The notes beneath the pieces are model-generated. The model saw nothing but the letters and a program-made list of their open reading frames with translations, was not told where the DNA came from and searched no databases. Shown here in pieces: positions 1 to 64,000 of a stretch of DNA of 64,000 nucleotides (within the stretch, counting starts at the first letter, position 1; each line of letters starts with the position of its first letter). The DNA is taken from the NCBI GenBank assembly GCA_018433675.1, contig JAHDQS010000045.1, positions 1-64,000 on the forward strand. Reading direction: 5' to 3'. The stretch comes from Clostridia bacterium (lineage in GTDB: Bacteria; Bacillota; Peptococcia; DRI-13; SM3-B62). The position numbers and the translations under genes were made by a program.

Positions 1-54
1 AAGAAGGCTGGATATTTTGATTTTCTCGATTACTACGAGTCTGTTCGTGTGTAA
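1..54 (+). CDS. Group II intron-encoded reverse transcriptase/maturase, C-terminal end (partial)
   Basis: An open frame enters from the left edge and ends at a TAA after 17 visible codons (ending YYESVRV). It lies directly in front of a recognisable group II intron domain V/VI, which is where the end of the intron-encoded maturase sits in bacterial introns. The reverse transcriptase, maturase and any endonuclease domains would lie outside the window, so intactness cannot be judged. The call rests mainly on context; the 17 residues alone are not diagnostic. Confidence 0.5.
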   Translation, partial: KKAGYFDFLDYYESVRV

Positions 55-138
55 ACTTGGGAGGAGCCGTATACCGAACGGTACGTGCGGTTCTGTGGGA
101 GGTCGGCTACTCAAGTAATGGGTAGCCTCCTACCCGAT
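55..138 (+). mobile_element. 3' end of a bacterial group II intron (domains V and VI)
   Basis: From about 65 to 95 the sequence folds as a domain V hairpin: GAGCCG pairs with CGGTTC and encloses a TACC/GGTA stem. A second hairpin follows (GGCTAC with GTAGCC, about 103-127), placed like domain VI, which carries the branch-point A. The 3' splice boundary is probably near 138, after CCTACCCGAT. Domain V is the catalytic core of the ribozyme and is the most conserved part of the intron. Only this tail is visible; the insertion lies just downstream of the stop of the convergent opuAC gene. Confidence 0.8.
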
Positions 139-160
139 TAGATGATTTTAATCCCCCGGT

Positions 161-1024
161 TTACTCAAACCAGCTGTCAACCAAACTACGGTTTTCTTCA
201 ATCCAGGCTTTTGCAGCCTCCAGGTCATCATCATATTCTTCCATCGCGGCAATCAGTGAGCCGAAATCCGCCGTGGAAAGGTGATAGTTGTCCAGGAATT
301 CATTGATTTCCGGATGGTCTTCGGCAAATCCGACCCTGGTAATCGGGTTGATGGTTTCTTCACCGCCGAAGGACAGCTTAGGATCTTCTAGGAATTTCAA
401 GTCAAATGCGCCAAACTTCCAATGAGGAGCCCAGCCGGTAACAACGATCCATTCTTCTTGTTCATAGGCTGTTTTTAGTTCAGCAGTCATGGCAGCATCA
501 TTGCTTTGCAGCAGATCCAGATTAAGACCATAATCTGTGATGGCTTGATCGGCAGCCGCCATAATTCCGGCACCGGCGTCAATCCCTACAATCTTGCCGC
601 CGAATTTGTCCGCGTGATCATTCAGTTCCTCAATAGAATCAATGGTAACGTATGTCGGAACAACCAGCCCGATTGCGGCACCTTCATAAAGAGGTCCTAA
701 GTCGACCACATCGTCTTTTAATTCTTCATAGTAAGCTTTGTGGGTTCCGGGTAACCATGCGGTAACCATAAAATCGATATCGCCGGTGGCAAGACTTTGC
801 CACAGTATTCCGGCATCCATGTCCCTCAAATTGACGTCTACATCAAATTTCTCTTCCAGCAGGGCCTTTACCATGTGGGAGTTTGCATTGGCACATGCCC
901 ACTGGACGTAGCCCAGCTCAATTACGTCTTTTTTCTGGGCTCCTCCGTTATTACCGGAGCAACCTACAAACACCAGCGCTGTGATTACCAGTAACGAAAA
1001 TAAATACAGTAGCTTTCTTTTCAT
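161..1024 (-). CDS. opuAC: Glycine betaine/proline-betaine ABC transporter, substrate-binding lipoprotein
   Basis: Product of 287 residues with a lipoprotein signal (positively charged start, hydrophobic stretch, lipobox FVGC with Cys22), so it should be anchored outside the membrane. The mature part resembles the OpuAC/ProX fold: ELGYVQWACANANSH near the start, then GDIDFMVTAWLPGTH and VVTGWAPHW, whose Trp residues in this family form the aromatic cage for quaternary amines. It captures compatible solutes for osmoprotection. It is the last gene of a minus-strand operon, 29 nt after the permease, with a clear AGGAGGT site before the ATG. The exact ligand (betaine, carnitine, proline betaine) is inferred. 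Confidence 0.9.
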   Translation of the reverse strand: MKRKLLYLFSLLVITALVFVGCSGNNGGAQKKDVIELGYVQWACANANSHMVKALLEEKFDVDVNLRDMDAGILWQSLATGDIDFMVTAWLPGTHKAYYEELKDDVVDLGPLYEGAAIGLVVPTYVTIDSIEELNDHADKFGGKIVGIDAGAGIMAAADQAITDYGLNLDLLQSNDAAMTAELKTAYEQEEWIVVTGWAPHWKFGAFDLKFLEDPKLSFGGEETINPITRVGFAEDHPEINEFLDNYHLSTADFGSLIAAMEEYDDDLEAAKAWIEENRSLVDSWFE

Positions 1025-1053
1025 AAAAATTAGTACCTCCTATAGTATTTGTT

Positions 1054-1875
1054 TTATTTTTTAAGGGATTTCCCTTGAGTAAGCCGGTCTAAAATGATAG
1101 CTATAACGACAACGGCCAATCCTCCTTCGAAGGCCATTCCGACCTTAAGGGTTGAAACGCCGGTCAGTACGACAGAACCGAGTCCGCCTGCTCCAATCAT
1201 AGAAGCGATAACCACCATCGATAGAGAGAGCATAATACACTGGTTAACTCCCGCCATAATTGTGGGCATAGCCAGAGGCAGTTGGATCTTAAACAACATC
1301 TGATGCCAGAGGGAGCCGAAGGATTCCCCTGCTTCAATCAGTTCTTTTGGAACCTGTCGAATCCCCAAATTCGTCAAACGGACTGCCGGTGGCATGGCAA
1401 AGATAATTGTGGAAATTACCGCTGGCACCTGACCGATCCTGAAAAAGAGGACCGCTGGAATCAAGTAGACAAAGGCCGGCATAGTCTGCATCAAGTCCAG
1501 TATAGGGCGCAAAACTGCGTTGAGGGGATCGGATTTCGCCGACAGGATTCCTAAGGGAATCCCGATGATCAGCGCGATAGCCGTGGCGGTAAAAATCAGC
1601 GAAAGGGTCGAAACGGTTGCCGGCCACAGATTCAGACCTTCAACAAAAAAAATACCGAGCAAGCTAAAGATGGCAATACCCTTACTCGAACGCTTATAGG
1701 CAATGGCCGCTATAATAATGGCAAACACCCAAAACGGGGGGAACGATATAACAGTTTCCGCTGCGTCAATAAGGACTTCAATGAAGGCGCGAATGGCAGA
1801 AAAAAGTCCTCGCCATGATACGCGCAAATAATCGACCAGTCCTTCAAACCCTGCACCAATCGGTAACCTAGGCAT
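1054..1875 (-). CDS. opuAB: Glycine betaine ABC transporter permease
   Basis: Hydrophobic protein of 273 residues with several membrane segments and the binding-protein-dependent transport motif in the cytoplasmic loop (EAGESFGSLWHQMLFKIQLP), which docks onto the ATPase. I place the start at the ATG at 1875 because AAAGGGG lies a few bases upstream; GTG codons further upstream are possible. It overlaps the end of the ATPase gene by 8 nt, indicating translational coupling. With the ATPase and the binding protein it forms a complete OpuA-type importer. Confidence 0.9.
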   Translation of the reverse strand: MPRLPIGAGFEGLVDYLRVSWRGLFSAIRAFIEVLIDAAETVISFPPFWVFAIIIAAIAYKRSSKGIAIFSLLGIFFVEGLNLWPATVSTLSLIFTATAIALIIGIPLGILSAKSDPLNAVLRPILDLMQTMPAFVYLIPAVLFFRIGQVPAVISTIIFAMPPAVRLTNLGIRQVPKELIEAGESFGSLWHQMLFKIQLPLAMPTIMAGVNQCIMLSLSMVVIASMIGAGGLGSVVLTGVSTLKVGMAFEGGLAVVVIAIILDRLTQGKSLKK

Positions 1876-3067
1876 TATCACCACCCCTTTCCGACATTAG
1901 CGCGCGCAAGACACTGCTTTTGATGATGACTCCCAGCAGTTTCCCGTCATCATCAACTACCGCGACCGGTATCGAGGACTGAAGGGTTAGCTCGATAATA
2001 TCCTTAATATTTGTGTCCGGCGAAATCCGGCTCACTTCATCTTCCTTTGTAATGTCATGCAGCGTTGTCTTTCCTTCAGAAATTGCTTTCTTGATTTCAT
2101 TAATAGTCACTGTTCCGGAAAGGATTCTGCCTTCTTTGGTGACCAACAGGGTTTCCAAACCGTGTTTTTTACATTCCGCAAGGGCAAATCGCGGCCCATG
2201 GTTGATGCCGACGGTTGTCCAGGGTTTAACCATTATGTCGGCGGCAGTCAAGAGGTCGCTTCTGTTAACCCCTTGTACAAAACGTTCAACGTATTCGTCA
2301 GCCGGATTGGATAGAATATCTTCTGCTTTACCGATTTGAATGACCTTGCCGTCTCGCATCAACATGATTCTGTCTCCGATTTTCAAAGCTTCATCCAAAT
2401 CATGGGTAATAAAGATGATGGTTTTTTTCATCTTTTGTTGCAGATCAACCAATTCATCCTGCATGTCGCTGCGAATTAGAGGATCAAGGGCGCTGAAAGC
2501 TTCATCCATTAAGAGAATTTCCGGATCATTTGCCAGTGCTCTTGCCAAGCCGACACGTTGTTTCATTCCGCCGGATAATTGATCCGGATAACTGTCTTCG
2601 TACCCTTCCAATCCAACGAGTATCAGTGATTCTAAAGCTTTTTCTTTGCGCTTTATCGCATCAACTCCCTGAACCTCCAAGCCATATTCAGTGTTTGCCA
2701 AGACAGTCCGATTCGGCAAGAGGGCAAAGTTCTGGAACACCATACTCATCGCAGTACGCCGTACTTCGATGAGCTGTTTTTTATCCATTTTTGTAAGATC
2801 CTTACCGTCAAGAATAATTTCTCCTGCTGTTGGTTCTATTAAACGGTTCAGGCACCGAATTACAGTGGATTTTCCGCTCCCCGAAAGTCCCATAATAACA
2901 AAGGTTTCCCCTGCTTTAACCTCAAAGCTCACATTGTTCACACCGACAGTCAGACCGGTTTCTCTTAAGATTTCATCTTTCTCTTTTCCCTCTTTGATTA
3001 GTTTGATTCCTTGTTTGGGATTAGAGCCAAAAACTTTATACAAACTATTGACAATTAGCTTGCTCAT
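1868..3067 (-). CDS. opuAA: Glycine betaine ABC transporter ATP-binding protein with CBS domains
   Basis: ABC ATPase of 399 residues with Walker A GLSGSGKST, the Q-loop (MVFQNFALLPNRTV), signature LSGGMKQRVG and Walker B ILLMDEAFSALDP, followed by an H-loop (ITHDLDEA). Residues from about 275 on form a tandem CBS module, which in OpuA-type transporters senses ionic strength and gates transport. First gene of the opuA operon. The length and domain order fit the OpuAA/ProV family. The ATG overlaps an out-of-frame ATG four bases upstream; the chosen start gives the family's normal N-terminus. Confidence 0.92.
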   Translation of the reverse strand: MSKLIVNSLYKVFGSNPKQGIKLIKEGKEKDEILRETGLTVGVNNVSFEVKAGETFVIMGLSGSGKSTVIRCLNRLIEPTAGEIILDGKDLTKMDKKQLIEVRRTAMSMVFQNFALLPNRTVLANTEYGLEVQGVDAIKRKEKALESLILVGLEGYEDSYPDQLSGGMKQRVGLARALANDPEILLMDEAFSALDPLIRSDMQDELVDLQQKMKKTIIFITHDLDEALKIGDRIMLMRDGKVIQIGKAEDILSNPADEYVERFVQGVNRSDLLTAADIMVKPWTTVGINHGPRFALAECKKHGLETLLVTKEGRILSGTVTINEIKKAISEGKTTLHDITKEDEVSRISPDTNIKDIIELTLQSSIPVAVVDDDGKLLGVIIKSSVLRALMSERGGDNA

Positions 3068-3345
3068 GCATTACACCACATCCTTTATGAGACTTATGTT
3101 ATCCTGATCCATGGATTTTCATCAGTAGTTATGTCAGCTTACAAGGGCAAAGAAAAACCAGCTGTATGGGTCGACGTGGCAATGTGTCTGAACAGTTTAA
3201 GGAAGAAAACTGTTAGCTGGTAGAAACAGTCGCAGAGATACGGCTGGATGATAATGTTTAAGTAACAACTTAAATTCTATCAACAAGTTGCTATCTTGTC
3301 AAATATGTGCTTGATGGAATACGTATAGTTTGTGATATTTATCAC

Positions 3346-3375
3346 TTGATTTTTATTGATAGTACATATTATAAT
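3346..3375 (+). promoter_or_regulatory. Sigma-A type promoter of the TM1266-ABC-hydE-like operon
   Basis: TTGATT (3346-3351) and TATAAT (3370-3375) are separated by 18 bp. Transcription would start near 3382, about 125 nt before the first start codon, leaving room for a structured leader. Upstream, 3068-3345 between this promoter and the divergent opuA operon shows no gene. Confidence 0.55.
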
Positions 3376-3381
3376 AAAGCG

Positions 3382-3492
3382 ACAATATAACCGTTCTGAC
3401 TCATTTGGGTACGTCCCGGATGGAAAGGCGAGTATAACAAGCAGCAGATAATGCATGTTATTTCCGCGTCTTTCAACGCGGTTTTTCTATTT
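3382..3492 (+). ncRNA. Structured 5' leader with intrinsic terminator (candidate riboswitch or attenuator)
   Basis: Between the promoter and the GTG of the first gene the leader holds a hairpin ATAACAAGCA / TGCATGTTAT (3434-3461, one mismatch), then a GC-rich hairpin CCGCGT-ctttca-type-ACGCGG (3464-3481) followed by five T (3482-3486), just before the ribosome binding site AAAGGGGGG at 3493. A terminator inside a leader, upstream of an operon with a transporter, suggests conditional transcription. I could not match it to a riboswitch class known to me. Confidence 0.45.
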
Positions 3493-3507
3493 AAAGGGGG
3501 GAAAAGT

Positions 3508-3777
3508 GTGGAAAATAGGATTTCGATTGTCAGCATCATCGTTGAGAATACAGCGGCTTCAGGGGAAGTCAACGAGCTGTTGCACAAATTTGGGGAATAT
3601 ATTGTTGGACGGATGGGAGTTCCCTATAGAGAAAGAGGCATATCTATTATTTGTGTGATTATGGAGGCTCCCGGTGATGTAATAAGCTCGCTCTCCGGAA
3701 AGCTTGGCATGATCAAGGGAGTCAGTATAAAAACGGTTATCTCAAAAGATAAATATGGAAAGAGGGAAATGACATGA
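3508..3777 (+). CDS. TM1266-type ACT-like regulator (putative iron-only hydrogenase system regulator)
   Basis: 89-residue protein with a single ACT-like ferredoxin fold. The start (VENRISIVSIIVEN) and the segment GRMGVPYRERGISIICVIMEAP resemble the TM1266 family, which sits beside H-cluster maturation genes in anaerobes and is thought to regulate them. I use the GTG at 3508, preceded by AAAGGGGGG at 3493; upstream codons would run into the terminator hairpin. It overlaps the next gene by 4 nt (ATGA). Because there is no hydrogenase, HydF or HydG here, its target may be this transporter/HydE-like operon. The regulatory role is inference from the family. Confidence 0.75.
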   Translation: MENRISIVSIIVENTAASGEVNELLHKFGEYIVGRMGVPYRERGISIICVIMEAPGDVISSLSGKLGMIKGVSIKTVISKDKYGKREMT

Positions 3778-4754
3778 AAAAAACATTAAGCTTAGCATTG
3801 TTGTTGGTGATGGTTCTTTTGGTTTTTACAGGATGTAGCAATGCTGTACAGGAGACGCCCGAGGAAGTGAACATTAGAATTGGCGGACTTAAAGGACCAA
3901 CCTCGATGGGGATGGTGCACTTAATGGAGGCAGCAGAGCAAGGGAATGCGGCTAATCAATACACCTTTACGATTTCCGGGTCAGCAGACGAAGTAACACC
4001 GAAGCTGATTCAGGGCGAATTAGATATTGTGGCTGTACCGGCCAATCTTGCTTCCGTACTTTATAACAATACGGAGGGTGCAATCAAATTGCTTGCCGTG
4101 AATACCCTTGGCGTTATGTATATAGTTGAAAACGGGAATAACATCAGTTCGATAGAGGATTTACGCGGTAAAACAATTTACTCCACCGGTAAGGGTTCCA
4201 CACCGGAATATACACTGCGTTATTTGTTGAGCCAGAACGGAATTAACCCCGATAAAGATGTTAAGATTGAGTGGAAATCGGAGCCGACGGAGATCGTGGC
4301 ACTTCTTTCTCAAACTAATCAAGGTGTTGCCATGCTGCCTCAGCCCTATGTTACAGCGGCCCAGTCGAAGCTGGAAAATCTGCGTATCGCTATAGACATG
4401 AATAAAGCTTGGGAAGAGCTTAACAGCAAAAGCATGATGATAACAGGAGTCCTTATCATAAGAAGCGAGTTTGCAAAAGAATATCCACATCAAATAAATG
4501 CCTTTCTCGATGAGTATAAAATATCCACTGAGTACATCAACGCCAATGTCGCAGAAGGAGCCAAACTGGTTGAAAAGTTCGGTATCGTGAATGCGGCTGT
4601 TGCCGAAAAAGCCATTCCTTATTGTAATATTACCTACCTTGAAGGAAGCGAAATGAAAACTGCTATGGGAGGATACTTAAATGTTCTCTTCGAACAAAAT
4701 CCGAAATCAGTCGGCGGATCAGTCCCCGGAGACGACTTCTATTACCAGAGATAA
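3774..4754 (+). CDS. NitT/TauT (Thi5/NMT1-like) ABC transporter, substrate-binding lipoprotein
   Basis: 326 residues with a lipoprotein signal (lipobox VFTGC, Cys at about 21). The body is typical of periplasmic-binding-like proteins of the SsuA/TauA/ThiY class: GLKGPTSMGMVHLMEA, LIQGELDIVAVPANLASVLYNN and SIEDLRGKTIYSTGKGSTPEY. Ligands in this class include sulfonates, nitrate, thiamine pyrimidine precursors and aromatic acids, so the substrate cannot be read from the sequence. Second gene of the operon; its 3' end overlaps the permease gene by 74 nt. The link to a HydE-like enzyme suggests that the imported molecule is its substrate, a product or a cofactor precursor. Confidence 0.85.
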   Translation: MKKTLSLALLLVMVLLVFTGCSNAVQETPEEVNIRIGGLKGPTSMGMVHLMEAAEQGNAANQYTFTISGSADEVTPKLIQGELDIVAVPANLASVLYNNTEGAIKLLAVNTLGVMYIVENGNNISSIEDLRGKTIYSTGKGSTPEYTLRYLLSQNGINPDKDVKIEWKSEPTEIVALLSQTNQGVAMLPQPYVTAAQSKLENLRIAIDMNKAWEELNSKSMMITGVLIIRSEFAKEYPHQINAFLDEYKISTEYINANVAEGAKLVEKFGIVNAAVAEKAIPYCNITYLEGSEMKTAMGGYLNVLFEQNPKSVGGSVPGDDFYYQR

Positions 4755-5496
4755 GAAAAATACAGAAAGGGTCGCATCGGTCCTGGCCGCACTTTTGTTA
4801 TGGCAAGTCAGTGCTATGCTGATAGGTAACCAGCTCTTGCTGGTTACTCCCTTTGTTGTGGTAAAAAAATTGGCCGCACTGCCATTAGACGCCGGGTTTT
4901 GGAGTGTTGTATCTTTTTCCGTTTTACGAATCGGGTTGGGATTTTTACTGGCCTTGCTTACGGCTATGCTTCTTGCAGCATTTGCTGGTCGCTTTCGTTT
5001 AGTGGAAGTTATGCTATCGCCCTATATATCTGTTGTCAAGTCTACACCTATAGCTTCATTTATTATCCTCTGCCTTATATGGCTGGATGCCCGCAGTCTC
5101 TCGGTTTTTATAGCTTTTCTAATAGTATTGCCTGTCGTTTACACTAATGTCCTACAGGGGATCAAGAGTACTGATCCTAAGCTTTTGGAGATGGCTGAAC
5201 TTTTTGAAGTAGGTTGGTGGCGTAGACTGCGCTATATATATGTGCCCCAGATCAGTCCATATTTGGTTTCGGCCTGCAGTGTCGCCATCGGCATGTCTTG
5301 GAAAGCCGGGATAGCTGCAGAGGTAATCGGCATACCCGATGGGTCCATCGGTGAAAAACTCTATGAAGCCAAAGTGTATTTCAGCTCAGGAGACCTTTTC
5401 GCTTGGACTGTAGTAATCGTCGTTATCAGTATTCTTTTCGAAAAACTGTTCATGTCTGGGTTGAAAACATTTTTGACCAGAAGGGAGCAGCATTAG
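4681..5496 (+). CDS. NitT/TauT family ABC transporter permease
   Basis: 271 residues, about six membrane helices after a polar N-terminal tail of about 30 residues. The cytoplasmic coupling motif is visible as EMAELFEVGWWRRLRYIYVPQI. The ATG at 4681 has the site GGGAGGA at the right distance, although this makes it overlap the end of the binding-protein gene by 74 nt. A later start would remove only the polar tail. It pairs with the ATPase that begins one base after its stop codon. Confidence 0.85.
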   Translation: MFSSNKIRNQSADQSPETTSITRDKKNTERVASVLAALLLWQVSAMLIGNQLLLVTPFVVVKKLAALPLDAGFWSVVSFSVLRIGLGFLLALLTAMLLAAFAGRFRLVEVMLSPYISVVKSTPIASFIILCLIWLDARSLSVFIAFLIVLPVVYTNVLQGIKSTDPKLLEMAELFEVGWWRRLRYIYVPQISPYLVSACSVAIGMSWKAGIAAEVIGIPDGSIGEKLYEAKVYFSSGDLFAWTVVIVVISILFEKLFMSGLKTFLTRREQH

Positions 5497-5497
5497 T

Positions 5498-6088
5498 ATG
5501 GATATAGAAATTAAGAATATTTACAAGAGTTTTGGGGACCAAGTTGTGCTCGAAAACTTTTCGGCAAGACTAAAGGAGGGGCAGGTCACCTGTATCATGG
5601 GTCCTTCCGGTGTTGGGAAAACCACCCTCCTCAATATCTTGATGGGTTTTATGCAGACGGACAGCGGCGAAATTCTTGGGGTACCCGCCAAAAAAAGCGC
5701 TGTTTTTCAGGAGGAAAGACTGTGTGAATCTTTCAGTGCCGTGACCAATGTGCGTCTGGTTTGCTCCAAAGAACCCTGCACCGAGATCATTAAAGAACAT
5801 CTCAGCAGGATAGGGCTAAAAGACAGCATGTACAAACCTGTAAGCGAATTGAGCGGGGGAATGAGGCGTCGTGTGTCTATTGTGCGTGCCGTTTTGGCCA
5901 ATCGGGACATTATCTTCCTGGATGAGCCGTTCAAGGGTCTTGATGAAGGGACAAAGGAATCTGTCATGGAGTATGTCAAAGCAAATATCCAAGACAAAAC
6001 AGCAGTGATGATCACTCATGACCCCGATGAAGCTAAAACCATGTGTGGGGATCTTATTTATATGGGAGAGGGGAAAAACCATGATTAA
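5498..6088 (+). CDS. NitT/TauT family ABC transporter ATP-binding protein (short)
   Basis: 196-residue ABC ATPase with Walker A GPSGVGKTT, Q-loop AVFQEERL, signature LSGGMRRRVS, Walker B IIFLDEPFKGLDE and H-loop MITHDPDEA. It is shorter than usual for the SsuB/TauB class (about 240-260 residues) because the region after the H-loop is almost absent; all catalytic motifs are kept. It overlaps the HydE-like gene by 8 nt, so it is translated together with it. Confidence 0.88.
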   Translation: MDIEIKNIYKSFGDQVVLENFSARLKEGQVTCIMGPSGVGKTTLLNILMGFMQTDSGEILGVPAKKSAVFQEERLCESFSAVTNVRLVCSKEPCTEIIKEHLSRIGLKDSMYKPVSELSGGMRRRVSIVRAVLANRDIIFLDEPFKGLDEGTKESVMEYVKANIQDKTAVMITHDPDEAKTMCGDLIYMGEGKNHD

Positions 6089-7064
6089 ACCGGACAACAA
6101 AGAAGACATCCTACAAATCCTGCAAATGCCTTATGGAGAGTTTAAAGATACAGTCATGGCTGAAGCGAAAAGGATACACCGTGAGCAAAACGGTAATATC
6201 CTGCGTGCTGTGGCTATGCTGGGATTCGACAATATTTGCAAAAACCAATGCCTTTATTGCGGGATGAGAGCCGGAAACAACACTATTCAGCGTTATCGGA
6301 TTAACCCCGACACGGTTGTTCTGTCTGCTCAGGCGGCTTATAGTCTGGGTTTCAGGCGCATCTTTCTGATTTCAGGGGAAGATCCCAAATACGGCTTCGA
6401 CAATTTATTGACAATGACCGAGCAGGTCAAAAAAGTCGGGTTTTGGATTAGTATGGCTTGCGGAGAGTTTTCCCTTGACCAGTATCGAGCGCTTCATGAA
6501 GCGGGTGTTGACGAATATGTCTTGAAATTTGAGACGTCCAATCCAAAAACCTTCGATCGTCTGAAACCTAACACGACATTCGCAAAAAGGATGAAGTGCA
6601 TCGAATGGATACGACAAAGCGGGATGCAGCTTGCCTCAGGAAATATTGTTGATTATCCCGGTCAGACCTTGGAAGAACTGGCCGAAGACATACTATTGAT
6701 GAAGAAATTGCAAATCAGCTGGGCTCCTGTGATACCTTACCTGCCGGCCAAGAATACTCCTCTGGCGACAGAAGGAGGGAGGGGCAGTCTCGAAAAAAAC
6801 CTGAAAGAAATAGCCATTATGAGGATAATGATGTCTGGGATTAATATTACAGCTCAACAGCCCGGGGAAAGCAGCGCAAAAGGCCTGGCCGATGAAGAAG
6901 GGAACTTAAATGCCCTGGAGGCGGGGGCTAATATGCTTTTTGCCGATATGCTTCCCGATACCCTCGCTAAGAACTTCAGTGTGGTTGACAACAGAATAAC
7001 CCTCGGCCTTGAACACATACAAAAAATGGCCGGGTTAAGCGGCATGAAGATTGAATACCGATAA
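6081..7064 (+). CDS. HydE-like radical SAM enzyme
   Basis: 327 residues from the ATG at 6081. The radical SAM cluster motif is CKNQCLYCG (C-x3-C-x2-C), followed by YRINPDTVV, the HydE-type SGEDPKYG, GVDEYVLKFETSNPKTFDRLKPNT and DYPGQTLEELAEDILLMKK. HydE is one of three maturases of [FeFe]-hydrogenase and acts on an HydG-derived iron synthon. Here there is no HydF, HydG or hydrogenase gene, and the C-terminus contains no cysteines, so the second iron-sulfur site seen in Thermotoga HydE is missing. The gene is co-transcribed with a solute importer. It may be a hydrogenase maturase or a paralogue with a different substrate. Confidence 0.75.
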   Translation: MIKPDNKEDILQILQMPYGEFKDTVMAEAKRIHREQNGNILRAVAMLGFDNICKNQCLYCGMRAGNNTIQRYRINPDTVVLSAQAAYSLGFRRIFLISGEDPKYGFDNLLTMTEQVKKVGFWISMACGEFSLDQYRALHEAGVDEYVLKFETSNPKTFDRLKPNTTFAKRMKCIEWIRQSGMQLASGNIVDYPGQTLEELAEDILLMKKLQISWAPVIPYLPAKNTPLATEGGRGSLEKNLKEIAIMRIMMSGINITAQQPGESSAKGLADEEGNLNALEAGANMLFADMLPDTLAKNFSVVDNRITLGLEHIQKMAGLSGMKIEYR

Positions 7065-7185
7065 AGGTTGGTTAAGTAATTGAAACTAGTTAAGTAATTG
7101 GAGGAATAATAAGGTATAATGGAGAACAAAAATGCTTTTCTACAAGTAGTATAAGGCATGAGGGATAAAAGGAGAATAACAGAGA

Positions 7186-7884
7186 ATGCTGGGAACCATA
7201 GTAAATGCCGCAGCAATAATTGTGGGGGCAATCATTGGCTCTTTCTTGAGAAAAGGGATCAAGGAAAGGTATAAAGACATTGTCATGCAGGGAATAGGCC
7301 TGGTGGTAGCCTTGATTGGTATAAATATGGCCATAGGGTACAACAATATATTGGTTATAACTATTAGCATGATTATCGGCGGATTGATTGGAGAAATCAT
7401 TAATATTGATGCGTGCCTGGAAAATGTGGGTACAAAACTCAACGACCGTTTCGGCTCGGGAGAAACTGAATTTGTACAAGGTTTCGTTACCGCAAGCCTG
7501 GTGTATTGTATCGGTGCGATGGCCATTATGGGTTCCTTGGAAAGTGGGCTTACCGGCAAGCACGATATTCTGTTTGCAAAAGCTATGTTGGACGGGGTCA
7601 GTGCGATAGTTTTTGCTTCAACATTAGGCATAGGAGTGGCTTTTTCATTTTTGCCTGTTTTTATATACCAGGGCAGCATCACTATCTTAGCCGGAGTTGT
7701 AAAGCCTTTCCTGACGGGTGAGGTTATTGCCGCAATGACGGCAACAGGAGGCTTGCTGATTGTTGCCATTGCTGCCGGCATCCTTGGTATTAAAAAGTTT
7801 AACATCGCCAATCTTTTGCCAGCCATTTTTGTTGCAGCGGTATTGACCATGATAATAGCCAGATGGTTCCCTTCGCTATTATGA
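7186..7884 (+). CDS. DUF554 family membrane protein
   Basis: 232-residue, strongly hydrophobic protein with about seven membrane segments. The start MLGTIVNAAAIIVGAIIGS and the inner GSLESGLTGKHDILFAKAMLDGVSA are typical of DUF554 (YdfK/YqgA), a family of inner-membrane proteins without an established function, proposed to be transporters. It follows the HydE-like gene by 121 nt, a stretch with a 14-nt direct repeat (around TTAAGTAATTG) and a TATAAT-like box at 7114, so it may have its own promoter. Confidence 0.85.
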   Translation: MLGTIVNAAAIIVGAIIGSFLRKGIKERYKDIVMQGIGLVVALIGINMAIGYNNILVITISMIIGGLIGEIINIDACLENVGTKLNDRFGSGETEFVQGFVTASLVYCIGAMAIMGSLESGLTGKHDILFAKAMLDGVSAIVFASTLGIGVAFSFLPVFIYQGSITILAGVVKPFLTGEVIAAMTATGGLLIVAIAAGILGIKKFNIANLLPAIFVAAVLTMIIARWFPSLL

Positions 7885-7920
7885 TTGTTAGCACGAAATA
7901 AAACGAAGAAAACGGATTCA

Positions 7921-8066
7921 GTTAATAACGCCGCGTACGGGCTTGTCGGAAATACCGTACAGAACTGACTACAGATACACTGGTGCCCTTGCGTTACATC
8001 ACCGAAGCATTTGGGGCTCAGGTGATGTGGTTCCCGTCGACTAAGACCGTGGCTGTAGTTAAATAG
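7921..8066 (+). pseudogene. Remnant of a copper amine oxidase N-terminal-like (stalk) domain protein
   Basis: From 7971 to the stop at 8066 the plus strand reads TDTLVPLRYITEAFGAQVMW and then ends FPSTKTVAVVK. This is the characteristic core of the copper-amine-oxidase N-terminal-like domain found in extracellular proteins of Gram-positive bacteria. The frame is closed upstream by a stop at about 7965 and has no start or signal peptide, so only a 3' fragment remains. The rest of 7885-8614 shows no other recognisable gene apart from the terminator at 8251 and a short frame at 8411. Confidence 0.6.
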
Positions 8067-8250
8067 CTTGCGTTTTTTGACAGGTCTTCGGTGGGCAGGA
8101 CCAGTCGGATTGCTGTTGCAAAGCGTGGAGACTACAGGATGAAGGTAAGGGCAGAATTGTTTTGAGTGGCGCATGGATAAAGCAAAAAAATGAAATTTGC
8201 GTTTAGCGAGAATAGATAGATACAACAAAGACATATGGCTGAAGCTGTCA

Positions 8251-8276
8251 AAGAGGGCTAAATTCAGCCCTCTTTT
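8251..8276 (+). terminator. Intrinsic terminator
   Basis: AAGAGGGCT and AGCCCTCTT form an 8-9 bp stem with a 6-nt loop followed by TTTT. It probably belonged to the decayed stalk-domain gene or closes read-through from the DUF554 gene. Confidence 0.75.
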
Positions 8277-8410
8277 TGTTGAAATGTGCAGGAAAAACAA
8301 GCAATGATATGGAAGTAACCTAGGATTGCTATCGGCATAATAGAAAACAGCAAAAACGGTCACAAAAGTGCAAAATTGGAGAGGTGACCGACAATCCGTC
8401 CAAGCTATAG

Positions 8411-8527
8411 ATGAGTGCTTTGAGAATATTGGTTGTTGATGGGAACTATGGTGATATTATCTTCACCCAGGAATTTGAGCAGCTTCGATTATCTCGAGGT
8501 TTTGATGTTTACATCTGTTGGGGATGA
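8411..8527 (+). other. Short unclassified reading frame in the gap before the sigma-54 activator
   Basis: A 38-codon frame (MSALRILVVDGNYGDIIFTQ at its start) lies in the otherwise empty stretch 8277-8614. I see no good ribosome binding site and do not recognise the peptide. It may be chance or another gene remnant. Confidence 0.15.
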
Positions 8528-8614
8528 GACCCTGAAAGTAAGGGTAAAGTATTAGCAACTGTTAAATGACCGAAATTGCTGCATTTTACTTGACCGTTTA
8601 CAGGGGGGGATATT

Positions 8615-10012
8615 TTGAAAAGAAAATGTTTGTCGCTTGATAAAGAAACTTTGCTGACTATAATTGAGAATTTACAGGAGTCGGTCTTCGTAACCGATGG
8701 GGAAGGGAAAATAATTTTAGTCAATTCAGTTGCTGTTAAATTGCTTGGAATTCCTGCAGAGGATATGGTAGGGTATTATGTTTCGGATATGATAAAAAAG
8801 GGGTTCTGGACTAATTCGGCAGTTTTAGAAGCCATTAAGACAAGAGATACTGCCATTGCAACAATTATCAACCAAGATGGCACCAGAAACATATCTACAA
8901 GTATTCCTATATTCGATGAGCAAGGAGAAACAAAGCTTATAATCACTAACAGCAGCGGAGAAAGTAATCTTTTAAAACTATATGAAATCTTGGAAAGAGA
9001 AAAAAGGGGGGCCGATCGTTATAAACGCGAACTGGAATATATGCGGCAATCCAAAGAAAATCAGATAGTGAAAGAAAGCCCGGCAATAAAAAAAGCATTA
9101 CAGGAGGCTTTTGCAGCAGCTAGAACGGACAATAGCGTCATAATAACCGGGGAAACCGGCGTTGGTAAGGATGTAATAGCAAATTATATTCATATAAACA
9201 GTGATCGTTCCCAAGAGGCATTTGTCGATATCAACTGTGCCGCGATTCCGGACAGTTTGTTTGAAGCGGAGCTTTTTGGTTATGAGAAAGGGGCATTTAC
9301 GGGAGCTAATTTATTGGGGAAGATGGGATTGTTAGAAGCGGCAGAAAAAGGCACAGTGTTCTTGGATGAAATAGCTGAGCTGCCGCTATCATTTCAGGCC
9401 AAACTGTTACGGGTTTTAGAAAACAAAGAATTTCGTCGAGTGGGTGGAACGAAAAATATCAAAACGAATGCACGTATTATTTGTGCAACAAATCGAAATT
9501 TAAAGCAAATGGTCCGCGAAGGAGCATTCAGGAGCGATTTATTTTATCGATTAAATGAGTTTTCAATACAAGTTGAACCGCTATGTAATCGGCGAGAGGA
9601 TATTATTCCTTTGGCTGAATTGTTTTTAAAAAAATATAACGATAAATACAACACCGATAAATATTTTTCCGAACAAATGAAAAGGAGCATGGAGAAATAT
9701 ACATGGCCAGGCAATATAAGGGAAGTTAGGAATGTGGTAAGCCGCGCCTACATTGTTTCTGAGGGTTCGAGAATAGATTCCGTGAATATATTTTTTGACC
9801 AACCCGAAACAGAATACAAATCTTCATCAATGGAAGAATATTTTGGGGGTTACGTTCAGCGAAAGGTATCATTGAAGGAGTTCCGAAAAGAGGTCGAGTC
9901 CAAATATATCAACGATATTATCGGATTATGCGAAGGAAATATAGTGGATGCGGCAAAGATATTGGGAATCCATCGTTCTCATCTATATCGAAAGAAGGTT
10001 AATAGCATATAA
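8615..10012 (+). CDS. PAS-domain sigma-54-dependent transcriptional activator
   Basis: 465 residues, starting at TTG 8615 behind a GGGGGGGA site. Order: an N-terminal PAS sensor (about 10-120, LQESVFVTDGEGKIILVN), a short linker, an AAA+ sigma-54 interaction domain (about 150-385) with Walker A GETGVGKD, an intact GAFTGA loop, Walker B GTVFLDEIAEL and an arginine-finger region, and a Fis-type helix-turn-helix at the end (GNIVDAAKILGIHRSHLYRKK). Such proteins hydrolyse ATP to open sigma-54 promoters. A palindromic UAS and a -24/-12 promoter lie directly downstream of the stop, so its target is almost certainly the operon starting at 10236. The PAS ligand is unknown. Confidence 0.92.
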   Translation: MKRKCLSLDKETLLTIIENLQESVFVTDGEGKIILVNSVAVKLLGIPAEDMVGYYVSDMIKKGFWTNSAVLEAIKTRDTAIATIINQDGTRNISTSIPIFDEQGETKLIITNSSGESNLLKLYEILEREKRGADRYKRELEYMRQSKENQIVKESPAIKKALQEAFAAARTDNSVIITGETGVGKDVIANYIHINSDRSQEAFVDINCAAIPDSLFEAELFGYEKGAFTGANLLGKMGLLEAAEKGTVFLDEIAELPLSFQAKLLRVLENKEFRRVGGTKNIKTNARIICATNRNLKQMVREGAFRSDLFYRLNEFSIQVEPLCNRREDIIPLAELFLKKYNDKYNTDKYFSEQMKRSMEKYTWPGNIREVRNVVSRAYIVSEGSRIDSVNIFFDQPETEYKSSSMEEYFGGYVQRKVSLKEFRKEVESKYINDIIGLCEGNIVDAAKILGIHRSHLYRKKVNSI

Positions 10013-10028
10013 CCGATTGCCGTAATTT

Positions 10029-10103
10029 CAAATATAATAAGAGAAAGTCTCATTTGTGCGACAGATATTGTTGTATAAATGAGACTTTCTCATTTATACA
10101 ACA
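10029..10103 (+). promoter_or_regulatory. Upstream activating sequences of the sigma-54 operon (two dyads)
   Basis: A perfect inverted repeat with 16-bp arms, TGTTGTATAAATGAGA-ctt-TCTCATTTATACAACA, spans 10069-10103. A second, weaker copy has its right arm TCTCATTTGTGCGACA at 10048-10063 and a degenerate left arm from about 10029. The centres are 40 bp apart (about four helical turns), as expected for cooperative binding of activator dimers, and the strong dyad is about 70 bp upstream of the -24 element. The likely ligand is the Fis domain of the activator encoded just upstream. Confidence 0.85.
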
Positions 10104-10157
10104 CATGTTAAATACGGATAATTGTTGATATTACTTGTTTTTGTTTTAAGAAAACCT

Positions 10158-10172
10158 TGGCATGGTATTTGC
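10158..10172 (+). promoter_or_regulatory. Sigma-54 (-24/-12) promoter
   Basis: TGGCATGGTATTTGC matches the sigma-54 consensus TGGCAC-N5-TTGC, with exactly 10 bp between the invariant GG and GC. Transcription should begin near 10184 and read the operon from 10236 to 14818. Confidence 0.9.
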
Positions 10173-10235
10173 GAATTAAAAACTCAGATGCACCGACATC
10201 TTATGAAATACAAAATAGCAGATGGGGGTAGGTAA

Positions 10236-11270
10236 ATGAGAGTAGCGGTTATTGGAGCCGGTTCTATCGGAACCATTGTAGGTGCACTTATAGCTAAGAA
10301 AGGAGGTGAGATTGAACTAATAGATTCCTTCGTTGAAAACGTAAACGCACTTAACAGAAACGGAGCCGTTATTACCGGGGCTATTGAGGAATGTGTCGCG
10401 GTGAAGGCTATGACACCAGAAGAAATGACCGGTATTTATGACTTAGTATTCTTAACGACAAAGCAGATTTCTAATGAAGAAGTTCTAACTCATTTAGTAC
10501 AATTTATAGATAAAAACAGCACTGTATGCACCCTGCAAAATGGGATACCGGAGGAATCGGTAGCAAGAATTATTGGGAAAGAAAGAACGGTAGGAGGTGC
10601 GGTGGGATTCGGAGCCACTTGGAAAGGACCGGGGATCTCGGAGCTGACATCCTCAAAGAAAGTAATGGAGCAATATGCGTTTGATGTTGGTGAAATCGAT
10701 GGTTCCATTACCCCAAGGATTAAAAAAGTACAGGATATTTTGAGTAAAGTAGGATGTACCACAGTTTTGGATAATTTAATGGGACTACGGTGGTCAAAAC
10801 TATTAATGAATGCAACATTTAGCGGTATGTCTGCTGCGCTTGGATGTACTTTCGGCGATGTTCTGAACCATGATGAAGGAATTAAATATGTGGCATACAT
10901 AGCAGATGAAACGATTAAAACAGCAAAAGCCTGTGGCATAGAATTGGCGAAGATGCAGGGAAAAGACTTTTTAGAGCTTGAACTTGAATCCAACTCCGAT
11001 GTTGTTAACAAGTTAGCTTTTTATCATGAAGTTTGGGATCAGCACAGCTTATTGAAAGCCAGCATGCTGCAGGATTTAGAAAAACAGCGCAAAACAGAGA
11101 TTGATTATATAAACGGTTGTGTATGCAAAAAAGGAAGAGAAGTGGGGATTGCCACACCTTACAACGATATGGTTGTCGCAATTGTGAAAACTGAGGAAGC
11201 CAACGGAAGTGTGAACGCAAAAATGGCTGCATTGGAACAGTTCAGAGTACTGGAGAGGAGGATACTATGA
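10236..11270 (+). CDS. Ketopantoate reductase (ApbA/PanE) family NAD(P)-dependent reductase
   Basis: 344 residues with an N-terminal Rossmann fold (VAVIGAGSIGTIVGALIAKKG), the family's TLQNGIPEE motif near residue 100, and a helical C-terminal half with RWSKLLMNATFSGMSA, which contains the Lys and Asn used by PanE-type enzymes. The family interconverts 2-keto acids or beta-keto groups and hydroxyls. It is longer than housekeeping PanE (about 300). Its place in a sigma-54 catabolic operon, next to BKACE and with no pantothenate genes, argues for a catabolic substrate. First gene of the operon, overlapping the next by 4 nt. Confidence 0.8.
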   Translation: MRVAVIGAGSIGTIVGALIAKKGGEIELIDSFVENVNALNRNGAVITGAIEECVAVKAMTPEEMTGIYDLVFLTTKQISNEEVLTHLVQFIDKNSTVCTLQNGIPEESVARIIGKERTVGGAVGFGATWKGPGISELTSSKKVMEQYAFDVGEIDGSITPRIKKVQDILSKVGCTTVLDNLMGLRWSKLLMNATFSGMSAALGCTFGDVLNHDEGIKYVAYIADETIKTAKACGIELAKMQGKDFLELELESNSDVVNKLAFYHEVWDQHSLLKASMLQDLEKQRKTEIDYINGCVCKKGREVGIATPYNDMVVAIVKTEEANGSVNAKMAALEQFRVLERRIL

Positions 11271-12088
11271 CAAAAACTATTATTACGGTAGCTCCCACAG
11301 GGGCCTGGCCCAAAAAAAAGGATAATCCTAATATCCCTTTGACTCCTCAGGAGATTGCTAATGATGTCTATGAGTGTTGGAAAGCAGGAGCTTCGATTTG
11401 TCATCTGCATATGCGTGATGACGAGGGGAATGGCACGATGGATGTAAACAAGTTTAGGGAGACTGCTCGACTGATTAGATCCCATACGGATTGCGACATT
11501 CTTTTTAATTTCACCACATCCGGTGATTTAAATGCATCAGATGAGACCCGGCAGATTCATGTAAAGGAGCTCACTCCGCAATTAGCCTCCTATGACTGCG
11601 GTTCTATGAATTGGCAGCACAACTCTGTGTTTTTGAACACACCCTTATTTCTCGAGAAGCTCGGGCTGACAATGCAAGAGGCTGGAACAAAGCCTGAAAT
11701 CGAGATATTTGATGCAGGTATGGTCTACAATTCATTATATTATCTAAAAAAAGGTGTACTCAAAGCACCTTTGCACTACCAATTTGTGTTAGGGGCTGCG
11801 GGAGGAATTGCCGCAACTGTGGAGAATTTGGTCTTTCTTAAAAGCTTAATACCGCAAGGTTCAACTTGGTCGGCATTTGGGGTCGGCAGAGGACATATTC
11901 CAATCTTGCTCGCTGCTATTGCTATGGGAGGGCACGTGCGTGTAGGTATGGAAGACAACGTGTTTTTCGGAAAAGGGCAACTGGCAGAATCCAATGCACA
12001 GTTTGTTAAAAGAGCTGCTGATTTTATTCGCCTTGCCGGAAATGAAGTGGCCTCTCCTCAAGAAGCTAAAGAAATTTTGAGTATTTAG
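11267..12088 (+). CDS. BKACE family protein (3-keto-5-aminohexanoate cleavage enzyme-like, DUF849)
   Basis: 273 residues. The family's zinc-binding HxH is present as CHLHMRDDEG, followed by FNFTTSGD, the acidic metal/substrate site RVGMEDN and the GRGHIPI loop. BKACE enzymes condense a beta-keto acid with acetyl-CoA, giving acetoacetate and a new acyl-CoA; substrates range from 3-keto-5-aminohexanoate to dehydrocarnitine and other beta-keto acids. The preceding reductase-like enzyme could produce the required beta-keto acid from a hydroxy acid. The substrate subtype cannot be assigned by eye. Confidence 0.88.
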   Translation: MTKTIITVAPTGAWPKKKDNPNIPLTPQEIANDVYECWKAGASICHLHMRDDEGNGTMDVNKFRETARLIRSHTDCDILFNFTTSGDLNASDETRQIHVKELTPQLASYDCGSMNWQHNSVFLNTPLFLEKLGLTMQEAGTKPEIEIFDAGMVYNSLYYLKKGVLKAPLHYQFVLGAAGGIAATVENLVFLKSLIPQGSTWSAFGVGRGHIPILLAAIAMGGHVRVGMEDNVFFGKGQLAESNAQFVKRAADFIRLAGNEVASPQEAKEILSI

Positions 12089-12121
12089 AGAAAAAAGATT
12101 AAAAAATAAAAGGAGGATATC

Positions 12122-12661
12122 ATGACAAAAAGGTTTCTCTTTAACTGGTGTGTATGGATTGGATTGGCAACTGGGGTTTATGTGGTTTTATATATCTTGA
12201 GCCCGCTAAATGATTATGGCGTTGTTTATGCAACATTTGTGGCATTGCCGATTTATTTTATCTCAGGAGCCAAGAGAGGTGAATATCTAAACTTTGCCTT
12301 TAGTGGTGTGACAGGAGTCGCTTGGGGTTGGCTCTATCTACAAGGTATTTTCTGGATGCTGGGGTTGGGTTTCAGCAACATAGTCTCGCAGGGGTTGGTG
12401 TGCGGAATTGTAACTGTTATATGCTGCGCTTTTCACTTTATTGTTACGCCAAATACTCCTTTTAACAAGTTGCCTGCCATGTTTGGTGGAATTGCCGTAG
12501 CCTTTTCTACGGGTGGTACAAAGATAGTTCCACTAATGATAACCTTAGTATTAGGAGCAACATTGGCTTTGATATGCAACGAAGGAACGAATTTGCTGAC
12601 TGAAGATGGGCGTTGGAAGTTTTTTGCCAAGCCAACAGGAAGTGCTGCTACTAAATCGTAA
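12122..12661 (+). CDS. DUF1097 family membrane protein
   Basis: 179 residues with about five membrane helices and a conserved small-residue-rich C-terminal half (GGIAVAFSTGGTKIVPLMITL), resembling DUF1097 (YcdZ-like), a family of unknown function. Within this operon it is the only membrane protein and could be the uptake or efflux partner of the pathway. A GGAGGATATC site precedes its ATG. No function is proven. Confidence 0.7.
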   Translation: MTKRFLFNWCVWIGLATGVYVVLYILSPLNDYGVVYATFVALPIYFISGAKRGEYLNFAFSGVTGVAWGWLYLQGIFWMLGLGFSNIVSQGLVCGIVTVICCAFHFIVTPNTPFNKLPAMFGGIAVAFSTGGTKIVPLMITLVLGATLALICNEGTNLLTEDGRWKFFAKPTGSAATKS

Positions 12662-12683
12662 GTTTATGAGAGGAGATATTTCT

Positions 12684-13823
12684 ATGGATTATACCGATTT
12701 TTTGAATCTGACACCGGATCAGAGGTTAAGCATCGTACAGGAGGTAGCAAACCTGACCGATGAAGAAAGAGCCATAATCGCACAGGGCAATGCGTTGCCT
12801 CTGGAAAAAGCGAACGGCATGGTTGAAAATGTAATAGGAACATATCAGATTCCGTATGCCATCGCAACAAATTTTGTAATCAACAATAAGCACTACTTGG
12901 TTCCGATGGTGGGAGAGGAGCCATATGTGAATGGTTCTATATGCGGTGGAGCTCTGCTTGCTAAGAATAATGGCGGGTTTACCGCGAGTAATACGGGATC
13001 TATTATGATTGGTCAGGTGCAACTTACGGGTATTTCCAATCCCTTCTCAAGTAGGCTGAAAATAATGGAAGAAAAAGAAGCAATTATGAAGTTGGCTGAT
13101 AGCAAGGATCCGGTACTTCTCTCTTTTGGGGGTGGTTGTAAGAGTATTGCGGTTAGGATATTAGATTCGTATCAAGGTCCTATGGTGGTAGTTCATCTGT
13201 TAGTGGACACAAAAGATGCCATGGGAGCGCAGGTAATGAATGCCATGGCTGAGGCTGTTGCACCATTGCTTGAGAAAATCACCGGGGGAAAAGCAAACCT
13301 TAAGGTGGTTTCCAATCTTGCTGTACATCGGCTGGTACGTTCCAGAGTTTGCGTCAAGAAGGAGGATTTTGGCGGAGAACCGTATGTAGATAAGGTGCTT
13401 TCAGCGTATGCATTTGCGGCGGCCGATCCATACCGTGCTACTACAAACAATAAAGGCGTTATGAATGGGATGATACCGGTGGCATTGGCCACAGGCAATG
13501 ACACAAGAGCCATTGAATCGGGGGTTCATGCTTATGCATCTATATCCGGCACATATAAACCGGTTACGATTTGGGAGAAGAACAATAACGGAGATTTGGA
13601 AGGCATGATTGAGGTTCCAATGGCTGTGGGTATAGTAGGAGGAACAACCAAGGTGCATCCCATGGCACAGCTTTCACTTAAAATCATGAAGATTCAATCT
13701 GCTTTGGAGCTTGCCCAGGTAATTGCATCGGTTGGTCTGGCGGCTAACCTGGGTGTGTTGAAATCTCTCACGACAGTTGGACTGCATGCCGATTTTGATA
13801 AATTACATTCAAGAAGTAAATAA
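12684..13823 (+). CDS. Class II (degradative-type) HMG-CoA reductase homologue lacking the catalytic His
   Basis: 379 residues from the ATG at 12684 (site GAGAGGAGAT). Class II motifs are clear: ENVIGTYQIPYAIATNF, LVPMVGEEP (catalytic Glu), DAMGAQVMNAMAEAVAP, DPYRATTNNKGVMNG (catalytic Lys) and ATGNDTRAIE (catalytic Asp). The C-terminus is cut short: class II enzymes are about 430 residues and carry the catalytic His in a GHM motif before a flap domain. Here the matching place reads VGLHADFDKLHSRSK, with Phe at the His position, and the protein ends. It is therefore unlikely to be a normal mevalonate/HMG-CoA enzyme; a related hydride transfer on another substrate is plausible. Confidence 0.8.
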   Translation: MDYTDFLNLTPDQRLSIVQEVANLTDEERAIIAQGNALPLEKANGMVENVIGTYQIPYAIATNFVINNKHYLVPMVGEEPYVNGSICGGALLAKNNGGFTASNTGSIMIGQVQLTGISNPFSSRLKIMEEKEAIMKLADSKDPVLLSFGGGCKSIAVRILDSYQGPMVVVHLLVDTKDAMGAQVMNAMAEAVAPLLEKITGGKANLKVVSNLAVHRLVRSRVCVKKEDFGGEPYVDKVLSAYAFAAADPYRATTNNKGVMNGMIPVALATGNDTRAIESGVHAYASISGTYKPVTIWEKNNNGDLEGMIEVPMAVGIVGGTTKVHPMAQLSLKIMKIQSALELAQVIASVGLAANLGVLKSLTTVGLHADFDKLHSRSK

Positions 13824-13843
13824 GATTTTAAGGAGGAATTACG

Positions 13844-14818
13844 ATGTTAAACTTTGAAAGACTACCGAAATTGTCGTATAATCAAGATTCATATTTTGTC
13901 CCAGGAAATCGTGCGGACGCAAATATTCAGACGATTATCGCGGAGCCTTGGTTTGAAGTTTCTAAAAAGGGAATACAGCTTGAAGGGGTATGCTTTGATA
14001 GAGATGGTAAAAACTTATTCTTTGTCGAGGTGTTTGGGGGTACCGTCTTTAAACTACAGCTGGACGGCATGAAGCTTTCAAAGATTCAGGAACCGAAAGG
14101 ATATGCTGTAGGTGCGGTAAAAGTCCATAAAGACGGTAGGGTTTTTATATGCGGCATGGGTGACTTGAAAGGCAAGGGTGGCGTCTTCGCCGTGAAACCG
14201 GATGGCAGTGATTATGAGGTGATCGTTGATCCGGACAAGGATTACTGTGTGGATGATTTGGTATTTGACAACAAAGGAGGTTTCTATTTTACGGACTTTA
14301 AAGGAGTGGCAACGAAGCCTGAGGGTGGTGTTTACTATGTATCGCCCGATTATAAAACCATAACGCCGATTCTCAAAAACTTGGCGATTGCTAATGGCGT
14401 AGCTATGACTCCAGACTATAAGAACCTTTGGGTTACTGAGGTTGCCGGTAACAGGGTTTTCTATGTTGCCCTGGAAGAAGACGGAGTTACAATATCTCCC
14501 TTTGGTGCCAGCGTTGCTTGTCACCTGACAGGTCACTTGGGTCCCGACTCTTGCTGTGTGGATGAAGATGGCAACTTATATATTGCAATGTACAATCAAG
14601 GAAGGGTTCTCGTAATAAACAGTAAGGGATTTCCAATAGGGCAGATTGTATTGCCTGAGGCCGCTTCCGGCCATATGCTGCATTCGACCAGCATAGCCTT
14701 CATGCCGGAAAGTGACCAAGTGGTGATATGTTCTAATGACGCAGACGGCGGCAAAGGATCCTGGCTTTATACTGCAAGAGGTTTTGCAAAATATAACAAG
14801 AGCTATCAGCATCTATAA
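13844..14818 (+). CDS. SMP-30/gluconolactonase family (Drp35-like) lactonase
   Basis: 324 residues forming a six-bladed beta-propeller of the SMP-30/LRE type: LEGVCFDRDGKNLFFVE, YCVDDLVFDNKGGFYFTD, IANGVAMTPDYKNLWVTE and GPDSCCVDEDGNLYIAMYN. These contain the metal-binding Glu, Asn and Asp residues of the family. Members hydrolyse sugar or other lactones with a divalent metal. No signal peptide is visible, so it should be cytoplasmic. Last gene of the sigma-54 operon and followed by a strong terminator. In context it may open a lactone intermediate before the BKACE step. Confidence 0.85.
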   Translation: MLNFERLPKLSYNQDSYFVPGNRADANIQTIIAEPWFEVSKKGIQLEGVCFDRDGKNLFFVEVFGGTVFKLQLDGMKLSKIQEPKGYAVGAVKVHKDGRVFICGMGDLKGKGGVFAVKPDGSDYEVIVDPDKDYCVDDLVFDNKGGFYFTDFKGVATKPEGGVYYVSPDYKTITPILKNLAIANGVAMTPDYKNLWVTEVAGNRVFYVALEEDGVTISPFGASVACHLTGHLGPDSCCVDEDGNLYIAMYNQGRVLVINSKGFPIGQIVLPEAASGHMLHSTSIAFMPESDQVVICSNDADGGKGSWLYTARGFAKYNKSYQHL

Positions 14819-14856
14819 AGAAGATTCTATAATTCTATCAAGTATAGCAAACAAAT

Positions 14857-14895
14857 AAATTAGAGAGACACCAGGCTAAGGTGTCTCTCTAATTT
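14857..14895 (+). terminator. Strong intrinsic terminator of the sigma-54 catabolic operon
   Basis: AAATTAGAGAGACACC pairs perfectly with GGTGTCTCTCTAATTT (16 bp) around a 7-nt loop. The symmetrical A/T flanks allow function on both strands. The following 14896-15127 contains no gene that I can see. Confidence 0.9.
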
Positions 14896-15127
14896 CGCAC
14901 CAGTGCGGTTCCTCTCTGTTCTTTGAAAACTTATTTTCATGCATTTAATGGAATTGCATTTTCTATTAGATTTGGAAAAAAGAATAATTAGTGTCAGGTG
15001 TACAGTGGTTCGTGCTAACAATCACAATAAAGCTGTTTTATAACTGGAGGACTACAATAAAATTATTGATCCAAGATAAATGATATAATAGCTCTAAAGT
15101 ATGCAAATAAGGAAGTGATAAATAATC

Positions 15128-15916
15128 ATGCTTGGTGCTATTGTGGGTGATATTGTCGGTTCGGTTTACGAAAGGAACGGAATCAAGAGGAAAGACTTTC
15201 CGCTCTTTAAAGCAGGGTGTACTTTTACCGATGACACGGTAATGACTGTAGCGGTGGCCGAAGGATTGCTTAACGGCGGCCAGGCAGAAGATTTTATCAC
15301 GGCGATGAAAAAGTATGGTCAGCTCTATCCCGAGGCCAGATACGGAAGGCGTTTCCGAGAATGGGTGCTTTCTGATGATCCCAATCCCTATAACAGTGAC
15401 GGGAATGGAGCGGCCATGCGGGTTTCACCGGTGGCCTGGGCTTTCGAAACATTAAACCAGGTAGAAGAAGCAGCCGCCCTTACTGCTTCTGTGACTCATA
15501 ATCACCCGGAAGGTATTAAAGGGGCACAGGCAACCGCGGCAGCCATTTTTCTAACACGTCAGGGTTCGACACGAGCAGAGGTTAGAGAATATATTCAGCA
15601 ACAATATGGCTATGATTTAAGTCGCAGTCTGGAGGAAATACGCCCTGACTATAAGTTTCACAGGAGTTGTAAGGAAACAGTGCCCGAAGGGGTGACGGCT
15701 TTTCTGGAAAGCACTGATTTTGAAGATGCGTTGCGGAATGCCGTTTCCTTAGGAGGTGACAGTGACACCTTAGGGGCTATTGCCGGGAGCATTGCCGAAG
15801 CGGCTTATGGTGTGCCGGAAGAAATTACAAAGCAGGCCTTATCTTTTCTAGATGAACGTCTGCTTCAGGTGTACAATCGTTTCAGTTCTGTTAATAAACA
15901 TTTTTGCAGAAAGTGA
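15128..15916 (+). CDS. ADP-ribosylglycohydrolase family protein
   Basis: 262 residues. Starts with MLGAIVGDIVGSVYE and shows both metal-binding motifs of the DraG/ARH3 family, FTDDTVMT near residue 35 and GGDSDTLGAIAGSIAEA near residue 220, for two Mg2+ ions. The family removes ADP-ribose from proteins or small molecules. The surroundings give no nitrogenase link, so a general ADP-ribose-related role is all that can be said. Confidence 0.88.
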   Translation: MLGAIVGDIVGSVYERNGIKRKDFPLFKAGCTFTDDTVMTVAVAEGLLNGGQAEDFITAMKKYGQLYPEARYGRRFREWVLSDDPNPYNSDGNGAAMRVSPVAWAFETLNQVEEAAALTASVTHNHPEGIKGAQATAAAIFLTRQGSTRAEVREYIQQQYGYDLSRSLEEIRPDYKFHRSCKETVPEGVTAFLESTDFEDALRNAVSLGGDSDTLGAIAGSIAEAAYGVPEEITKQALSFLDERLLQVYNRFSSVNKHFCRK

Positions 15917-15986
15917 GCTAACGAAGATTCAGGAAAAACGCCAGTTAATATGTCGCAAATTGGGGATAGTGTAAAGGAGAATTGAA

Positions 15987-16664
15987 ATGAATACCAATAA
16001 ACTTGTTGACACAAGAACGGATAAAGAAAAATTAACAAACAGATATACCCTGGCAGAAGAAATTTTTAACAGTATCACCCATGGCATAGGGGCTTGTCTC
16101 AGCATTGCCGCGCTGGTTATACTTGTGGTTTTTGCCAGTGTACGCGGTGATGTCTGGCGCATCGTGAGTTTTAGCATTTATGGGTTTACGCTTTTCTTTC
16201 TTTACTTATCTTCCACCCTCTATCACAGTATTTCCCATGAAGGTGCTAAAAGGGTCTTGCGAAAAATTGACCATATCTCTATCTTCTTGTTGATAGCTGG
16301 CAGTTATACTCCCATTACTCTGGTGTTTATGCGGGGTGTCTGGGGTTGGACATTATTCGGTATTATCTGGTTTCTGGCTATCGCGGGAATTACTCTCAAC
16401 ATTTTCAGTGTGGAAAAGATGAAACATCTATCCATATTTTTATACATCGGCATGGGCTGGCTGGTGGTTGTAGCTGTAAAACCAATGTTAACGATGGTAC
16501 CGACAGGTTTTTTAGTCTGGTTATTAATTGGCGGATTATTCTATACGTCTGGTGTAGTATTTTATTTGTGGAAGAGACTGCCTTTTAATCACGGAATATG
16601 GCATTTGTTTGTTTTAGGCGGAAGCGTTGCTCATTACCTTGGCTTTTTATTCTATTTGGCGTAA
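15987..16664 (+). CDS. Hemolysin III family (TrhA/PAQR-like) membrane protein
   Basis: 225 residues with seven membrane segments. The motifs EEIFNSITHGIGACLS (N-terminal His), SSTLYHSISHEG, KIDHISIFLLIAGSYTP and GIWHLFVLGGSVAHYLG are those of the PAQR/hemolysin III superfamily, whose His/Asp/Ser cluster binds zinc. Members act in membrane homeostasis, and true hemolysis is doubtful. It has its own ribosome binding site AAAGGAG. Confidence 0.88.
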   Translation: MNTNKLVDTRTDKEKLTNRYTLAEEIFNSITHGIGACLSIAALVILVVFASVRGDVWRIVSFSIYGFTLFFLYLSSTLYHSISHEGAKRVLRKIDHISIFLLIAGSYTPITLVFMRGVWGWTLFGIIWFLAIAGITLNIFSVEKMKHLSIFLYIGMGWLVVVAVKPMLTMVPTGFLVWLLIGGLFYTSGVVFYLWKRLPFNHGIWHLFVLGGSVAHYLGFLFYLA

Positions 16665-16782
16665 TTCAGCATCCTCAAAACGAATATGGAGTTCTATTAG
16701 AAAAGGATTTAGTATAATTATTAACGAAACTTACAAGAGATTAAAACAAGGTTTTGCACGCGATTGAAGGAGTTGCAGACAG

Positions 16783-17544
16783 ATGTGCGAGTACTTCTGG
16801 CTCTACGAAACAGACCTACCGCCAGGCGCAGGTATAGAAACTTTCAGCGCTTTTCATCTGGCTTGGGTGACGACTGCGCTTGCTATTATCTTTCTGATGA
16901 CACTTATTTACCGCAGGCGGGTTGAGGCAATACGGCGGCGGATACAAATGAGCCTGGTTTTCATCATGGTAACAATCCAGCTTTTCTCGTGGTTATGGAC
17001 GGCTGTAATCGGGCACTATACAATTCAACAAATGCTTCCGCTGCATCTGTGCACATTGTCCGTGTGGATCGAAGCCTCCGCAGTCATTGGCGGGAGCACG
17101 CTGATGAAGGAATTTTCTTACTGCTGTGGGATGCCGGGCGCTGTTTTTGCGCTGCTGACCCCGGTTATGGGCGAGTATCCTTTTTGCAATTATTTTTATA
17201 TGCAATTTTCATTAGCACATTTGATACTCATTTTGCTGCCGTTTTTATGGATATTTGGCGATGGTTTCCAGCCGAATATAAGAAGGCTTCCGCACTGTTT
17301 TGGCTTGCTGTTGGTTTTTGCGGGCATTGCTGCCCTGACCAATAAGCTGATTGGCAGTAATTATATGTTCCTGCGGTATGCGCCTTTAAACACACCGCTT
17401 GAAGTGTTTGAGAGATGGTGCGGAACTCCTGGATATATCATTCCTTTAATACTTCTGGTCTTTGCTATTTGGATTATTCTCTATATTCCTTGGTTAGTGT
17501 ATGAAAGTATGCAGGGGAAAAGAGGCAAAGAAATCAGTTTGTGA
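16783..17544 (+). CDS. TIGR02206/YwaF family integral membrane protein
   Basis: 253 residues with about six membrane helices. The start FSAFHLAWVTTALAIIFLM, the internal LPLHLCTLSVWIEA and the conserved Asn-rich loop before the last helices resemble YwaF of Bacillus. The function is unknown. It starts after a GAAGGAG site and stands alone. Confidence 0.75.
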   Translation: MCEYFWLYETDLPPGAGIETFSAFHLAWVTTALAIIFLMTLIYRRRVEAIRRRIQMSLVFIMVTIQLFSWLWTAVIGHYTIQQMLPLHLCTLSVWIEASAVIGGSTLMKEFSYCCGMPGAVFALLTPVMGEYPFCNYFYMQFSLAHLILILLPFLWIFGDGFQPNIRRLPHCFGLLLVFAGIAALTNKLIGSNYMFLRYAPLNTPLEVFERWCGTPGYIIPLILLVFAIWIILYIPWLVYESMQGKRGKEISL

Positions 17545-17655
17545 AGACAGGGCTGTCAATAATTTTATGGATTCTGTAGCCTCAGTGTGAGTTTCTCTCG
17601 GAAGGACTAAAAGGAGAAGGGCAAGGTTAAGTTGTTGACGCTTTTATCTTCTTTC

Positions 17656-17673
17656 AATGAGTTTGCACTCATT
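17656..17673. terminator. Small dyad between convergent genes
   Basis: AATGAGT-ttgc-ACTCATT forms a 7-bp hairpin between the convergent YwaF-like and AAA genes. There is no strong T-run, so its role as a terminator is only likely. Confidence 0.35.
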
Positions 17674-17698
17674 AAGCAGTAATTATCAGAAAGATCGT

Positions 17699-18910
17699 CT
17701 ATGAAACTCCTATGCCCATTAGCCAATGCAGCAGATTAACTTGCCGGATACCCTCGTAGTTCGAACCTGCTCCCACTTCGTCAAGGGTTAAAAGCATTTT
17801 AGGGTGGTTGTCTGGTATTTTTTTCAGCGGCGTAAGCTCCCGTGCTAAAGTTCCGGCATCCAAAACCGAGGCTGATACCTGATAGTACGTGCGCCCGTCC
17901 ATGTTGGATGCGACAAAGTCAATCTCGCTTTCCAACAACTTCCCAATATTTACCTTATATCCTCTGCGTTGCAATTCTAAAAAAACTATATTTTCTATGA
18001 GATGTCCAATATCGGATTCAGAACTTGATAAAAACATATTCCGGATGCCTGTATCAACAATATAATATTTCCCCAGCGTTTTTAAGAGCTGTCGGCCTTT
18101 AATATCATAGCGGTCTGCCTTATACAGGATGTAGCTATCGGTAAGCGCTCTCAAATAGTTGTCCACAGTATTTACTGAAATCCTTCTTCCAGAAGAATTA
18201 ATGGCGTCGCTTATTTTTTTCGTCGATACAGGGCTACCAATGCTACTGGCAACAAATCGGACAATACTTTCCAACAGTGCGATGTCGGTAATGCCTTCCC
18301 TTTTCGCAACATCTTTTACGAGAATTGTATTATATATTCCATCGATGAATGGAGTAACCCCAACGTCACTGCGCTCAAGCTGCGCTATATATGGAAATGC
18401 CCCGAAACGCAGATAATCATTGAAAGTTTCTCTTAGGCTTTTTCCGTTCCCGGTCTGAGCGTCGCAATACTCCTTAAATGATAATGGAAGCATTTCAATC
18501 TTTATATAACGCCCTGATATAAGCGTAGCAAGCTCCCCCGAAAGCATATAGGCATTGGAACCAGTTATATATACATCCACATTCGGCTTGATATAAAGGC
18601 TGTCTACAGTTTTTTCATAGTCCTTGCAATTTTGTACTTCATCAAGAAAGACGTAGGTATATTTGCCTTTTTGCAGGCGTTCCTTAACGTATCCATACAA
18701 AGCTTTGTAATTTAAAAGGTGTTCATAATCTATATCTTCCAAATTGACTGATATGATTTGATCGTCGGTAACTCCTGTGGATTTAAGGTAATCGATGTAA
18801 AGTTGAAACAGCGTTGATTTGCCGCATCGACGCACTCCGGTTACTACCTTGATTATATTCTTTTCCCTACTTGCGATTAGCCGATCCAAGTATTCCTTGC
18901 GCTCAATCAT
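17699..18910 (-). CDS. AAA ATPase with DUF4143 domain
   Basis: 403 residues from the ATG at 18910 (AAAGGGGTG upstream; a GTG at 18919 is the alternative). N-terminal AAA_14 domain with Walker A GVRRCGKST and Walker B YVFLDEVQN, then a C-terminal DUF4143 part with a restriction-endonuclease-like core (NIVFLELQRRGYKVNIGKLLESEIDFVA). These proteins are common in anaerobes, often in many copies, and are mobile-like accessory genes without a proven role. It stands alone behind a long dyad. Confidence 0.88.
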   Translation of the reverse strand: MIERKEYLDRLIASREKNIIKVVTGVRRCGKSTLFQLYIDYLKSTGVTDDQIISVNLEDIDYEHLLNYKALYGYVKERLQKGKYTYVFLDEVQNCKDYEKTVDSLYIKPNVDVYITGSNAYMLSGELATLISGRYIKIEMLPLSFKEYCDAQTGNGKSLRETFNDYLRFGAFPYIAQLERSDVGVTPFIDGIYNTILVKDVAKREGITDIALLESIVRFVASSIGSPVSTKKISDAINSSGRRISVNTVDNYLRALTDSYILYKADRYDIKGRQLLKTLGKYYIVDTGIRNMFLSSSESDIGHLIENIVFLELQRRGYKVNIGKLLESEIDFVASNMDGRTYYQVSASVLDAGTLARELTPLKKIPDNHPKMLLTLDEVGAGSNYEGIRQVNLLHWLMGIGVS

Positions 18911-18953
18911 GGATATCACCCCTTTGCATGTCCATTATATGGCAACAAAATAA

Positions 18954-18997
18954 GAAAGTCAAAGTATTTTCTCTGTACAGAAAAAACTTTGACTTTC
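18954..18997 (-). terminator. Long dyad between the AbrB-like and AAA genes
   Basis: GAAAGTCAAAGT and ACTTTGACTTTC are perfect 12-bp arms enclosing a further TTTCT/AGAAA pairing. Read on the minus strand it is followed by TTATTTTGTTG, fitting a terminator of the AbrB-like gene. It also lies just before the AAA gene and could be an operator. Confidence 0.6.
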
Positions 18998-19149
18998 GAC
19001 ACTTTTTTTCATAAATACCTTAAATTCGTGGTAATATCCTAAACTTGACTATTTTGTTGTAGATGTATATAGAAAATTATACATCTCTCAACGGAAGGAG
19101 ATTAACTTGAATAATCGGATTTTGTGTCTTGACAATAGGGGCATTATAC

Positions 19150-19491
19150 TTATTCATTTCCCCGGATAAAAACATCCTCGTAAGTAGAACTTGGCCGTTG
19201 TCCTTTTACTGCAAGACTGGCCTCTTCCAAGAGGCGCTCAACAGCCAGACGTATATTGTGTCGCGTTTCCTTGAATTTTTCCAAAAGCTTTTCACCAGAT
19301 AAACCTTGTGCGATCAAATCGGCCAGGATCTCTTCATCGAATTCCCCATCAGCATCCCTAACAGGACGAATCACGAGGCTATTGTTGTGCAGATAGCATT
19401 CTACTTCATTTTTGATGCCTATTGTATTAAAAAACTCTATAGGAATAGTGATTTGTCGCTTGGGGGATACAGCTATTCTCTTCTTTAACAT
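19150..19491 (-). CDS. AbrB/MazE-type (SpoVT-like) DNA-binding protein
   Basis: 113 residues with an N-terminal swapped-hairpin AbrB domain (KKRIAVSPKRQITIPIEFFNTIGI) followed by a helical, acidic C-terminal half. This architecture is usual for antitoxins that bind their own promoter. No toxin gene follows: 18998-19149 is too short and holds no frame that I recognise. It is either an orphan antitoxin or an independent regulator. Confidence 0.75.
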   Translation of the reverse strand: MLKKRIAVSPKRQITIPIEFFNTIGIKNEVECYLHNNSLVIRPVRDADGEFDEEILADLIAQGLSGEKLLEKFKETRHNIRLAVERLLEEASLAVKGQRPSSTYEDVFIRGNE

Positions 19492-19726
19492 ATTAATTCG
19501 CTACTCGTTTATTTGCGCATTTCCTATCAAAATATCTTTGAAATAATAATAGCAAAGAAACAAAGAAACAAAGAAAAACAAGATAAATAACAATAAAAAG
19601 TAGTAAATAGCAGGCTCCGGAGGTATAAAAAGTACACCTGCTTATTGTTCGCAAAAGAGGTAAGAGCATTCTGCATGCAGAAAATGTGTGCCGAAAATAA
19701 TATTTTTAGTATAATCAGCATTCACC

Positions 19727-20320
19727 GGAAGAAACAGGGGTACTCCCTGATGCCTTTGAAGATATCTATATTGAATACTGGAATATAGGAAAGGCGCAGA
19801 TGGTGATAAGGAAACTATCAACGATGATATTGTTTTCGAAATTGAGCTTATCAGGCAGATTGAGGTCAATATTGAATATATCCTGATACTTGTAGCGAAA
19901 TACCAGGAATCTAACTGCAAGGATAAAAGCATTCTCACGACTATCGATAAAGCCATTAATGCAAGCATTGAGCTTCGCAGCAAGAAAGAGCTTATCGAGC
20001 GTTTCATCGAACAGGTCAACATCTCTACAAAAGTCGATGAAGACTGGTGTACATTTTTATATGAGCGCAGAGAAGCGGATATCACAGCCATTATTGAAGA
20101 AGAAAAATTAAAGCCGGAGGAAACGCGACGTTTTATGGAAAATGCCTTCCGAGACGGCTTGCTGAAGACCACAGGCACAGCTGTTGATAGGATTATGCCA
20201 CGGTTTCACGCTTTGCCAATGGCGGTCGACAGAGAAAAAAGAAAAGCATTCCAGATGATATTGACAGGAGAACTCTGGGCGATGTATTATAATGGCAACA
20301 GTACCTGCCACGCCTCTTAA
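19727..20320 (+). pseudogene. hsdR: 3' fragment of a type I restriction endonuclease R subunit gene (hsdR)
   Basis: From about 19775 the plus strand reads an open frame with the HsdR C-terminal signature: NDDIVFEIELIRQIEVNIEY, then ELRSKKELIERFIEQV, and EEEKLKPEETRRFMENAFRD followed by GLLKTTGTAVDRIMP. Immediately upstream a related piece (DAFEDIYIEYWN) is in another frame, so there is a frameshift near 19775. The helicase and nuclease domains, and hsdM and hsdS, are absent. The last residues drift from the family. It is a dead remnant of a restriction system. Confidence 0.85.
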
Positions 20321-20383
20321 CAATGCGTACCACGGTGGGTCAATTTATTTTATGGGGGATTCACATGCATAAGGATTCTTCTT

Positions 20384-20533
20384 ATGGGAGAACTTGAAAC
20401 GATTTTTGCAATAATGGTAGTGATGGGTAAATTGATTGTTCCTATTTATTTACTTTTGGGGTCGTTCCAGAGCCTATTAAAACTAGTGGCTTCGGATTAT
20501 ATTTTTTTAGTAAAAACGATGATTCTTCAATAG
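20384..20533 (+). CDS. Possible small membrane peptide
   Basis: 49 codons (MGELETIFAIMVVMGKLIVP at the start) with one hydrophobic segment followed by a polar tail, and AAGG about nine bases before the ATG. Size and form recall the small holin-like toxin peptides of Gram-positive bacteria, but I see no sequence match. It lies between the hsdR fragment and the left repeat of the tRNA element. The rest of 20322-20824 is without genes. Confidence 0.25.
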   Translation: MGELETIFAIMVVMGKLIVPIYLLLGSFQSLLKLVASDYIFLVKTMILQ

Positions 20534-20654
20534 AAAACTAGGTGAAATATCCACTAAAAAGTGGGTTATTTATCTCCACTTTCATCACATAGCTGTAAGA
20601 TTGCAGCCTCTTTCCAATTTTTACAGTATTTAATAATCCGTGTTCCCTTGTGTT

Positions 20655-20682
20655 AGTGGAGCTGATGGGGGGGATTTGAACC
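20655..20682. repeat. Distal att-like copy of the tRNA-Thr 3' end
   Basis: AGTGGAGCTGATGGGGGG, one extra G, then ATTTGAACC is identical to the complement of the tRNA-Thr 3' end at 22358-22384 except for the added G. Just after it, CATCGGCTCC pairs with GGAGCTGATG, followed by GCTTTT, so the copy may now also work as a terminator. Confidence 0.7.
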
Positions 20683-20824
20683 TTCATCGGCTCCGCTTTT
20701 CACAGAAAGTTATTTCCTTATACTAACCACTGTCATTACTCATCCAGCATCAGCTTCTCTTTGAATTTTGGAGCTTGTGGATTTTATCCCGTTTAATCGT
20801 TTTAATACTTGATTCCTTTGGCGA

Positions 20825-21670
20825 TTACAACTGCTTCAATCGTTCAATACCTGTACTGTCCAATAGTGATCTCATCATTTGTTTGGCACTGGCATTAAGC
20901 CGAAGGAGTCGTTCTTTTTGCGGTAACCCCTGACGGATGAACTCTGCATTCAAGCTTTCCATATTTGACAAAACAATGAGCTGCTGAAGTGATGCCTCGT
21001 CACGGATATTTCCTTTAGCATCAGGATTAGCCAGTCGCCACTCTTTAGCCGTCATGCCAAACAAGGCAACATTCAAAAGGTCAGCTTCATTGGCATAAGT
21101 CATATTTTGCTTCTGCGGAGCAATATCCGGTGGGATTAATACATCTTTGATTGCGTCCGTATGTATCCGATAATTAATTTTCGCAAGAGTACGGTTAAGA
21201 TTCCAGCCAATTGACAGGCGGCTATTTTCGTCCGATTTTAAGCGTTGGTAATCTTTTATAATGTAAAGTTTAAACTCCGGCGAAATCCATGAGGCAAATT
21301 CAAAGGCGATATCGGAATGCGCAAAGGTAGCTGCATAACGACCTTGTTTCGAAGTCATACCGATAGCTCCTGTTTTTTCAATCCACTTTTTAGGTGTTAA
21401 AACGAAATTATTGAGGCCAGCTTCATTTTCAATTGCCTCGAATTCGAGGCAATTGAATTTCAAATTGTTTAATCTCTCCCATAAGCCAAGAAATTGAACC
21501 ACGTTACGATTTCTCATCCAGTTTTGTATCACATAACCAGGACTATCGTCTGTTTTATGTTTTGCAATATCGGTCAATGAAATATAATCATTACCTTCTT
21601 TTCCGGAAATAACAGTAATTTCAGTCCCTTTGGCGAAAATAGTATCCTTTAAGTTTTTATTCTTTGGCAT
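20825..21670 (-). CDS. KilA-N domain DNA-binding protein
   Basis: 281 residues. The N-terminal half has the KilA-N fold: YISLTDIAKHKTDDSPGYVI, then WMRNRNVVQFLGLWE and the conserved GRYAATFAHSDIAFEFASWI followed by SPEFKLYIIKDYQRLK. The C-terminal half is a helical region seen in similar stand-alone proteins (FGMTAKEWRLANPDAKGNIRD). KilA-N proteins come from phages and mobile elements and bind DNA; a regulatory role is usual but not shown. It is the only intact gene of the element and may be functional. Confidence 0.85.
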   Translation of the reverse strand: MPKNKNLKDTIFAKGTEITVISGKEGNDYISLTDIAKHKTDDSPGYVIQNWMRNRNVVQFLGLWERLNNLKFNCLEFEAIENEAGLNNFVLTPKKWIEKTGAIGMTSKQGRYAATFAHSDIAFEFASWISPEFKLYIIKDYQRLKSDENSRLSIGWNLNRTLAKINYRIHTDAIKDVLIPPDIAPQKQNMTYANEADLLNVALFGMTAKEWRLANPDAKGNIRDEASLQQLIVLSNMESLNAEFIRQGLPQKERLLRLNASAKQMMRSLLDSTGIERLKQL

Positions 21671-21793
21671 CGAATTTACCTCCGTTCAACAAGTGAAAAG
21701 AATGCTGTAAATTCTCAAATAAAATACAGGAAAATCATATCACATATCGAACATATGTTCAATGAGTTAATTCTATGTTTTCTTGCATAACAA

Positions 21794-21821
21794 AAAATCC
21801 CGCAATCTTTTGCAGGATTTT
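21794..21821. terminator. Intrinsic terminator inside the element
   Basis: AAAATCC-cGCAA and TTGC-AGGATTTT form a stem with A and T tails on both sides. It lies upstream of the KilA-N gene (minus strand) and could end transcription of the fic remnant. Confidence 0.65.
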
Positions 21822-21946
21822 AATTCCATTGGAGCAGGAGGGAGTCGCGCATTGCTGGGGTAGGCTCAACAATACTTTCGCGGTTTTTCGTAAGGTAGTA
21901 TTATTTCAGTTTATGTCTAGTTCCTGCAATACCTTGTAAAAATTAA

Positions 21947-22180
21947 TCATTTATTGCGGACATATCCGGCACTGGCAGCCAAAAGCTCGTTATCAAAGTA
22001 ATAATCGTAATGCTCAACGAAGAATGTCATCAGTATACCAAACGCTTATTCCTGCTCATAAAGCAACATCATGTTGGCTTGCGATAGTTCCGCTTCGGCA
22101 ATATCCAATTCCTTTTCGTCATGGATATTCAATAAGTTGCGCAGAACAGAGTTGCCTTCATAAAGGTACGGATCATTCAT
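21947..22180 (-). pseudogene. fic/doc-family gene with the catalytic core deleted
   Basis: The minus strand from 22180 reads a typical Fic N-terminus (MNDPYLYEGNSVLRNLLNIH, ending ANMMLLYEQE) and then a stop. It continues in frame with MTFFVEHYDYYFDNELLAAS and AGYVRNK, which is the C-terminal part of the Fic domain. The segment between, which should contain the HPFREGN active site, is missing, so an internal deletion removed the AMP-transferase core. The product cannot be active. Confidence 0.8.
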
Positions 22181-22311
22181 AAGCAGCTTCCTTTAGCCTT
22201 GTTTATGCTTTACAATAAGGAGTGCTTTCATTTCCGCTTATAATATTATACCAAAAATTGCAGTCAGAATGCGGATTTTGAGGTTCGTGTCATAGTCAAA
22301 AGGTAATCAAT

Positions 22312-22350
22312 AAAAAATCCTTAGAACCACTGCGATTCTAAGGATTTTTT
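22312..22350 (-). terminator. Terminator of the tRNA-Thr gene
   Basis: AAAAAATCCTTAGAA and TTCTAAGGATTTTTT form a 15-bp symmetrical stem with a 9-nt loop, 10 nt downstream of the tRNA 3' end. Confidence 0.85.
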
Positions 22351-22359
22351 CTTAATGAG

Positions 22360-22434
22360 TGGAGCTGATGGGGGGATTTGAACCCCCGACCTGCTGATTA
22401 CGAATCAGCTGCTCTACCACTGAGCCACATCAGC
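22360..22434 (-). tRNA. tRNA-Thr (anticodon CGT)
   Basis: The minus strand begins GCTGATGTGGCTCAGTGGTA and folds into a full cloverleaf: acceptor GCTGATG/CATCAGC, D-arm, anticodon stem CTGAT/ATCAG with loop TTCGTAA (anticodon CGT, reading ACG), T-arm GGGGG-TTCAAAT-CCCCC, discriminator T and an encoded CCA. Its 3' part served as the attachment site of the element to the left. Confidence 0.95.
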
Positions 22435-22490
22435 ATAACACGAGCACATAACAATTATAAAGAGGTAAAGGTAAAATGTCAATTCTATGA

Positions 22491-22660
22491 TCATTCTTTG
22501 GTTATCCGTTGCCCAATCATCATTATAATAAAATCCCTAATTGATTTAGCACTTACAAGTGCTTCTTGCATATCTCTTTCCTCCAGCACCAATTGCGTTG
22601 GATACCTTGGCTGTTTTCCGCAAGCTTATGCCATTCTTTTGAACTTATTAAATTATCCAT
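22491..22660 (-). pseudogene. HEPN-domain gene remnant
   Basis: The minus strand starts MDNLISSKEWHKLAENSQ, then shifts frame and continues YPTQLVLEERDMQEALVSAK and SIRDFIIMMI to a stop. The second piece is the last helix of HEPN proteins of MNT-HEPN pairs. The central RX4-6H region is missing, so this is an internally deleted copy. It overlaps the stop of the MNT fragment, the usual layout for such pairs. Confidence 0.6.
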
Positions 22661-22872
22661 AGAGCATCATACCTTCCTGTACTACTTGACGCTCTATTGA
22701 CGGAGTATACTTTCGTTGATTAAATTTGTTTTTCTTGCTAACCACCACATCTACCGGCATTGTTTTTTTATCCCTAATTGCTTTGTTTATCAGTTTTATA
22801 GCATCAATTTCTCGAATGTCAGCATCCTCTTTTATTACAACAAAAATATCTAAGTCTGAATCAGCATGTAAT
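22653..22872 (-). pseudogene. MNT-type minimal nucleotidyltransferase gene, 5'-truncated
   Basis: The minus strand reads ADSDLDIFVVIKEDADIREI, then KLINKAIRDKKTMPVDVVVS to EGMMLYG and a stop. The D-x-D pair of the nucleotidyltransferase active site and the VDVVV strand are present, but the N-terminal helix with GSxARG is lost and stops lie just upstream. In intact MNT-HEPN systems this protein is the antitoxin that AMPylates the HEPN toxin. Confidence 0.7.
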
Positions 22873-22926
22873 TATTATACCAAATTATGTCGTTGTATTC
22901 AGCTATATCAAAAGAGCAGGTTATAT

Positions 22927-24006
22927 CTATCCCAAATCGACTTCAGTATCTAGCAGTGACGCGGATTCCTTGGCGGCCCAGCGTATCTTGTAGGTAACGA
23001 GGGAAACCTCAATCAGGGCATGTAGGTAGTAACTGCCTGTAGGAAAACGGTCATGCCAACGGTTCAAGATATCATCAAGCTTTCTCCAGATGTGCGGTTC
23101 GTTTACCTTGTCGAACTTTTTATCGGACAGTTTGTTTTGCAGTTCATTATTGTAAGAGGTAAAAAGAAGTAAGCCGCTGTCGAGAAGGTCCAATATTTCC
23201 AGAAACTCCGGGCTGATGGGCATTTCCCCGGCTTTTTTTCTTCTTTGCACTCTTTCTTCTGTTAGAAAATGGATATCACGTGTTCTTTGCCAAAGCCCCT
23301 TATTGTACGAGAGATAATCATTGTAGAGTTTGCTTTCTATTTCTTGGGCCGAATCCTCTTCTTTTTCACTTGCAGGGCCCAAGTTGTACCTAAAAAGCTC
23401 GTAAAGGTGCCGGGATTGCTTAAACAGGGCATCTATTTCTTTTTTCTTATTTGCTAAATAATCGGGAGGCAGGTTATCTGCGTTCAAAAACCCGTGTGCG
23501 GCATCACAAAAGGCTGCAGCGATAACGTTGTTTAATTCACAAAGCTTACTGCGCAGGGGCTTAGAATAACGCGGAGGAACAATGACCGCATTGACCAGTA
23601 ATGCCGCGCCTATCCCTATAAAGATGGCGAGAGAACGGGTCAGGGCATGTGAAAGAAACTCAGTAGGCGGTGAACCCAGAATGAAGATGGAGGCCATGAT
23701 ACCCCCTGCCATGCCTGCTCGCAATTTAAAGCGACTGCAGGTGAGAATCACCAGTATGGTGGAAAGTCCCATGCTGATGGGATTTGAGCCGATTATAACT
23801 CCCAGGGTAATGGCGATGCTGATAGAAATTATATGGATAAGAACCTGCTCTTTAGCATTGGACAGGCTCATGCCCAGTGAGGGTTGCATGTTCAATACTG
23901 CGGCCGCCGCAGCAAAAATGGCGGGCTGAATATCAAAGTGTAAACAGATGTACATACTGATCGTTACGGCTATTCCTGTTTTAATGATTCTTGCACCAGC
24001 TAACAT
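22927..24006 (-). CDS. Aromatic acid exporter family (FUSC/DUF939-like) membrane protein
   Basis: 359 residues. The N-terminal half has about five membrane helices (GARIIKTGIAVTISMYICLH at the start) and the family loop AAAAVLNMQPSLGMSLSNAK; the C-terminal half is a soluble, charged helical domain. This layout fits YqjA/ArAE-type proteins of Firmicutes, related to the FUSC and AaeB exporters. The substrate is unknown. It follows capA with a 12-nt gap, so the two form an operon. Confidence 0.82.
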   Translation of the reverse strand: MLAGARIIKTGIAVTISMYICLHFDIQPAIFAAAAAVLNMQPSLGMSLSNAKEQVLIHIISISIAITLGVIIGSNPISMGLSTILVILTCSRFKLRAGMAGGIMASIFILGSPPTEFLSHALTRSLAIFIGIGAALLVNAVIVPPRYSKPLRSKLCELNNVIAAAFCDAAHGFLNADNLPPDYLANKKKEIDALFKQSRHLYELFRYNLGPASEKEEDSAQEIESKLYNDYLSYNKGLWQRTRDIHFLTEERVQRRKKAGEMPISPEFLEILDLLDSGLLLFTSYNNELQNKLSDKKFDKVNEPHIWRKLDDILNRWHDRFPTGSYYLHALIEVSLVTYKIRWAAKESASLLDTEVDLG

Positions 24007-24018
24007 TATTTTTCTCCT

Positions 24019-25263
24019 TCATTGTCTATAGGATTCAATCAAATCAAGTTGAGATACGGGAAGTGGAAGTCTGTGGAGCATAAACATGTCGGAGTGCTCC
24101 CCTGAAAGGCGGGAATCGATGAGCTCCCAAGCCTGATTTAGTGTTTCGATTTCTTTATTGCTGAAGTCATGTTCTTGGCCTGTTTCGATGCTGGTCAGGC
24201 AAGGTTCAATCGGCAACACCTCAAATGAAGTTCTGCCCCCGGTCTGATACCGTCTTGTCCAGATCGGAATATAGGTGGCCTTTTCAAAAGAAACTTTGTT
24301 AGTTTCCGCCTCAATAGTCAAGAAAACGTTGAGGAGCACGCTGGATTTACGCTCCAGTTTGGATTGGTCCGAAATAAAATTACCTAGTGAATATATAACA
24401 AAATTATTTGTATCCCGGTTTTCGTTTTTAATCACGGCGGTGGGCTGAAGGACGTGGGGGTGACTGCCGAAGATGATATCGGCACCTGCCGCGAAAAGGG
24501 ATTGGGCCAGTTGTTTCTGGTGGCTGTTGGGCTTTGTCTGGTACTCTTGTCCAAAATGCAGGCAGACGATAATATAACCGGCACCTTGTTCTTGAGCCTT
24601 AAGGATGTCCGCCTTGATAGCGTCTTCATTTATGTAATTGACACAGTACTCCTTGTCCTTTGGTGGGGTTAAGCCGTTAGTACCGTAGGTATAGGAAAGT
24701 ACGGCCAGCTTGATGTCCTGGATATCCAGTAAAAGTAGCTGCCCTTGTTCTTCTATAGTGCGTGAAGTTCCAGTGTGTAAAAGGCAGGCGGCATCAAGGT
24801 TATCGAGTGTTGAAGCAAGTCCCGCAAAGCCTTTGTCCAGGCTGTGGTTGTTTGCTGTTGTAAGGATGTCGAAGCCGGCCCCTTTTAGATCAGCGGCCAT
24901 CTCTTCGGGTGTATTAAAGCGAGGATAACCGCCATATCCGGCAGATTTTCCGGCAAAGGTCGTTTCCAGATTCCCGATCAACAAATCAGGCACCTTTAAT
25001 AAAGGAGATATTCTCTTAAAAAAGGGAGAATAGTCGTAATTGTCCAGTTTCGGTTGATATCCTGCCTGAAGCTGGGTGTTGTGCATCATGATATCGCCGG
25101 TTACAGATATAATCAGGGTTTTGTTCTGCTTTGGCGGGGGAGGGGGCGTTTCGTTGACGGGATCACCCGCTGTAGTGACAGTGGGTTGGCAGCCTGAAAG
25201 GAAGAAAACGAGGAAGAAGAAAAAAACAGTAAGCACCCGTAATTTGTTACGGTTTGTTCTCAT
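24019..25263 (-). CDS. CapA family lipoprotein (poly-gamma-glutamate capsule type)
   Basis: 414 residues with a lipoprotein signal (FFLVFFLSGCQPT, Cys25) and a proline-rich linker, then the CapA metallophosphatase-like fold: ISVTGDIMMHNTQLQ, DLLIGNLETTF, ILTTANNHSLDKGFAGL, VCLHFGQEYQTKPN and DIIFGSHPHVLQP. These supply the Asp, Asn and His ligands of the family. CapA proteins act outside the membrane in poly-gamma-glutamate or cell-surface polymer formation, but no capBC genes are nearby, so the role here is open. Confidence 0.9.
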   Translation of the reverse strand: MRTNRNKLRVLTVFFFFLVFFLSGCQPTVTTAGDPVNETPPPPPKQNKTLIISVTGDIMMHNTQLQAGYQPKLDNYDYSPFFKRISPLLKVPDLLIGNLETTFAGKSAGYGGYPRFNTPEEMAADLKGAGFDILTTANNHSLDKGFAGLASTLDNLDAACLLHTGTSRTIEEQGQLLLLDIQDIKLAVLSYTYGTNGLTPPKDKEYCVNYINEDAIKADILKAQEQGAGYIIVCLHFGQEYQTKPNSHQKQLAQSLFAAGADIIFGSHPHVLQPTAVIKNENRDTNNFVIYSLGNFISDQSKLERKSSVLLNVFLTIEAETNKVSFEKATYIPIWTRRYQTGGRTSFEVLPIEPCLTSIETGQEHDFSNKEIETLNQAWELIDSRLSGEHSDMFMLHRLPLPVSQLDLIESYRQ

Positions 25264-25427
25264 AGAAAATCACATCCGTCTATGTAAGTTCTCAATACCG
25301 TTGTTAATACAATCATTATAGCAATATTAACCGGCCAATATTTAGAAGTCAAGTAGCCATTTGCCCCTTGGCGGCATAAGGTAAAGGAGCAATTAATTGC
25401 CTTGTTGTCAGAGAAAGGGGAATATAA

Positions 25428-26573
25428 ATGATAAATACTGATACCTCTCAAACCTCGGTGAGAAAGATAATATCGGTTGAAAATAGAGAAGAGATGGAGA
25501 TGTTGAAAAAGACCCTTGTTTCGCAAGATATCCGTATTATTAAAGAGTTGCCGCTTGTTAATGGGTTTTTGTGTGAATACCTGGGGGAAAAAAGCATTGA
25601 AGGCGTGACCCGTGGGCTAGATAGCACAATAATGGTTGAAGAGGACCTGGAGTTTAGATTGTGTGACAGGTTGGATTTTTTCTTTCCGGGATACTCCTTT
25701 TTTCCCTTTTGGCCTAAGCCGATGCAGCCTAAAACCCCTCTCCAGCCGAAGAAGGGGATGCAGAATATAGATTGGGGTTTAAAGAGGATAGGGGCACCGC
25801 AGGTATGGGATAAGTTGAAAGAACGTAGGGTTGGTGTAGGTATCATAGATACGGGGATAAATTATTTTCATCCTGACTTAAAAGACAACGTTCGGGAAGG
25901 AGTCAGCACGTTAAACGGAGTAGAAAGCTTTCTCGATGATTACGGGCATGGGACACACGTGGCGGGAATCATAGGTGCCAGCAATAAATACGGTAAAACA
26001 GGTATTAACCCGTACGTCGATATCTATGCAGTGAAGGCTTTTAACAAAAAAGGCAGTGGTGCCATGTCCGATATTATTGAGGGCTTAGACTGGCTGATGA
26101 ATAAACCTGTGAATATTATCAATATGAGCTTTTCTACCTCTGAAACCAACAGTACTCTGGAAAGAGCAATGCAGGCAGCTTATGAAAGAGGAGTGATCAT
26201 TGTAGCGGCGGCCGGCAATGATGGCGGGCGTGTAAACTACCCAGCCCGTTTTCCGAGTGTGTTGGCGGTATCGGCTACGGATGAGAATGATAGGCTGGGC
26301 GAATTCTCCAGTTCCGGTCCGGAAGTCAATTTTTGTGCTCCGGGGGTGGATATCAATTCTACCTGGCTTGGCAGTGGGTACGCAATAAAAAGCGGGACGT
26401 CGTTTGCGGCACCTCACATTACCGGTGCGGCAGCAGATCTCTTAAACTGTTACGGAGTAATGACAATACCTCAAGTTGTGGGGATGCTGGCACGGGGATC
26501 CGTCAGGATCCAAGGATTAAACCGAGAACAGCAGGGAGCAGGTATGGTGGAGCTCCCACGGATAATTCGCTGA
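25428..26573 (+). CDS. Subtilisin-like serine protease (S8) without signal peptide
   Basis: 381 residues. The catalytic triad is complete: GIIDTGINYFHPD (Asp), DYGHGTHVAGIIGA (His), and SGTSFAAPHITGAAADL (Ser); the oxyanion Asn lies in AAAGNDGG. Residues 1-110 form a prodomain-like region ending in a Pro-rich segment (FFPFWPKPMQPKTPLQPKKG) just before the domain that starts IDWGLKRIGAPQVW. No export signal is visible, so it is either intracellular or leaves by another way. The ATG has an AAAGGGG site. Confidence 0.9.
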   Translation: MINTDTSQTSVRKIISVENREEMEMLKKTLVSQDIRIIKELPLVNGFLCEYLGEKSIEGVTRGLDSTIMVEEDLEFRLCDRLDFFFPGYSFFPFWPKPMQPKTPLQPKKGMQNIDWGLKRIGAPQVWDKLKERRVGVGIIDTGINYFHPDLKDNVREGVSTLNGVESFLDDYGHGTHVAGIIGASNKYGKTGINPYVDIYAVKAFNKKGSGAMSDIIEGLDWLMNKPVNIINMSFSTSETNSTLERAMQAAYERGVIIVAAAGNDGGRVNYPARFPSVLAVSATDENDRLGEFSSSGPEVNFCAPGVDINSTWLGSGYAIKSGTSFAAPHITGAAADLLNCYGVMTIPQVVGMLARGSVRIQGLNREQQGAGMVELPRIIR

Positions 26574-26611
26574 AATTAAAGACACCTTCTGCCCAAAGGT
26601 GTCTTTAATTT
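26574..26611. terminator. Intrinsic terminator between convergent genes
   Basis: AATTAAAGACACCTT and AAGGTGTCTTTAATT form a long perfect stem with a small loop. It is symmetrical and can serve both the protease gene and the convergent gene at 26633. Confidence 0.9.
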
Positions 26612-26632
26612 ATAGCAGTCATTCTCATTCCT

Positions 26633-27295
26633 TTACCTTCTTAATAAAAAATCTTGGGATTTATCATCTCCTGCGGCCACAATGTAATTTTTAATTATTA
26701 GGGGCAGATAACGGGGATGCTTAACCTTGACATCGTAAATTCCCGGAATGATTTCCTCACATAAGTAACGGCCCTTGCTGTCAGAGGCAACCTTTGCTAC
26801 AGGAGAGTCGTTACCCTTTTGATAGAATTCAATAATAGCCTGGGACAGGGGAACTAATCTATAAGCATCAAGCACGGCACCTTTTAAAGTGGGATGACTG
26901 TCTTTACGGGGTTCCTCGTTTTCGGCAAAATCTATCAGCAGAATAGTCTCCAGAGTTAAATGAAGACGCAAATCTTGTTCTCTTTGATAAATAACATGGG
27001 CAGAAAGATTGCGGGGCTTTTGGTGGTATGCGACCGTTACCTCCCGTGGGAAACCTGATGTCCACTCGCATTCCTCTTTCCAAAACCGTTCGAATTCCAA
27101 GAAGCCCGGAACAATGGCCGGTGTCTCTTCTTGGCACGAGGAACAGGCTATTTGGATTTTCCAAAGATCCTCAAAGATCAATTTTTTACCGATTACCTGA
27201 TGGTATGGGGCATTGCTTGTTTCTACACGCAAACCGAGGACGGTGATTTTTGTTTCTAGAGGAAGGGTGAACTTTTTTTGAAATGTTTTAAACAT
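26633..27295 (-). CDS. Protein with C-terminal carboxypeptidase regulatory-like (beta-sandwich) domain
   Basis: 220 residues from the ATG at 27295 (GGAGGG upstream). Residues about 135-220 (TLKGAVLDAYRLVPLSQAII, SDSKGRYLCEEIIPGIYDVK) match the carboxypeptidase-D regulatory-like fold. The N-terminal 130 residues contain a CSSC pair and are rich in beta strands and aromatic residues; I do not recognise them. The start resembles SipL/SPOCS-type coat proteins (a hydrophobic VIGKKLIFEDLWKIQIA), but I would not claim that. No signal peptide. Confidence 0.55.
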   Translation of the reverse strand: MFKTFQKKFTLPLETKITVLGLRVETSNAPYHQVIGKKLIFEDLWKIQIACSSCQEETPAIVPGFLEFERFWKEECEWTSGFPREVTVAYHQKPRNLSAHVIYQREQDLRLHLTLETILLIDFAENEEPRKDSHPTLKGAVLDAYRLVPLSQAIIEFYQKGNDSPVAKVASDSKGRYLCEEIIPGIYDVKVKHPRYLPLIIKNYIVAAGDDKSQDFLLRR

Positions 27296-27610
27296 GTATA
27301 TCCCTCCAAGCATTTTTAATTTTATGTACTATGGCAAGTGGAGATTAATGACAAAAAGTTATTAAACATAAAAGTGGATACTATTGTCCTATATTAATCC
27401 TATTATTTAGGCAGAGGATTATTTCAAACAATCTTGAATTTAGACTTGGAAGTAGTTAAAGATAAAATGCTTTGAGAAGAGGAGTATGGTGTTTGCGTTT
27501 CGACGGCGCGAAAAACAGAATAATTAGATTTGCCAGTATAACAGGACGAAATATCAATATGTATCAAAAAATGGGCAGAGTATGCTGCAGCATTCAAGGT
27601 GGGATTAGGA

Positions 27611-28606
27611 ATGGAAGAAATAGGTGTTTTCTCGGAAAGTATGCGGGAACTTGTGAGGCAGGCAAATAAATATCATCAAGATAGGTCTATTCCGGTGTTG
27701 ATTGAGGGCGAGACGGGAACGGGCAAAGAGATATTAGCCAAGGTGATACACCATGGCTTCAAGCATGAGGAGACTCCCTTTATCAATATTAGTTGTGCAG
27801 CTTTGGTACATAACCTGTTTGAAACAGAACTGTTTGGCTATGAAGGAGGGTCTTTTACCGGAGGACTTCAAAAAGGGCATAAAGGAAAACTGGATCTTGC
27901 TCAAGGGGGTACACTCTTTTTAGACGAAATTTCTGAAGTTCCGTTTGGGCAACAGGTTAAGCTTTTACGGGTTCTGCAGGATAAAGAATATTATCGGGTG
28001 GGAGGGCTTAAGAAGGTTAAACTGGATGCCAGAATAATATGTGCCACAAACGTAAGATTGGAAGAACTCCTAAAAAAAGGGGGGTTTCGCAGTGATTTAT
28101 ATTTTCGTCTTAAGGTCGGTAATCTAGTGATACCTCCGCTCAGGGAACGCAAGGAGGCAATTATTCCTCTTGCTAAGATGTTCTTATCCCAGTTTTCTTT
28201 CTCGAAGGGGAAATCTTTCTCTTCAGTGAGTAAAGAGGCGGAAGAGATATTACTGGAATACTATTGGCCGGGGAACGTTCGTGAGTTGAAAAATACAATC
28301 GAATGGGTAGTATTTATGCATGACTCTTTAAAGCTTGAACCTCATCACCTGGATATAATACGTCGCCGCGGTTTGGATTTAGGGAAATACGGCAGTGACA
28401 ATGACCCTTGTTTTCCTCAATCATTTTCCTTGCCGGAGGAAAAGTTTCCTTTGGAAGACCATATAAACAATATAATTTCTCTTGCGCTCAAGAAGTATAA
28501 AGGTAATAAAACAAAAACTGCCTGTTATCTGGACATATCGCGTCACGCTCTGTATACAAGATTGGAAAACATCGCAAAAAAGAAATCTAGTAATGTCCGG
28601 AAATGA
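27611..28606 (+). CDS. Sigma-54-dependent activator without sensor domain, GAFTGA loop altered
   Basis: 331 residues, nearly only AAA+ and DNA-binding parts: Walker A GETGTGKEI, Walker B GTLFLDEISEV, RSDLYFRLKV, WPGNVRELKN, and a Fis-type helix-turn-helix at the end (NKTKTACYLDISRHALYTRL). The sigma-54-contact loop, normally GAFTGA, reads GSFTGG here. No sensor domain precedes it; the ATG at 27611 is a choice, a GTG at 27599 is possible, and the frame stays open upstream to about 27520. In 27296-27610 I see no gene. A -24/-12 promoter for the chemotaxis array lies 128 bp after its stop codon. Confidence 0.85.
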   Translation: MEEIGVFSESMRELVRQANKYHQDRSIPVLIEGETGTGKEILAKVIHHGFKHEETPFINISCAALVHNLFETELFGYEGGSFTGGLQKGHKGKLDLAQGGTLFLDEISEVPFGQQVKLLRVLQDKEYYRVGGLKKVKLDARIICATNVRLEELLKKGGFRSDLYFRLKVGNLVIPPLRERKEAIIPLAKMFLSQFSFSKGKSFSSVSKEAEEILLEYYWPGNVRELKNTIEWVVFMHDSLKLEPHHLDIIRRRGLDLGKYGSDNDPCFPQSFSLPEEKFPLEDHINNIISLALKKYKGNKTKTACYLDISRHALYTRLENIAKKKSSNVRK

Positions 28607-28720
28607 GCAAATGTCAAATCATTGTGCAGATAACGGCAAAGAAAGGAGATATCTTTAAAAAACCAAAATAACTAAAGAAGGTGATTTGCCTTGCAATTGC
28701 GAGATTACAAAAGTTAATTA

Positions 28721-28747
28721 CGCATGCCGAAAGCTGGCATGCGTTTT
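28721..28747 (+). terminator. Hairpin overlapping the sigma-54 promoter
   Basis: CGCATGCC and GGCATGCG form a perfect 8-bp stem with a 7-nt loop followed by TTTT. It may terminate the activator transcript; the right arm is also the -24 element of the promoter. Confidence 0.6.
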
Positions 28748-28749
28748 GC
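28735..28749 (+). promoter_or_regulatory. Sigma-54 (-24/-12) promoter of the cheW-mcp array
   Basis: TGGCATGCGTTTTGC fits TGGCAC-N5-TTGC with 10 bp between GG and GC. A start near 28761 would give a leader of about 100 nt to the first cheW. The activator gene lies directly upstream, the usual arrangement for a local regulator. Confidence 0.75.
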
Positions 28750-28857
28750 ATATTTGGGACAAAAGCACAAAATAATTACAAAATAAACCTATGTAGAGGA
28801 GGGAATGGAAGCTATTTAATAGTAGCAAACACAGATGAGGAAAAAGGGGGAAATGAC

Positions 28858-29295
28858 TTGACGGTGCAAAAAAACGAGTTGCAAGCAGTAATCATCAGGC
28901 TCAATAATACGGAATACGGCCTGGAAATCAGCAAGGTAAAAGAAATCATTAAGATGAAAGAGATAACCAAGTTGCCTGACACGGCCGTATATATTTTAGG
29001 AATCATTAACTTGCGTGGATTGATCATACCAATCATTGATATGAAGAAAAAGTTTTTTGAAGAGTCTACAAACCGCGGAAATAAAGCTGAAACCCGTATT
29101 GTTGTAGTAGAAGTGGAAAACAAAAGTCTCGGTTTGTTGGTGGATGAGGTAACAGAAGTGATGACAGTATCTGCTGATTCTGTTGAGAAAGTAGAAAAGG
29201 CTGGTATTCAGACTTATAACGAACTATTTTCAGGTATCGTCAGAATAGGAGAGAGACTTACGATTTTACTTAATGTTGATAAAATTTTAGATTAG
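28858..29295 (+). CDS. cheW: CheW-like chemotaxis coupling protein, copy 1
   Basis: 145 residues; a single CheW domain ([53 protein letters not shown]). CheW couples receptors to the CheA kinase. I chose the TTG at 28858, behind AAAGGGGGAA, because copy 2 has the same TTG-ACG-GTG-CAA start; the longer in-frame extension would run over the sigma-54 promoter. It is 29 nt from the first receptor gene. No cheA is in the window. Confidence 0.9.
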
Positions 29296-29323
29296 ATGGC
29301 ATTTATACGAGGAGGTATATACA

Positions 29324-30157
29324 ATGGCAAAATTTATTGGCAAAAAAACTTTAGATGCCTTCGTGACCATTACACCATGTTTGAAAGATTTATATCCTTA
29401 TGACGTGTTTGTATTTGTCTGTGATACGGAAAAGTATATTGCATATGAACCCGCAGACACCTTCAAATTAAATGCTAAAGTTGGAGATCCGGTTGAAACT
29501 AGTAGTTCATCATATACAGCGATGCAGGAAAAAAGAAAGAAAGTCATGGTAGTAGGGAAAGAACTTTACGGTATTCCGTTTAAGGCTATTACCGAGCCGA
29601 TTTTTGATGAAGAAAATAATGTAATCGGAGCGGTTGGAATCGGGCTGAGCTTGGAGAATCAGAACAAGCTACAGGAGGTTATTGAGCAGTTCAGTTCGGC
29701 CTTTGAGCAGGTAAGCAGCGGTGTACAAGAGATAGCTTCCGGTGCCCAAAATCTAGCGAATATCGGAACCAGGCTGGCGGGAACGACTCAGCAGACAACC
29801 GAAAATGTGAAAAAGACTGATGAAATAATTCAGATGATAAGAGAGATTGCTGATATGAGCAAGCTGTTGGGATTAAACGCGGCAATTGAAGCAGCCCGAG
29901 CAGGAGAACACGGGAGGGGATTTGCCGTTGTAGCCGAAGAAATAAGGCGGCTTGCGGCGGAGAGCAATACCTCCGCCAAGCAGGTGGAGTCTATTTTGCT
30001 TCAGATTGCTGAGGCAATAAAGGGTATGAACGATGACACCCAGGAAACAAGCGCGGTCAGCGAAGAACAATCTTCAGCCACACAAGAAATAGCGGCCTCT
30101 ATGGAAGAATTGATCGCTCAGTTGGAAACGCTGAATGATTTTGTCAAGCTACTGTAA
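29324..30157 (+). CDS. Soluble methyl-accepting chemotaxis protein, copy 1
   Basis: 277 residues, no membrane segments. The N-terminal ~115 residues form a small PAS/Cache-like sensor ([40 protein letters not shown]); the rest is the helical signalling hairpin with the tip [20 protein letters not shown] and [11 protein letters not shown]. The helical part is short, with little room for methylation helices, similar to small cytosolic receptors such as YfmS. Expressed with the CheW gene before it. Confidence 0.88.
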
Positions 30158-30273
30158 GAGTTGAGTCGTTGTTGGTTTTCAACCCCAAAGATAGAAAAAG
30201 ATATTAATTTAAGAGGGAGGGTTATTGATAGACGATAATAGTAAATGCAGACTAGGAAGAAGGAGGAAAAATC

Positions 30274-30711
30274 TTGACGGTGCAAAAAAACGAGTTGCAA
30301 GCAGTAATCATCAGGCTCAATAATACGGAATACGGACTAGAAATCGACAAAGTAAAAGAGATAATCAGAATGGAAGAGATAACTAAACTGCCTGATACAG
30401 CCGAATACATTTTAGGAATTATAAACTTGCGCGGAACGATAATACCAATCATTGATATGAAGAAAAAATTTTTTGAAGAGTCCACAAACCACGGAAATAA
30501 AGCTGAAACCCGTATTGTCGTGGTAGAAGTGGAAAACAAAAGTCTCGGTTTGTTGGTGGATGAGGTAACAGAAGTGATGACAGTATCTGCTGATTCTGTT
30601 GAGAAAGTAGAAAAGGCTGGTATTCAGACTTATAATGAATTGTTTTCGGGTATTATCAGAATAGAGGAGAGACTTATGATTTTACTTAATGTTGATAGGG
30701 TATTAAACTAA
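30274..30711 (+). CDS. cheW: CheW-like chemotaxis coupling protein, copy 2
   Basis: 145 residues, almost the same as copy 1 with a handful of substitutions (for example [20 protein letters not shown], and [18 protein letters not shown] at the end). The start is TTG at 30274 behind GGAGGAAAA. It arose with the following receptor by tandem duplication of a cheW-mcp unit. Confidence 0.9.
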
Positions 30712-30742
30712 AAACCCACAATTACAAGGAGGTTATATATTA

Positions 30743-31576
30743 ATGGATAAATTTGTAGGAAAAGAAGTCTTAAATGCCTTCATAACCATTGCACCATGTT
30801 TGAAAGATTTATATCCTTACGACGTGTTTGTATTTGTCTGTGATACGGAAAAGTATATTGCGTATGAACCCGCAGATACCTTCGATATAAATGCTAAAGT
30901 TGGGGATCCGGTTCAAACCGGTAGTTCATCATATGCCGCGATGCAGGAAAGAAGAAAGGAAGTCATGGTAGTCGGGAAGGAGCTATACGGTGTTCCGTAT
31001 AAGGCCATTACCGAGCCCGTTTATGACGAGGACAATAATGTAATTGGAGCGGTTGGGGTTGGTCTGAGCTTGGAGAATCAGAACAAGCTACAAGATGTTA
31101 TTGAACAGTTCAGTTCTGCTTTTGAACAGGTGAACAGTGGTATACAGGAGATAGCTTCCGGTGCCCAAAATCTAGCGAATATCGGAACCAGGCTGGCGGG
31201 AACGACTCAGCAGACAACCGAAAATGTGAAAAAGACTGATGAAATAATTCAAATGATACGCGAGATTGCAGATATGAGCAAACTGTTAGGGTTAAATGCG
31301 GCTATTGAAGCAGCCCGGGCAGGGGAACACGGAAGGGGCTTTGCCGTTGTAGCCGAAGAAATAAGGCGGCTTGCAGCGGAGAGCAATACCTCTGCCAAGC
31401 AGGTGGAGTCTATCCTGTTTCAGATTGCTGAGGCAATAAAGGGTATGAACGATGACACCCAGGAAACAAGCGCGGTCAGCGAAGAACAATCTTCAGCCAC
31501 ACAGGAAATAGCGGCCTCTATGGAAGAATTGATCGCTCAGTTGGAGACTTTGAATGAATTTGTCAAACTGCTGTAA
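30743..31576 (+). CDS. Soluble methyl-accepting chemotaxis protein, copy 2
   Basis: 277 residues, colinear with copy 1. From about residue 120 on, the two are nearly identical (same [20 protein letters not shown] and EHGRGF tip), and the sensor part is also close ([20 protein letters not shown] against [20 protein letters not shown]). A terminator follows at 31620, so this may be the end of the first transcription unit. Confidence 0.88.
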
Positions 31577-31619
31577 AAATTGAGGTATTGTTGTTTTTCA
31601 ATGCCCTAAAAAGCAATTG

Positions 31620-31661
31620 AGGCTTCTGTCCATACTTAAAAACATGGATGGAAGCCTTTTT
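31620..31661 (+). terminator. Intrinsic terminator after receptor copy 2
   Basis: AGGCTTC-tg-TCCAT and ATGGA-tg-GAAGCCT pair around a 9-nt loop and are followed by TTTTT. Confidence 0.85.
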
Positions 31662-31663
31662 AT

Positions 31664-31692
31664 AACATGATATAAACGTGCTGTTAAGACAA
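31664..31692 (+). repeat. Intergenic repeat, copy 1 (second copy near 33823-33851)
   Basis: ATAACATGATATAAACGTGC followed by TGTTAAGAC here resembles ATAACGTGATATAAATTCGC followed by TGTTAATAT after the fourth receptor. Both follow the end of a receptor gene, so this is either a duplicated regulatory element or a leftover of the gene duplication. Confidence 0.5.
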
Positions 31693-31841
31693 ATTATAGA
31701 AAGTCAGAAGCAATTATAAAGAGGAATATAATAAATTGATGTCGAATTTAGGACCATAATAACAATATCTTAGCAAAAGACAGAATAATACGCTTTGATA
31801 TTTAATTAGCTAAAAAGATGTAAAATAAGGAGGAAAATTAG

Positions 31842-32675
31842 ATGGGGAAATTTGTAGGAAGAGAAGTCTTAGATGCGTTTGTAACTATTGCACCATATTT
31901 TAAAGCTTTGTATCCATATGACGTATGTGTTACTATCTGTGATACGGATAAAATTATCGCGTACGTATCTGCAGATACTTTCGATATAGAGCTTAAGGTC
32001 GGAGAAACGGTTAATAATGGTTCTTCGGCATATGCCGCTATGCAGGAAAGAAGAAGAGAAGTCATAATTGTGGGGAAAGAGGTTTACGGTGTTCCGTACA
32101 AAGCCATTACTGAACCGGTTTTTGACGAGAACAATAATGTAATCGGGACAGTAGGGATCGGTCTGAGCTTAGAAAACCAAAACAAGCTGCAGGAGGTAAT
32201 AGAGCAATTCAGTTCAGCCTTTGAGCAGGTGAGTAGTGGTGTGCAAGAGATAGCCTCCGGAGCCCAAAACTTGGCGAATATCGGTTCCAGGCTAGCGGGA
32301 GCGGCGCAGCAGACGAGCGAAAATGTAAAGCAGACTGATGAAATTATTCAGATGATACGAAGTATTGCCGATATGAGTAAACTATTAGGATTGAATGCGG
32401 CAATCGAGGCGGCCAGAGCGGGAGATCAGGGTAGAGGCTTTGCCGTTGTGGCTGAAGAAATCAGACGGCTTGCGGAAGAAAGCAATACCTCCGCCAAGCA
32501 GGTGGAATCTATCCTGTTGGAGATAGCTGATTCGATAAAGGTTATTAATAACGACACCCAGGAAACGAGTGCGGTCAGCCAGGAGCAATCTTCAGCAACA
32601 GAGCAAATAGCGGCCTCCATAGAGGAATTGACAGCTCAGTTGGAGACACTGAATGATTTTGTCAAGCTGCTGTAA
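31842..32675 (+). CDS. Soluble methyl-accepting chemotaxis protein, copy 3
   Basis: 277 residues. The sensor is more divergent ([40 protein letters not shown]). The signalling half differs from copies 1 and 2 at fixed positions ([27 protein letters not shown] tip, [20 protein letters not shown]) but matches copy 4. It has its own spacer of 265 nt and a GGAGGAAAA site; no cheW accompanies it. Confidence 0.88.
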
Positions 32676-32773
32676 AAGTTTAACTAAGAAAAGAAAACCA
32701 AAGCTTTTGCTTATGTTTCAAGGTATGAAAAAAGCCCTAATAATTTATATCTTAAAATTCCAAGTTCTTTCTG

Positions 32774-32815
32774 CATATAAGTGAGGATACAGATTTGTGT
32801 GTTCTCACTTATATG
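32774..32815 (+). promoter_or_regulatory. Inverted repeat between receptor copies 3 and 4
   Basis: CATATAAGTGAG and CTCACTTATATG are perfect 12-bp arms with an 18-nt loop. Without a T-run it is not a standard terminator; it could be an operator or an RNA hairpin in the receptor transcript. Confidence 0.5.
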
Positions 32816-32963
32816 TATATGTTTAGGAAAAAACTCAAATAAATTTGGGTATATTTAAAGGAATAAAAGGAATAAATATCGAATTCATAGCATATAAACA
32901 AGTGTTATAAAATATTAAGAAAAATTATAATATTAAAAATAAGACAAGATGGGAGGTCCAACA

Positions 32964-33797
32964 ATGGGTAAATTTATTGGCAAAGAAGTTTTTGATGCGT
33001 TTGTAACCATTGCTCCTCACTTAAAAGCCCTTTATCCTTACGATGTTTTTGTTACTATATGTGATTTCAAGCAAGCCGTTTTACACGTGCCGGGTGATAC
33101 CATTGACCTCAAAATCAAGCCGGGCGATCCGATTATAGAGGGAGCTGTGGCAAGGATGGCCATGGATGAAGGAAGACGTGAGGTCAGGGTTACCGGGAAG
33201 GAACTCTATGGTGTACCTTATAAAGCCATGGCAGAACCGGTATATGATGAGAATGATGAGGTGATTGGGGCGGTTGTGGTCGGGCTGAGCTTGGAAAACC
33301 AGAACAAGCTGCAAGAAGTCATTGAGCAGTTCAGTTCAGCCTTTGAGCAGGTGGGTAATGGTGTGCAAGAGATAGCCTCCGGTGCTCAAAATCTAGCAAA
33401 TATCGGTTCCAGGCTGGCGGGAGCCGCGCAGCAGACGAGCGAAAATGTAAAGCAGACTGATGAAATTATTCAGATGATACGAAGTATTGCCGATATGAGT
33501 AAACTGTTGGGATTGAATGCGGCAATCGAGGCGGCCAGAGCGGGAGATCAGGGTAGAGGTTTTGCCGTCGTGGCCGAAGAAATCAGGCGGCTGGCGGAAG
33601 AAAGCAATACCTCTGCCAAGCAGGTAGAGTCTATTCTGTTGGAGATAGCTGATTCGATAAAGGTTATTAACACCGACACCCAGGAAACGAGCGCGGTCAG
33701 CCAGGAGCAATCCTCAGCAACAGAGCAAATAGCGGCCTCCATAGAGGAATTGACAGCTCAGTTGGAGACGCTGAACGATTTTGTTAAACTGTTGTAA
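32964..33797 (+). CDS. Soluble methyl-accepting chemotaxis protein, copy 4
   Basis: 277 residues from the ATG at 32964 (GGGAGGTCC upstream; an ATG at 32949 would lie in the binding site). The sensor is the most divergent of the four ([40 protein letters not shown]), while the signalling half is almost the same as copy 3. This pattern suggests that the sensing part changes while the output part is kept uniform, perhaps by gene conversion. Confidence 0.88.
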
Positions 33798-33990
33798 GAA
33801 TTTACAAACACATAAACATTTCATAACGTGATATAAATTCGCTGTTAATATGGAAATAAGAACCCTTATAGATATGACTGTTTCTATTTCCGAAATTCAA
33901 GTTATACCCGAGAATATTTTAGGTTTCTTGTAGCATTTATTTTTTCCCCACCTATAATAAGTATAGAAGCTTACCTTATGGGGGGATAAA

Positions 33991-34245
33991 ATGGCGCATG
34001 TTCGTATAACGCTGTCTAAAGAAATGTTGCAGGCTTTGATTGCCAATCTGACTGATTTACGTTCCCCTGCCGGCGAATTCGTGGTTGAAAGCGAAGTTGA
34101 CGGACTCAACGAGATTACAAGGATTATTAATTTGGCAAGCGGCGATGTTTTTGAACAAGCGGTACAGAAACAGGAACCGGTTGGCGATGGTAAAAATAAT
34201 TGCAGGATTATAGAATTTCCTAAACAAGACAAAGCTGGCGGATAA
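33991..34245 (+). CDS. Small conserved-looking protein of unknown function
   Basis: 84 residues with a good ribosome binding site (GGGGGGAT) before the ATG. The start MAHVRITLSKEMLQALIANL looks like a strand followed by a helix; the C-terminal third is polar and probably flexible. I do not recognise the family. It lies alone between the receptor array and ogt, with a hairpin after its end. Confidence 0.6.
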   Translation: MAHVRITLSKEMLQALIANLTDLRSPAGEFVVESEVDGLNEITRIINLASGDVFEQAVQKQEPVGDGKNNCRIIEFPKQDKAGG

Positions 34246-34266
34246 ACCGGAATATAGCGGAAATTT

Positions 34267-34293
34267 AGCTCTCGCATGCGGGGGCTCTTTTTT
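34267..34293 (+). terminator. Intrinsic terminator
   Basis: AGCTCTCGC and GCGGGGGCT pair with some G-U pairs around a tight loop, followed by CTTTTTTG, just after the 84-residue protein gene. Confidence 0.65.
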
Positions 34294-34340
34294 GTTGCCC
34301 GGCTATTGTGTATAATAAGGGAGCGGATAGGGGTGACGGT

Positions 34341-34847
34341 ATGGATAACTTGTTCTGTCACGAAGTGGATACGCCGGTGGGAATAATAGATGTAATCTCC
34401 GACGAACAGTACTTGAGGTATGTAAGGTTTGTTCGGAAGGATATTCCCCGGTTTGGTAAATATGTCTCTTGGGATTTTCTGCCGCCAGTGTTGGCGCAGG
34501 CGGTCGATGAACTGAGAGCCTATTTTGCCGGCGAATTGCATGAGTTTACGGTACCGTGGCGCATATCGGGGACATCTTTTCAAATGGCAGTATGGCAGGA
34601 AATGACAAAGATAGAACACGGAACCACCATGAGTTATGGTGAATTGGCTTCCCGTATCGGTAGAAAAAAGGCTTGCCGTGCGGTAGGACAGGCTTGTAAC
34701 AGTAATCCCTTAGCAATTGTAGTACCATGTCACCGCGTGATTGGTAAGAATGGACGGCTTACAGGCTTCGGAGGAGGTCTTGAGATAAAAAAATGGCTAC
34801 TGGATTGGGAAAAATCCGTCATGGAGGTAAAATTTCCCGGGCAATAA
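34341..34847 (+). CDS. ogt: Methylated-DNA--[protein]-cysteine S-methyltransferase
   Basis: 168 residues from the ATG at 34341 (AGGGGTGA upstream). The suicide active site VPCHRVIG and the surrounding SNPLAIVVPCHRVIGKNGRL are complete, followed by TGFGGGLEIKKWLL; the DNA-binding YGELASRIGRKKACRAVGQA helix is also clear. It transfers alkyl groups from O6-alkylguanine to its own cysteine. The gene lies 28 nt upstream of an endonuclease IV gene, giving a small DNA repair unit. Confidence 0.93.
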   Translation: MDNLFCHEVDTPVGIIDVISDEQYLRYVRFVRKDIPRFGKYVSWDFLPPVLAQAVDELRAYFAGELHEFTVPWRISGTSFQMAVWQEMTKIEHGTTMSYGELASRIGRKKACRAVGQACNSNPLAIVVPCHRVIGKNGRLTGFGGGLEIKKWLLDWEKSVMEVKFPGQ

Positions 34848-34875
34848 GACAAAATGTGTCGAGAAGGGAGTAAAA

Positions 34876-35703
34876 ATGATGTACCTTGGAGCTCATATCT
34901 CGATTGCAAAAGGACTATACAATGCGGTACAGACTTCCGTGGAGATGGGTGGCAACACCTTTCAATTTTTCACCAGAAATCCACGGGGCGGACGTGCTAA
35001 AAAATTGGATGAACAAGACATTCTAAAGGCTCAACAGTTGATGAAAGCAAATAATTTTGGCCCACTGGTTGCCCATTCCCCTTATACGTATAATCTGGCC
35101 TCAAAAAAACCCGAGGTAAGGGAGTTTTCGTTAAGGATGCTACGGGAGGATTTTCAAAGAGTAAAGACTGTGGGTGTACCATACATTGTTTTACACCCGG
35201 GCAGTCACGGCGGGCAAGGTGAGGAAATGGGGCTGGACCTTGTGGCGGCGGGTCTTAAGGATGTACTGGCAGAAATCCCGACAGAAACCTTTCTTTTGTT
35301 GGAGGGGATGGCAGGGTCGGGAACGGAGTTGGGATATACCATGAAACAACTGGGAAGCCTCATAACACAATGCGACAACCATCCACAGCTTGGGGTTTGC
35401 CTTGATAGCTGCCATTTGACCGGTGCCGGTTATGACTTGACTCGTTTAGACGAGCTTAAGGATGATATTGAAAAAGAAGTTGGATTTGATAGACTGAAGG
35501 TTTTTCATTTGAATGATTCGATACATCCGGTAGGATCGCGTCGTGATAGGCATGCTAAGCTTGGAGAAGGAGAACTTGGTTTAGACATAATTAAGAGCAT
35601 AATCTTTGATGAAGATCTCAGCAAGGCAGTATTTATCCTGGAAACACCTAACGATGAAGAGGGATATGCCCGGGAAATTGCTTTGATCAAAGAGTGGCAG
35701 TAA
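34876..35703 (+). CDS. nfo: Endonuclease IV (AP endonuclease)
   Basis: 275 residues. The start MMYLGAHISIAKGL, the FFTRNPRGG segment, VAHSPYTYNLAS, YIVLHPGSHGG, LLLEGMAGSG, GVCLDSCHLTGAGYD, KVFHLNDS and DRHAKLGEGELGL supply the three-zinc site of the family. It cleaves DNA at abasic sites. Same orientation as ogt, so probably the same transcript. A GAAGGGAG site precedes the ATG. Confidence 0.95.
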   Translation: MMYLGAHISIAKGLYNAVQTSVEMGGNTFQFFTRNPRGGRAKKLDEQDILKAQQLMKANNFGPLVAHSPYTYNLASKKPEVREFSLRMLREDFQRVKTVGVPYIVLHPGSHGGQGEEMGLDLVAAGLKDVLAEIPTETFLLLEGMAGSGTELGYTMKQLGSLITQCDNHPQLGVCLDSCHLTGAGYDLTRLDELKDDIEKEVGFDRLKVFHLNDSIHPVGSRRDRHAKLGEGELGLDIIKSIIFDEDLSKAVFILETPNDEEGYAREIALIKEWQ

Positions 35704-35739
35704 GACAATATTTATTAACACGTAATATTTATTAAAGTC

Positions 35740-35768
35740 TTGTTTTCAGTGAGTAATGTCGATATAAT
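35740..35768 (+). promoter_or_regulatory. Sigma-A promoter of the cobalamin riboswitch-cobT unit
   Basis: TTGTTT (35740) and TATAAT (35763) with a 17-bp spacer, immediately before the riboswitch. Confidence 0.7.
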
Positions 35769-35779
35769 AATGTCGTGAA

Positions 35780-35970
35780 GGTAAAACCTTATAAGGATTA
35801 GGTGCCCGTAAGGGAGAATAGGGAACGGGGTGCAAATCCCCGGCGGACCCGCCACTGTAACTGTGGAACCGACTGCGTGCGTGAAAGTGCAAAAAAGGCC
35901 ACCGTGTATAACGGGAAGGCCGCAGAAGGTAATGAAGCAGAGCCAGGAGACCTGCCTGATTTGGCTTAAA
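35780..35970 (+). ncRNA. Cobalamin (adenosylcobalamin) riboswitch
   Basis: The typical elements follow in order: AGGTGCCC and AAGGGAGAATAGGGAAC near the start, GGTGCAAATCCCCGGCGGACC, the B12 box CCGCCACTGTAAC (35849), and the closing AGCCAGGAGACCTGCC (35941). On binding B12 it should favour the terminator at 35990 and so switch off cobT. Confidence 0.95.
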
Positions 35971-35989
35971 CGGGATGGATGAAGGTAAA

Positions 35990-36020
35990 GTCCACGGTTG
36001 TTTGACTGTGGGCCTTTTTT
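35990..36020 (+). terminator. Riboswitch-controlled terminator
   Basis: GTCCACGGT and ACTGTGGGC pair with two wobble pairs, followed by seven T. It lies between the riboswitch and cobT. Confidence 0.85.
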
Positions 36021-36056
36021 GCGTCATAAATGTTTATTAAGAGGAGGAGAGGGAAA

Positions 36057-37118
36057 ATGACAACAAAAAAAACCGGAGTTCTTTTAAGGGAAACCCTGCA
36101 AGAAATCAGGCCACTTGATGAGAAGGCAATGCAAAAAGCTCAAGAAAGGCAGGAAGGTCTTCTGAAACCGCCCGGCAGTCTGGGAAAGCTGGAAGAAATT
36201 TCTGTCAGGTTAGCCGGGATATATGGGGAGTTCAGACCGCAGATACGGGAAAAGGCTATTGTGATGATGGCTGCGGATAACGGCGTGTATGAAGAGGGTT
36301 TTAACGGCTATGCTCAGGAGTTTACCGGAGCCATTGCGGAAATGGCAGGACCGGGAATGATTGGGATATCAGTGCTGGCAAAACACGCCCAAAGCAGATT
36401 AGCAGTTGTCGATGTAGGGATCAAGGATGAGGTGGCCGGAGAGCATATTATACCCAGGAAAATAAGGAAAGGGACGGCTAATATCACCAAGGGTCCCGCT
36501 ATGAGCAGAGAAGAGGCGGAAAAAGCCGTGGAGGTAGGAATAGAGATTGCAGCTGGCTTGATTAAGGAAGGGGTAGGTGTATTGGGTATGGGAGAAGTAG
36601 GTATCTGCAATACCACCACTGCCGCAGCAGTCGCTTCCGCTTTGACCGGCGAAAACCCTGAAAACATTACAGGAATAGGAACCGGCGGAGACGAAAAAGC
36701 TTTGGCCTTGAAGATCGGAGCAATAAAGAGTGCCTTGGCGGTCAATTCTCCTGATCCCCAGGATCCCATAGATGTGCTGGCAAAAGTAGGGGGGCTGGAT
36801 ATCGCCGGTATGACCGGATGTTGTCTGGCTGCCGCTCGATACAGGGTACCTATCGTTGTCGACGGGTTCATTGCGGGAGCTGCGGCACTGGCGGCTGTGA
36901 GGCTGAATCCGCTGGTAAGGGAATACATGCTACCCTCTCATGTTTCGGCGGAAAAGGGAGGCAGGTTTATTCTGGAGTGCCTAGGGATGGAGCCTATGCT
37001 TTGTATGGATATGCGTCTGGGTGAAGGAACAGGCGCAGCATTGGCTTTTAACTTGATCGATGCAGCCTGCAGGATTATTAATGAAATGGGTTCATTTGAT
37101 GATCTGAAGAAGGTTTAG
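36057..37118 (+). CDS. cobT: Nicotinate-nucleotide--dimethylbenzimidazole phosphoribosyltransferase
   Basis: 353 residues from the ATG at 36057 (GAGGAGGAGAGGG upstream). CobT signatures: KPPGSLGKLEEISVRLAGI, MMAADNGVYEEGFNGY, GEVGICNTTTAAAVASAL, GIGTGGDEKALALK and the C-terminal GEGTGAALAFNLIDAA with the catalytic Glu. It makes alpha-ribazole phosphate, the lower ligand part of cobalamin. A single B12 gene under a riboswitch suggests lower-ligand remodelling or salvage; other cob genes are not in the window. It ends 4 nt inside the convergent yitT gene. Confidence 0.95.
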   Translation: MTTKKTGVLLRETLQEIRPLDEKAMQKAQERQEGLLKPPGSLGKLEEISVRLAGIYGEFRPQIREKAIVMMAADNGVYEEGFNGYAQEFTGAIAEMAGPGMIGISVLAKHAQSRLAVVDVGIKDEVAGEHIIPRKIRKGTANITKGPAMSREEAEKAVEVGIEIAAGLIKEGVGVLGMGEVGICNTTTAAAVASALTGENPENITGIGTGGDEKALALKIGAIKSALAVNSPDPQDPIDVLAKVGGLDIAGMTGCCLAAARYRVPIVVDGFIAGAAALAAVRLNPLVREYMLPSHVSAEKGGRFILECLGMEPMLCMDMRLGEGTGAALAFNLIDAACRIINEMGSFDDLKKV

Positions 37119-37945
37119 AAAGGTCTTTTGAAGCCTTCTCCTAAGACTTCATGAACATTATTGACGATAACAAAAGCCTCGGAATCCAGGTCTTGAATGA
37201 TTTTTTTCAGACGCAAAAGCTGTCGTTTTCCCACGACAACATAGAGGATGTTTTTTTCGATGCCGGTATAGGCTCCGTAACCTGTGATAATGGTAGCTCC
37301 CCTTTGCAGTTCGGTGGTGATTTTTTGGGTCAGGGCGGCAGTGCATGTGCTGATGATAATGACACCCTTGGAATCCCGCAGACCCTCTATGACCAAATCC
37401 AATACATGACTGGAAACATAGAGTGCGACCAAGGAATATAAGGCTTTTTCCAAACCGAAGAGCATTGCTACCAAGGTAATGACACCCAGGTCGAAAAGGA
37501 GGAATACTTTACCAATAGTGGTGCCATACTTTTCGTGTATGAAGCGGGCGATAATGTCCAAACCACCGGTGGTGGCCCCATTGCGAAAAACTATGCCGAT
37601 ACCCAAACCTGAAAAGACACCGCCATAGAGGGCGGCCAGTAAAAGGTCGTTGGTAGGTAGCCCGTACCCGGCGGTTAAATCAACGGATATGGAAACAGCC
37701 AAGACACTCCAGAGGGTTTTAATAATAAAAGAACGTCCCCATTTGAATCCGCCCAAAAGAAGCAGAGGAATGTTCAGAGCCAGTAGAATAGCACCGACGG
37801 AGAAATCGGAAAGATAGTGGATTATTAAGGCTAGCCCCGTAAAGCCCCCTTCCGCCAAACCATTGGCGATGATGAAATAGTTGAGGCCGAAAGAGAAGAT
37901 GAAAGAGCCCAATAGTATACCAATAAATGGCAAGAGGATATGCAC
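37115..37945 (-). CDS. YitT family membrane protein (DUF2179 C-terminus)
   Basis: 276 residues with five to six N-terminal helices (LGSFIFSFGLNYFIIANGLA, EGGFTGLALIIHYLS, GGVFSGLGIGIVFRNGATTG) and a cytosolic DUF2179 domain (TTELQRGATIITGYGAYTGI, LKKIIQDLDSEAFVIVNNVH). This is the normal architecture of YitT/YvjA/YpjC proteins of Firmicutes, whose function is unsettled. Monocistronic and convergent with cobT. Confidence 0.9.
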   Translation of the reverse strand: MHILLPFIGILLGSFIFSFGLNYFIIANGLAEGGFTGLALIIHYLSDFSVGAILLALNIPLLLLGGFKWGRSFIIKTLWSVLAVSISVDLTAGYGLPTNDLLLAALYGGVFSGLGIGIVFRNGATTGGLDIIARFIHEKYGTTIGKVFLLFDLGVITLVAMLFGLEKALYSLVALYVSSHVLDLVIEGLRDSKGVIIISTCTAALTQKITTELQRGATIITGYGAYTGIEKNILYVVVGKRQLLRLKKIIQDLDSEAFVIVNNVHEVLGEGFKRPF

Positions 37946-38075
37946 TTGAAACCTCCGATCATATTCGTTCTGTTTCTAGTATACCTTAATTATTGCAGTC
38001 AGAACAGTTATGGCATATACTTTAAGTTGGTGTTTAACATATATCAGTAAAGAGAAAGCTAGAGGTGGAGGAGTT

Positions 38076-39374
38076 ATGTACTGGAACAAACCATATGAAT
38101 GCATGCCCCGGGAGCAGTTACAAACATTGCAGCTGAAACGTTTGCAGAAAATCGTGGAGAAGGTCTTTCATAATGTCCCTTTTTACCGCCAAAAACTTCA
38201 GGAAGTGGGTTTTGAGCTGGGGGACATCAAGACGCTTGCCGATATAAAAAAACTGCCCTTTACAACAAAACAGGATTTGCGGGATAACTATCCCTTTGGG
38301 ATGTTTTCCCTTCCCATGTCGGAAATAGTGAGGGTGCACGTTTCCTCCGGTACGACCGGTAAACCTACGGTTGTAGGGTATACCCGGGGAGACATCAATA
38401 ATTGGTCGGAGGTAATGGCACGTACCTTGACCTGCGGAGGTGCTACAAAGAATTCCATCGTACAGGTTGCTTTCGGTTACGGCTTGTTTACGGGCGGATT
38501 AGGCGCCCACTATGGTGCGGAGAAGATCGGTGCATCGGTAATACCCATCTCGGGAGGGAATACCAAAAGGCAGCTGATGCTCATGGAGGATTTCGGCACG
38601 ACTGTTTTAGCCTGCACACCATCTTATGCCATCTATTTGGCGGAGGCTGTGGAGGAAGCCGGCATCGACCTTAGTAAACTGAAATTAAAGCATGGCATTT
38701 TCGGTGCCGAGCCATGGTCGGAAAGAATGAGAATGGAGATAGAAAAGCGTCTGGGAATCAAAGCCATCGATATTTACGGGCTGTCTGAAGTCATCGGGCC
38801 GGGAGTGGCCAGTGAATGTCAGGAGCAGAATGGATTGCACGTCTTCGAAGATCACTTTATTCCGGAAATAATCGATCCGCAGACAGGAGATCCCATGCCC
38901 TGCGGTGAAAAAGGAGAGCTGGTATTTACTACCATAACAAAAGAAGGGATACCTGTTATCCGCTACAGGACGAGAGATATCTCGATTCTGAATGACGAAG
39001 AGTGTCCATGCGGCAGGACCCATATCAGGATGCATAAGGTTATGGGTAGGACCGACGATATGTTAATCATCAGGGGTGTCAATGTCTTCCCGTCGCAGAT
39101 CGAATCAGCACTCCTCGAGATTGGTGATACCCAGCCGCACTATTTATTGATTGTTGATAGAAAGGGCAGTATGGACGAACTGGAAATCCAAGTTGAAGTA
39201 TCCCGGGAAATGTTTTCCGATAAGGTAAAAGGCTTGGAGGGGCTTGAAGCGAAAATCAAGCATCAGATCGAGTCACAGTTGGGGCTGACGGCAAAGATCA
39301 AGCTTGTTGAACCCCATTCTATACCCCGCAGTGAAGGTAAAGCGGTTAGGGTTATTGATAAGAGAAAAATATAA
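38076..39374 (+). CDS. paaK: Phenylacetate--CoA ligase family protein
   Basis: 432 residues from the ATG at 38076 (GGTGGAGGAG upstream). PaaK-type AMP-forming ligase: [20 protein letters not shown], the P-loop [54 protein letters not shown] and the C-terminal [20 protein letters not shown]. It activates phenylacetate or related aryl acids with ATP and CoA. In anaerobes the pair with an ACT protein often goes with aromatic amino acid fermentation through indolepyruvate oxidoreductase, which is not present here. Confidence 0.92.
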
Positions 39375-39386
39375 GGAGGGGTTGTC

Positions 39387-39815
39387 ATGATTAAGCAGAT
39401 TTCTCTTTTTCTGGAGAACAAAAAAGGTCGGCTGGCTCATGTTTGCCGGGTTCTGGGGGATGCGGGGATTAATATCAGGGCACTGTCCCTGGCCGATACC
39501 GCTGATTTCGGAGTTTTACGTCTTATTGTTGATGACCCGGCTAGAACCAACTCAGTCTTGTCGGAAAATGGTTTTGTGGCAAGCATCACTGATGTAATGG
39601 CGATACAAGTTCCGGATGTACCGGGTGGATTAGCCGCTGCGCTGGAGAAAATGGACAAAGCCGGGTTGGATGTTGAATATATGTATGCCTTTATCGGCAC
39701 GGCTTCGCAGGATGCCCTTGTTATCATCAGGGTCGATAGCATTGAAGGTGCAGTCGAAATAATGGAAGGGTGCGGAATAAATGTACTTAAAGAGGAGCAG
39801 GTGTATTCCCTATGA
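39387..39815 (+). CDS. Tandem ACT-domain protein
   Basis: 142 residues with two ACT domains: KQISLFLENKKGRLAHVCRV to about 70, and MAIQVPDVPGGLAAALEKMD to the end. It lies 12 nt after the phenylacetate-CoA ligase gene, a pairing widely seen in anaerobes. It is thought to bind amino acids and modulate the ligase pathway. The end overlaps lgt by 4 nt. Confidence 0.88.
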   Translation: MIKQISLFLENKKGRLAHVCRVLGDAGINIRALSLADTADFGVLRLIVDDPARTNSVLSENGFVASITDVMAIQVPDVPGGLAAALEKMDKAGLDVEYMYAFIGTASQDALVIIRVDSIEGAVEIMEGCGINVLKEEQVYSL

Positions 39816-40561
39816 GTATTGATCCAATCGCCTTCACAATCGGCCCTTTATCTGTTACCTGGTACGGGATTTTAATTGCTTCTGCTGTTCTGATTGGGAT
39901 GTTTCTGGCCTTGCGTGAGGCGAAACGACAAGGAATCGACCCCGACACTTTCCTTAATATCCTTGTGGTATGCTTGCCCCTTGCCTTTGTGGGAGCAAGG
40001 GTATATTATGTCGTTTTCAACTGGGGATATTACAGTGAAAACCTCGCCGAAATCCCTGCCACGTGGCATGGTGGATTGGCGATACATGGGGGTTTGCTTT
40101 TTGCCTTTATCGGCGGGTACTTTATGTTTAAAAAGTATCGGCTTTCTTTCTGGCAAGGTGCCGATATAGCTGCGCCGAGTGTGGTGCTGGGACAAGCGAT
40201 CGGACGGTGGGGGAACCTTATCAATCAAGAGGCCTACGGCTATCCGGTAGATCCTGAAAAGATTCCTTGGGCCATGTACATTGACGGGGCTTATCGTCAT
40301 CCGACCTTCTTGTATGAATCCCTATGGAACGTGGCGGTATTTGCTTTTCTGTTGTGGCTTAGAAGAAAAAGGGGCTTGAAAAACGGCGATGTCTTTCTTT
40401 GCTACGTGCTCCTTTATTCGGTAGGCCGATTTATGATAGAGGGACTGCGTACGGACAGTCTGATGCTGACCCCTTCCCTGCGAGTGGCTCAGGTGGTTAG
40501 CTTCCTCGCTGTTGCGACAGCGACAGCGCTTCTCTATCTGAGGCATAAACAGAATTCTTAG
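39812..40561 (+). CDS. lgt: Prolipoprotein diacylglyceryl transferase
   Basis: 249 residues with seven membrane segments. The Lgt signature GRWGNLINQEAYG, the essential HGGLAIHGGLL and the C-terminal YSVGRFMIEGLRTDSLML are intact. It transfers diacylglycerol from phosphatidylglycerol to the lipobox cysteine of prelipoproteins, and would serve the lipoproteins encoded in this window (OpuAC, the NitT-type binding protein, CapA, GerMN protein). Confidence 0.95.
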   Translation: MSIDPIAFTIGPLSVTWYGILIASAVLIGMFLALREAKRQGIDPDTFLNILVVCLPLAFVGARVYYVVFNWGYYSENLAEIPATWHGGLAIHGGLLFAFIGGYFMFKKYRLSFWQGADIAAPSVVLGQAIGRWGNLINQEAYGYPVDPEKIPWAMYIDGAYRHPTFLYESLWNVAVFAFLLWLRRKRGLKNGDVFLCYVLLYSVGRFMIEGLRTDSLMLTPSLRVAQVVSFLAVATATALLYLRHKQNS

Positions 40562-40574
40562 CTTCAGATAAACA

Positions 40575-40605
40575 AAAAACCGGGGGCTGAGCCTCCGGTT
40601 TTTGT
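40575..40605 (+). terminator. Intrinsic terminator after lgt
   Basis: AAAAACCGGGGGC and GCCTCCGGTTTTT pair around TGA; typical stem plus T-run. Confidence 0.9.
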
Positions 40606-40664
40606 CATAAAACTAACCCTCTCCCGTATATTTATTAGTAATGAGTGGGAAGGGGGAAATGACA

Positions 40665-41264
40665 ATGAAAAAAACGCTTCTTATTGCGGTTGTTTTAATG
40701 CTGGTCATATTGATAACGGCAGGTTGTGGCTTAACCGATAAACTGAGTTCGCTAAAAGAAGGGTTTAACGAGGGAGAGGGGGTTTCTGTAGAAAATCAAA
40801 CTCCTACGGTGGTGATTGAAGGGTCTGAAACGAGTTCTGTTCTACAGGAAGAAACAAAAGCGGTTCTTCTCTACTTTGTAGATGCTACCGGCAATAAACT
40901 GGTGGCGGAGGAGAGAATGATTCCTAAGGTAGAGGGTATAGCCAGGGCTGCCATGAATGAACTAATCAAGGGCCCGGCATTGCTCGGACTGCAGTCGGTA
41001 ATACCGACCAGTACTGTTTTATTGGATATCAATGTACGTCCTGAAGGGTTGGCGATCGTGGATTTCAGTGCGGATCTGATTGAAGACATGCCAATCTCGG
41101 CCAATGCGGAAAAACTGGTCGTATATTCCATAGTCAACACCTTATGCCAGTTTCCTACCGTGGATCGTGTTGAAATGCGTGTTGACGGCAAACAGGTCGA
41201 TACCTTACTAGGCTTTGTGGATTTCGGAGAAGAAATAACCGCGAATGCTGATTTAACAGAATGA
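40665..41264 (+). CDS. GerMN domain lipoprotein (sporulation/germination type)
   Basis: 199 residues from the ATG at 40665 (AGGGGG eight bases upstream). Lipoprotein signal with lipobox LITAGC. After a Glu-rich linker the GerMN domain covers about 70-190 (AVLLYFVDATGNKLVAEERM, IARAAMNELIKGPALLGLQS, LAIVDFSADLIEDMPISANA, VYSIVNTLCQFPTVDRVEMR). In Bacillus GerM takes part in sporulation and connects septal proteins. It supports a spore-forming host. It converges with loaP, overlapping its end by 12 nt. Confidence 0.88.
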   Translation: MKKTLLIAVVLMLVILITAGCGLTDKLSSLKEGFNEGEGVSVENQTPTVVIEGSETSSVLQEETKAVLLYFVDATGNKLVAEERMIPKVEGIARAAMNELIKGPALLGLQSVIPTSTVLLDINVRPEGLAIVDFSADLIEDMPISANAEKLVVYSIVNTLCQFPTVDRVEMRVDGKQVDTLLGFVDFGEEITANADLTE

Positions 41265-41774
41265 ATCGTTGATTTTCATGATTATCTCTATGCCCACATC
41301 TATGGTTTTTGGTTCTCCCGCGACCTTTAATAATATCTTAGCCCTTTTCCTGCGGGAATCAACCTTTCTTATAAGTCCTTCCAAGCCCTGTAAAGGACCT
41401 GATTTAACCACAACTCGCGAATTAACGAGGTAGATGTTGGAAATATCGATCGTTTCCTTGTTCCCCATCAACCTGGTGATGGGGGCCATTTCCGCCGCGG
41501 TTACTCTGGAAAAGTGAGTTCCGCTGGAGAGGACCCTGTAATAACCGGGAATATTTTTCAGCCTGAAATAAAGGGAATTGTCCATTGTGGCGTTGATGAA
41601 CACGTAGCCGGGGAACAAAGCCTTGGTAATATACTCTGTTTTTCCATTTCGTCTTTCAGGAAGAAGCCTTTTGGGAACAAAAGGGGACAACGTGACCTCA
41701 TCGAAAAGGTAACGCAGGCTTTTTTGTACCATTTCTTCTTTTCCTGTTTGTACAAAGAGCACGTACCAGTCCAT
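41253..41774 (-). CDS. loaP: LoaP-type specialised NusG paralogue (processive antiterminator)
   Basis: 173 residues from the ATG at 41774 (GGAAGGTG upstream). NGN domain MDWYVLFVQTGKEEMVQKSL with FVPKRLLPERRNGKTEYITK and the conserved LFPGYVFINATMD, then a C-terminal KOW domain (VVVKSGPLQGLEGLIRKVDS, RRKRAKILLKVAGEP). In Bacillus velezensis LoaP binds a hairpin in the leader of long polyketide operons and prevents termination. Here it is encoded divergently from a giant PKS operon, next to a promoter and a leader hairpin. It is distinct from housekeeping NusG, which would sit near secE and rplK. Confidence 0.88.
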   Translation of the reverse strand: MDWYVLFVQTGKEEMVQKSLRYLFDEVTLSPFVPKRLLPERRNGKTEYITKALFPGYVFINATMDNSLYFRLKNIPGYYRVLSSGTHFSRVTAAEMAPITRLMGNKETIDISNIYLVNSRVVVKSGPLQGLEGLIRKVDSRRKRAKILLKVAGEPKTIDVGIEIIMKINDSFC

Positions 41775-41912
41775 CAGCTTCACCTTCCAAGTTGTGGATT
41801 TCCCCCTCCCGGGTGCTGATTACTACTGTGCAATTTAATATTATTCATAATTAGCGAGATAGTCAACGGAGAAAATGTCGAATAATGTAGAAATAATGTA
41901 AAATTAGAACTA

Positions 41913-41941
41913 TTGACACATTTATAGCGCACTAGTATAAT
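41913..41941 (+). promoter_or_regulatory. Consensus sigma-A promoter of the PKS/NRPS operon
   Basis: TTGACA (41913-41918), a 17-bp spacer and TATAAT (41936-41941): a perfect match at both boxes. Start expected near 41948. It faces away from loaP, with which it shares the 41775-42024 intergenic region. Confidence 0.9.
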
Positions 41942-41964
41942 CAAAATATCAAGAGAAACTTTTG

Positions 41965-42002
41965 GCGGCAAGCAATCGATGCTGAGGCACGTTGTTTGCC
42001 GC
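41965..42002 (+). promoter_or_regulatory. Leader RNA hairpin, candidate LoaP recognition element
   Basis: GCGGCAAGCAA (41965-41975) pairs with TTGTTTGCCGC (41992-42002), 11 bp with one G-U pair and a 16-nt loop, about 17 nt after the expected transcription start. There is no T-run, so it is not a terminator. Its place matches that of LoaP-binding hairpins in the leaders of other LoaP-controlled operons. Confidence 0.6.
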
Positions 42003-42024
42003 AACGCAACAGGGGCTACTTGCC

Positions 42025-42780
42025 GTGGCGCGAGTATACGTTATTTCCGACATTCATGTTGACTATCAGAAGAACCGGCTTTGGGTGGACAACCTGTCGC
42101 GGGTCGAATACAAAAAAGATGCCCTGATTCTGGCGGGGGACGTGACTGACGACCTGGATTTGTTAGAGAAGACGTTCAGGAAGCTTTGCAGTAGGTTTTA
42201 TCGCGTCCATTTCGTTCCCGGTAATCATGATTTATGGGTCAGGTCTTATCCTGGGATCGATTCTCTGGAAAAGCTGTGGTTGATCGGAGAGATTGCCGGG
42301 GCATGTGGTGTTTGCATGGAATCATGCGATTATGAAATTCTTTCTCTCATCCCCCTCTATGGGTGGTATGACTACAGCTTTGGACGTCCTGAAGAAACGA
42401 TGCTGCAAAGGTGGATGGATTATTACGCCTGTCGCTGGCCGGCGGAGTTTGATGAGGACGAAGTAACCAGACATTTTTTAGGATTAAATACCGAAAGGCT
42501 CGGTATAAGAAATAAGCATATTATAACCTTTTCTCACTTTGTGCCGCGCATTGATCTTTTGCCGGCATTTATTCCGGAAAAAAGAAGAGAAGTCTATCCG
42601 ATGCTGGGAAGTGTGTTGCTGGAACAGCAAATCAGAGCAGTAAAACCTGATCTCCACGTTTTCGGGCACAGCCATATTAATCTGGAGGTTGCCATTGACG
42701 GTATAACATATCTAAATAATGCCTTGGGATATCCGCATGAAACGTTGATCAGTGCACGCAAACTTCGGCGGGTTTTTTAG
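42025..42780 (+). CDS. Calcineurin-like metallophosphoesterase
   Basis: 251 residues from the GTG at 42025 (CAGGGG upstream). All five metallophosphoesterase motifs are present: VISDIHVDY, ILAGDVTDD, FVPGNHDLWVR, the SHFVPR region and VFGHSHINLEV. Such enzymes hydrolyse phosphomono- or diesters with two metal ions. First gene of the biosynthetic operon. It could remove phosphopantetheine from carrier proteins or a phosphate from a protected product, but neither is shown. Confidence 0.85.
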   Translation: MARVYVISDIHVDYQKNRLWVDNLSRVEYKKDALILAGDVTDDLDLLEKTFRKLCSRFYRVHFVPGNHDLWVRSYPGIDSLEKLWLIGEIAGACGVCMESCDYEILSLIPLYGWYDYSFGRPEETMLQRWMDYYACRWPAEFDEDEVTRHFLGLNTERLGIRNKHIITFSHFVPRIDLLPAFIPEKRREVYPMLGSVLLEQQIRAVKPDLHVFGHSHINLEVAIDGITYLNNALGYPHETLISARKLRRVF

Positions 42781-42826
42781 TTGTGGCATGACAAATAACA
42801 TGTTTTTGAAAAAGGGGAGAGGCGGT

Positions 42827-43609
42827 TTGACAGCAGACGATACTTCTTCGCTGATTCTGATAAACAGACTGATGATGAAGGAACAGGACGGGGGCAATGG
42901 CCCTTCTTTTTGTCTTGCATATTTGCCGAATACTTATGAATATGAAAGGTTGACGGAACATTTGCACCCCCAGGAGTTGAAATACTATGAAACTCTCAGA
43001 TACGAAAAGAGAAAAAAGAGTTATTTGGTGGGACGGTTTTGTGCGAAAATGTCTTTTGCAACGGTAAGCGGTGAGAACAAGCCGGAACAGATACTGATTA
43101 AAAAGGGGTTTTTTAACCACCCTGTTTTAATATATTCAGGAATAAAGGACAACCTTGAAATCGGGATTACCCATTGTGATAATCTAGGAGCCGCCGTTAC
43201 ATTTTACCAGGCTTATCCTTTCGGAGTAGATGTTGAAAGGGCAAGCCCGGACAGGGTATCCGTAATGGAAAGAATCATGACAAAAGGAGAAAAAGTATTG
43301 TGGGAGGGACTGGATATTTCTGCCGCAGTTGCTTTAACTGCATTTTGGACAGCTAAAGAGGCTCTTTCCAAGGTCTTGAAGACGGGAATGAATACACCTT
43401 TTCACGTTTTTGAGATAAGCAAAATTGAAGAGCAAGAGGGGTATTTTGTTAATCACTATAGGTATTTCAGCCAGTATTGCTGTTTTACCTTCAATTGGGG
43501 CGGTTATGTTCTTTCTTTGACCTGTCCCCAGGGAACGAAACTGTCGGAAGAGTTCATTCAGGATATACAAGGGGTTTCAGCAAGGTTGAAGCTGCTTGAT
43601 AACGATTGA
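42827..43609 (+). CDS. Sfp-type 4'-phosphopantetheinyl transferase
   Basis: About 260 residues; I take the TTG at 42827 behind GGGGAGAGG, with an ATG at 42788 as an alternative. The family motifs are ITHCDNLGAAVTF, FGVDVERA (Mg2+ site) and FWTAKEALSKVLKTGM. It attaches phosphopantetheine from CoA to the carrier proteins of the megasynthase. With about 50 extra residues at the front and the end it is somewhat longer than Sfp. Confidence 0.9.
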   Translation: MTADDTSSLILINRLMMKEQDGGNGPSFCLAYLPNTYEYERLTEHLHPQELKYYETLRYEKRKKSYLVGRFCAKMSFATVSGENKPEQILIKKGFFNHPVLIYSGIKDNLEIGITHCDNLGAAVTFYQAYPFGVDVERASPDRVSVMERIMTKGEKVLWEGLDISAAVALTAFWTAKEALSKVLKTGMNTPFHVFEISKIEEQEGYFVNHYRYFSQYCCFTFNWGGYVLSLTCPQGTKLSEEFIQDIQGVSARLKLLDND

Positions 43610-43673
43610 ACATTGTTTGATAGAATTTGACATTGCAGACAGTAGAGGCGGTAAAAAGAAAGGGGCTGGTAAA

Positions 43674-46600
43674 ATGAGAAGCTCCGTTGTGTTGATGTTT
43701 TCGGGTCAGGGCTCTCAATACTACGGGATGGGAAAGGAATTATTCGAAAATAATAAAAAATTCTGTGATAGTATGTTGGAACTGGATGAAGTGGTCAAGG
43801 GTTTGGCCGGCTACTCAGTTCTCGACGTCTTGTACGCGGGAAAGGGTAAGAATGAAGAATTCACAGAAGTCAGTTATACCCATCCGGCTCTTTTTATGGT
43901 GCAATATTCCCTGGCGCGGTTGCTGTTGGCTGAAGGAGTTCAGGCAGATTATGTGCTGGGGGCAAGTTTGGGTGAATATGTTGCGGCCGCTTTGGCGGGT
44001 GTGATGGAGCCCGGGGATGTGCTGGAGGTTCTTTTAAAGCAAGCCCTGCTTTTGGAAACACATTGCAAGCCGGGAGGAATGTTGGCGGTTTTTGCCCAGT
44101 GGGGGTTCTATCAGGAGGCGCCTTTCGTTAAGGAAAACAGCGAATTGGCGGGAGTGGGTTTTGCGGATCATTTTGTTCTGGCGGGGGAGAAAGAAAAACT
44201 AAAGGAGCTGGAGCAATATTTTCAAGAAAAGGAGATCATAACACAAATGATACCGGTGTCCTACGGTTTTCACTCCTTTTTAGTCGAGCCGATCGCCGCA
44301 GAGTATCTGTTCTTTATTAGGGAAAAGAAGCTCTTTCTTCCTCGGATCCCCATAGTTAGTAGCCTTGGAGGTTGTGAAATTTCTGAGGTCAGGCCGGAAT
44401 ATTTTTGGGAAGTGACACGGCGACCTTTCCGGTTCGCCAAGGCCATAGAATATTTGCAAAAAAGAGGAAAGCACATCTACCTGGATTTAGGGCCTACAGG
44501 CACTTTAGCGGGTTATGTCAAGCGTAATCTGGGAGAAGGAGCGCAATCATCAGCGTTCCCGGTGCTTACTCCTTTTGGGGGGGAATTAAAGAAATTGAGA
44601 GAGATATTCAGGCTCCTGGCCGTGGGCAAGGGAAAAAGAAAGGGAAATATTGCAAAAAAGGAGGAGCGGGAAATGATAGCCTATTTATTTCCGGGGCAAG
44701 GCTCCCAGCAAAAGGGCATGGGAGGAGAACTTTTTGATGAGTTTAAGGAGTTAACGGCCCAGGCCGATGAAATCCTGGGTTATTCCATCAAAAAGCTGTG
44801 CCTGGAGGATGCGGACAACCGGCTGGTGCAGACCAACTACACCCAGCCGGCTTTGTATGTTGTCAATGCGTTGACCTATTTAAAGAAAATCCGGGAGACG
44901 GGTAAAAAACCGTCATATGTAGCCGGACACAGTTTGGGAGAGTACAATGCCCTCTTTGCGGCAGAGTCTTTTGATTTTGCCACCGGCTTGAGATTAGTCA
45001 AAAAGAGAGGGGAATTGATGAGTAAAGCCACCGGCGGTGGCATGGCGGCGGTAATCGGCTTGAGCCGGGAAGAGATTGAACAAATCTTGCAGGAAGCGGG
45101 CTTTACAAAGCTTGATGTGGCAAACTTTAACAGCCCTTCCCAGATCGTTATTTCAGGTGCCGAAAAAGATATCACCAAAGCAAAACCCGTTTTTGAAAAG
45201 GCCGGAGCGGCTATGTATGTTGTTTTGAAGGTCAGCGGGGCCTTTCACTCCCGTTATATGGAGCCGGCACAAAAGGAATTTGCTGAATTCCTGCAGAATT
45301 TTCAGTTCGCTGATCCGGTGATACCCGTTATCTCCAACGTTCAGGCCAGGCCCTATCAAAAAGGTGAGGTTAAGAAAAATTTGTTGGAGCAGTTCACCGC
45401 TTCTGTGCAGTGGACGGACAGCATCAGGTATTTGATGGGCAAGGGTGTTGAGGAAATGGAGCAGATCGGTCCGGGGAAGGTCCTGACGGATTTGGTCAAA
45501 AAGATCAAAAAGGAGGCCGAGCCTTTAGTTATTCAGGAAAGTATTCCTTTAAATATTGAAACAAAAGGGAAGCAGGAGCCGCCTTCGGCGGTAAATGCGC
45601 AATCTTTGGGAGATAGGGGTTTTAAGGAGGATTACGGTCTGAAGTATGCTTATTTGACCGGTTCCATGTATAAAGGGATCGCCTCGCCGGAAATGGTGGT
45701 AAGGCTGGGAAAAGCCGGCATGATGGGCTTTTTCGGGGCGGCGGGCCTGGACTTAAAGAAGCTGGAGGAGACGATTGTTCGGCTACAAAAAGAACTGTCC
45801 AAAGGAGAACCTTATGGTATGAGCCTCCTGCACAATCCGTTGCATCCGGAATTGGAAGAAAAAATCGTTGACCTTTATCTCAAACACGGTGTTCACATGA
45901 TTGAGGCTTCAGCCTATCTGAGCGTGAGCGAGGCTTTGGCAAAGTACCGCTTGCAGGGTGTAAAGCGTGATAAAGAAGGAAAAGTACGGCCTAAAAACAG
46001 GATAATCGCTAAGCTTTCCAGACCTGAAGTAGCGGAGATATTTATGAGTCCTGTTCCTTCCGGTATAGTTGATAAGCTCAAGGAGAAGAAAGAGATAACC
46101 CCTGAGGAGGCGGAGATTTCCCGAGGAATACCGTTGGCAGACGATGTCTGCGTGGAGGCTGATTCTGCCGGTCATACCGACCGCAGAGCAGCCTCTGTTT
46201 TAATGCCCGCTGTTTTAATACTACGGGAAAAAATGATGAGGAAGTATGGGTACTCCCGCAAAATCAGGATAGGAGCGGCCGGTGGGATCGGTACACCGGA
46301 AGCGGCTGCTGCCGCCTTGGTTTTAGGAGCGGAATTCCTGATGACCGGCTCTATCAACCAGTGCACGGTCGAAGCCGATATAAGCGATACCGTCAAAGAT
46401 ATGTTGGAGGATATCAACGTGCAGGATACCGACTATGCGCCTTCGGTCGAACTGTTTGAATTAGGTGCCAGGGTGCAGGTATTAAAGAAGGGAGTTTTTT
46501 TCCCGGCCAGAGCAAACAAACTGTTTGAACTTTATCGCCAATATGATTCCCTGGAGGACCTGGAGATAAAGACCAAAGAACAGCTTGAAGAACGATACTT

Positions 46601-46928
46601 TCAACAAAGCCTGGAAGAGGTGTGGCAAGAGGTGGCGGCATCTCATTCTCGGGATGAGGTGGAAAAAGCCGGACAGAATCCCAAACAAAAAATGGCGCTG
46701 GTTTTTCGTTGGTACCTGGAGCGTTCCAGCGAGTGGGCATGGGGGGGGCTTGTGCAAAGAAAGGTTGATTTTCAGGTGCAGTGCTCTCCGGCGCTGGGGG
46801 CCTTCAATCAATGGGTTAAGGGTACCTCCCTGGAAAAATGGAAGAACCGGCATGTTGATGAAATCGGGATCAAACTGCTGGAAGAAACTGCTCGTTTATT
46901 GCTGATGAGATACCGGGAGATCTGCTGA
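43674..46928 (+). CDS. Trans-acting AT-AT-ER protein (acyltransferase/acyl hydrolase, malonyl transferase, PfaD-type enoyl reductase)
   Basis: 1084 residues from the ATG at 43674 (AAAGAAAGGGG upstream). First acyltransferase domain, residues 1-300: FSGQGSQYYGMGKELF and GASLGEY (Ser98). Second, about 334-640: FPGQGSQQKGMGGELF and GHSLGEY (Ser420). From about 655 a PfaD-type FMN-dependent enoyl reductase (YAYLTGSMYKGIASPEMVVR, GAAGGIGTPEAAAAALVLGA). In trans-AT systems the GHSLG domain loads malonyl units onto all carrier proteins, while the first domain of such pairs is often a proofreading acyl hydrolase. This shows that the PKS is of trans-AT type; no AT lies inside the visible megasynthase. 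Confidence 0.93.
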   Translation: MRSSVVLMFSGQGSQYYGMGKELFENNKKFCDSMLELDEVVKGLAGYSVLDVLYAGKGKNEEFTEVSYTHPALFMVQYSLARLLLAEGVQADYVLGASLGEYVAAALAGVMEPGDVLEVLLKQALLLETHCKPGGMLAVFAQWGFYQEAPFVKENSELAGVGFADHFVLAGEKEKLKELEQYFQEKEIITQMIPVSYGFHSFLVEPIAAEYLFFIREKKLFLPRIPIVSSLGGCEISEVRPEYFWEVTRRPFRFAKAIEYLQKRGKHIYLDLGPTGTLAGYVKRNLGEGAQSSAFPVLTPFGGELKKLREIFRLLAVGKGKRKGNIAKKEEREMIAYLFPGQGSQQKGMGGELFDEFKELTAQADEILGYSIKKLCLEDADNRLVQTNYTQPALYVVNALTYLKKIRETGKKPSYVAGHSLGEYNALFAAESFDFATGLRLVKKRGELMSKATGGGMAAVIGLSREEIEQILQEAGFTKLDVANFNSPSQIVISGAEKDITKAKPVFEKAGAAMYVVLKVSGAFHSRYMEPAQKEFAEFLQNFQFADPVIPVISNVQARPYQKGEVKKNLLEQFTASVQWTDSIRYLMGKGVEEMEQIGPGKVLTDLVKKIKKEAEPLVIQESIPLNIETKGKQEPPSAVNAQSLGDRGFKEDYGLKYAYLTGSMYKGIASPEMVVRLGKAGMMGFFGAAGLDLKKLEETIVRLQKELSKGEPYGMSLLHNPLHPELEEKIVDLYLKHGVHMIEASAYLSVSEALAKYRLQGVKRDKEGKVRPKNRIIAKLSRPEVAEIFMSPVPSGIVDKLKEKKEITPEEAEISRGIPLADDVCVEADSAGHTDRRAASVLMPAVLILREKMMRKYGYSRKIRIGAAGGIGTPEAAAAALVLGAEFLMTGSINQCTVEADISDTVKDMLEDINVQDTDYAPSVELFELGARVQVLKKGVFFPARANKLFELYRQYDSLEDLEIKTKEQLEERYFQQSLEEVWQEVAASHSRDEVEKAGQNPKQKMALVFRWYLERSSEWAWGGLVQRKVDFQVQCSPALGAFNQWVKGTSLEKWKNRHVDEIGIKLLEETARLLLMRYREIC

Positions 46929-46938
46929 GAAAGGAACT

Positions 46939-47760
46939 ATGAAGATGAAATTGGAAATATTAAGCTGTCTGCCGCAAGGAAAACGACAAAGAGTTCCCCT
47001 TCTTTTCTTACACGGGGCGTTTCACGGGGCCTGGTGCTGGCAAGAAAATTTTCTTCCATACTTTTCTGCCCAGGGGTTTCCTTCTTATGCCTTAAGCTTT
47101 CGAGGACACGGCACAAGCGAAGGAAGGGAGGAACTGAATACCTTCACTCTGGAGGATTATTTAGAGGATACCCTTCAGGCTATTGGGCTTATTGGTGAAA
47201 AACCGGTGTTGATTGGACATTCCATGGGCGGAGCGGTGGCGCAAATGATCATCAGAGCACATCAGGACAAGATAGCGGCAGCGGTGTTGCTGGCCTCGAT
47301 CCCTCCCCACGGCATGTTGAAAGATATGCTTCGTTTGTGCTTTACGAGATTCAGGAGTGTGATGAGACTGGCCCTTTTCAATGAAGGAAAAGCAGAGTGT
47401 TTTCCTGCAGAACTTTTTTTTTCCGCAGCCTTGTCGGTTGAAAAAAAAGAGGAATTCGCGAAGCTCTCACAGCCTGAGTCAAGAAAAGCCCGGAACCGGT
47501 TCATGAAGAGGATTGTCACAATCCGGTTCAACAAAGAAATACCGGTGCTGGTGCTGGGTGGGGAAAAAGACTGTTTCCTTTCGCCCAAGGCCGTATCTGC
47601 CACAGGTCAAATGTACAAAACAGAAGCAGTTATTCTCTCCGGTATCAGTCATGATATGATGCTTGACCCGGCTTGGCAAGATGCCGCCGCTGAGATTATT
47701 AAATTTTTATCTTTACCTGCCCTACAGGGTAAAAACACTAGAGGTGGTGATGAAAGATGA
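46939..47760 (+). CDS. Alpha/beta hydrolase
   Basis: 273 residues. The fold is clear: LLFLHGAFHGAWCWQENFLP, RGHGTSEGREE, nucleophile elbow VLIGHSMGGAVAQ (Ser95), an acid in VLGGEKDCFL and His in ISHDMML. It belongs to the large alpha/beta hydrolase-1 group. As a member of the operon it may act as a discrete thioesterase or cleave an ester of the product. The end overlaps the next gene by 4 nt. Confidence 0.88.
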   Translation: MKMKLEILSCLPQGKRQRVPLLFLHGAFHGAWCWQENFLPYFSAQGFPSYALSFRGHGTSEGREELNTFTLEDYLEDTLQAIGLIGEKPVLIGHSMGGAVAQMIIRAHQDKIAAAVLLASIPPHGMLKDMLRLCFTRFRSVMRLALFNEGKAECFPAELFFSAALSVEKKEEFAKLSQPESRKARNRFMKRIVTIRFNKEIPVLVLGGEKDCFLSPKAVSATGQMYKTEAVILSGISHDMMLDPAWQDAAAEIIKFLSLPALQGKNTRGGDER

Positions 47761-48941
47761 GAGATTTTTTTGATTTGACAGGCTATGGGACGAGGACGGC
47801 TGTGGTAAATGATATGGGAGAAAGTTTTTCATATGACGATTTAAATGAGATGTGCGGCAGACTGAGAGAGTTTATTGGCCCAGGCAAAAAAAAGCTTGTG
47901 ATGGTGTTGGCGAGAAACGATATCGGAACGCTCATCGGTTATCTTGCAGCCTTGCAAAGCAACAATGCGGTGCTGCTTACCGATGCGGACTTGAATGATG
48001 AAATTTTGGACAACCTGATCTACATTTACAGGCCGGATTTTGTTTGGAGGCCTCAGCAAAACAATAAGCTGGCCGCTTTTCGCTTTATGGAATATGAATT
48101 ATTTGAATACGCCTGGTACAACGATTTGATTATTCACCCATCCTTGAGCGTATTGCTTTCTACCAGTGGTCGTGTTGGCTGGCCCAAAATGGTAAGGCTG
48201 ACGGGAGAAGGTGTTAAGTCGGATGCTTGTGCGGCCTCCTCATATCTTAACCTGACTGAAACAGATAGGACCGCTACTACCCTGCCGATTTACTATTCCT
48301 ATGGGTTATCTGTTATCAACAGTAACTTAAAAGCCGGAGCCACGCTGTTATTGACTGGCTTATCGGTAGTAAGGGATGAGTTTTGGAAATTCTTTAACAG
48401 GGAAAAAGGGACATCCCTGAGTGGGGTTCCGTACACATACGAGGTCTACAAGGCGATAGGGTTCTTTGAGATGGATTTATCATCCCTTTGTTCCATGATC
48501 CAGGTCGGAGGGAGACTTGATAGGGAAACGGCGGTGGAATTTGCCGCACATGCCAGAAAAAAGGTATTTAACTTCTTCACAATGTATGGGGCAGCGGAAG
48601 CAACGGCCCATATGACTTATCTCTATCCCGAGTACAATATCAAAAAAGCGGGCAGTATCGGCAAAGCCATACCGGGAGGAAAGCTGTGGCTTGTGGATAA
48701 TGCGGGGAACACAATAACAGAACCCTATACGGAAGGAGCGCTGTTTTACCAGGGAGTCAATGTAATGATGGGTTATGCTCAGGGTAATCAGGATCTGGCT
48801 AAGGGTGACGAACTGGGCGGGATATTGAGGACGGGAGATATTGCATACTTTGATGGGGATGGATTCTTTTACCCGATAGGCCGAAATAACAATAATCATA
48901 AAGAGTTTAATCTGGAATACAAAAGGGAGAGGGATATATGA
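47757..48941 (+). CDS. AMP-binding (adenylate-forming) protein, P-loop altered and C-terminal subdomain missing
   Basis: 394 residues. The N-terminal ANL fold is recognisable (NDMGESFSYDDLNEMCGRLR, LPIYYSYGLSVINSNLKAGA, FTMYGAAEATAHMTYLYPEY, LRTGDIAYFDGDGFFYPIGR). Two things are odd. The phosphate-binding loop, normally TSG(S/T)TGxPK, reads TSGRVGWPK (Arg139-Val140). The protein ends about 15 residues after the hinge, so the C-terminal subdomain of about 110 residues, with the catalytic Lys of motif A10, is absent. The methyltransferase gene starts 4 nt inside it, so the end is not a sequencing break at the next gene. It may be inactive, or may act with a partner. Confidence 0.82.
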   Translation: MRDFFDLTGYGTRTAVVNDMGESFSYDDLNEMCGRLREFIGPGKKKLVMVLARNDIGTLIGYLAALQSNNAVLLTDADLNDEILDNLIYIYRPDFVWRPQQNNKLAAFRFMEYELFEYAWYNDLIIHPSLSVLLSTSGRVGWPKMVRLTGEGVKSDACAASSYLNLTETDRTATTLPIYYSYGLSVINSNLKAGATLLLTGLSVVRDEFWKFFNREKGTSLSGVPYTYEVYKAIGFFEMDLSSLCSMIQVGGRLDRETAVEFAAHARKKVFNFFTMYGAAEATAHMTYLYPEYNIKKAGSIGKAIPGGKLWLVDNAGNTITEPYTEGALFYQGVNVMMGYAQGNQDLAKGDELGGILRTGDIAYFDGDGFFYPIGRNNNNHKEFNLEYKRERDI

Positions 48942-49702
48942 ATCAGAGCTTTGTTGTCAAGGAACAATTTAATAAGCAGGCAGGTAACTTTGATAACTGG
49001 TCTCTTACTCAGAACGAGAAAATATATCAATCCTTATACAATTTTTTCGGTGTTGAGCCCCAGGACCGGCTGTTGGATGTGGCTTGCGGGACAGGGGCGT
49101 TTTCCGTTTACGCTGCCCAAAGGACTAGGGATGTGTGGGGTGTGGATATTTCCGAGGGGATGATTGGGATAGCCGAGGAGCATGTGAAACAGCGTGGTTT
49201 ACAGAACACCACCTTTTTGTGCTGTGACGTGCAAGAGATACCTTTGCCGCATGGATCCTTTGATTGTGTGGTTTCAAAATCAGCCTTTCATCATATGAGA
49301 GAGTACAAAAGAATCTTTGCGGAAATGGTGAAATGCTGTAAAAAAGGGGGGCGACTCGGCCTGCACGACGTCATTTTATATGATGACGAAGAGGTCGACG
49401 GGTTTTTTGAGGAGCTGGAGATGGCCGTTGATGCGAGCCATCATTTTTCACTGTCGGCAGTACAGATCGTCAATTTGTACAGGGAGCATAACATTGCGAT
49501 CTATCGTGTGTATGAAGCGATATCCGAATTGAATTTTCCTGATTATCTCAATCACGCCGTGCAAAGCAAGGAAGATAAAAAGAAGATCGAGAAACTGCTG
49601 AAAATAGGTTTGCAGGACAAAAAGATCTCGTCATGGCTCGTTCAAAAAAACGGTGTTCTCTATTGGAAGAGAAAAACTTTTACCGTAGCCGGTAGGAAAT
49701 AG
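48938..49702 (+). CDS. SAM-dependent class I methyltransferase
   Basis: 254 residues with motif I LLDVACGTGAFSVYA near residue 45, motif II region GVDISEGMIGIAEEH and post-motif DVQEIPLPHGSFDCVVSKSA followed by FHHMRE. Similar to UbiE/Methyltransf_11-type enzymes that modify small molecules on O, N or C. Likely a tailoring enzyme of the product. It lies 11 nt before the megasynthase gene. Confidence 0.9.
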   Translation: MNQSFVVKEQFNKQAGNFDNWSLTQNEKIYQSLYNFFGVEPQDRLLDVACGTGAFSVYAAQRTRDVWGVDISEGMIGIAEEHVKQRGLQNTTFLCCDVQEIPLPHGSFDCVVSKSAFHHMREYKRIFAEMVKCCKKGGRLGLHDVILYDDEEVDGFFEELEMAVDASHHFSLSAVQIVNLYREHNIAIYRVYEAISELNFPDYLNHAVQSKEDKKKIEKLLKIGLQDKKISSWLVQKNGVLYWKRKTFTVAGRK

Positions 49703-49713
49703 AGGAGATAGTA

Positions 49714-52700
49714 ATGGGTGGTGTTAACATGAAAAAGACGGCTGTTGGCGGCATGACACGCCAGGAGCTTCTTCTCGCTTATCGTGAAGGGAAAATATCG
49801 GCCCAGGAGGTACGAAGGGCGCTGGAACTCCAGAAAAAAGAGAATCTTAAAAGTTCCTTGTCTGAAGGTCAGAAGGGGTTGTGGGCCTTGCAAAAAATGT
49901 TTCCCCAGACGAGCGCCTATAACGTGCCTTGCTGCTTACAGATACGGGGAAATCTGGACAAAGCAGTACTGGAAAAGGCCTGCCGCTATACTCTGGAAAC
50001 GTACCCCGTACTCAAGAGCGTTTTTCGGGAGGAAAATGGGGGTCCTTACCGGGTGGTACAGGCTGTGCCGTCCTCCTTCTGGAGAGAAGAGGACATAACA
50101 AAACTGGCAGAACATGAAGTGTCGTCGTATTTACAAAAATGGGTACAAGAGCCCTTTTCCTTAGAAAAAGGGCCGTTAGCGCGTTTCCATCTGCTTTTAC
50201 GGGGTAGCAACGAGTATCTTCTTTTATTTGTCGTACATCATATCGTCTTTGACGGCTTTTCCACGGCCGTTTTTTTGGAGGCTTTACTCAGTGCCTATCG
50301 TAAGCTGCTGGGAGGGGAAGATCCCGGAGAGGACTCTGCTTTCTATGACTACGACGAGTACGTGGAGTGGGAAAAGGAAATAATGGCCTCCCGGGAAGGA
50401 GAGAGGCAGCGTCTGTACTGGAAAAAACAGCTGGGCGGAAAGCTGCCTGTGCTGGAGCTGCCCGCAGACTATGCCCGGCCCTTAACACCAAGCTATAACG
50501 GCCAAACGTACAGTGACGAAATGAAATCGGAATTGAGCAAGAGGATCAAGGAACTGGCGCGATCCCAGGGGGTCAATCCTTCAGTAGTGCTTTTGGCAGC
50601 CTTTAAGGTCTTGCTGTTTCGCTACACGGGAGAAGAGGATATTATCGTCGGTATGCCCATGTTGGGGAGAGAAGAGGAAAGATTTCAAAAACAGGTAGGC
50701 CTGTTCATCAATATGCTTGCGTTGCGCAGTCGGCTAAGGGCAGGAGATTCCTTTGCCTCTCTTTTACAAACCATACAGGAGACCCTGCTGAATGGTTTGG
50801 AATACTCTTCCTATCCTTTTCCTGCTTTGCTCAGAGAATTGGATACGCCTCGTACTCAGGCTTTTTCGCCGGTATTTCAAGTGGCGTTTTCTTACCAGAA
50901 CTTTCTCGGACCTGCAAGCCCCGCAAAGCTTCTGGAGGAATTCGCTGACATGTTTGCGCTGGAATACATTGCGGATGTCCGGCAACAGGGCGAATATGAA
51001 TTGGAGTTAGAGGTTTTCGAGCGTGAAGGAGCATTTGTTTTAAACTTTAAATACAATCCGGATGTTTTCAAACCTGCCACAATTACGAGCATGAGCAAGG
51101 CTTTGCAAAGTCTTCTGGCAGGTATGGTCGAAAACACCGGCTTATCTGTGTCCGAATATTCCATGCTTTCGAAGGCTGATGCAAAGATGATTCTGCAGGA
51201 TTGGAATGCCACCCGGACAAACTATCCCGCCGGTTCATGCTTTTATGAGTTGTTCGAGCAGCAGGCCAAAAGAACACCGGATGCCCTGGCCGTAGTCTAT
51301 GAGGAGAAAAGCCTGACTTACCGTGAATTGGACCGCAAGAGCACTGTTCTAGCGCTGTACCTGCAGTCCCAAGGTGTTGGGCTGGAAAGTCTGGTGGGTA
51401 TCTGTGTGGATAGGTCCCTGGAGATGGTCGTGGGTTTGTTAGGGATCATGAAGGCCGGAGGGGCTTATGTACCGTTAGAGCCGGATTATCCGGCTGAACG
51501 GCTGCGTTACATGCTGCAGGACAGTAAGCCTCGGCTGGTGGTGACCCAGGCGGAGGTTGTTTCCCACACAGCCGGGCTGTTGAATGATGATACCACCGTT
51601 GTATTACTGGACCGGGACTGGGAGGAAATAGAAAAAGTCTCGCGACGGAGAAAAGCTAAGTCGGCGCGAAAAGTAAAGCCCCTCAATCTGGCTTACGTAA
51701 TGTATACGTCGGGGAGCACGGGGAAGCCCAAAGGGGTTATGGTCACCCAGCGGGGCCTAACCAACTTCCTCTGTTCCATGGGCCAGACCCCCGGTCTTAC
51801 GGCGGATGATGTCCTGCTTGCCGTGACCACATATTGTTTTGACATTGCAGGGCTGGAGCTCTATTTGCCTCTACTGAAGGGGGCTTGCTGTCACATTTGC
51901 AGTAAGGAAAAGGCCAAGGATGCCGATAAACTGCAAAGAAAGATTGCTGAGGTCAGGCCCACTGTGATGCAGGCCACACCTGCCACTTGGAGTATGCTCT
52001 TTCATAGCGGGTGGCGGAACGAAGAAGGGGTGAAAATACTGTGCGGCGGAGAGGCTCTGCCCCTTGCCCTAAAGCAGCGTTTTGTTGCCGCGGGCTGCCA
52101 GGTCTGGAACATGTTCGGCCCAACGGAGACAACCATTTGGTCCACGGTCAAACGAATCACCGAGGAAGGGCCCATCACCATCGGGAAGCCCATCGCCAAC
52201 ACCCAAATCTACATCCTTGATAAGAATATGAACCCCGTGCCGATCGGCGTTCCGGGTGAACTCTGTATTGCCGGAGACGGAGTGGCCAGGGGCTATTTAA
52301 ACCTGCCGGAACTGACAGCAGAAAAGTTTGTTGACAATCCCTTTGCCGACGGGCAAAAACTGTATAGAACCGGGGATTTGGCCAGTTGGCTTCCGGAGGG
52401 AGAGATCGAATTTATCGGGCGTATCGATCACCAGGTGAAAGTACGCGGATACCGTATCGAACTGGGGGAAATAGAAGCAAGGCTTAATGAGCATCCCGCC
52501 ATCAGGGACTGCGTTGTAATCGTCAAGGAAGATGAACACAATAAACAGCTGGTAGCCTACTATACCGGAGCTAATGAAGAATCCTTATCCCGCCAGGAAC
52601 TGCGTTCATACCTTAGCCTCAGCTTACCCGAATACATGGTGCCCGCGCACTTTATCTCTTTGGAGGAGCTGCCGCTGACCCCTTCCGGTAAGGTGGATCG

Positions 52701-55700
52701 CAAAGGACTGGGGGCACGCAGGATTGGAACGAAGAAGAAAGAAAAAGTAGAGCTGCCTCAATCGGAAATCGAAGAGAAGATCTTTAAAATATATCGGGAG
52801 ATTCTGGACAGTGAAGAAATAGGCAGGGAGGAGGGCTTTTTTGATATCGGCGGAAACTCCGTTGCGGCGGTAATCGTAGCAGAGCGGATTAACAAGGAGT
52901 TTGGCGTCGAGATACCCGTAACCGTCCTTTTCAAATACCCTAATATCAGCGGCTTGAGTGCTTATTTGGCGGAAATCAAAGGGGAAGAGGTCGCAGTGAG
53001 TGAAGAAACCGAGGAAGCCGAAGAAACAAAAAAGATGAGGGCGGATATGGTCAAGATAAAAGAACCCTCTCAGGATGGTGAATACCCGCCCTATTACAAC
53101 GAAAGCCTGGCCGTCATTGGGATCTCCTGTTATTTTCCCGGAGCGAAAAATCATTGGGAATATTGGGAGAACTTGAAACAAGGAAAAGAAAGCGTGCGGC
53201 GTTTCTCCCAGGAGGAGTTGAGGGGACTGAAGCTGCCCCCTGAAATTCTGGAGAATCCCCAGTATGTTGCGGTGCAGTCGACAATTGAGGGCAAAGAACT
53301 GTTTGACCCCGGGTTTTTCAACATTTCTCCCCGTGACGCGGAGGTCATGGACCCACAATTAAGGCTTCTGCTGCTTAATTCCTGGCAAGCCATAGAGGAT
53401 GCCGGGTACACTCCCCGCAGTATTCCGGAGACGGCGGTATTCATGGCGGCAAGCAGCAATCCGTACCAGGTGGTGATGCTCTCAGGTGAGACAGGAGAGG
53501 AAGCAAGGGTCTTAAAGGAACCGGAAGAGTATGTTTCTTGGGTTATGGCTCAGGGGGGCACCATTCCAACCATGATATCTCACAAGCTTGGGTTGAAAGG
53601 CCCCAGCTTTTTTATCCATTCCAACTGTTCCTCATCATTGGCAGGGCTGTATTCCGCCTATCACAGCTTAAGTTCGCGAGAGGCAAAGTATGCCCTGGTA
53701 GGTGCGGCCACCGTGTATCCGACGACAAGTGCCGGATATATCTATCGTTCGGGTATGAATTTCTCCGCCGGTGGACGGGTGAGGACCTTTGACGCCTCGG
53801 CAGACGGCATGGTGGCAGGTGAAGGGGTTGCGGTTGTCCTACTCAAAAGCGCCCTGGAGGCAATCAGGGACGGCGACCACATTTATGCGCTGCTGCGGGG
53901 TATCAGCGTTAATAATGACGGGGCGGACAAGGTAGGGTTTTATGCCCCCGGCATCACCGGGCAAACCGAGGTCGTCGTCAAAGCCCTGGAGAAAACGGGG
54001 ATCGATCCTGCGACGGTTAGTTATGTGGAAGCTCACGGGACCGGGACGGAGTTAGGTGATCCTATCGAATTTACCGCTCTGACCGAAGCCTATCGCCGTT
54101 ATACGGAAAAAAGAAAGTTCTGCGGGATCGGTTCGGTAAAAACAAACATCGGTCATCTTGATACGGCGGCCGGTCTGGCCGGGTGTATCAAGGTGGCTTT
54201 GAGCCTGTATCACAACGAAATTCCCCCGACCATTAATTACGAAAAGCCGAATCCCAAGCTGAACCTGGAACAATCCCCCTTTTATGTCGCCGCAGAATTG
54301 CATCCTTATCCGGACGGTTTTGAGCCGGTCCGAGCGGCGTTGAGCTCACTGGGTATGGGAGGGACAAACGCTCACGCCCTTTTTGAACGGTATCTTCCTG
54401 CCACAAAGACGGAAAACGGCACACCACCGGGTGAAGGGGAGGGCAGGAAACACCTTGTTCCCTTGTCGGCCAGAACAGGGGAGCAGCTTCTTGCTTATGC
54501 CGAAAAAATACTGGCTTACCTGCAAAACAAAGGGGAAAAAGACCTGCCTGCCTTAGCCTATACCCTGCAAGTGGGTCGGGAGGCTATGGAAAACAGAGTA
54601 CTCTTTCTTGTCGTGACAGATCAGGAGTTGGAGGAAAAGCTGACGAGATTTGTCAAAGGTGAGGCGAGGATAGAGGGCTGTTTCAGAGGTGAGGCGAAGA
54701 AGGATGATGAGGCCGTTCGGCTGTTTGAAAGGGACCAGGATTGCCGGAAGGTTATCCAAAAATGGCTTGATCAGGGAGAATGGCAGAAACTGGCCGAACT
54801 GTGGGTCAGAGGCCTGCAGCTAGATTGGAGCATGTTGTATTCCGCGGGCCGACCCCAAAAACTCAGCTTGCCTACTTATCCCTTTAATCTTAAGCCCTAT
54901 CATTTACATAATCCAGGCAAAGAAAGTGGTGGAGGGTCGTCGGTTGGATATGTCTTGCCGCCTTCCCCGGACAATAGCGGAAAGGCAGAGGAGTTTGCGG
55001 CAAAAAGCGTGATGCTTGTCCCGTCTTGGGAGGTTGCGGATGCACCCCAAGAAAAAGCCTGGCCGGACGGAATGGGGCGGATCGTAGTCATCGGGGACCT
55101 TGAAAGGGAGAGGGAGGCGTTTTGTCGGCTCTATCCGCAAGCACACTTTTTATCGGTGCAAGGGGATTGGACAACAGAGAAGCTTGAGGAGGTGCTCAGG
55201 GAAGACGAGGGCGAGGTTCACCTCTTTTGGCTTGCTTCATCTGCTTCACTTCATCTTTCGACTGCCGACATTTCTCCCGTCGAACAACAAAGAGAAGCGT
55301 TGCTGGTATTTCGTACGGTCAAAGCCCTGCTGAAGCTGGGCTATGGGGAGCGTACTCTTAGCTGGACCTTTATTACTGTGGGTACTCAGCCGATCACTGC
55401 TGAAAAAAAGGTCAATACGGCCTATGCTGCCCTTCACGGTCTGGTAGGCTCCCTAGCCAAGGAATATCCTCACTGGCGGATCCGCCTGGCGGATGTTGAG
55501 GAAGACGAAAGGGGCGAAAGTGGTCATGAGTGGCCTTGGCAGGAGATTTTAAGGCTACCGGCTGATCCTGAAGGGAATGCCTGGGTCTATCGCAGGGGAG
55601 AGTGGTACCGGCAAAAGCTTTCCCTTGTGGAGGACCTGCCCAAAGAACACGTTCTGTATAAGGAGAAGGGCGTGTATCTGGTAATCGGAGGGGCCGGGGG

Positions 55701-58700
55701 ACTGGGAGAAATTTGGAGCGAGTACATGATTTGCAATTACCGGGCCAGATTGGTCTGGCTAGGCAGGAGACCGAAAGACGGGAAAATCCAGGCCAAGCTG
55801 GACAGGTTGGCCGTAATAGGCAAAGCTCCGCTCTATCTCGAAGCGGATGCCAGAGATGAAGTCTCTTTGAGGACAGCGTATCTGAAGGTTAAAGAAGAAT
55901 ACGGAGGGGTTAACGGAGTGGTTCATTCCGCGGTGGGCGTACTCGATGAGAGTCTGGCTAAAATGACGGAACAGCGCTTTCGGGATACCCTGGCGGCGAA
56001 GATCGATATCAGTGTGAGGATGGCTCAGGTCTTGGCACAGGAGCCTCTTGATTTCATGCTGTTTTTTTCTTCCTTAGATGCCTTTTCCAAAGACCATGGG
56101 AAGAGCGGATATTCTGCCGGCTGTGTTTTTACGGATATTTTTGCCCACCGGCTTTCCCTAACAGAAAAATATGCGGTTAAGGTGATGAACTGGGGGTATT
56201 GGGAGGGTATTGGCATTGGCAGTGTTGTGCCGGAGGCCTTTAAGAAACGTCTGGCCCAAGCGGGTATCGGTGGTCTCAAACCCTCCGAAGGGATGGAGGC
56301 TTTGGCAAGATTACTGGCGTCACCTATCAGACAAGCCGCCTTCCTGAAAGTGACTAAGCCGTTGAAGCTTTCCGGGATGGTCTCTGCCGAGACGGTGGGG
56401 TTCAATCCCCCGGTTGAGTCCGTAGGGCTCCAAGAGTTGGAGAACCGTCTCAGGGGCAGTGTGCCGGTGCCGGGAGGCAGAAGTATCGGTTCACGGGATG
56501 ATTTACAGGAAACCCTGGCCCGCTGTGCGGCACAACTGCTTGCGGTACAGGTCGAGGAAATCGACGGTGAGGCCGAGGGAGAGGATTACGGCTTTGATCC
56601 TACCAAATGGAGTGAGTTTGCCGGGAAGTTGAATGAACTTTACGGTCTCAAGCTGACACCGGCCGTCTTTGCCGAGCACAGGTCATTGAACTCTTTGGCC
56701 GGGTATTTGGCAGAGACATACGGCACTCATCGGTCGGAAATAGTTTTACAAAGGCAGGAGATGGAGTCGTTGCTCTGTCGCCTGCTTTGGGTGCGCCTGC
56801 AAGAAGCAGGTTTTGCCTGGGAGGGGAAACCCGAGGGTGTCGGCAACCTCAATCCCCCTTATGATAAGTGGATTTCAGAAACTCAGCGGATATTGGCCGG
56901 TTATGGTTACCTAACTCTTAACGAGGACTCCGCTTATGTAGCTGCCGTTGCAGGGGTAGATTCCCAGGAAGCCTGGCGGGAATGGGAAGAAAAGAAGGAA
57001 GCCTGGCTACAGGTACAGGGCATGGAGGCGGCGGTAAAAACAGTAGAGGCCACGCTTTTAGCATTACCGGAGATACTCAGGGGGAAGGTACAGGCTACCG
57101 AGATACTGTTCCCCGATTCTTCCCCGAAGCTTTTGGAAGGCATCTACAAGGGGAATCCCGTCACAGAGTACTTTAACAAGATGGTGGCAGAGTCCGTTGG
57201 TATATATTTTACAGAGAGGCTGAAACGTGACCCGGGGGCAAAGATCAACATTATGGAAGTAGGGGCGGGCACCGGCGGAACCAGCGCCGCTGTCCTGGCA
57301 AGGCTCAATGAATACAAAGGCAGCGTAGGCAAATACTGTTATACCGATATTTCCAAAGCTTTTTTGCTGCACGCCGCCGAAACATACGGTCCGCAAAATC
57401 CCTATTTGTCATACAAGATATTCAACGTGGAAGAAGAGCCTGGCAGACAGGGCATCGGCGTGGGAGAATATGATCTGGTGATAGCGGCCAACGTTCTGCA
57501 TGCCACGAAAAAAGTCCGTCACGTGTTGCGGAATGTGAAGGCTACACTGAAAAAAAACGGACTGCTGATACTAAATGAGATCAACGCCGGTAACCTTTTC
57601 TCCCATTTAACCTTTGGGCTTTTGGAGGGCTGGTGGCTGTCTGAGGATCAGGCCCTGCGTTTGCCCGGCAGTCCTGCTTTGTCAACCGTAAGTTGGGAAC
57701 ATGTCCTGGTGAGCGAGGGCTTTAAGGAGCCGGTGTTTCCCGCCCAAGGGGCCCATGAACTGGGACAGCAAATCATTATTGCCGCCGGTGACGGGATGAT
57801 AAAAGGACAAGCGATTTACGAGATTCCATCTTCAGGGCAGGGAGAGGACCGAAAGAATGAGGTCTCGGACGGGCAGGTTAGCCGGGAACGGGTGAAGGTC
57901 GTTATCAGGACAAGCATAGCTGAGGTACTGAAGATGGAAGAAGGGGAAATCCGGGAAGATACCGGTTTTGCGGAATACGGCGTTGATTCCATTATTGCGG
58001 TGAATCTTGTGGCCTTGCTTAATAAAAGGCTGAACATTGACCTGCCGACAACGGTGCTGTTTGACTATCCCAGCGTGGATAAGCTGAGCAGGCATATTGC
58101 GGAAAAACACAGCAGTGTATTGCCACTGCCCTCGTGGGATGCGCCGGTAGGATCGCTGCAAGAGCAAGTTGAACGACAGGCGGTTGCTGTTTTTGCACCG
58201 GAAAACACCCGTAATCGGCAGGAGGAGATGACAGTTTCGAAGGAGCCTATCGCCATTATCGGGATGAGCGGGCGGTACGCGAAGTCGCCGACATTGCGGG
58301 AATTGTGGAAGCACTTAGCGGAAGGTGCGGATTTGATAGAGGAAGTGAAGCGTTGGGACCTGGCCCACTGTTTGGCGGAGTTTTCACCGGAAACGACCAG
58401 GTATTGCCAGCATGGCAGCTTTTTAGAAAACATTGACTGCTTTGACCCGTTTTTCTTCAATATTTCCGGTTTGGAGGCAACATATATGGATCCGCGGCAG
58501 CGACTCTTTTTGGAAGAGAGCTGGAAAGCTTTGGAGGACGCCGGTTATGCCGGAGACGAGTTGAAGGAACGTTCTTGTGGCATTTATGTGGGCTGCGGGG
58601 AAGGAGATTACCAGCAGTTAGTGGGAAACAATCCGCCGGCTCAGGCCCTGTGGGGTAACGACAGTTCTTTGATACCGGCTCGTATCAGCTACTTTTTGGA

Positions 58701-61700
58701 CATGAAAGGTCCCGCCATGACCATAGGTACGGCCTGCTCCAGTTCATTGGTGGCAATTCATGTAGCCTGCCAAGGTTTGTGGAGCGGAGAAACAGAGATG
58801 GCCCTGGCCGGAGGCGTCTACCTCAACTGTACCCCCGGGATATATCTGCCGGGAAATAAGACGGGGATGCTTTCCGTCAGTGGACGTTGTTACACCTTTG
58901 ATGAACGGGCCGACGGGTTTGTGCCCGGGGAAGGGGTCGGCGCAGTGGTGCTAAAAAGGCTGGCCGAGGCCATCGCAGACGGCGACCATATTTATGGGGT
59001 CATCCGGGGTTCGGGAATCAATCAGGACGGGGCCAGCAACGGAATCACGGCACCCAGTGCCCTGTCCCAGGAACAGTTGGAAACCAGTGTATATGAAGCC
59101 TTTCGAATCGACCCCGCAGAGATTCAAATGGTTGAAGCCCACGGGACGGGTACGATACTGGGAGACCCCTTGGAATTCCAAGCCTTAACCCAGGCCTTTA
59201 AAAGGTATACGGACAAAAGCGGGTATTGTGCCCTAGGTTCCATCAAGTCTAATTTAGGTCATACGGTATATGCCGCCGGGGTCACCGGTCTTATCAAGGT
59301 ACTGCTGGCCTTGCGGCAGGGGAAAATCCCCCCCACCATCAATTACCGGAATATTAATCCCAACATCCGCCTCGAAGACACCCCCTTTTATATCAATACC
59401 ACCTTGCGGGATTGGCAGGTTGAGCCGGGAACAAAACGCCGGGCTGCGGTAAGCTCCTTTGGCTTAAATGGTACCAATGCCCATCTGGTTATCGAAGAAG
59501 CTCCGGTGTTGGCCGAACGGGCTGTGGAGAAACCGGGGTATTTGATTGTTTTATCTGCCCTGACCCTTGAGCAATTAAAGGAACAGGCCAAACAGCTTAG
59601 TGCATACTGTCGGGAGGAACCCTGGGTGGATTGCGGAAATATGAGCTTTACCTTGCTCTGCGGCAGAAAGCACCTTACCTGCCGCTTGGCCTGCGTAGCC
59701 AAAAGCAGAGAGGAGCTTGTGGCAGCTCTGGAAAAGTGGCTGCAAAACGGCAGTTCACCCCAGATCTATCAAAGGGAAATCCAGGAGAAAAACCGTCGCG
59801 AGCAACAAGGCCTAAAACAGTATGGCAATCGCTGTCTTGATAAGTGCCGGGAGGGGGAAGAGGCAGACGAATATTTGGAGAACCTGCAGGTGGTTGCCGA
59901 ACTATATGTCCAAGGATACGGCTTGGATTACCGGAGGCTGTTCCAAAAAGACCGGTATCGCAGGATCTCGCTACCTACATACCCCTTTGCCGGGGAGCGT
60001 TACTGGGTGGAAGAAACCGTTCCTAAAAGGCCCGTCGCCGTTGTAGGAAGAGGTTATGACATACAAACACCGGGACCGCAAAAACCGGAACTTAACAGAA
60101 ACTGGGAGCAGATCGACGGGTTGCTGGTTAGGCTGTTGTGGGTGCAATTGCAAGCCTTGGGACTTTTTACAGAGAAGGAATGTAAACCGGCCGGAGAGAT
60201 GGAGAAAGCGGGACTGAAAAAGGATTACGGCAGGTGGCTGGCGGAAAGTGCCGCGGTTTTGGCGCGTCACGGCTACCTGAAAGTCCGGGGAGATAACTAC
60301 AGGACGGTCAATACCCCACGGGCTGATGCCAAAGAGGCTTGGCGGGAATGGAACGAGAAAAAGACCCTCTGGCTAAAGGAACCTGAGCTAGCCGCGCCGG
60401 TGGCTTTGGTTGAACGGGTTCTCCGGGTCCTGCCGGAAATATTGACGGGGGAAACCGCAGCCACGGATGTTATCTTCCCCGCTTCATCCCTGGGCCTGGT
60501 GGAGGACATTTATAAAAATAATCCCATTGCCGACTATTTTAACGAGATCATGGCTAAAGCCGTGTGGGTTTACGTGGAGGAGTTCGTCAAGAGTCGGCCC
60601 GGGTCGAAAATCAGCATTTTAGAGATCGGAGCGGGAACCGGGGGGACAACCGCCGGGGTGCTCCGCAAGCTGAAACCTTACAGTAAAAGGATACGGGAGT
60701 ACTGCTACACCGATATTTCCCAGGCCTTTCTAACTCATGCCGAGAGAACGTACGGGCCGGAGAATCCTTTTTTGACCTACAAAATTTTCAACGTGGAAAA
60801 GTCGCCGACGGCGCAAGGGATAGCCAAGGAAGAGTACGACCTGGTGATAGCCGCCAACGTCTTGCATGCCACAAGTAATATCAGAAAGACGCTGCGCAAC
60901 ACCAGGGAGACCTTAAAGGAAAATGGAGTGTTGCTGCTCAATGAGATGAACGGCAACAACCTTTTTTATCACCTGACCTTCGGTCTCTTGGCAGGCTGGT
61001 GGTTGTATGAAGATCAGGAATTAAGGATTCCGGGTTGTCCTGCTTTGTCCGGCGAGACCTGGCAGGAGGTTTTGCTGAGTGAAGGCTTCAAACGCGTGGT
61101 GTTTCCGGTCAAGGAGGCCCATGATCTGGGTCAACAAATCATAGCCGCGGAAACCGGAGGCGTGGAAGGGGTACAAGTCGAGAGTTTGACGCCGGGAGAG
61201 TTGGCAGAGAAGGCCAGGGAATATTTCAAGGGACTGATAAGCGGGGTGCTGAAAATACCGGCGAAAAGGATTGATGCGAGGACACCCTTGAGGGATTACG
61301 GCCTTGATTCGATCCTGGTGGGACAGCTTACCGCCGAGTTAAGGGAGGTCTTTGAGAATATTAACACTACCCTGTTCTTTGAATTGCAGACGATAGAGGA
61401 ACTGGTGGGGTATTTTAAAGAAAAGCAGGAGGAAGCCTTGCGCAGGCTGCTGGGAGTGGGAGCAACAGGACAATCCAGAGGGCTAAGCGATATCCTGAGT
61501 GAAACAAAACTCCTGTCTTTTGCGCCCGACGATTATCTGCCTGAAGCGTTGCAAGACAGGGACATTGCGGTGATTGGGATTGCCGGTAGATATCCGGGAG
61601 CACAAGACATCGAGGGGTTTTGGCAAAACCTGCAGGAGGGCAAAGACTGTATCACGGAAATCCCCAGTGACCGCTGGGAGCATAGTCGTATCGGCAAGAG

Positions 61701-63372
61701 CGGCTGTAAATGGGGCGGCTTTTTAGAGGGAGTGGACCAGTTTGCCCCGGAGTTTTTTAATATTTCGCCCCAAGAGGCCAAGATCATGGATCCCCAGGAA
61801 CGGCTGTTTTTAGAAACCGTCTGGGAACTGCTGGAGAACGCAGGATATACCAGGGAGAGCATAGGGAGTTTGTATGAAGGCAGAGTTGGGGTGTATGTCG
61901 GTGCCATGTATCAGCAGTATCATGACGCCGATACCATCATTCCGGAGGGTGTGGGGTTTGCTACCGCTTCTTGCAGTTATGTGGCCAGCCGGGTTTCATA
62001 TTTCTTTGATTTCCGGGGCCCCAGTATGGCGGTGGATACAGCCTGTTCTTCATCTGCCATGGCTGTTCATATGGCTTGTGAGAGCCTGAGGCAGGGGGAG
62101 TGCTCACTGGCTGTAGCAGGAGGAGTGAACCTGACGCTGCGTCCCGAGAAATACCTGGCCCTAAGCAGAGCCAACATTTTGGGCAGCAGCCCGGATTGCC
62201 GGAGCTTTGCCGATTCGGACGGTTATCTTCCTGCGGAGGGAGTGGGTGCTGTGTTGCTGAAACCCCTGGGGGAGGCCCAGAGGGATGGTGACCATATCTG
62301 GGCGGTAATCAAGGCCACCTCTGTGAACAACGGGGGGCGTTCCGGCGGGTATGCCGTTCCAAACCTGCATGCACAGGCGCAGTTGATGACAGAAAACCTT
62401 GCCAAAGCCGGAGTAAAACCGAGCAGTATCAGTTATATCGAAGCCAACGCTAACGGTATGCCCTTAGGAGATGCTCTGGAGATCGCCGCTTTACAGAAGG
62501 TTTTCCGGGATACTGGGAGCGGGGAGAAGTTTTGTGCTCTAGGTTCCGTGAAAACTAATATCGGTCATGCCGAAATTGCTTCCGGGATTTCACAGCTAAC
62601 AAAGGTCATTTTGCAATTACATTACCGGCAATTGGTACCCACCATTAAGGTGGAGACTCTCAATCCCAATATCAACTTGACCGAAACCCCGTTTTATCTC
62701 CAGCGCGAGCTTGTGGCATGGGAGCGCCCGGTTATCGACGGCGGGGGAAAAGAGCAGGAATATCCGCGGCGTGCTACGGTAAGCTCCTTCGGAGGAGGAG
62801 GAACAAACGTGCACCTTATTTTAGAGGAGACCCCTGATACCTATGAACTTCGGGGTGAGAAGGATGAGGAAGAACTGCCGCAAGGCCCATATATCATGGT
62901 GTTCTCGGCAAAAAGCGAGGCGGAACTGGGAAGGCTTATTCGGCGGATGCTGGAGTACATGGAGGAGCAAAAGGGGGTTAGTCTGGCGGAAATCGCCTAT
63001 ACCCTGCAAATCGGTCGGGAGGCAATGAGAAGCCGGATGGCGGTAGTGGTTAAAGGAAAAGAACAGCTGAAAGAACTTTTGGGGGAGTTTTTGAAAGTTT
63101 CCGAAGAGGGCAAGTCTTTAAAGATAAAAGGGTCTCTCTTCAGCGGTTGTGTTTCTGAAGAAACGCCTGATGTATTAAGGGTATTTTCCCAAGAGGCAGG
63201 CGAGAAAGAGTTCAAGAAGCTCCTGCAGGAAAAGAATTACGAGAAAATCGCCGAGTATTGGACCCGAGGGGCCAAGATACCCTGGGAGTTGCTTTCTGAA
63301 GGTCGGAAGGCCGGCAGAGTGCCCTTGCCGACCTACCCCTTCAGTCGGAAGAGATGCTGGAACAAGCCCTAA
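49714..63372 (+). CDS. Hybrid NRPS/trans-AT PKS megasynthase: C-A-T / KS-KR-ACP0-MT-ACP / KS-MT-ACP / KS0
   Basis: 4552 residues. C domain about 50-490 with intact HHIVFDG (175-181). A domain about 520-1000, A3 at 664; the specificity positions read D-I-L-Q-L-G-M-I-W plus the invariant Lys, the glycine code. T domain with GGNS (Ser1049). KS1 about 1130-1560, Cys1305 in NCSSS, His1441 in HGTGT. KR about 1750-2210 with GGAGGLG (1992), Ser2120 and Tyr2133, but YSAGC instead of YxxxN, and an LDE near the B-type LDD place. Carrier domain about 2260-2345 with Pro2296 instead of Ser. MT1 with EVGAGTGGT (2515). ACP Ser2759. KS2, Cys3008, His3143. MT2 with EIGAGTGGT (3637). ACP Ser3866. KS3 from 3950 has Cys4111, but HGTGT reads NANGM (Asn4245). 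The tail ends after the post-KS linker LPTYPF. No DH or AT is inside. Confidence 0.93.
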   Translation: MGGVNMKKTAVGGMTRQELLLAYREGKISAQEVRRALELQKKENLKSSLSEGQKGLWALQKMFPQTSAYNVPCCLQIRGNLDKAVLEKACRYTLETYPVLKSVFREENGGPYRVVQAVPSSFWREEDITKLAEHEVSSYLQKWVQEPFSLEKGPLARFHLLLRGSNEYLLLFVVHHIVFDGFSTAVFLEALLSAYRKLLGGEDPGEDSAFYDYDEYVEWEKEIMASREGERQRLYWKKQLGGKLPVLELPADYARPLTPSYNGQTYSDEMKSELSKRIKELARSQGVNPSVVLLAAFKVLLFRYTGEEDIIVGMPMLGREEERFQKQVGLFINMLALRSRLRAGDSFASLLQTIQETLLNGLEYSSYPFPALLRELDTPRTQAFSPVFQVAFSYQNFLGPASPAKLLEEFADMFALEYIADVRQQGEYELELEVFEREGAFVLNFKYNPDVFKPATITSMSKALQSLLAGMVENTGLSVSEYSMLSKADAKMILQDWNATRTNYPAGSCFYELFEQQAKRTPDALAVVYEEKSLTYRELDRKSTVLALYLQSQGVGLESLVGICVDRSLEMVVGLLGIMKAGGAYVPLEPDYPAERLRYMLQDSKPRLVVTQAEVVSHTAGLLNDDTTVVLLDRDWEEIEKVSRRRKAKSARKVKPLNLAYVMYTSGSTGKPKGVMVTQRGLTNFLCSMGQTPGLTADDVLLAVTTYCFDIAGLELYLPLLKGACCHICSKEKAKDADKLQRKIAEVRPTVMQATPATWSMLFHSGWRNEEGVKILCGGEALPLALKQRFVAAGCQVWNMFGPTETTIWSTVKRITEEGPITIGKPIANTQIYILDKNMNPVPIGVPGELCIAGDGVARGYLNLPELTAEKFVDNPFADGQKLYRTGDLASWLPEGEIEFIGRIDHQVKVRGYRIELGEIEARLNEHPAIRDCVVIVKEDEHNKQLVAYYTGANEESLSRQELRSYLSLSLPEYMVPAHFISLEELPLTPSGKVDRKGLGARRIGTKKKEKVELPQSEIEEKIFKIYREILDSEEIGREEGFFDIGGNSVAAVIVAERINKEFGVEIPVTVLFKYPNISGLSAYLAEIKGEEVAVSEETEEAEETKKMRADMVKIKEPSQDGEYPPYYNESLAVIGISCYFPGAKNHWEYWENLKQGKESVRRFSQEELRGLKLPPEILENPQYVAVQSTIEGKELFDPGFFNISPRDAEVMDPQLRLLLLNSWQAIEDAGYTPRSIPETAVFMAASSNPYQVVMLSGETGEEARVLKEPEEYVSWVMAQGGTIPTMISHKLGLKGPSFFIHSNCSSSLAGLYSAYHSLSSREAKYALVGAATVYPTTSAGYIYRSGMNFSAGGRVRTFDASADGMVAGEGVAVVLLKSALEAIRDGDHIYALLRGISVNNDGADKVGFYAPGITGQTEVVVKALEKTGIDPATVSYVEAHGTGTELGDPIEFTALTEAYRRYTEKRKFCGIGSVKTNIGHLDTAAGLAGCIKVALSLYHNEIPPTINYEKPNPKLNLEQSPFYVAAELHPYPDGFEPVRAALSSLGMGGTNAHALFERYLPATKTENGTPPGEGEGRKHLVPLSARTGEQLLAYAEKILAYLQNKGEKDLPALAYTLQVGREAMENRVLFLVVTDQELEEKLTRFVKGEARIEGCFRGEAKKDDEAVRLFERDQDCRKVIQKWLDQGEWQKLAELWVRGLQLDWSMLYSAGRPQKLSLPTYPFNLKPYHLHNPGKESGGGSSVGYVLPPSPDNSGKAEEFAAKSVMLVPSWEVADAPQEKAWPDGMGRIVVIGDLEREREAFCRLYPQAHFLSVQGDWTTEKLEEVLREDEGEVHLFWLASSASLHLSTADISPVEQQREALLVFRTVKALLKLGYGERTLSWTFITVGTQPITAEKKVNTAYAALHGLVGSLAKEYPHWRIRLADVEEDERGESGHEWPWQEILRLPADPEGNAWVYRRGEWYRQKLSLVEDLPKEHVLYKEKGVYLVIGGAGGLGEIWSEYMICNYRARLVWLGRRPKDGKIQAKLDRLAVIGKAPLYLEADARDEVSLRTAYLKVKEEYGGVNGVVHSAVGVLDESLAKMTEQRFRDTLAAKIDISVRMAQVLAQEPLDFMLFFSSLDAFSKDHGKSGYSAGCVFTDIFAHRLSLTEKYAVKVMNWGYWEGIGIGSVVPEAFKKRLAQAGIGGLKPSEGMEALARLLASPIRQAAFLKVTKPLKLSGMVSAETVGFNPPVESVGLQELENRLRGSVPVPGGRSIGSRDDLQETLARCAAQLLAVQVEEIDGEAEGEDYGFDPTKWSEFAGKLNELYGLKLTPAVFAEHRSLNSLAGYLAETYGTHRSEIVLQRQEMESLLCRLLWVRLQEAGFAWEGKPEGVGNLNPPYDKWISETQRILAGYGYLTLNEDSAYVAAVAGVDSQEAWREWEEKKEAWLQVQGMEAAVKTVEATLLALPEILRGKVQATEILFPDSSPKLLEGIYKGNPVTEYFNKMVAESVGIYFTERLKRDPGAKINIMEVGAGTGGTSAAVLARLNEYKGSVGKYCYTDISKAFLLHAAETYGPQNPYLSYKIFNVEEEPGRQGIGVGEYDLVIAANVLHATKKVRHVLRNVKATLKKNGLLILNEINAGNLFSHLTFGLLEGWWLSEDQALRLPGSPALSTVSWEHVLVSEGFKEPVFPAQGAHELGQQIIIAAGDGMIKGQAIYEIPSSGQGEDRKNEVSDGQVSRERVKVVIRTSIAEVLKMEEGEIREDTGFAEYGVDSIIAVNLVALLNKRLNIDLPTTVLFDYPSVDKLSRHIAEKHSSVLPLPSWDAPVGSLQEQVERQAVAVFAPENTRNRQEEMTVSKEPIAIIGMSGRYAKSPTLRELWKHLAEGADLIEEVKRWDLAHCLAEFSPETTRYCQHGSFLENIDCFDPFFFNISGLEATYMDPRQRLFLEESWKALEDAGYAGDELKERSCGIYVGCGEGDYQQLVGNNPPAQALWGNDSSLIPARISYFLDMKGPAMTIGTACSSSLVAIHVACQGLWSGETEMALAGGVYLNCTPGIYLPGNKTGMLSVSGRCYTFDERADGFVPGEGVGAVVLKRLAEAIADGDHIYGVIRGSGINQDGASNGITAPSALSQEQLETSVYEAFRIDPAEIQMVEAHGTGTILGDPLEFQALTQAFKRYTDKSGYCALGSIKSNLGHTVYAAGVTGLIKVLLALRQGKIPPTINYRNINPNIRLEDTPFYINTTLRDWQVEPGTKRRAAVSSFGLNGTNAHLVIEEAPVLAERAVEKPGYLIVLSALTLEQLKEQAKQLSAYCREEPWVDCGNMSFTLLCGRKHLTCRLACVAKSREELVAALEKWLQNGSSPQIYQREIQEKNRREQQGLKQYGNRCLDKCREGEEADEYLENLQVVAELYVQGYGLDYRRLFQKDRYRRISLPTYPFAGERYWVEETVPKRPVAVVGRGYDIQTPGPQKPELNRNWEQIDGLLVRLLWVQLQALGLFTEKECKPAGEMEKAGLKKDYGRWLAESAAVLARHGYLKVRGDNYRTVNTPRADAKEAWREWNEKKTLWLKEPELAAPVALVERVLRVLPEILTGETAATDVIFPASSLGLVEDIYKNNPIADYFNEIMAKAVWVYVEEFVKSRPGSKISILEIGAGTGGTTAGVLRKLKPYSKRIREYCYTDISQAFLTHAERTYGPENPFLTYKIFNVEKSPTAQGIAKEEYDLVIAANVLHATSNIRKTLRNTRETLKENGVLLLNEMNGNNLFYHLTFGLLAGWWLYEDQELRIPGCPALSGETWQEVLLSEGFKRVVFPVKEAHDLGQQIIAAETGGVEGVQVESLTPGELAEKAREYFKGLISGVLKIPAKRIDARTPLRDYGLDSILVGQLTAELREVFENINTTLFFELQTIEELVGYFKEKQEEALRRLLGVGATGQSRGLSDILSETKLLSFAPDDYLPEALQDRDIAVIGIAGRYPGAQDIEGFWQNLQEGKDCITEIPSDRWEHSRIGKSGCKWGGFLEGVDQFAPEFFNISPQEAKIMDPQERLFLETVWELLENAGYTRESIGSLYEGRVGVYVGAMYQQYHDADTIIPEGVGFATASCSYVASRVSYFFDFRGPSMAVDTACSSSAMAVHMACESLRQGECSLAVAGGVNLTLRPEKYLALSRANILGSSPDCRSFADSDGYLPAEGVGAVLLKPLGEAQRDGDHIWAVIKATSVNNGGRSGGYAVPNLHAQAQLMTENLAKAGVKPSSISYIEANANGMPLGDALEIAALQKVFRDTGSGEKFCALGSVKTNIGHAEIASGISQLTKVILQLHYRQLVPTIKVETLNPNINLTETPFYLQRELVAWERPVIDGGGKEQEYPRRATVSSFGGGGTNVHLILEETPDTYELRGEKDEEELPQGPYIMVFSAKSEAELGRLIRRMLEYMEEQKGVSLAEIAYTLQIGREAMRSRMAVVVKGKEQLKELLGEFLKVSEEGKSLKIKGSLFSGCVSEETPDVLRVFSQEAGEKEFKKLLQEKNYEKIAEYWTRGAKIPWELLSEGRKAGRVPLPTYPFSRKRCWNKP

Positions 63373-63402
63373 ACAAAGACCAAACGAGGAGTGAGCAGGA
63401 TC

Positions 63403-63678
63403 ATGGAAAAGAATAAAATGACAAATGGCGCCATCAAAGAAAAGATCAAGGGATTCCTGAGGGAAGACTTCTTGGTGGAATTCGGCGGCGACATCACCGA
63501 GGACAGCGATCTGTTCAAGTCCGGAGTGATCGATTCTTTCAGGTATATCAAGCTGATAATCTACTTGGAAAAAGAGTTTGGGATCAAATTTTCGGAGGAA
63601 GAGATTTTGGCCAATGTCTTTGTGACTCTCACCAGCATTGCGGACTGCATCACAAAAAAAGTAGGGGTGGAGCGCTGA
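63403..63678 (+). CDS. Discrete acyl carrier protein
   Basis: 91 residues from the ATG at 63403 (GAGGAG upstream). One carrier domain with the phosphopantetheine Ser in SGVIDSFRYIKLIIYLEKEF. It overlaps the next PKS gene by 1 nt (TGATG). Its place after a KS that cannot elongate suggests that it is the carrier of that split module; a role as donor ACP for beta-branching is an alternative, depending on the genes to the right of the window. Confidence 0.9.
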   Translation: MEKNKMTNGAIKEKIKGFLREDFLVEFGGDITEDSDLFKSGVIDSFRYIKLIIYLEKEFGIKFSEEEILANVFVTLTSIADCITKKVGVER

Positions 63679-64000
63679 TGAAAGGAAAAGGTATGTCTGG
63701 AATTGCTATTATCGGTCTTAGTCTTCGTTTCCCTCAGGCCGACAGCTTGGCAGAATTCTGGGATAACCTGGTGGCAGAGAAATCCTTGATTACAAAAGTA
63801 CCTGGTGACCGCTGGGGTGAGTCGGATAAAAGTGACATTGAGTGGGGAGGTTTTATCGAGGATGCGGATTGTTTTGATGCCTCCTTTTTTAAAATATCCC
63901 CCCGGGAAGCAAACTTAATGGACCCTCAACAACGGATCATCCTGGAGTTAGCCTGGAAAGCAGTCGAAGACGCGGGGTATCGGGTGAAAGCCCTGGAGTC
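63678..64000 (+). CDS. Trans-AT polyketide synthase, N-terminal ketosynthase (partial)
   Basis: 107 codons up to the right edge. The start GIAIIGLSLRFPQADSLAEF followed by WDNLVAEKSLITKVPGDRWG and DPQQRIILELAWKAVEDAGY is the N-terminal part of a ketosynthase. It starts directly with the KS domain, as expected when the upstream module ends on a separate ACP. The catalytic Cys and the other domains lie outside. Confidence 0.92.
   Translation, partial: MKGKGMSGIAIIGLSLRFPQADSLAEFWDNLVAEKSLITKVPGDRWGESDKSDIEWGGFIEDADCFDASFFKISPREANLMDPQQRIILELAWKAVEDAGYRVKALE

Follow-up and report, generated by a model that had tools for sequence, protein, structure and literature searches.

The operon described here may be an inducible, sigma-54-controlled unit for the catabolism of a mevalonolactone-like 3-hydroxy-delta-lactone, in which an oxidoreductase of the HMG-CoA reductase (HMGR) fold would have been neofunctionalised, a reading that falls just short of probable. 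It lies in a 64,000-nucleotide stretch of DNA from a Clostridia bacterium (contig JAHDQS010000045.1), hereafter the window. A bolder form of this proposal, possible though doubtful, is that the HMGR fold has turned into a CoA-independent, NAD-dependent alcohol or aldehyde oxidoreductase within an as yet undescribed pathway degrading mevalonolactone-like 3,5-dihydroxy acids, having shed the flap, the histidine and the CoA-thioester half-reaction. HMG-CoA reductase is the target of statins and a textbook enzyme for one reaction. A relative under selection that retains the hydride-transfer residues but neither the histidine nor the lid would reveal how the fold gains a new reaction, and a flapless protein of this kind would be a natural test of the two half-reactions of HMGR.

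Gene content and regulatory sequences

The families named in the original prediction (activator, PanE-like protein, BKACE, DUF1097, HMGR and SMP-30) are all borne out by open reading frames and profile matches (Table 1). The intergenic gaps from the PanE gene to the lactonase range from -4 to +33 bp, which makes it likely that the five genes PanE-BKACE-DUF1097-HMGR-SMP-30 form a single operon. No CoA-transferase, thiolase or transporter of known substrate was found within the operon.

Table 1. Genes and putative regulatory elements of the operon (positions are those of the window)
Feature	Position	Strand	Basis
Sigma-54-dependent activator: PAS, AAA+ (GAFTGA loop), Fis-type HTH	8615-10012	+	Sigma54_activat 1.4e-67, PAS, HTH_8
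Third, weaker half-site TCTCATTTGTGCGACA, spaced exactly 40 bp from the arm of the inverted repeat that has the same orientation	10048-10063		13/16 identical
Inverted repeat, likely upstream activating site	10069-10103		Two perfect 16-nt arms (10069-10084, 10088-10103), 3-nt centre
Sigma-54 promoter, -24/-12 site TGGCATGGTATTTGC	10158-10172	+	Exact match
PanE/ApbA-fold dehydrogenase, proposed beta-hydroxy-acid dehydrogenase	10236-11270	+	Family match; BKACE and acetoacetate decarboxylase neighbours
BKACE (beta-keto acid cleavage enzyme, PF05853), TGAWP clade	11267-12088	+	E = 9.6e-103
DUF1097 membrane protein, possible transporter	12122-12661	+	PF06496, 2.9e-10
HMG-CoA_red homologue, flapless, lacking the His381 equivalent	12684-13823	+	Family match, alignment, tree
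SGL/SMP-30 lactonase, Drp35-type	13844-14818	+	S. aureus Drp35 (2dg0), 2.8e-116
16-bp hairpin at operon end, possible terminator	14857-14895		-27.8 kcal/mol, z = -7.0

Control by sigma-54, as originally claimed, is confirmed at the level of its components, an AAA+ activator with the GAFTGA loop and an exact -24/-12 promoter. The promoter pattern occurs twice in the 64 kb, where 0.18 occurrences are expected; genome-wide, a closely similar pattern is found 32 times versus two for a reversed control, indicating that sigma-54 promoters are in use in this genome. Relatives of the activator (33-43% identity) adjoin BKACE genes in about half of the 80 BKACE-clade neighbourhoods. The predicted perfect palindrome is present, with none expected from shuffled sequence, and so is the 40-bp spacing. 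The proposed second copy, by contrast, amounts essentially to one half-site, the other half not being conserved on comparison or by eye. Similarly, the 16-bp hairpin at the end of the operon exists, but its service as a terminator in the direction of the operon does not hold up well: on the plus strand it is followed by CGCACC with no T-run, that is, by a weak U-tract, and a scan for terminator patterns called it on the minus strand only.

The PanE-BKACE pair

The BKACE scores 343.7 bits against a gathering cut-off of 24.8 (PF05853). It retains the metal ligands (His46, His48 and Glu230, Kce numbering) and the catalytic set (Glu143, Asp231 and Arg226), as does Kce, the 3-keto-5-aminohexanoate cleavage enzyme of lysine fermentation, which belongs to the same family. 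Kce, however, possesses Glu14, the residue for the amino group of its substrate, whereas the window protein has Trp at this position and, with 306.4 bits, scores below the 382-bit cut-off of the Kce model NF052387 (NCBIfam). Trp14 excludes nothing firmly.

The PanE-like protein passes the 2-dehydropantoate 2-reductase model TIGR00745 (191 versus a cut-off of 141 bits), and the classical site of action of PanE enzymes is C2 rather than C3. Genome context nevertheless points to beta-keto acids instead of ketopantoate. Relatives of about 44-60% identity adjoin BKACE in Firmicutes, Spirochaetes, one deltaproteobacterium and Paracoccus, and these loci usually include a sigma-54 activator or a permease. 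Within the BKACE clade they are adjacent or close to BKACE at six of 80 loci (L051, L057, L095, L102, L119 and L120), and further pairs occur in three additional genomes and, as a second pair, in the window's own genome. Most of the other loci of the clade (46/80) carry a 3HCDH-type dehydrogenase, the type having been assigned by Pfam and NCBIfam on L040. In four related genomes the PanE gene is found next to that for acetoacetate decarboxylase, another beta-keto-acid enzyme. These pairings support the order of events that had been predicted, in which a beta-hydroxy acid is oxidised and then cleaved. The pair recurs across phyla, and the predicted route as a whole, from lactone to BKACE cleavage, is likewise supported. 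Coupling of PanE and BKACE is supported by comparison of gene neighbourhoods. The comparison also predicts a role for the widespread proteins annotated as "2-dehydropantoate 2-reductase": they would be beta-hydroxy-acid dehydrogenases that supply BKACE or acetoacetate decarboxylase. Carnitine was considered as a substrate and rejected, as the carnitine dehydrogenase cut-offs lie far above the scores of the dehydrogenase that accompanies the G011 orthologue.

The closest PanE relatives, with up to 60% identity, belong to cassettes in Priestia, Paracoccus, Peribacillus, Psychrobacillus and Spirochaetaceae. As in the window, a sigma-54 activator accompanies most of the chromosomal Firmicute cassettes; unlike the window operon, they include a permease (on the Priestia and Paracoccus plasmids a GntP permease or a Na+ symporter) and lack a lactonase and an HMGR. 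We found no paper giving a substrate for them, and the open-access literature yielded no described case of a PanE-BKACE pair or of a flapless HMGR. Conservation of the full gene set in other genomes, on which the original prediction had been made to depend, was not observed: neither HMGR nor SMP-30 occurs in any of the 80 BKACE-clade neighbourhoods, PanE-BKACE is the only conserved part, and just one genome shows the full set. Chance or recent assembly could therefore account for the last three genes.

The HMGR homologue

By overall score this protein is a class II, degradative HMGR (TIGR00532, 369.9 versus 259.95 bits), its nearest solved relative being the mevalonate-degrading enzyme of P. 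mevalonii (402 bits, versus 214 for 7m3h/7m1z). In the tree it shares a clade with the full-length HMGR of its own genome's mevalonate operon and with relatives from the order; its end branch measures 1.48, versus 0.02-0.17 for L007-L009. It departs from 16 of 79 otherwise invariant alignment columns, the replacements including His381 to Phe, Ser85 to Tyr, Asn188 to Gln, His265 to Asn and Gln364 to Ala. The C-terminal flap is missing as well; Phe371 occupies the position of His381 and the protein ends about 8 residues further on, whereas GHM and the flap are present in all 16 comparison proteins of the tree; in these two characters it differs from the degradative class II enzymes. The equivalents of the catalytic Glu83, Lys267 and Asp283 (here Glu79, Lys257 and Asp273) are retained, as are those of Arg261, Asn271, Asp146 and Asp183. 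According to the literature, the flap and His381 serve in protonation of the CoA thiolate, and Glu83 and Lys267 in hydride transfer at the carbonyl. Judged from these residues, the protein is unlikely to be a true HMG-CoA reductase and, given the lost catalytic residue and lid, probably does something new. The original prediction had treated it as an ordinary family member, a description that a rebuilt active site contradicts.

Compared with its own paralogue, the gene differs at 0.37, 0.24 and 0.68 of first, second and third codon positions, respectively, and purifying selection on the protein therefore persists (NG86 dS was saturated and left out). These values disfavor a decayed pseudogene. 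A frameshift or assembly error behind the truncation was rejected; the stop codon is followed after only 20 bp by the start of the lactonase, whose alignment with Drp35 begins at its fifth residue. No relatives were recovered from genome contigs with the HMGR alone as query, nor from viral contigs with the HMGR alignment. AlphaFold, run without an alignment, gave a pLDDT of 33, too low for use.

Degradative class II HMGR operons, of the P. mevalonii type and including the C53 operon of the same genome and lineage, share with the window a homologous HMGR and an upstream promoter of the sigma-54 type. Their HMGR is full length (GHM and flap) and is accompanied by a TRAP transporter, HMG-CoA lyase and CoA-transferase, without BKACE or lactonase.

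Proposed pathway and rival readings

In the reading that we favor, the PAS activator would bind the repeat at 10069-10103 and drive the -24/-12 promoter. The substrate would be the lactone of a 3,5-dihydroxy acid with a secondary C3 alcohol. The Drp35-like lactonase would open the ring, the PanE-like dehydrogenase would oxidise the C3 hydroxyl to give a beta-keto acid, and BKACE would convert this with acetyl-CoA to acetoacetate and the matching (hydroxy)acyl-CoA. The HMGR-fold protein, putatively a duplicate of the lineage's mevalonate-operon HMGR that lost the flap and the histidine for CoA-thioester chemistry, would act as an NAD-dependent alcohol or aldehyde oxidoreductase at the C5 terminus of either substrate or product. 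We infer the substrate class, the order of steps and the HMGR-fold role alike. Against this reading, the C3 alcohol of mevalonate is tertiary and PanE cannot oxidise it; PanE/BKACE and Drp35/HMGR can therefore share one substrate only if this is a desmethyl analogue. The occurrence of the full gene set in a single genome, the classical action of PanE enzymes at C2 and the lack of a CoA-transferase, a thiolase and a transporter of known substrate in the operon weigh against it too.

The window lactonase is homologous over its full length to Drp35 (391 bits), its nearest characterised relative, and retains Asp138. Drp35 is a mevalonolactonase (478 umol/min/mg, exceeding its rates on other lactones by 100-fold or more), its activity on xylono-1,4-lactone, fuconolactone and glucuronolactone being absent or at least 25,000-fold slower than on mevalonolactone (PMC6052127). 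Its role in S. aureus is linked to the provision of mevalonate for biosynthesis, whereas the window lactonase resides in a BKACE operon.

Catabolism of pantolactone or pantoate, with the lactonase opening pantolactone and PanE making ketopantoate from pantoate, is suggested by the PanE family name and by some fungal pantolactone hydrolases, which are SMP-30-like. It is very unlikely indeed: this PanE clade is paired with the beta-keto-acid enzymes BKACE and acetoacetate decarboxylase, and pantolactone is barely turned over by Drp35 (0.002 umol/min/mg; PMC6052127). A closer parallel is the 2-deoxy-D-ribonate pathway of Pseudomonas simiae, in which, according to Price et al. 2019 (PMC6365646), a lactonase, a 3-keto-acid-making dehydrogenase and BKACE are likewise encoded in one operon; acetoacetate and an acyl-CoA are the proposed products in both cases. 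The earlier statement that no described pathway has this gene set must accordingly be withdrawn for these three enzymes; it is the HMGR that lacks a precedent. A pathway of this type would open 2-deoxy-ribonolactone, oxidise C3 and cleave the product to glyceryl-CoA and acetoacetate, with PanE replacing the SDR and the HMGR-fold protein working on the glyceryl or C5-hydroxymethyl end. The operon logic matches, and deoxyribonate is also a 3,5-dihydroxy acid. We nevertheless consider it improbable. The P. simiae pathway has an SDR deoxyribonate dehydrogenase, two MFS transporters and a required glycerate kinase but no HMGR homologue, and the text searched makes no mention of sigma-54; the window has PanE and DUF1097 instead, with neither glycerate kinase nor deoxyribose dehydrogenase in the operon. 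Moreover, Drp35 is nearly or fully inactive on the sugar-type lactones tested, and the HMGR is left unexplained.

Mevalonolactone or mevalonate could itself be the substrate, the lactonase feeding the complete HMGR/HMG-CoA lyase/TRAP operon elsewhere in the genome, the HMGR-like protein making mevaldehyde or binding mevalonate as a regulator, and PanE-BKACE being a separate pathway under a shared promoter. The kinship of the lactonase with Drp35, the presence of that sigma-54-type regulated operon in the same genome and the derivation of the window HMGR from its clade all fit. Yet the replaced HMG-binding and catalytic residues preclude formation of HMG-CoA by the known mechanism, a tertiary alcohol leaves nothing for PanE and BKACE to do, and canonical degradative HMGR loci on plasmids encode TRAP or tripartite transporters and, in most cases, HMG-CoA lyase, with neither lactonase nor BKACE; this too we hold to be distinctly unlikely. 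Finally, the HMGR homologue may be a non-catalytic leftover or scaffold (a pseudoenzyme) beside an ordinary beta-hydroxy-acid PanE-BKACE pathway, as the loss of flap and histidine, the very long branch and the 0/80 neighbourhoods would allow. We regard this as unlikely: some 1.5 changes per site have left the reading frame unbroken, conservation is much stronger at second than at third codon positions, the protein still has its hydride-transfer residues and the NAD-related Asp146, and the gene is preceded by its own ribosome-binding site.

Operon layout and sigma-54 control

Re-reading of the ORFs, protein families and promoter bore out the operon of the original prediction, in which a sigma-54 activator precedes genes for a PanE-like dehydrogenase, a β-keto acid cleavage enzyme (BKACE), a DUF1097 protein, an HMG-CoA reductase (HMGR) homologue and a lactonase. 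The five genes are spaced by -4 to 33 bp, and the upstream elements are listed in the table. A pattern closely similar to the -24/-12 element occurs 32 times genome-wide versus two for the reversed control, including 5′ of the genome's second HMGR gene and in the vicinity of further BKACE loci. The hairpin at 14857-14895, previously called a terminator, is strong (-27.8 kcal/mol, z -7.0), but the U-tract 3′ of it is poor on the operon strand, for which reason that role is plausible rather than established. The regulated catabolic operon is genuine, and is founded on a recurring PanE-BKACE core of known kind.

Activator and upstream elements of the operon
Feature	Position	Location
Activator: PAS domain, AAA+ sigma-54 interaction domain with GAFTGA loop, Fis-type HTH	8615-10012	ORF
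Third half-site, 13/16 identical, 40 bp from the like-oriented arm	10048-10063	intergenic
Inverted repeat: two perfect 16-nt arms, 3-nt centre	10069-10103	intergenic
-24/-12 element, exact	10158-10172	intergenic

Elsewhere in the window, an exact -24/-12 site at 28735, a sigma-54 regulator and a CheW-like gene precede a tandem array of four methyl-accepting-type sensor proteins (29324-33797), which closely resemble one another and are each approximately 280 amino acids long.

The PanE-BKACE core and its relatives

The window BKACE retains its metal and catalytic residues and falls in the TGAWP-motif clade, in which Trp14 replaces Glu14 of the 3-keto-5-aminohexanoate cleavage enzyme, Kce. When 84,980 species genomes were scanned with this protein and with its 72% orthologue, 80 neighbourhoods were recovered. 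With types assigned from locus L040 of the orthologue-bearing genome G011, 46 of these contain a 3-hydroxyacyl-CoA-dehydrogenase-like protein and 22 a short-chain fatty acid transporter; sigma-54 activators occur in 44 and thiolase-like proteins, recognised by eye, in 26. Six of the neighbourhoods carry, in place of these or in addition, a protein closely related to the window PanE. The transporter next to the orthologue in L040 (1435-2779) is broken into two ORFs.

A PanE search over 398 genomes of the phylum located BKACE in the neighbourhood of PanE in three further genomes, as well as at a second locus in the same genome. Plasmid cassettes in Priestia and Paracoccus are ordered BKACE-PanE-GntP and symporter-PanE-BKACE, and in four related genomes (L148, L150, L151, L152) an acetoacetate decarboxylase gene is followed by a PanE relative. 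Since both partners consume β-keto acids, the natural reading of this gene context is that the PanE clade of the window oxidises β-hydroxy acids; in the latter four loci a simple two-gene route from β-hydroxy acid to ketone may lie behind the annotation "2-dehydropantoate 2-reductase."

Contigs C49, C40, C28 and C26 of the same genome (L013-L016) carry four more BKACE genes, of which three lie near sigma-54 activators. At the C49 locus, a 3HCDH dehydrogenase gene and one for an acetyl-CoA hydrolase/transferase accompany a second PanE-BKACE pair.

The HMGR homologue

The nearest solved relatives of the HMGR homologue are mevalonate-degrading class II enzymes. A second, full-length HMGR is encoded in the same genome (C53:46000-65000; L012), in an operon with a TRAP transporter, a MaoC-like protein and a CoA-transferase III, with two HMG-CoA-lyase homologues nearby. 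This operon, likewise of sigma-54 type, adjoins a sigma-54 activator and is conserved in order relatives; it probably serves anaerobic mevalonate degradation. In a 17-row tree the window homologue sits among the full-length HMGRs of its own genome and order relatives, with caution due to its long branch and an exact node that is weakly supported (87/99, open fork). Its end branch measures 1.48 changes per site; those of L007, L008 and L009 are 0.02, 0.03 and 0.17.

The homologue departs from the alignment at 16 of 79 columns on which all remaining rows agree, and every other row at nine or fewer. By alignment to the P. mevalonii enzyme, the losses comprise His381 (Phe), Gly380, Met382, Gln378, the C-terminal flap, Ser85 (Tyr), Asn188 (Gln), His265 (Asn) and Gln364 (Ala), and the equivalents of Glu83, Lys267, Asp283, Arg261, Asn271, Asp183 and the NAD-specifying Asp146 are kept. 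In HMGR the flap carries in the catalytic histidine, which protonates the CoA thiolate close to a catalytic serine; an asparagine clamps the nicotinamide ribose, and the residues acting at the carbonyl are Glu83 and Lys267 (PMC10070635, PMC7503714). We take Ser85 and Asn188, from our alignment, to be the equivalents of that serine and asparagine. Given these published roles, lost and kept residues fall into two functional sets: the former make up the flap/thioester machinery, the latter the hydride-transfer site. Its differences from the paralogue at the three codon positions (0.37, 0.24 and 0.68 per site) would not be expected of a neutrally decaying gene. A survey of full-length HMGRs from nine genomes that also carry BKACE and from 37 plasmid records yielded no second case of truncation, the plasmid records being surveyed collectively and seven of the nine loci passing gene calling. 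To judge from its sequence, this HMGR relative is the unusual part of the operon, neofunctionalised or non-catalytic.

Proposed pathway and precedent

The last operon gene is closest to Staphylococcus aureus Drp35 (2.8e-116); lactonases of this type are rare across the phylum sample and single copy in this genome. Drp35 turns over mevalonolactone at 478 µmol/min/mg, at least 100 times faster than other lactones tested (PMC6052127), and by analogy with this preference a 3-hydroxy-δ-type lactone is the best guess for the substrate. The lactonase would open it to a 3,5-dihydroxy acid, PanE would oxidise this to the 3-keto acid, and BKACE would cleave the latter to acetoacetate and a hydroxyacyl-CoA. 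The HMGR-fold protein would putatively work at the C5 alcohol/aldehyde level, with DUF1097 a possible carrier. Because the C3 alcohol of mevalonate is tertiary and alcohols of that kind are not oxidisable, a desmethyl mevalonate analogue or a deoxyribonate-like acid would fit best as operon substrate.

The original prediction knew of no described pathway with this set; the combination of lactonase, dehydrogenase and BKACE has, however, been described in 2-deoxyribonate catabolism (PMC6365646), which leaves the HMGR relative as the unusual component. As to conservation of the gene set, the PanE-BKACE core recurs across genomes, but the complete five-gene set was observed in one.

Two further regions of the window were noted. 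A HydE/PylB-like radical SAM protein (6018-7064), scoring under the curated HydE cut-off, is encoded immediately 3′ of an ABC transporter similar to nitrate/sulfonate systems. Large hybrid polyketide/non-ribosomal peptide synthase genes (43596-63372; ORFs of 4552 and 1110 amino acids) are accompanied by a thioesterase, a ligase and a methyltransferase, in a host that looks like an anaerobe.
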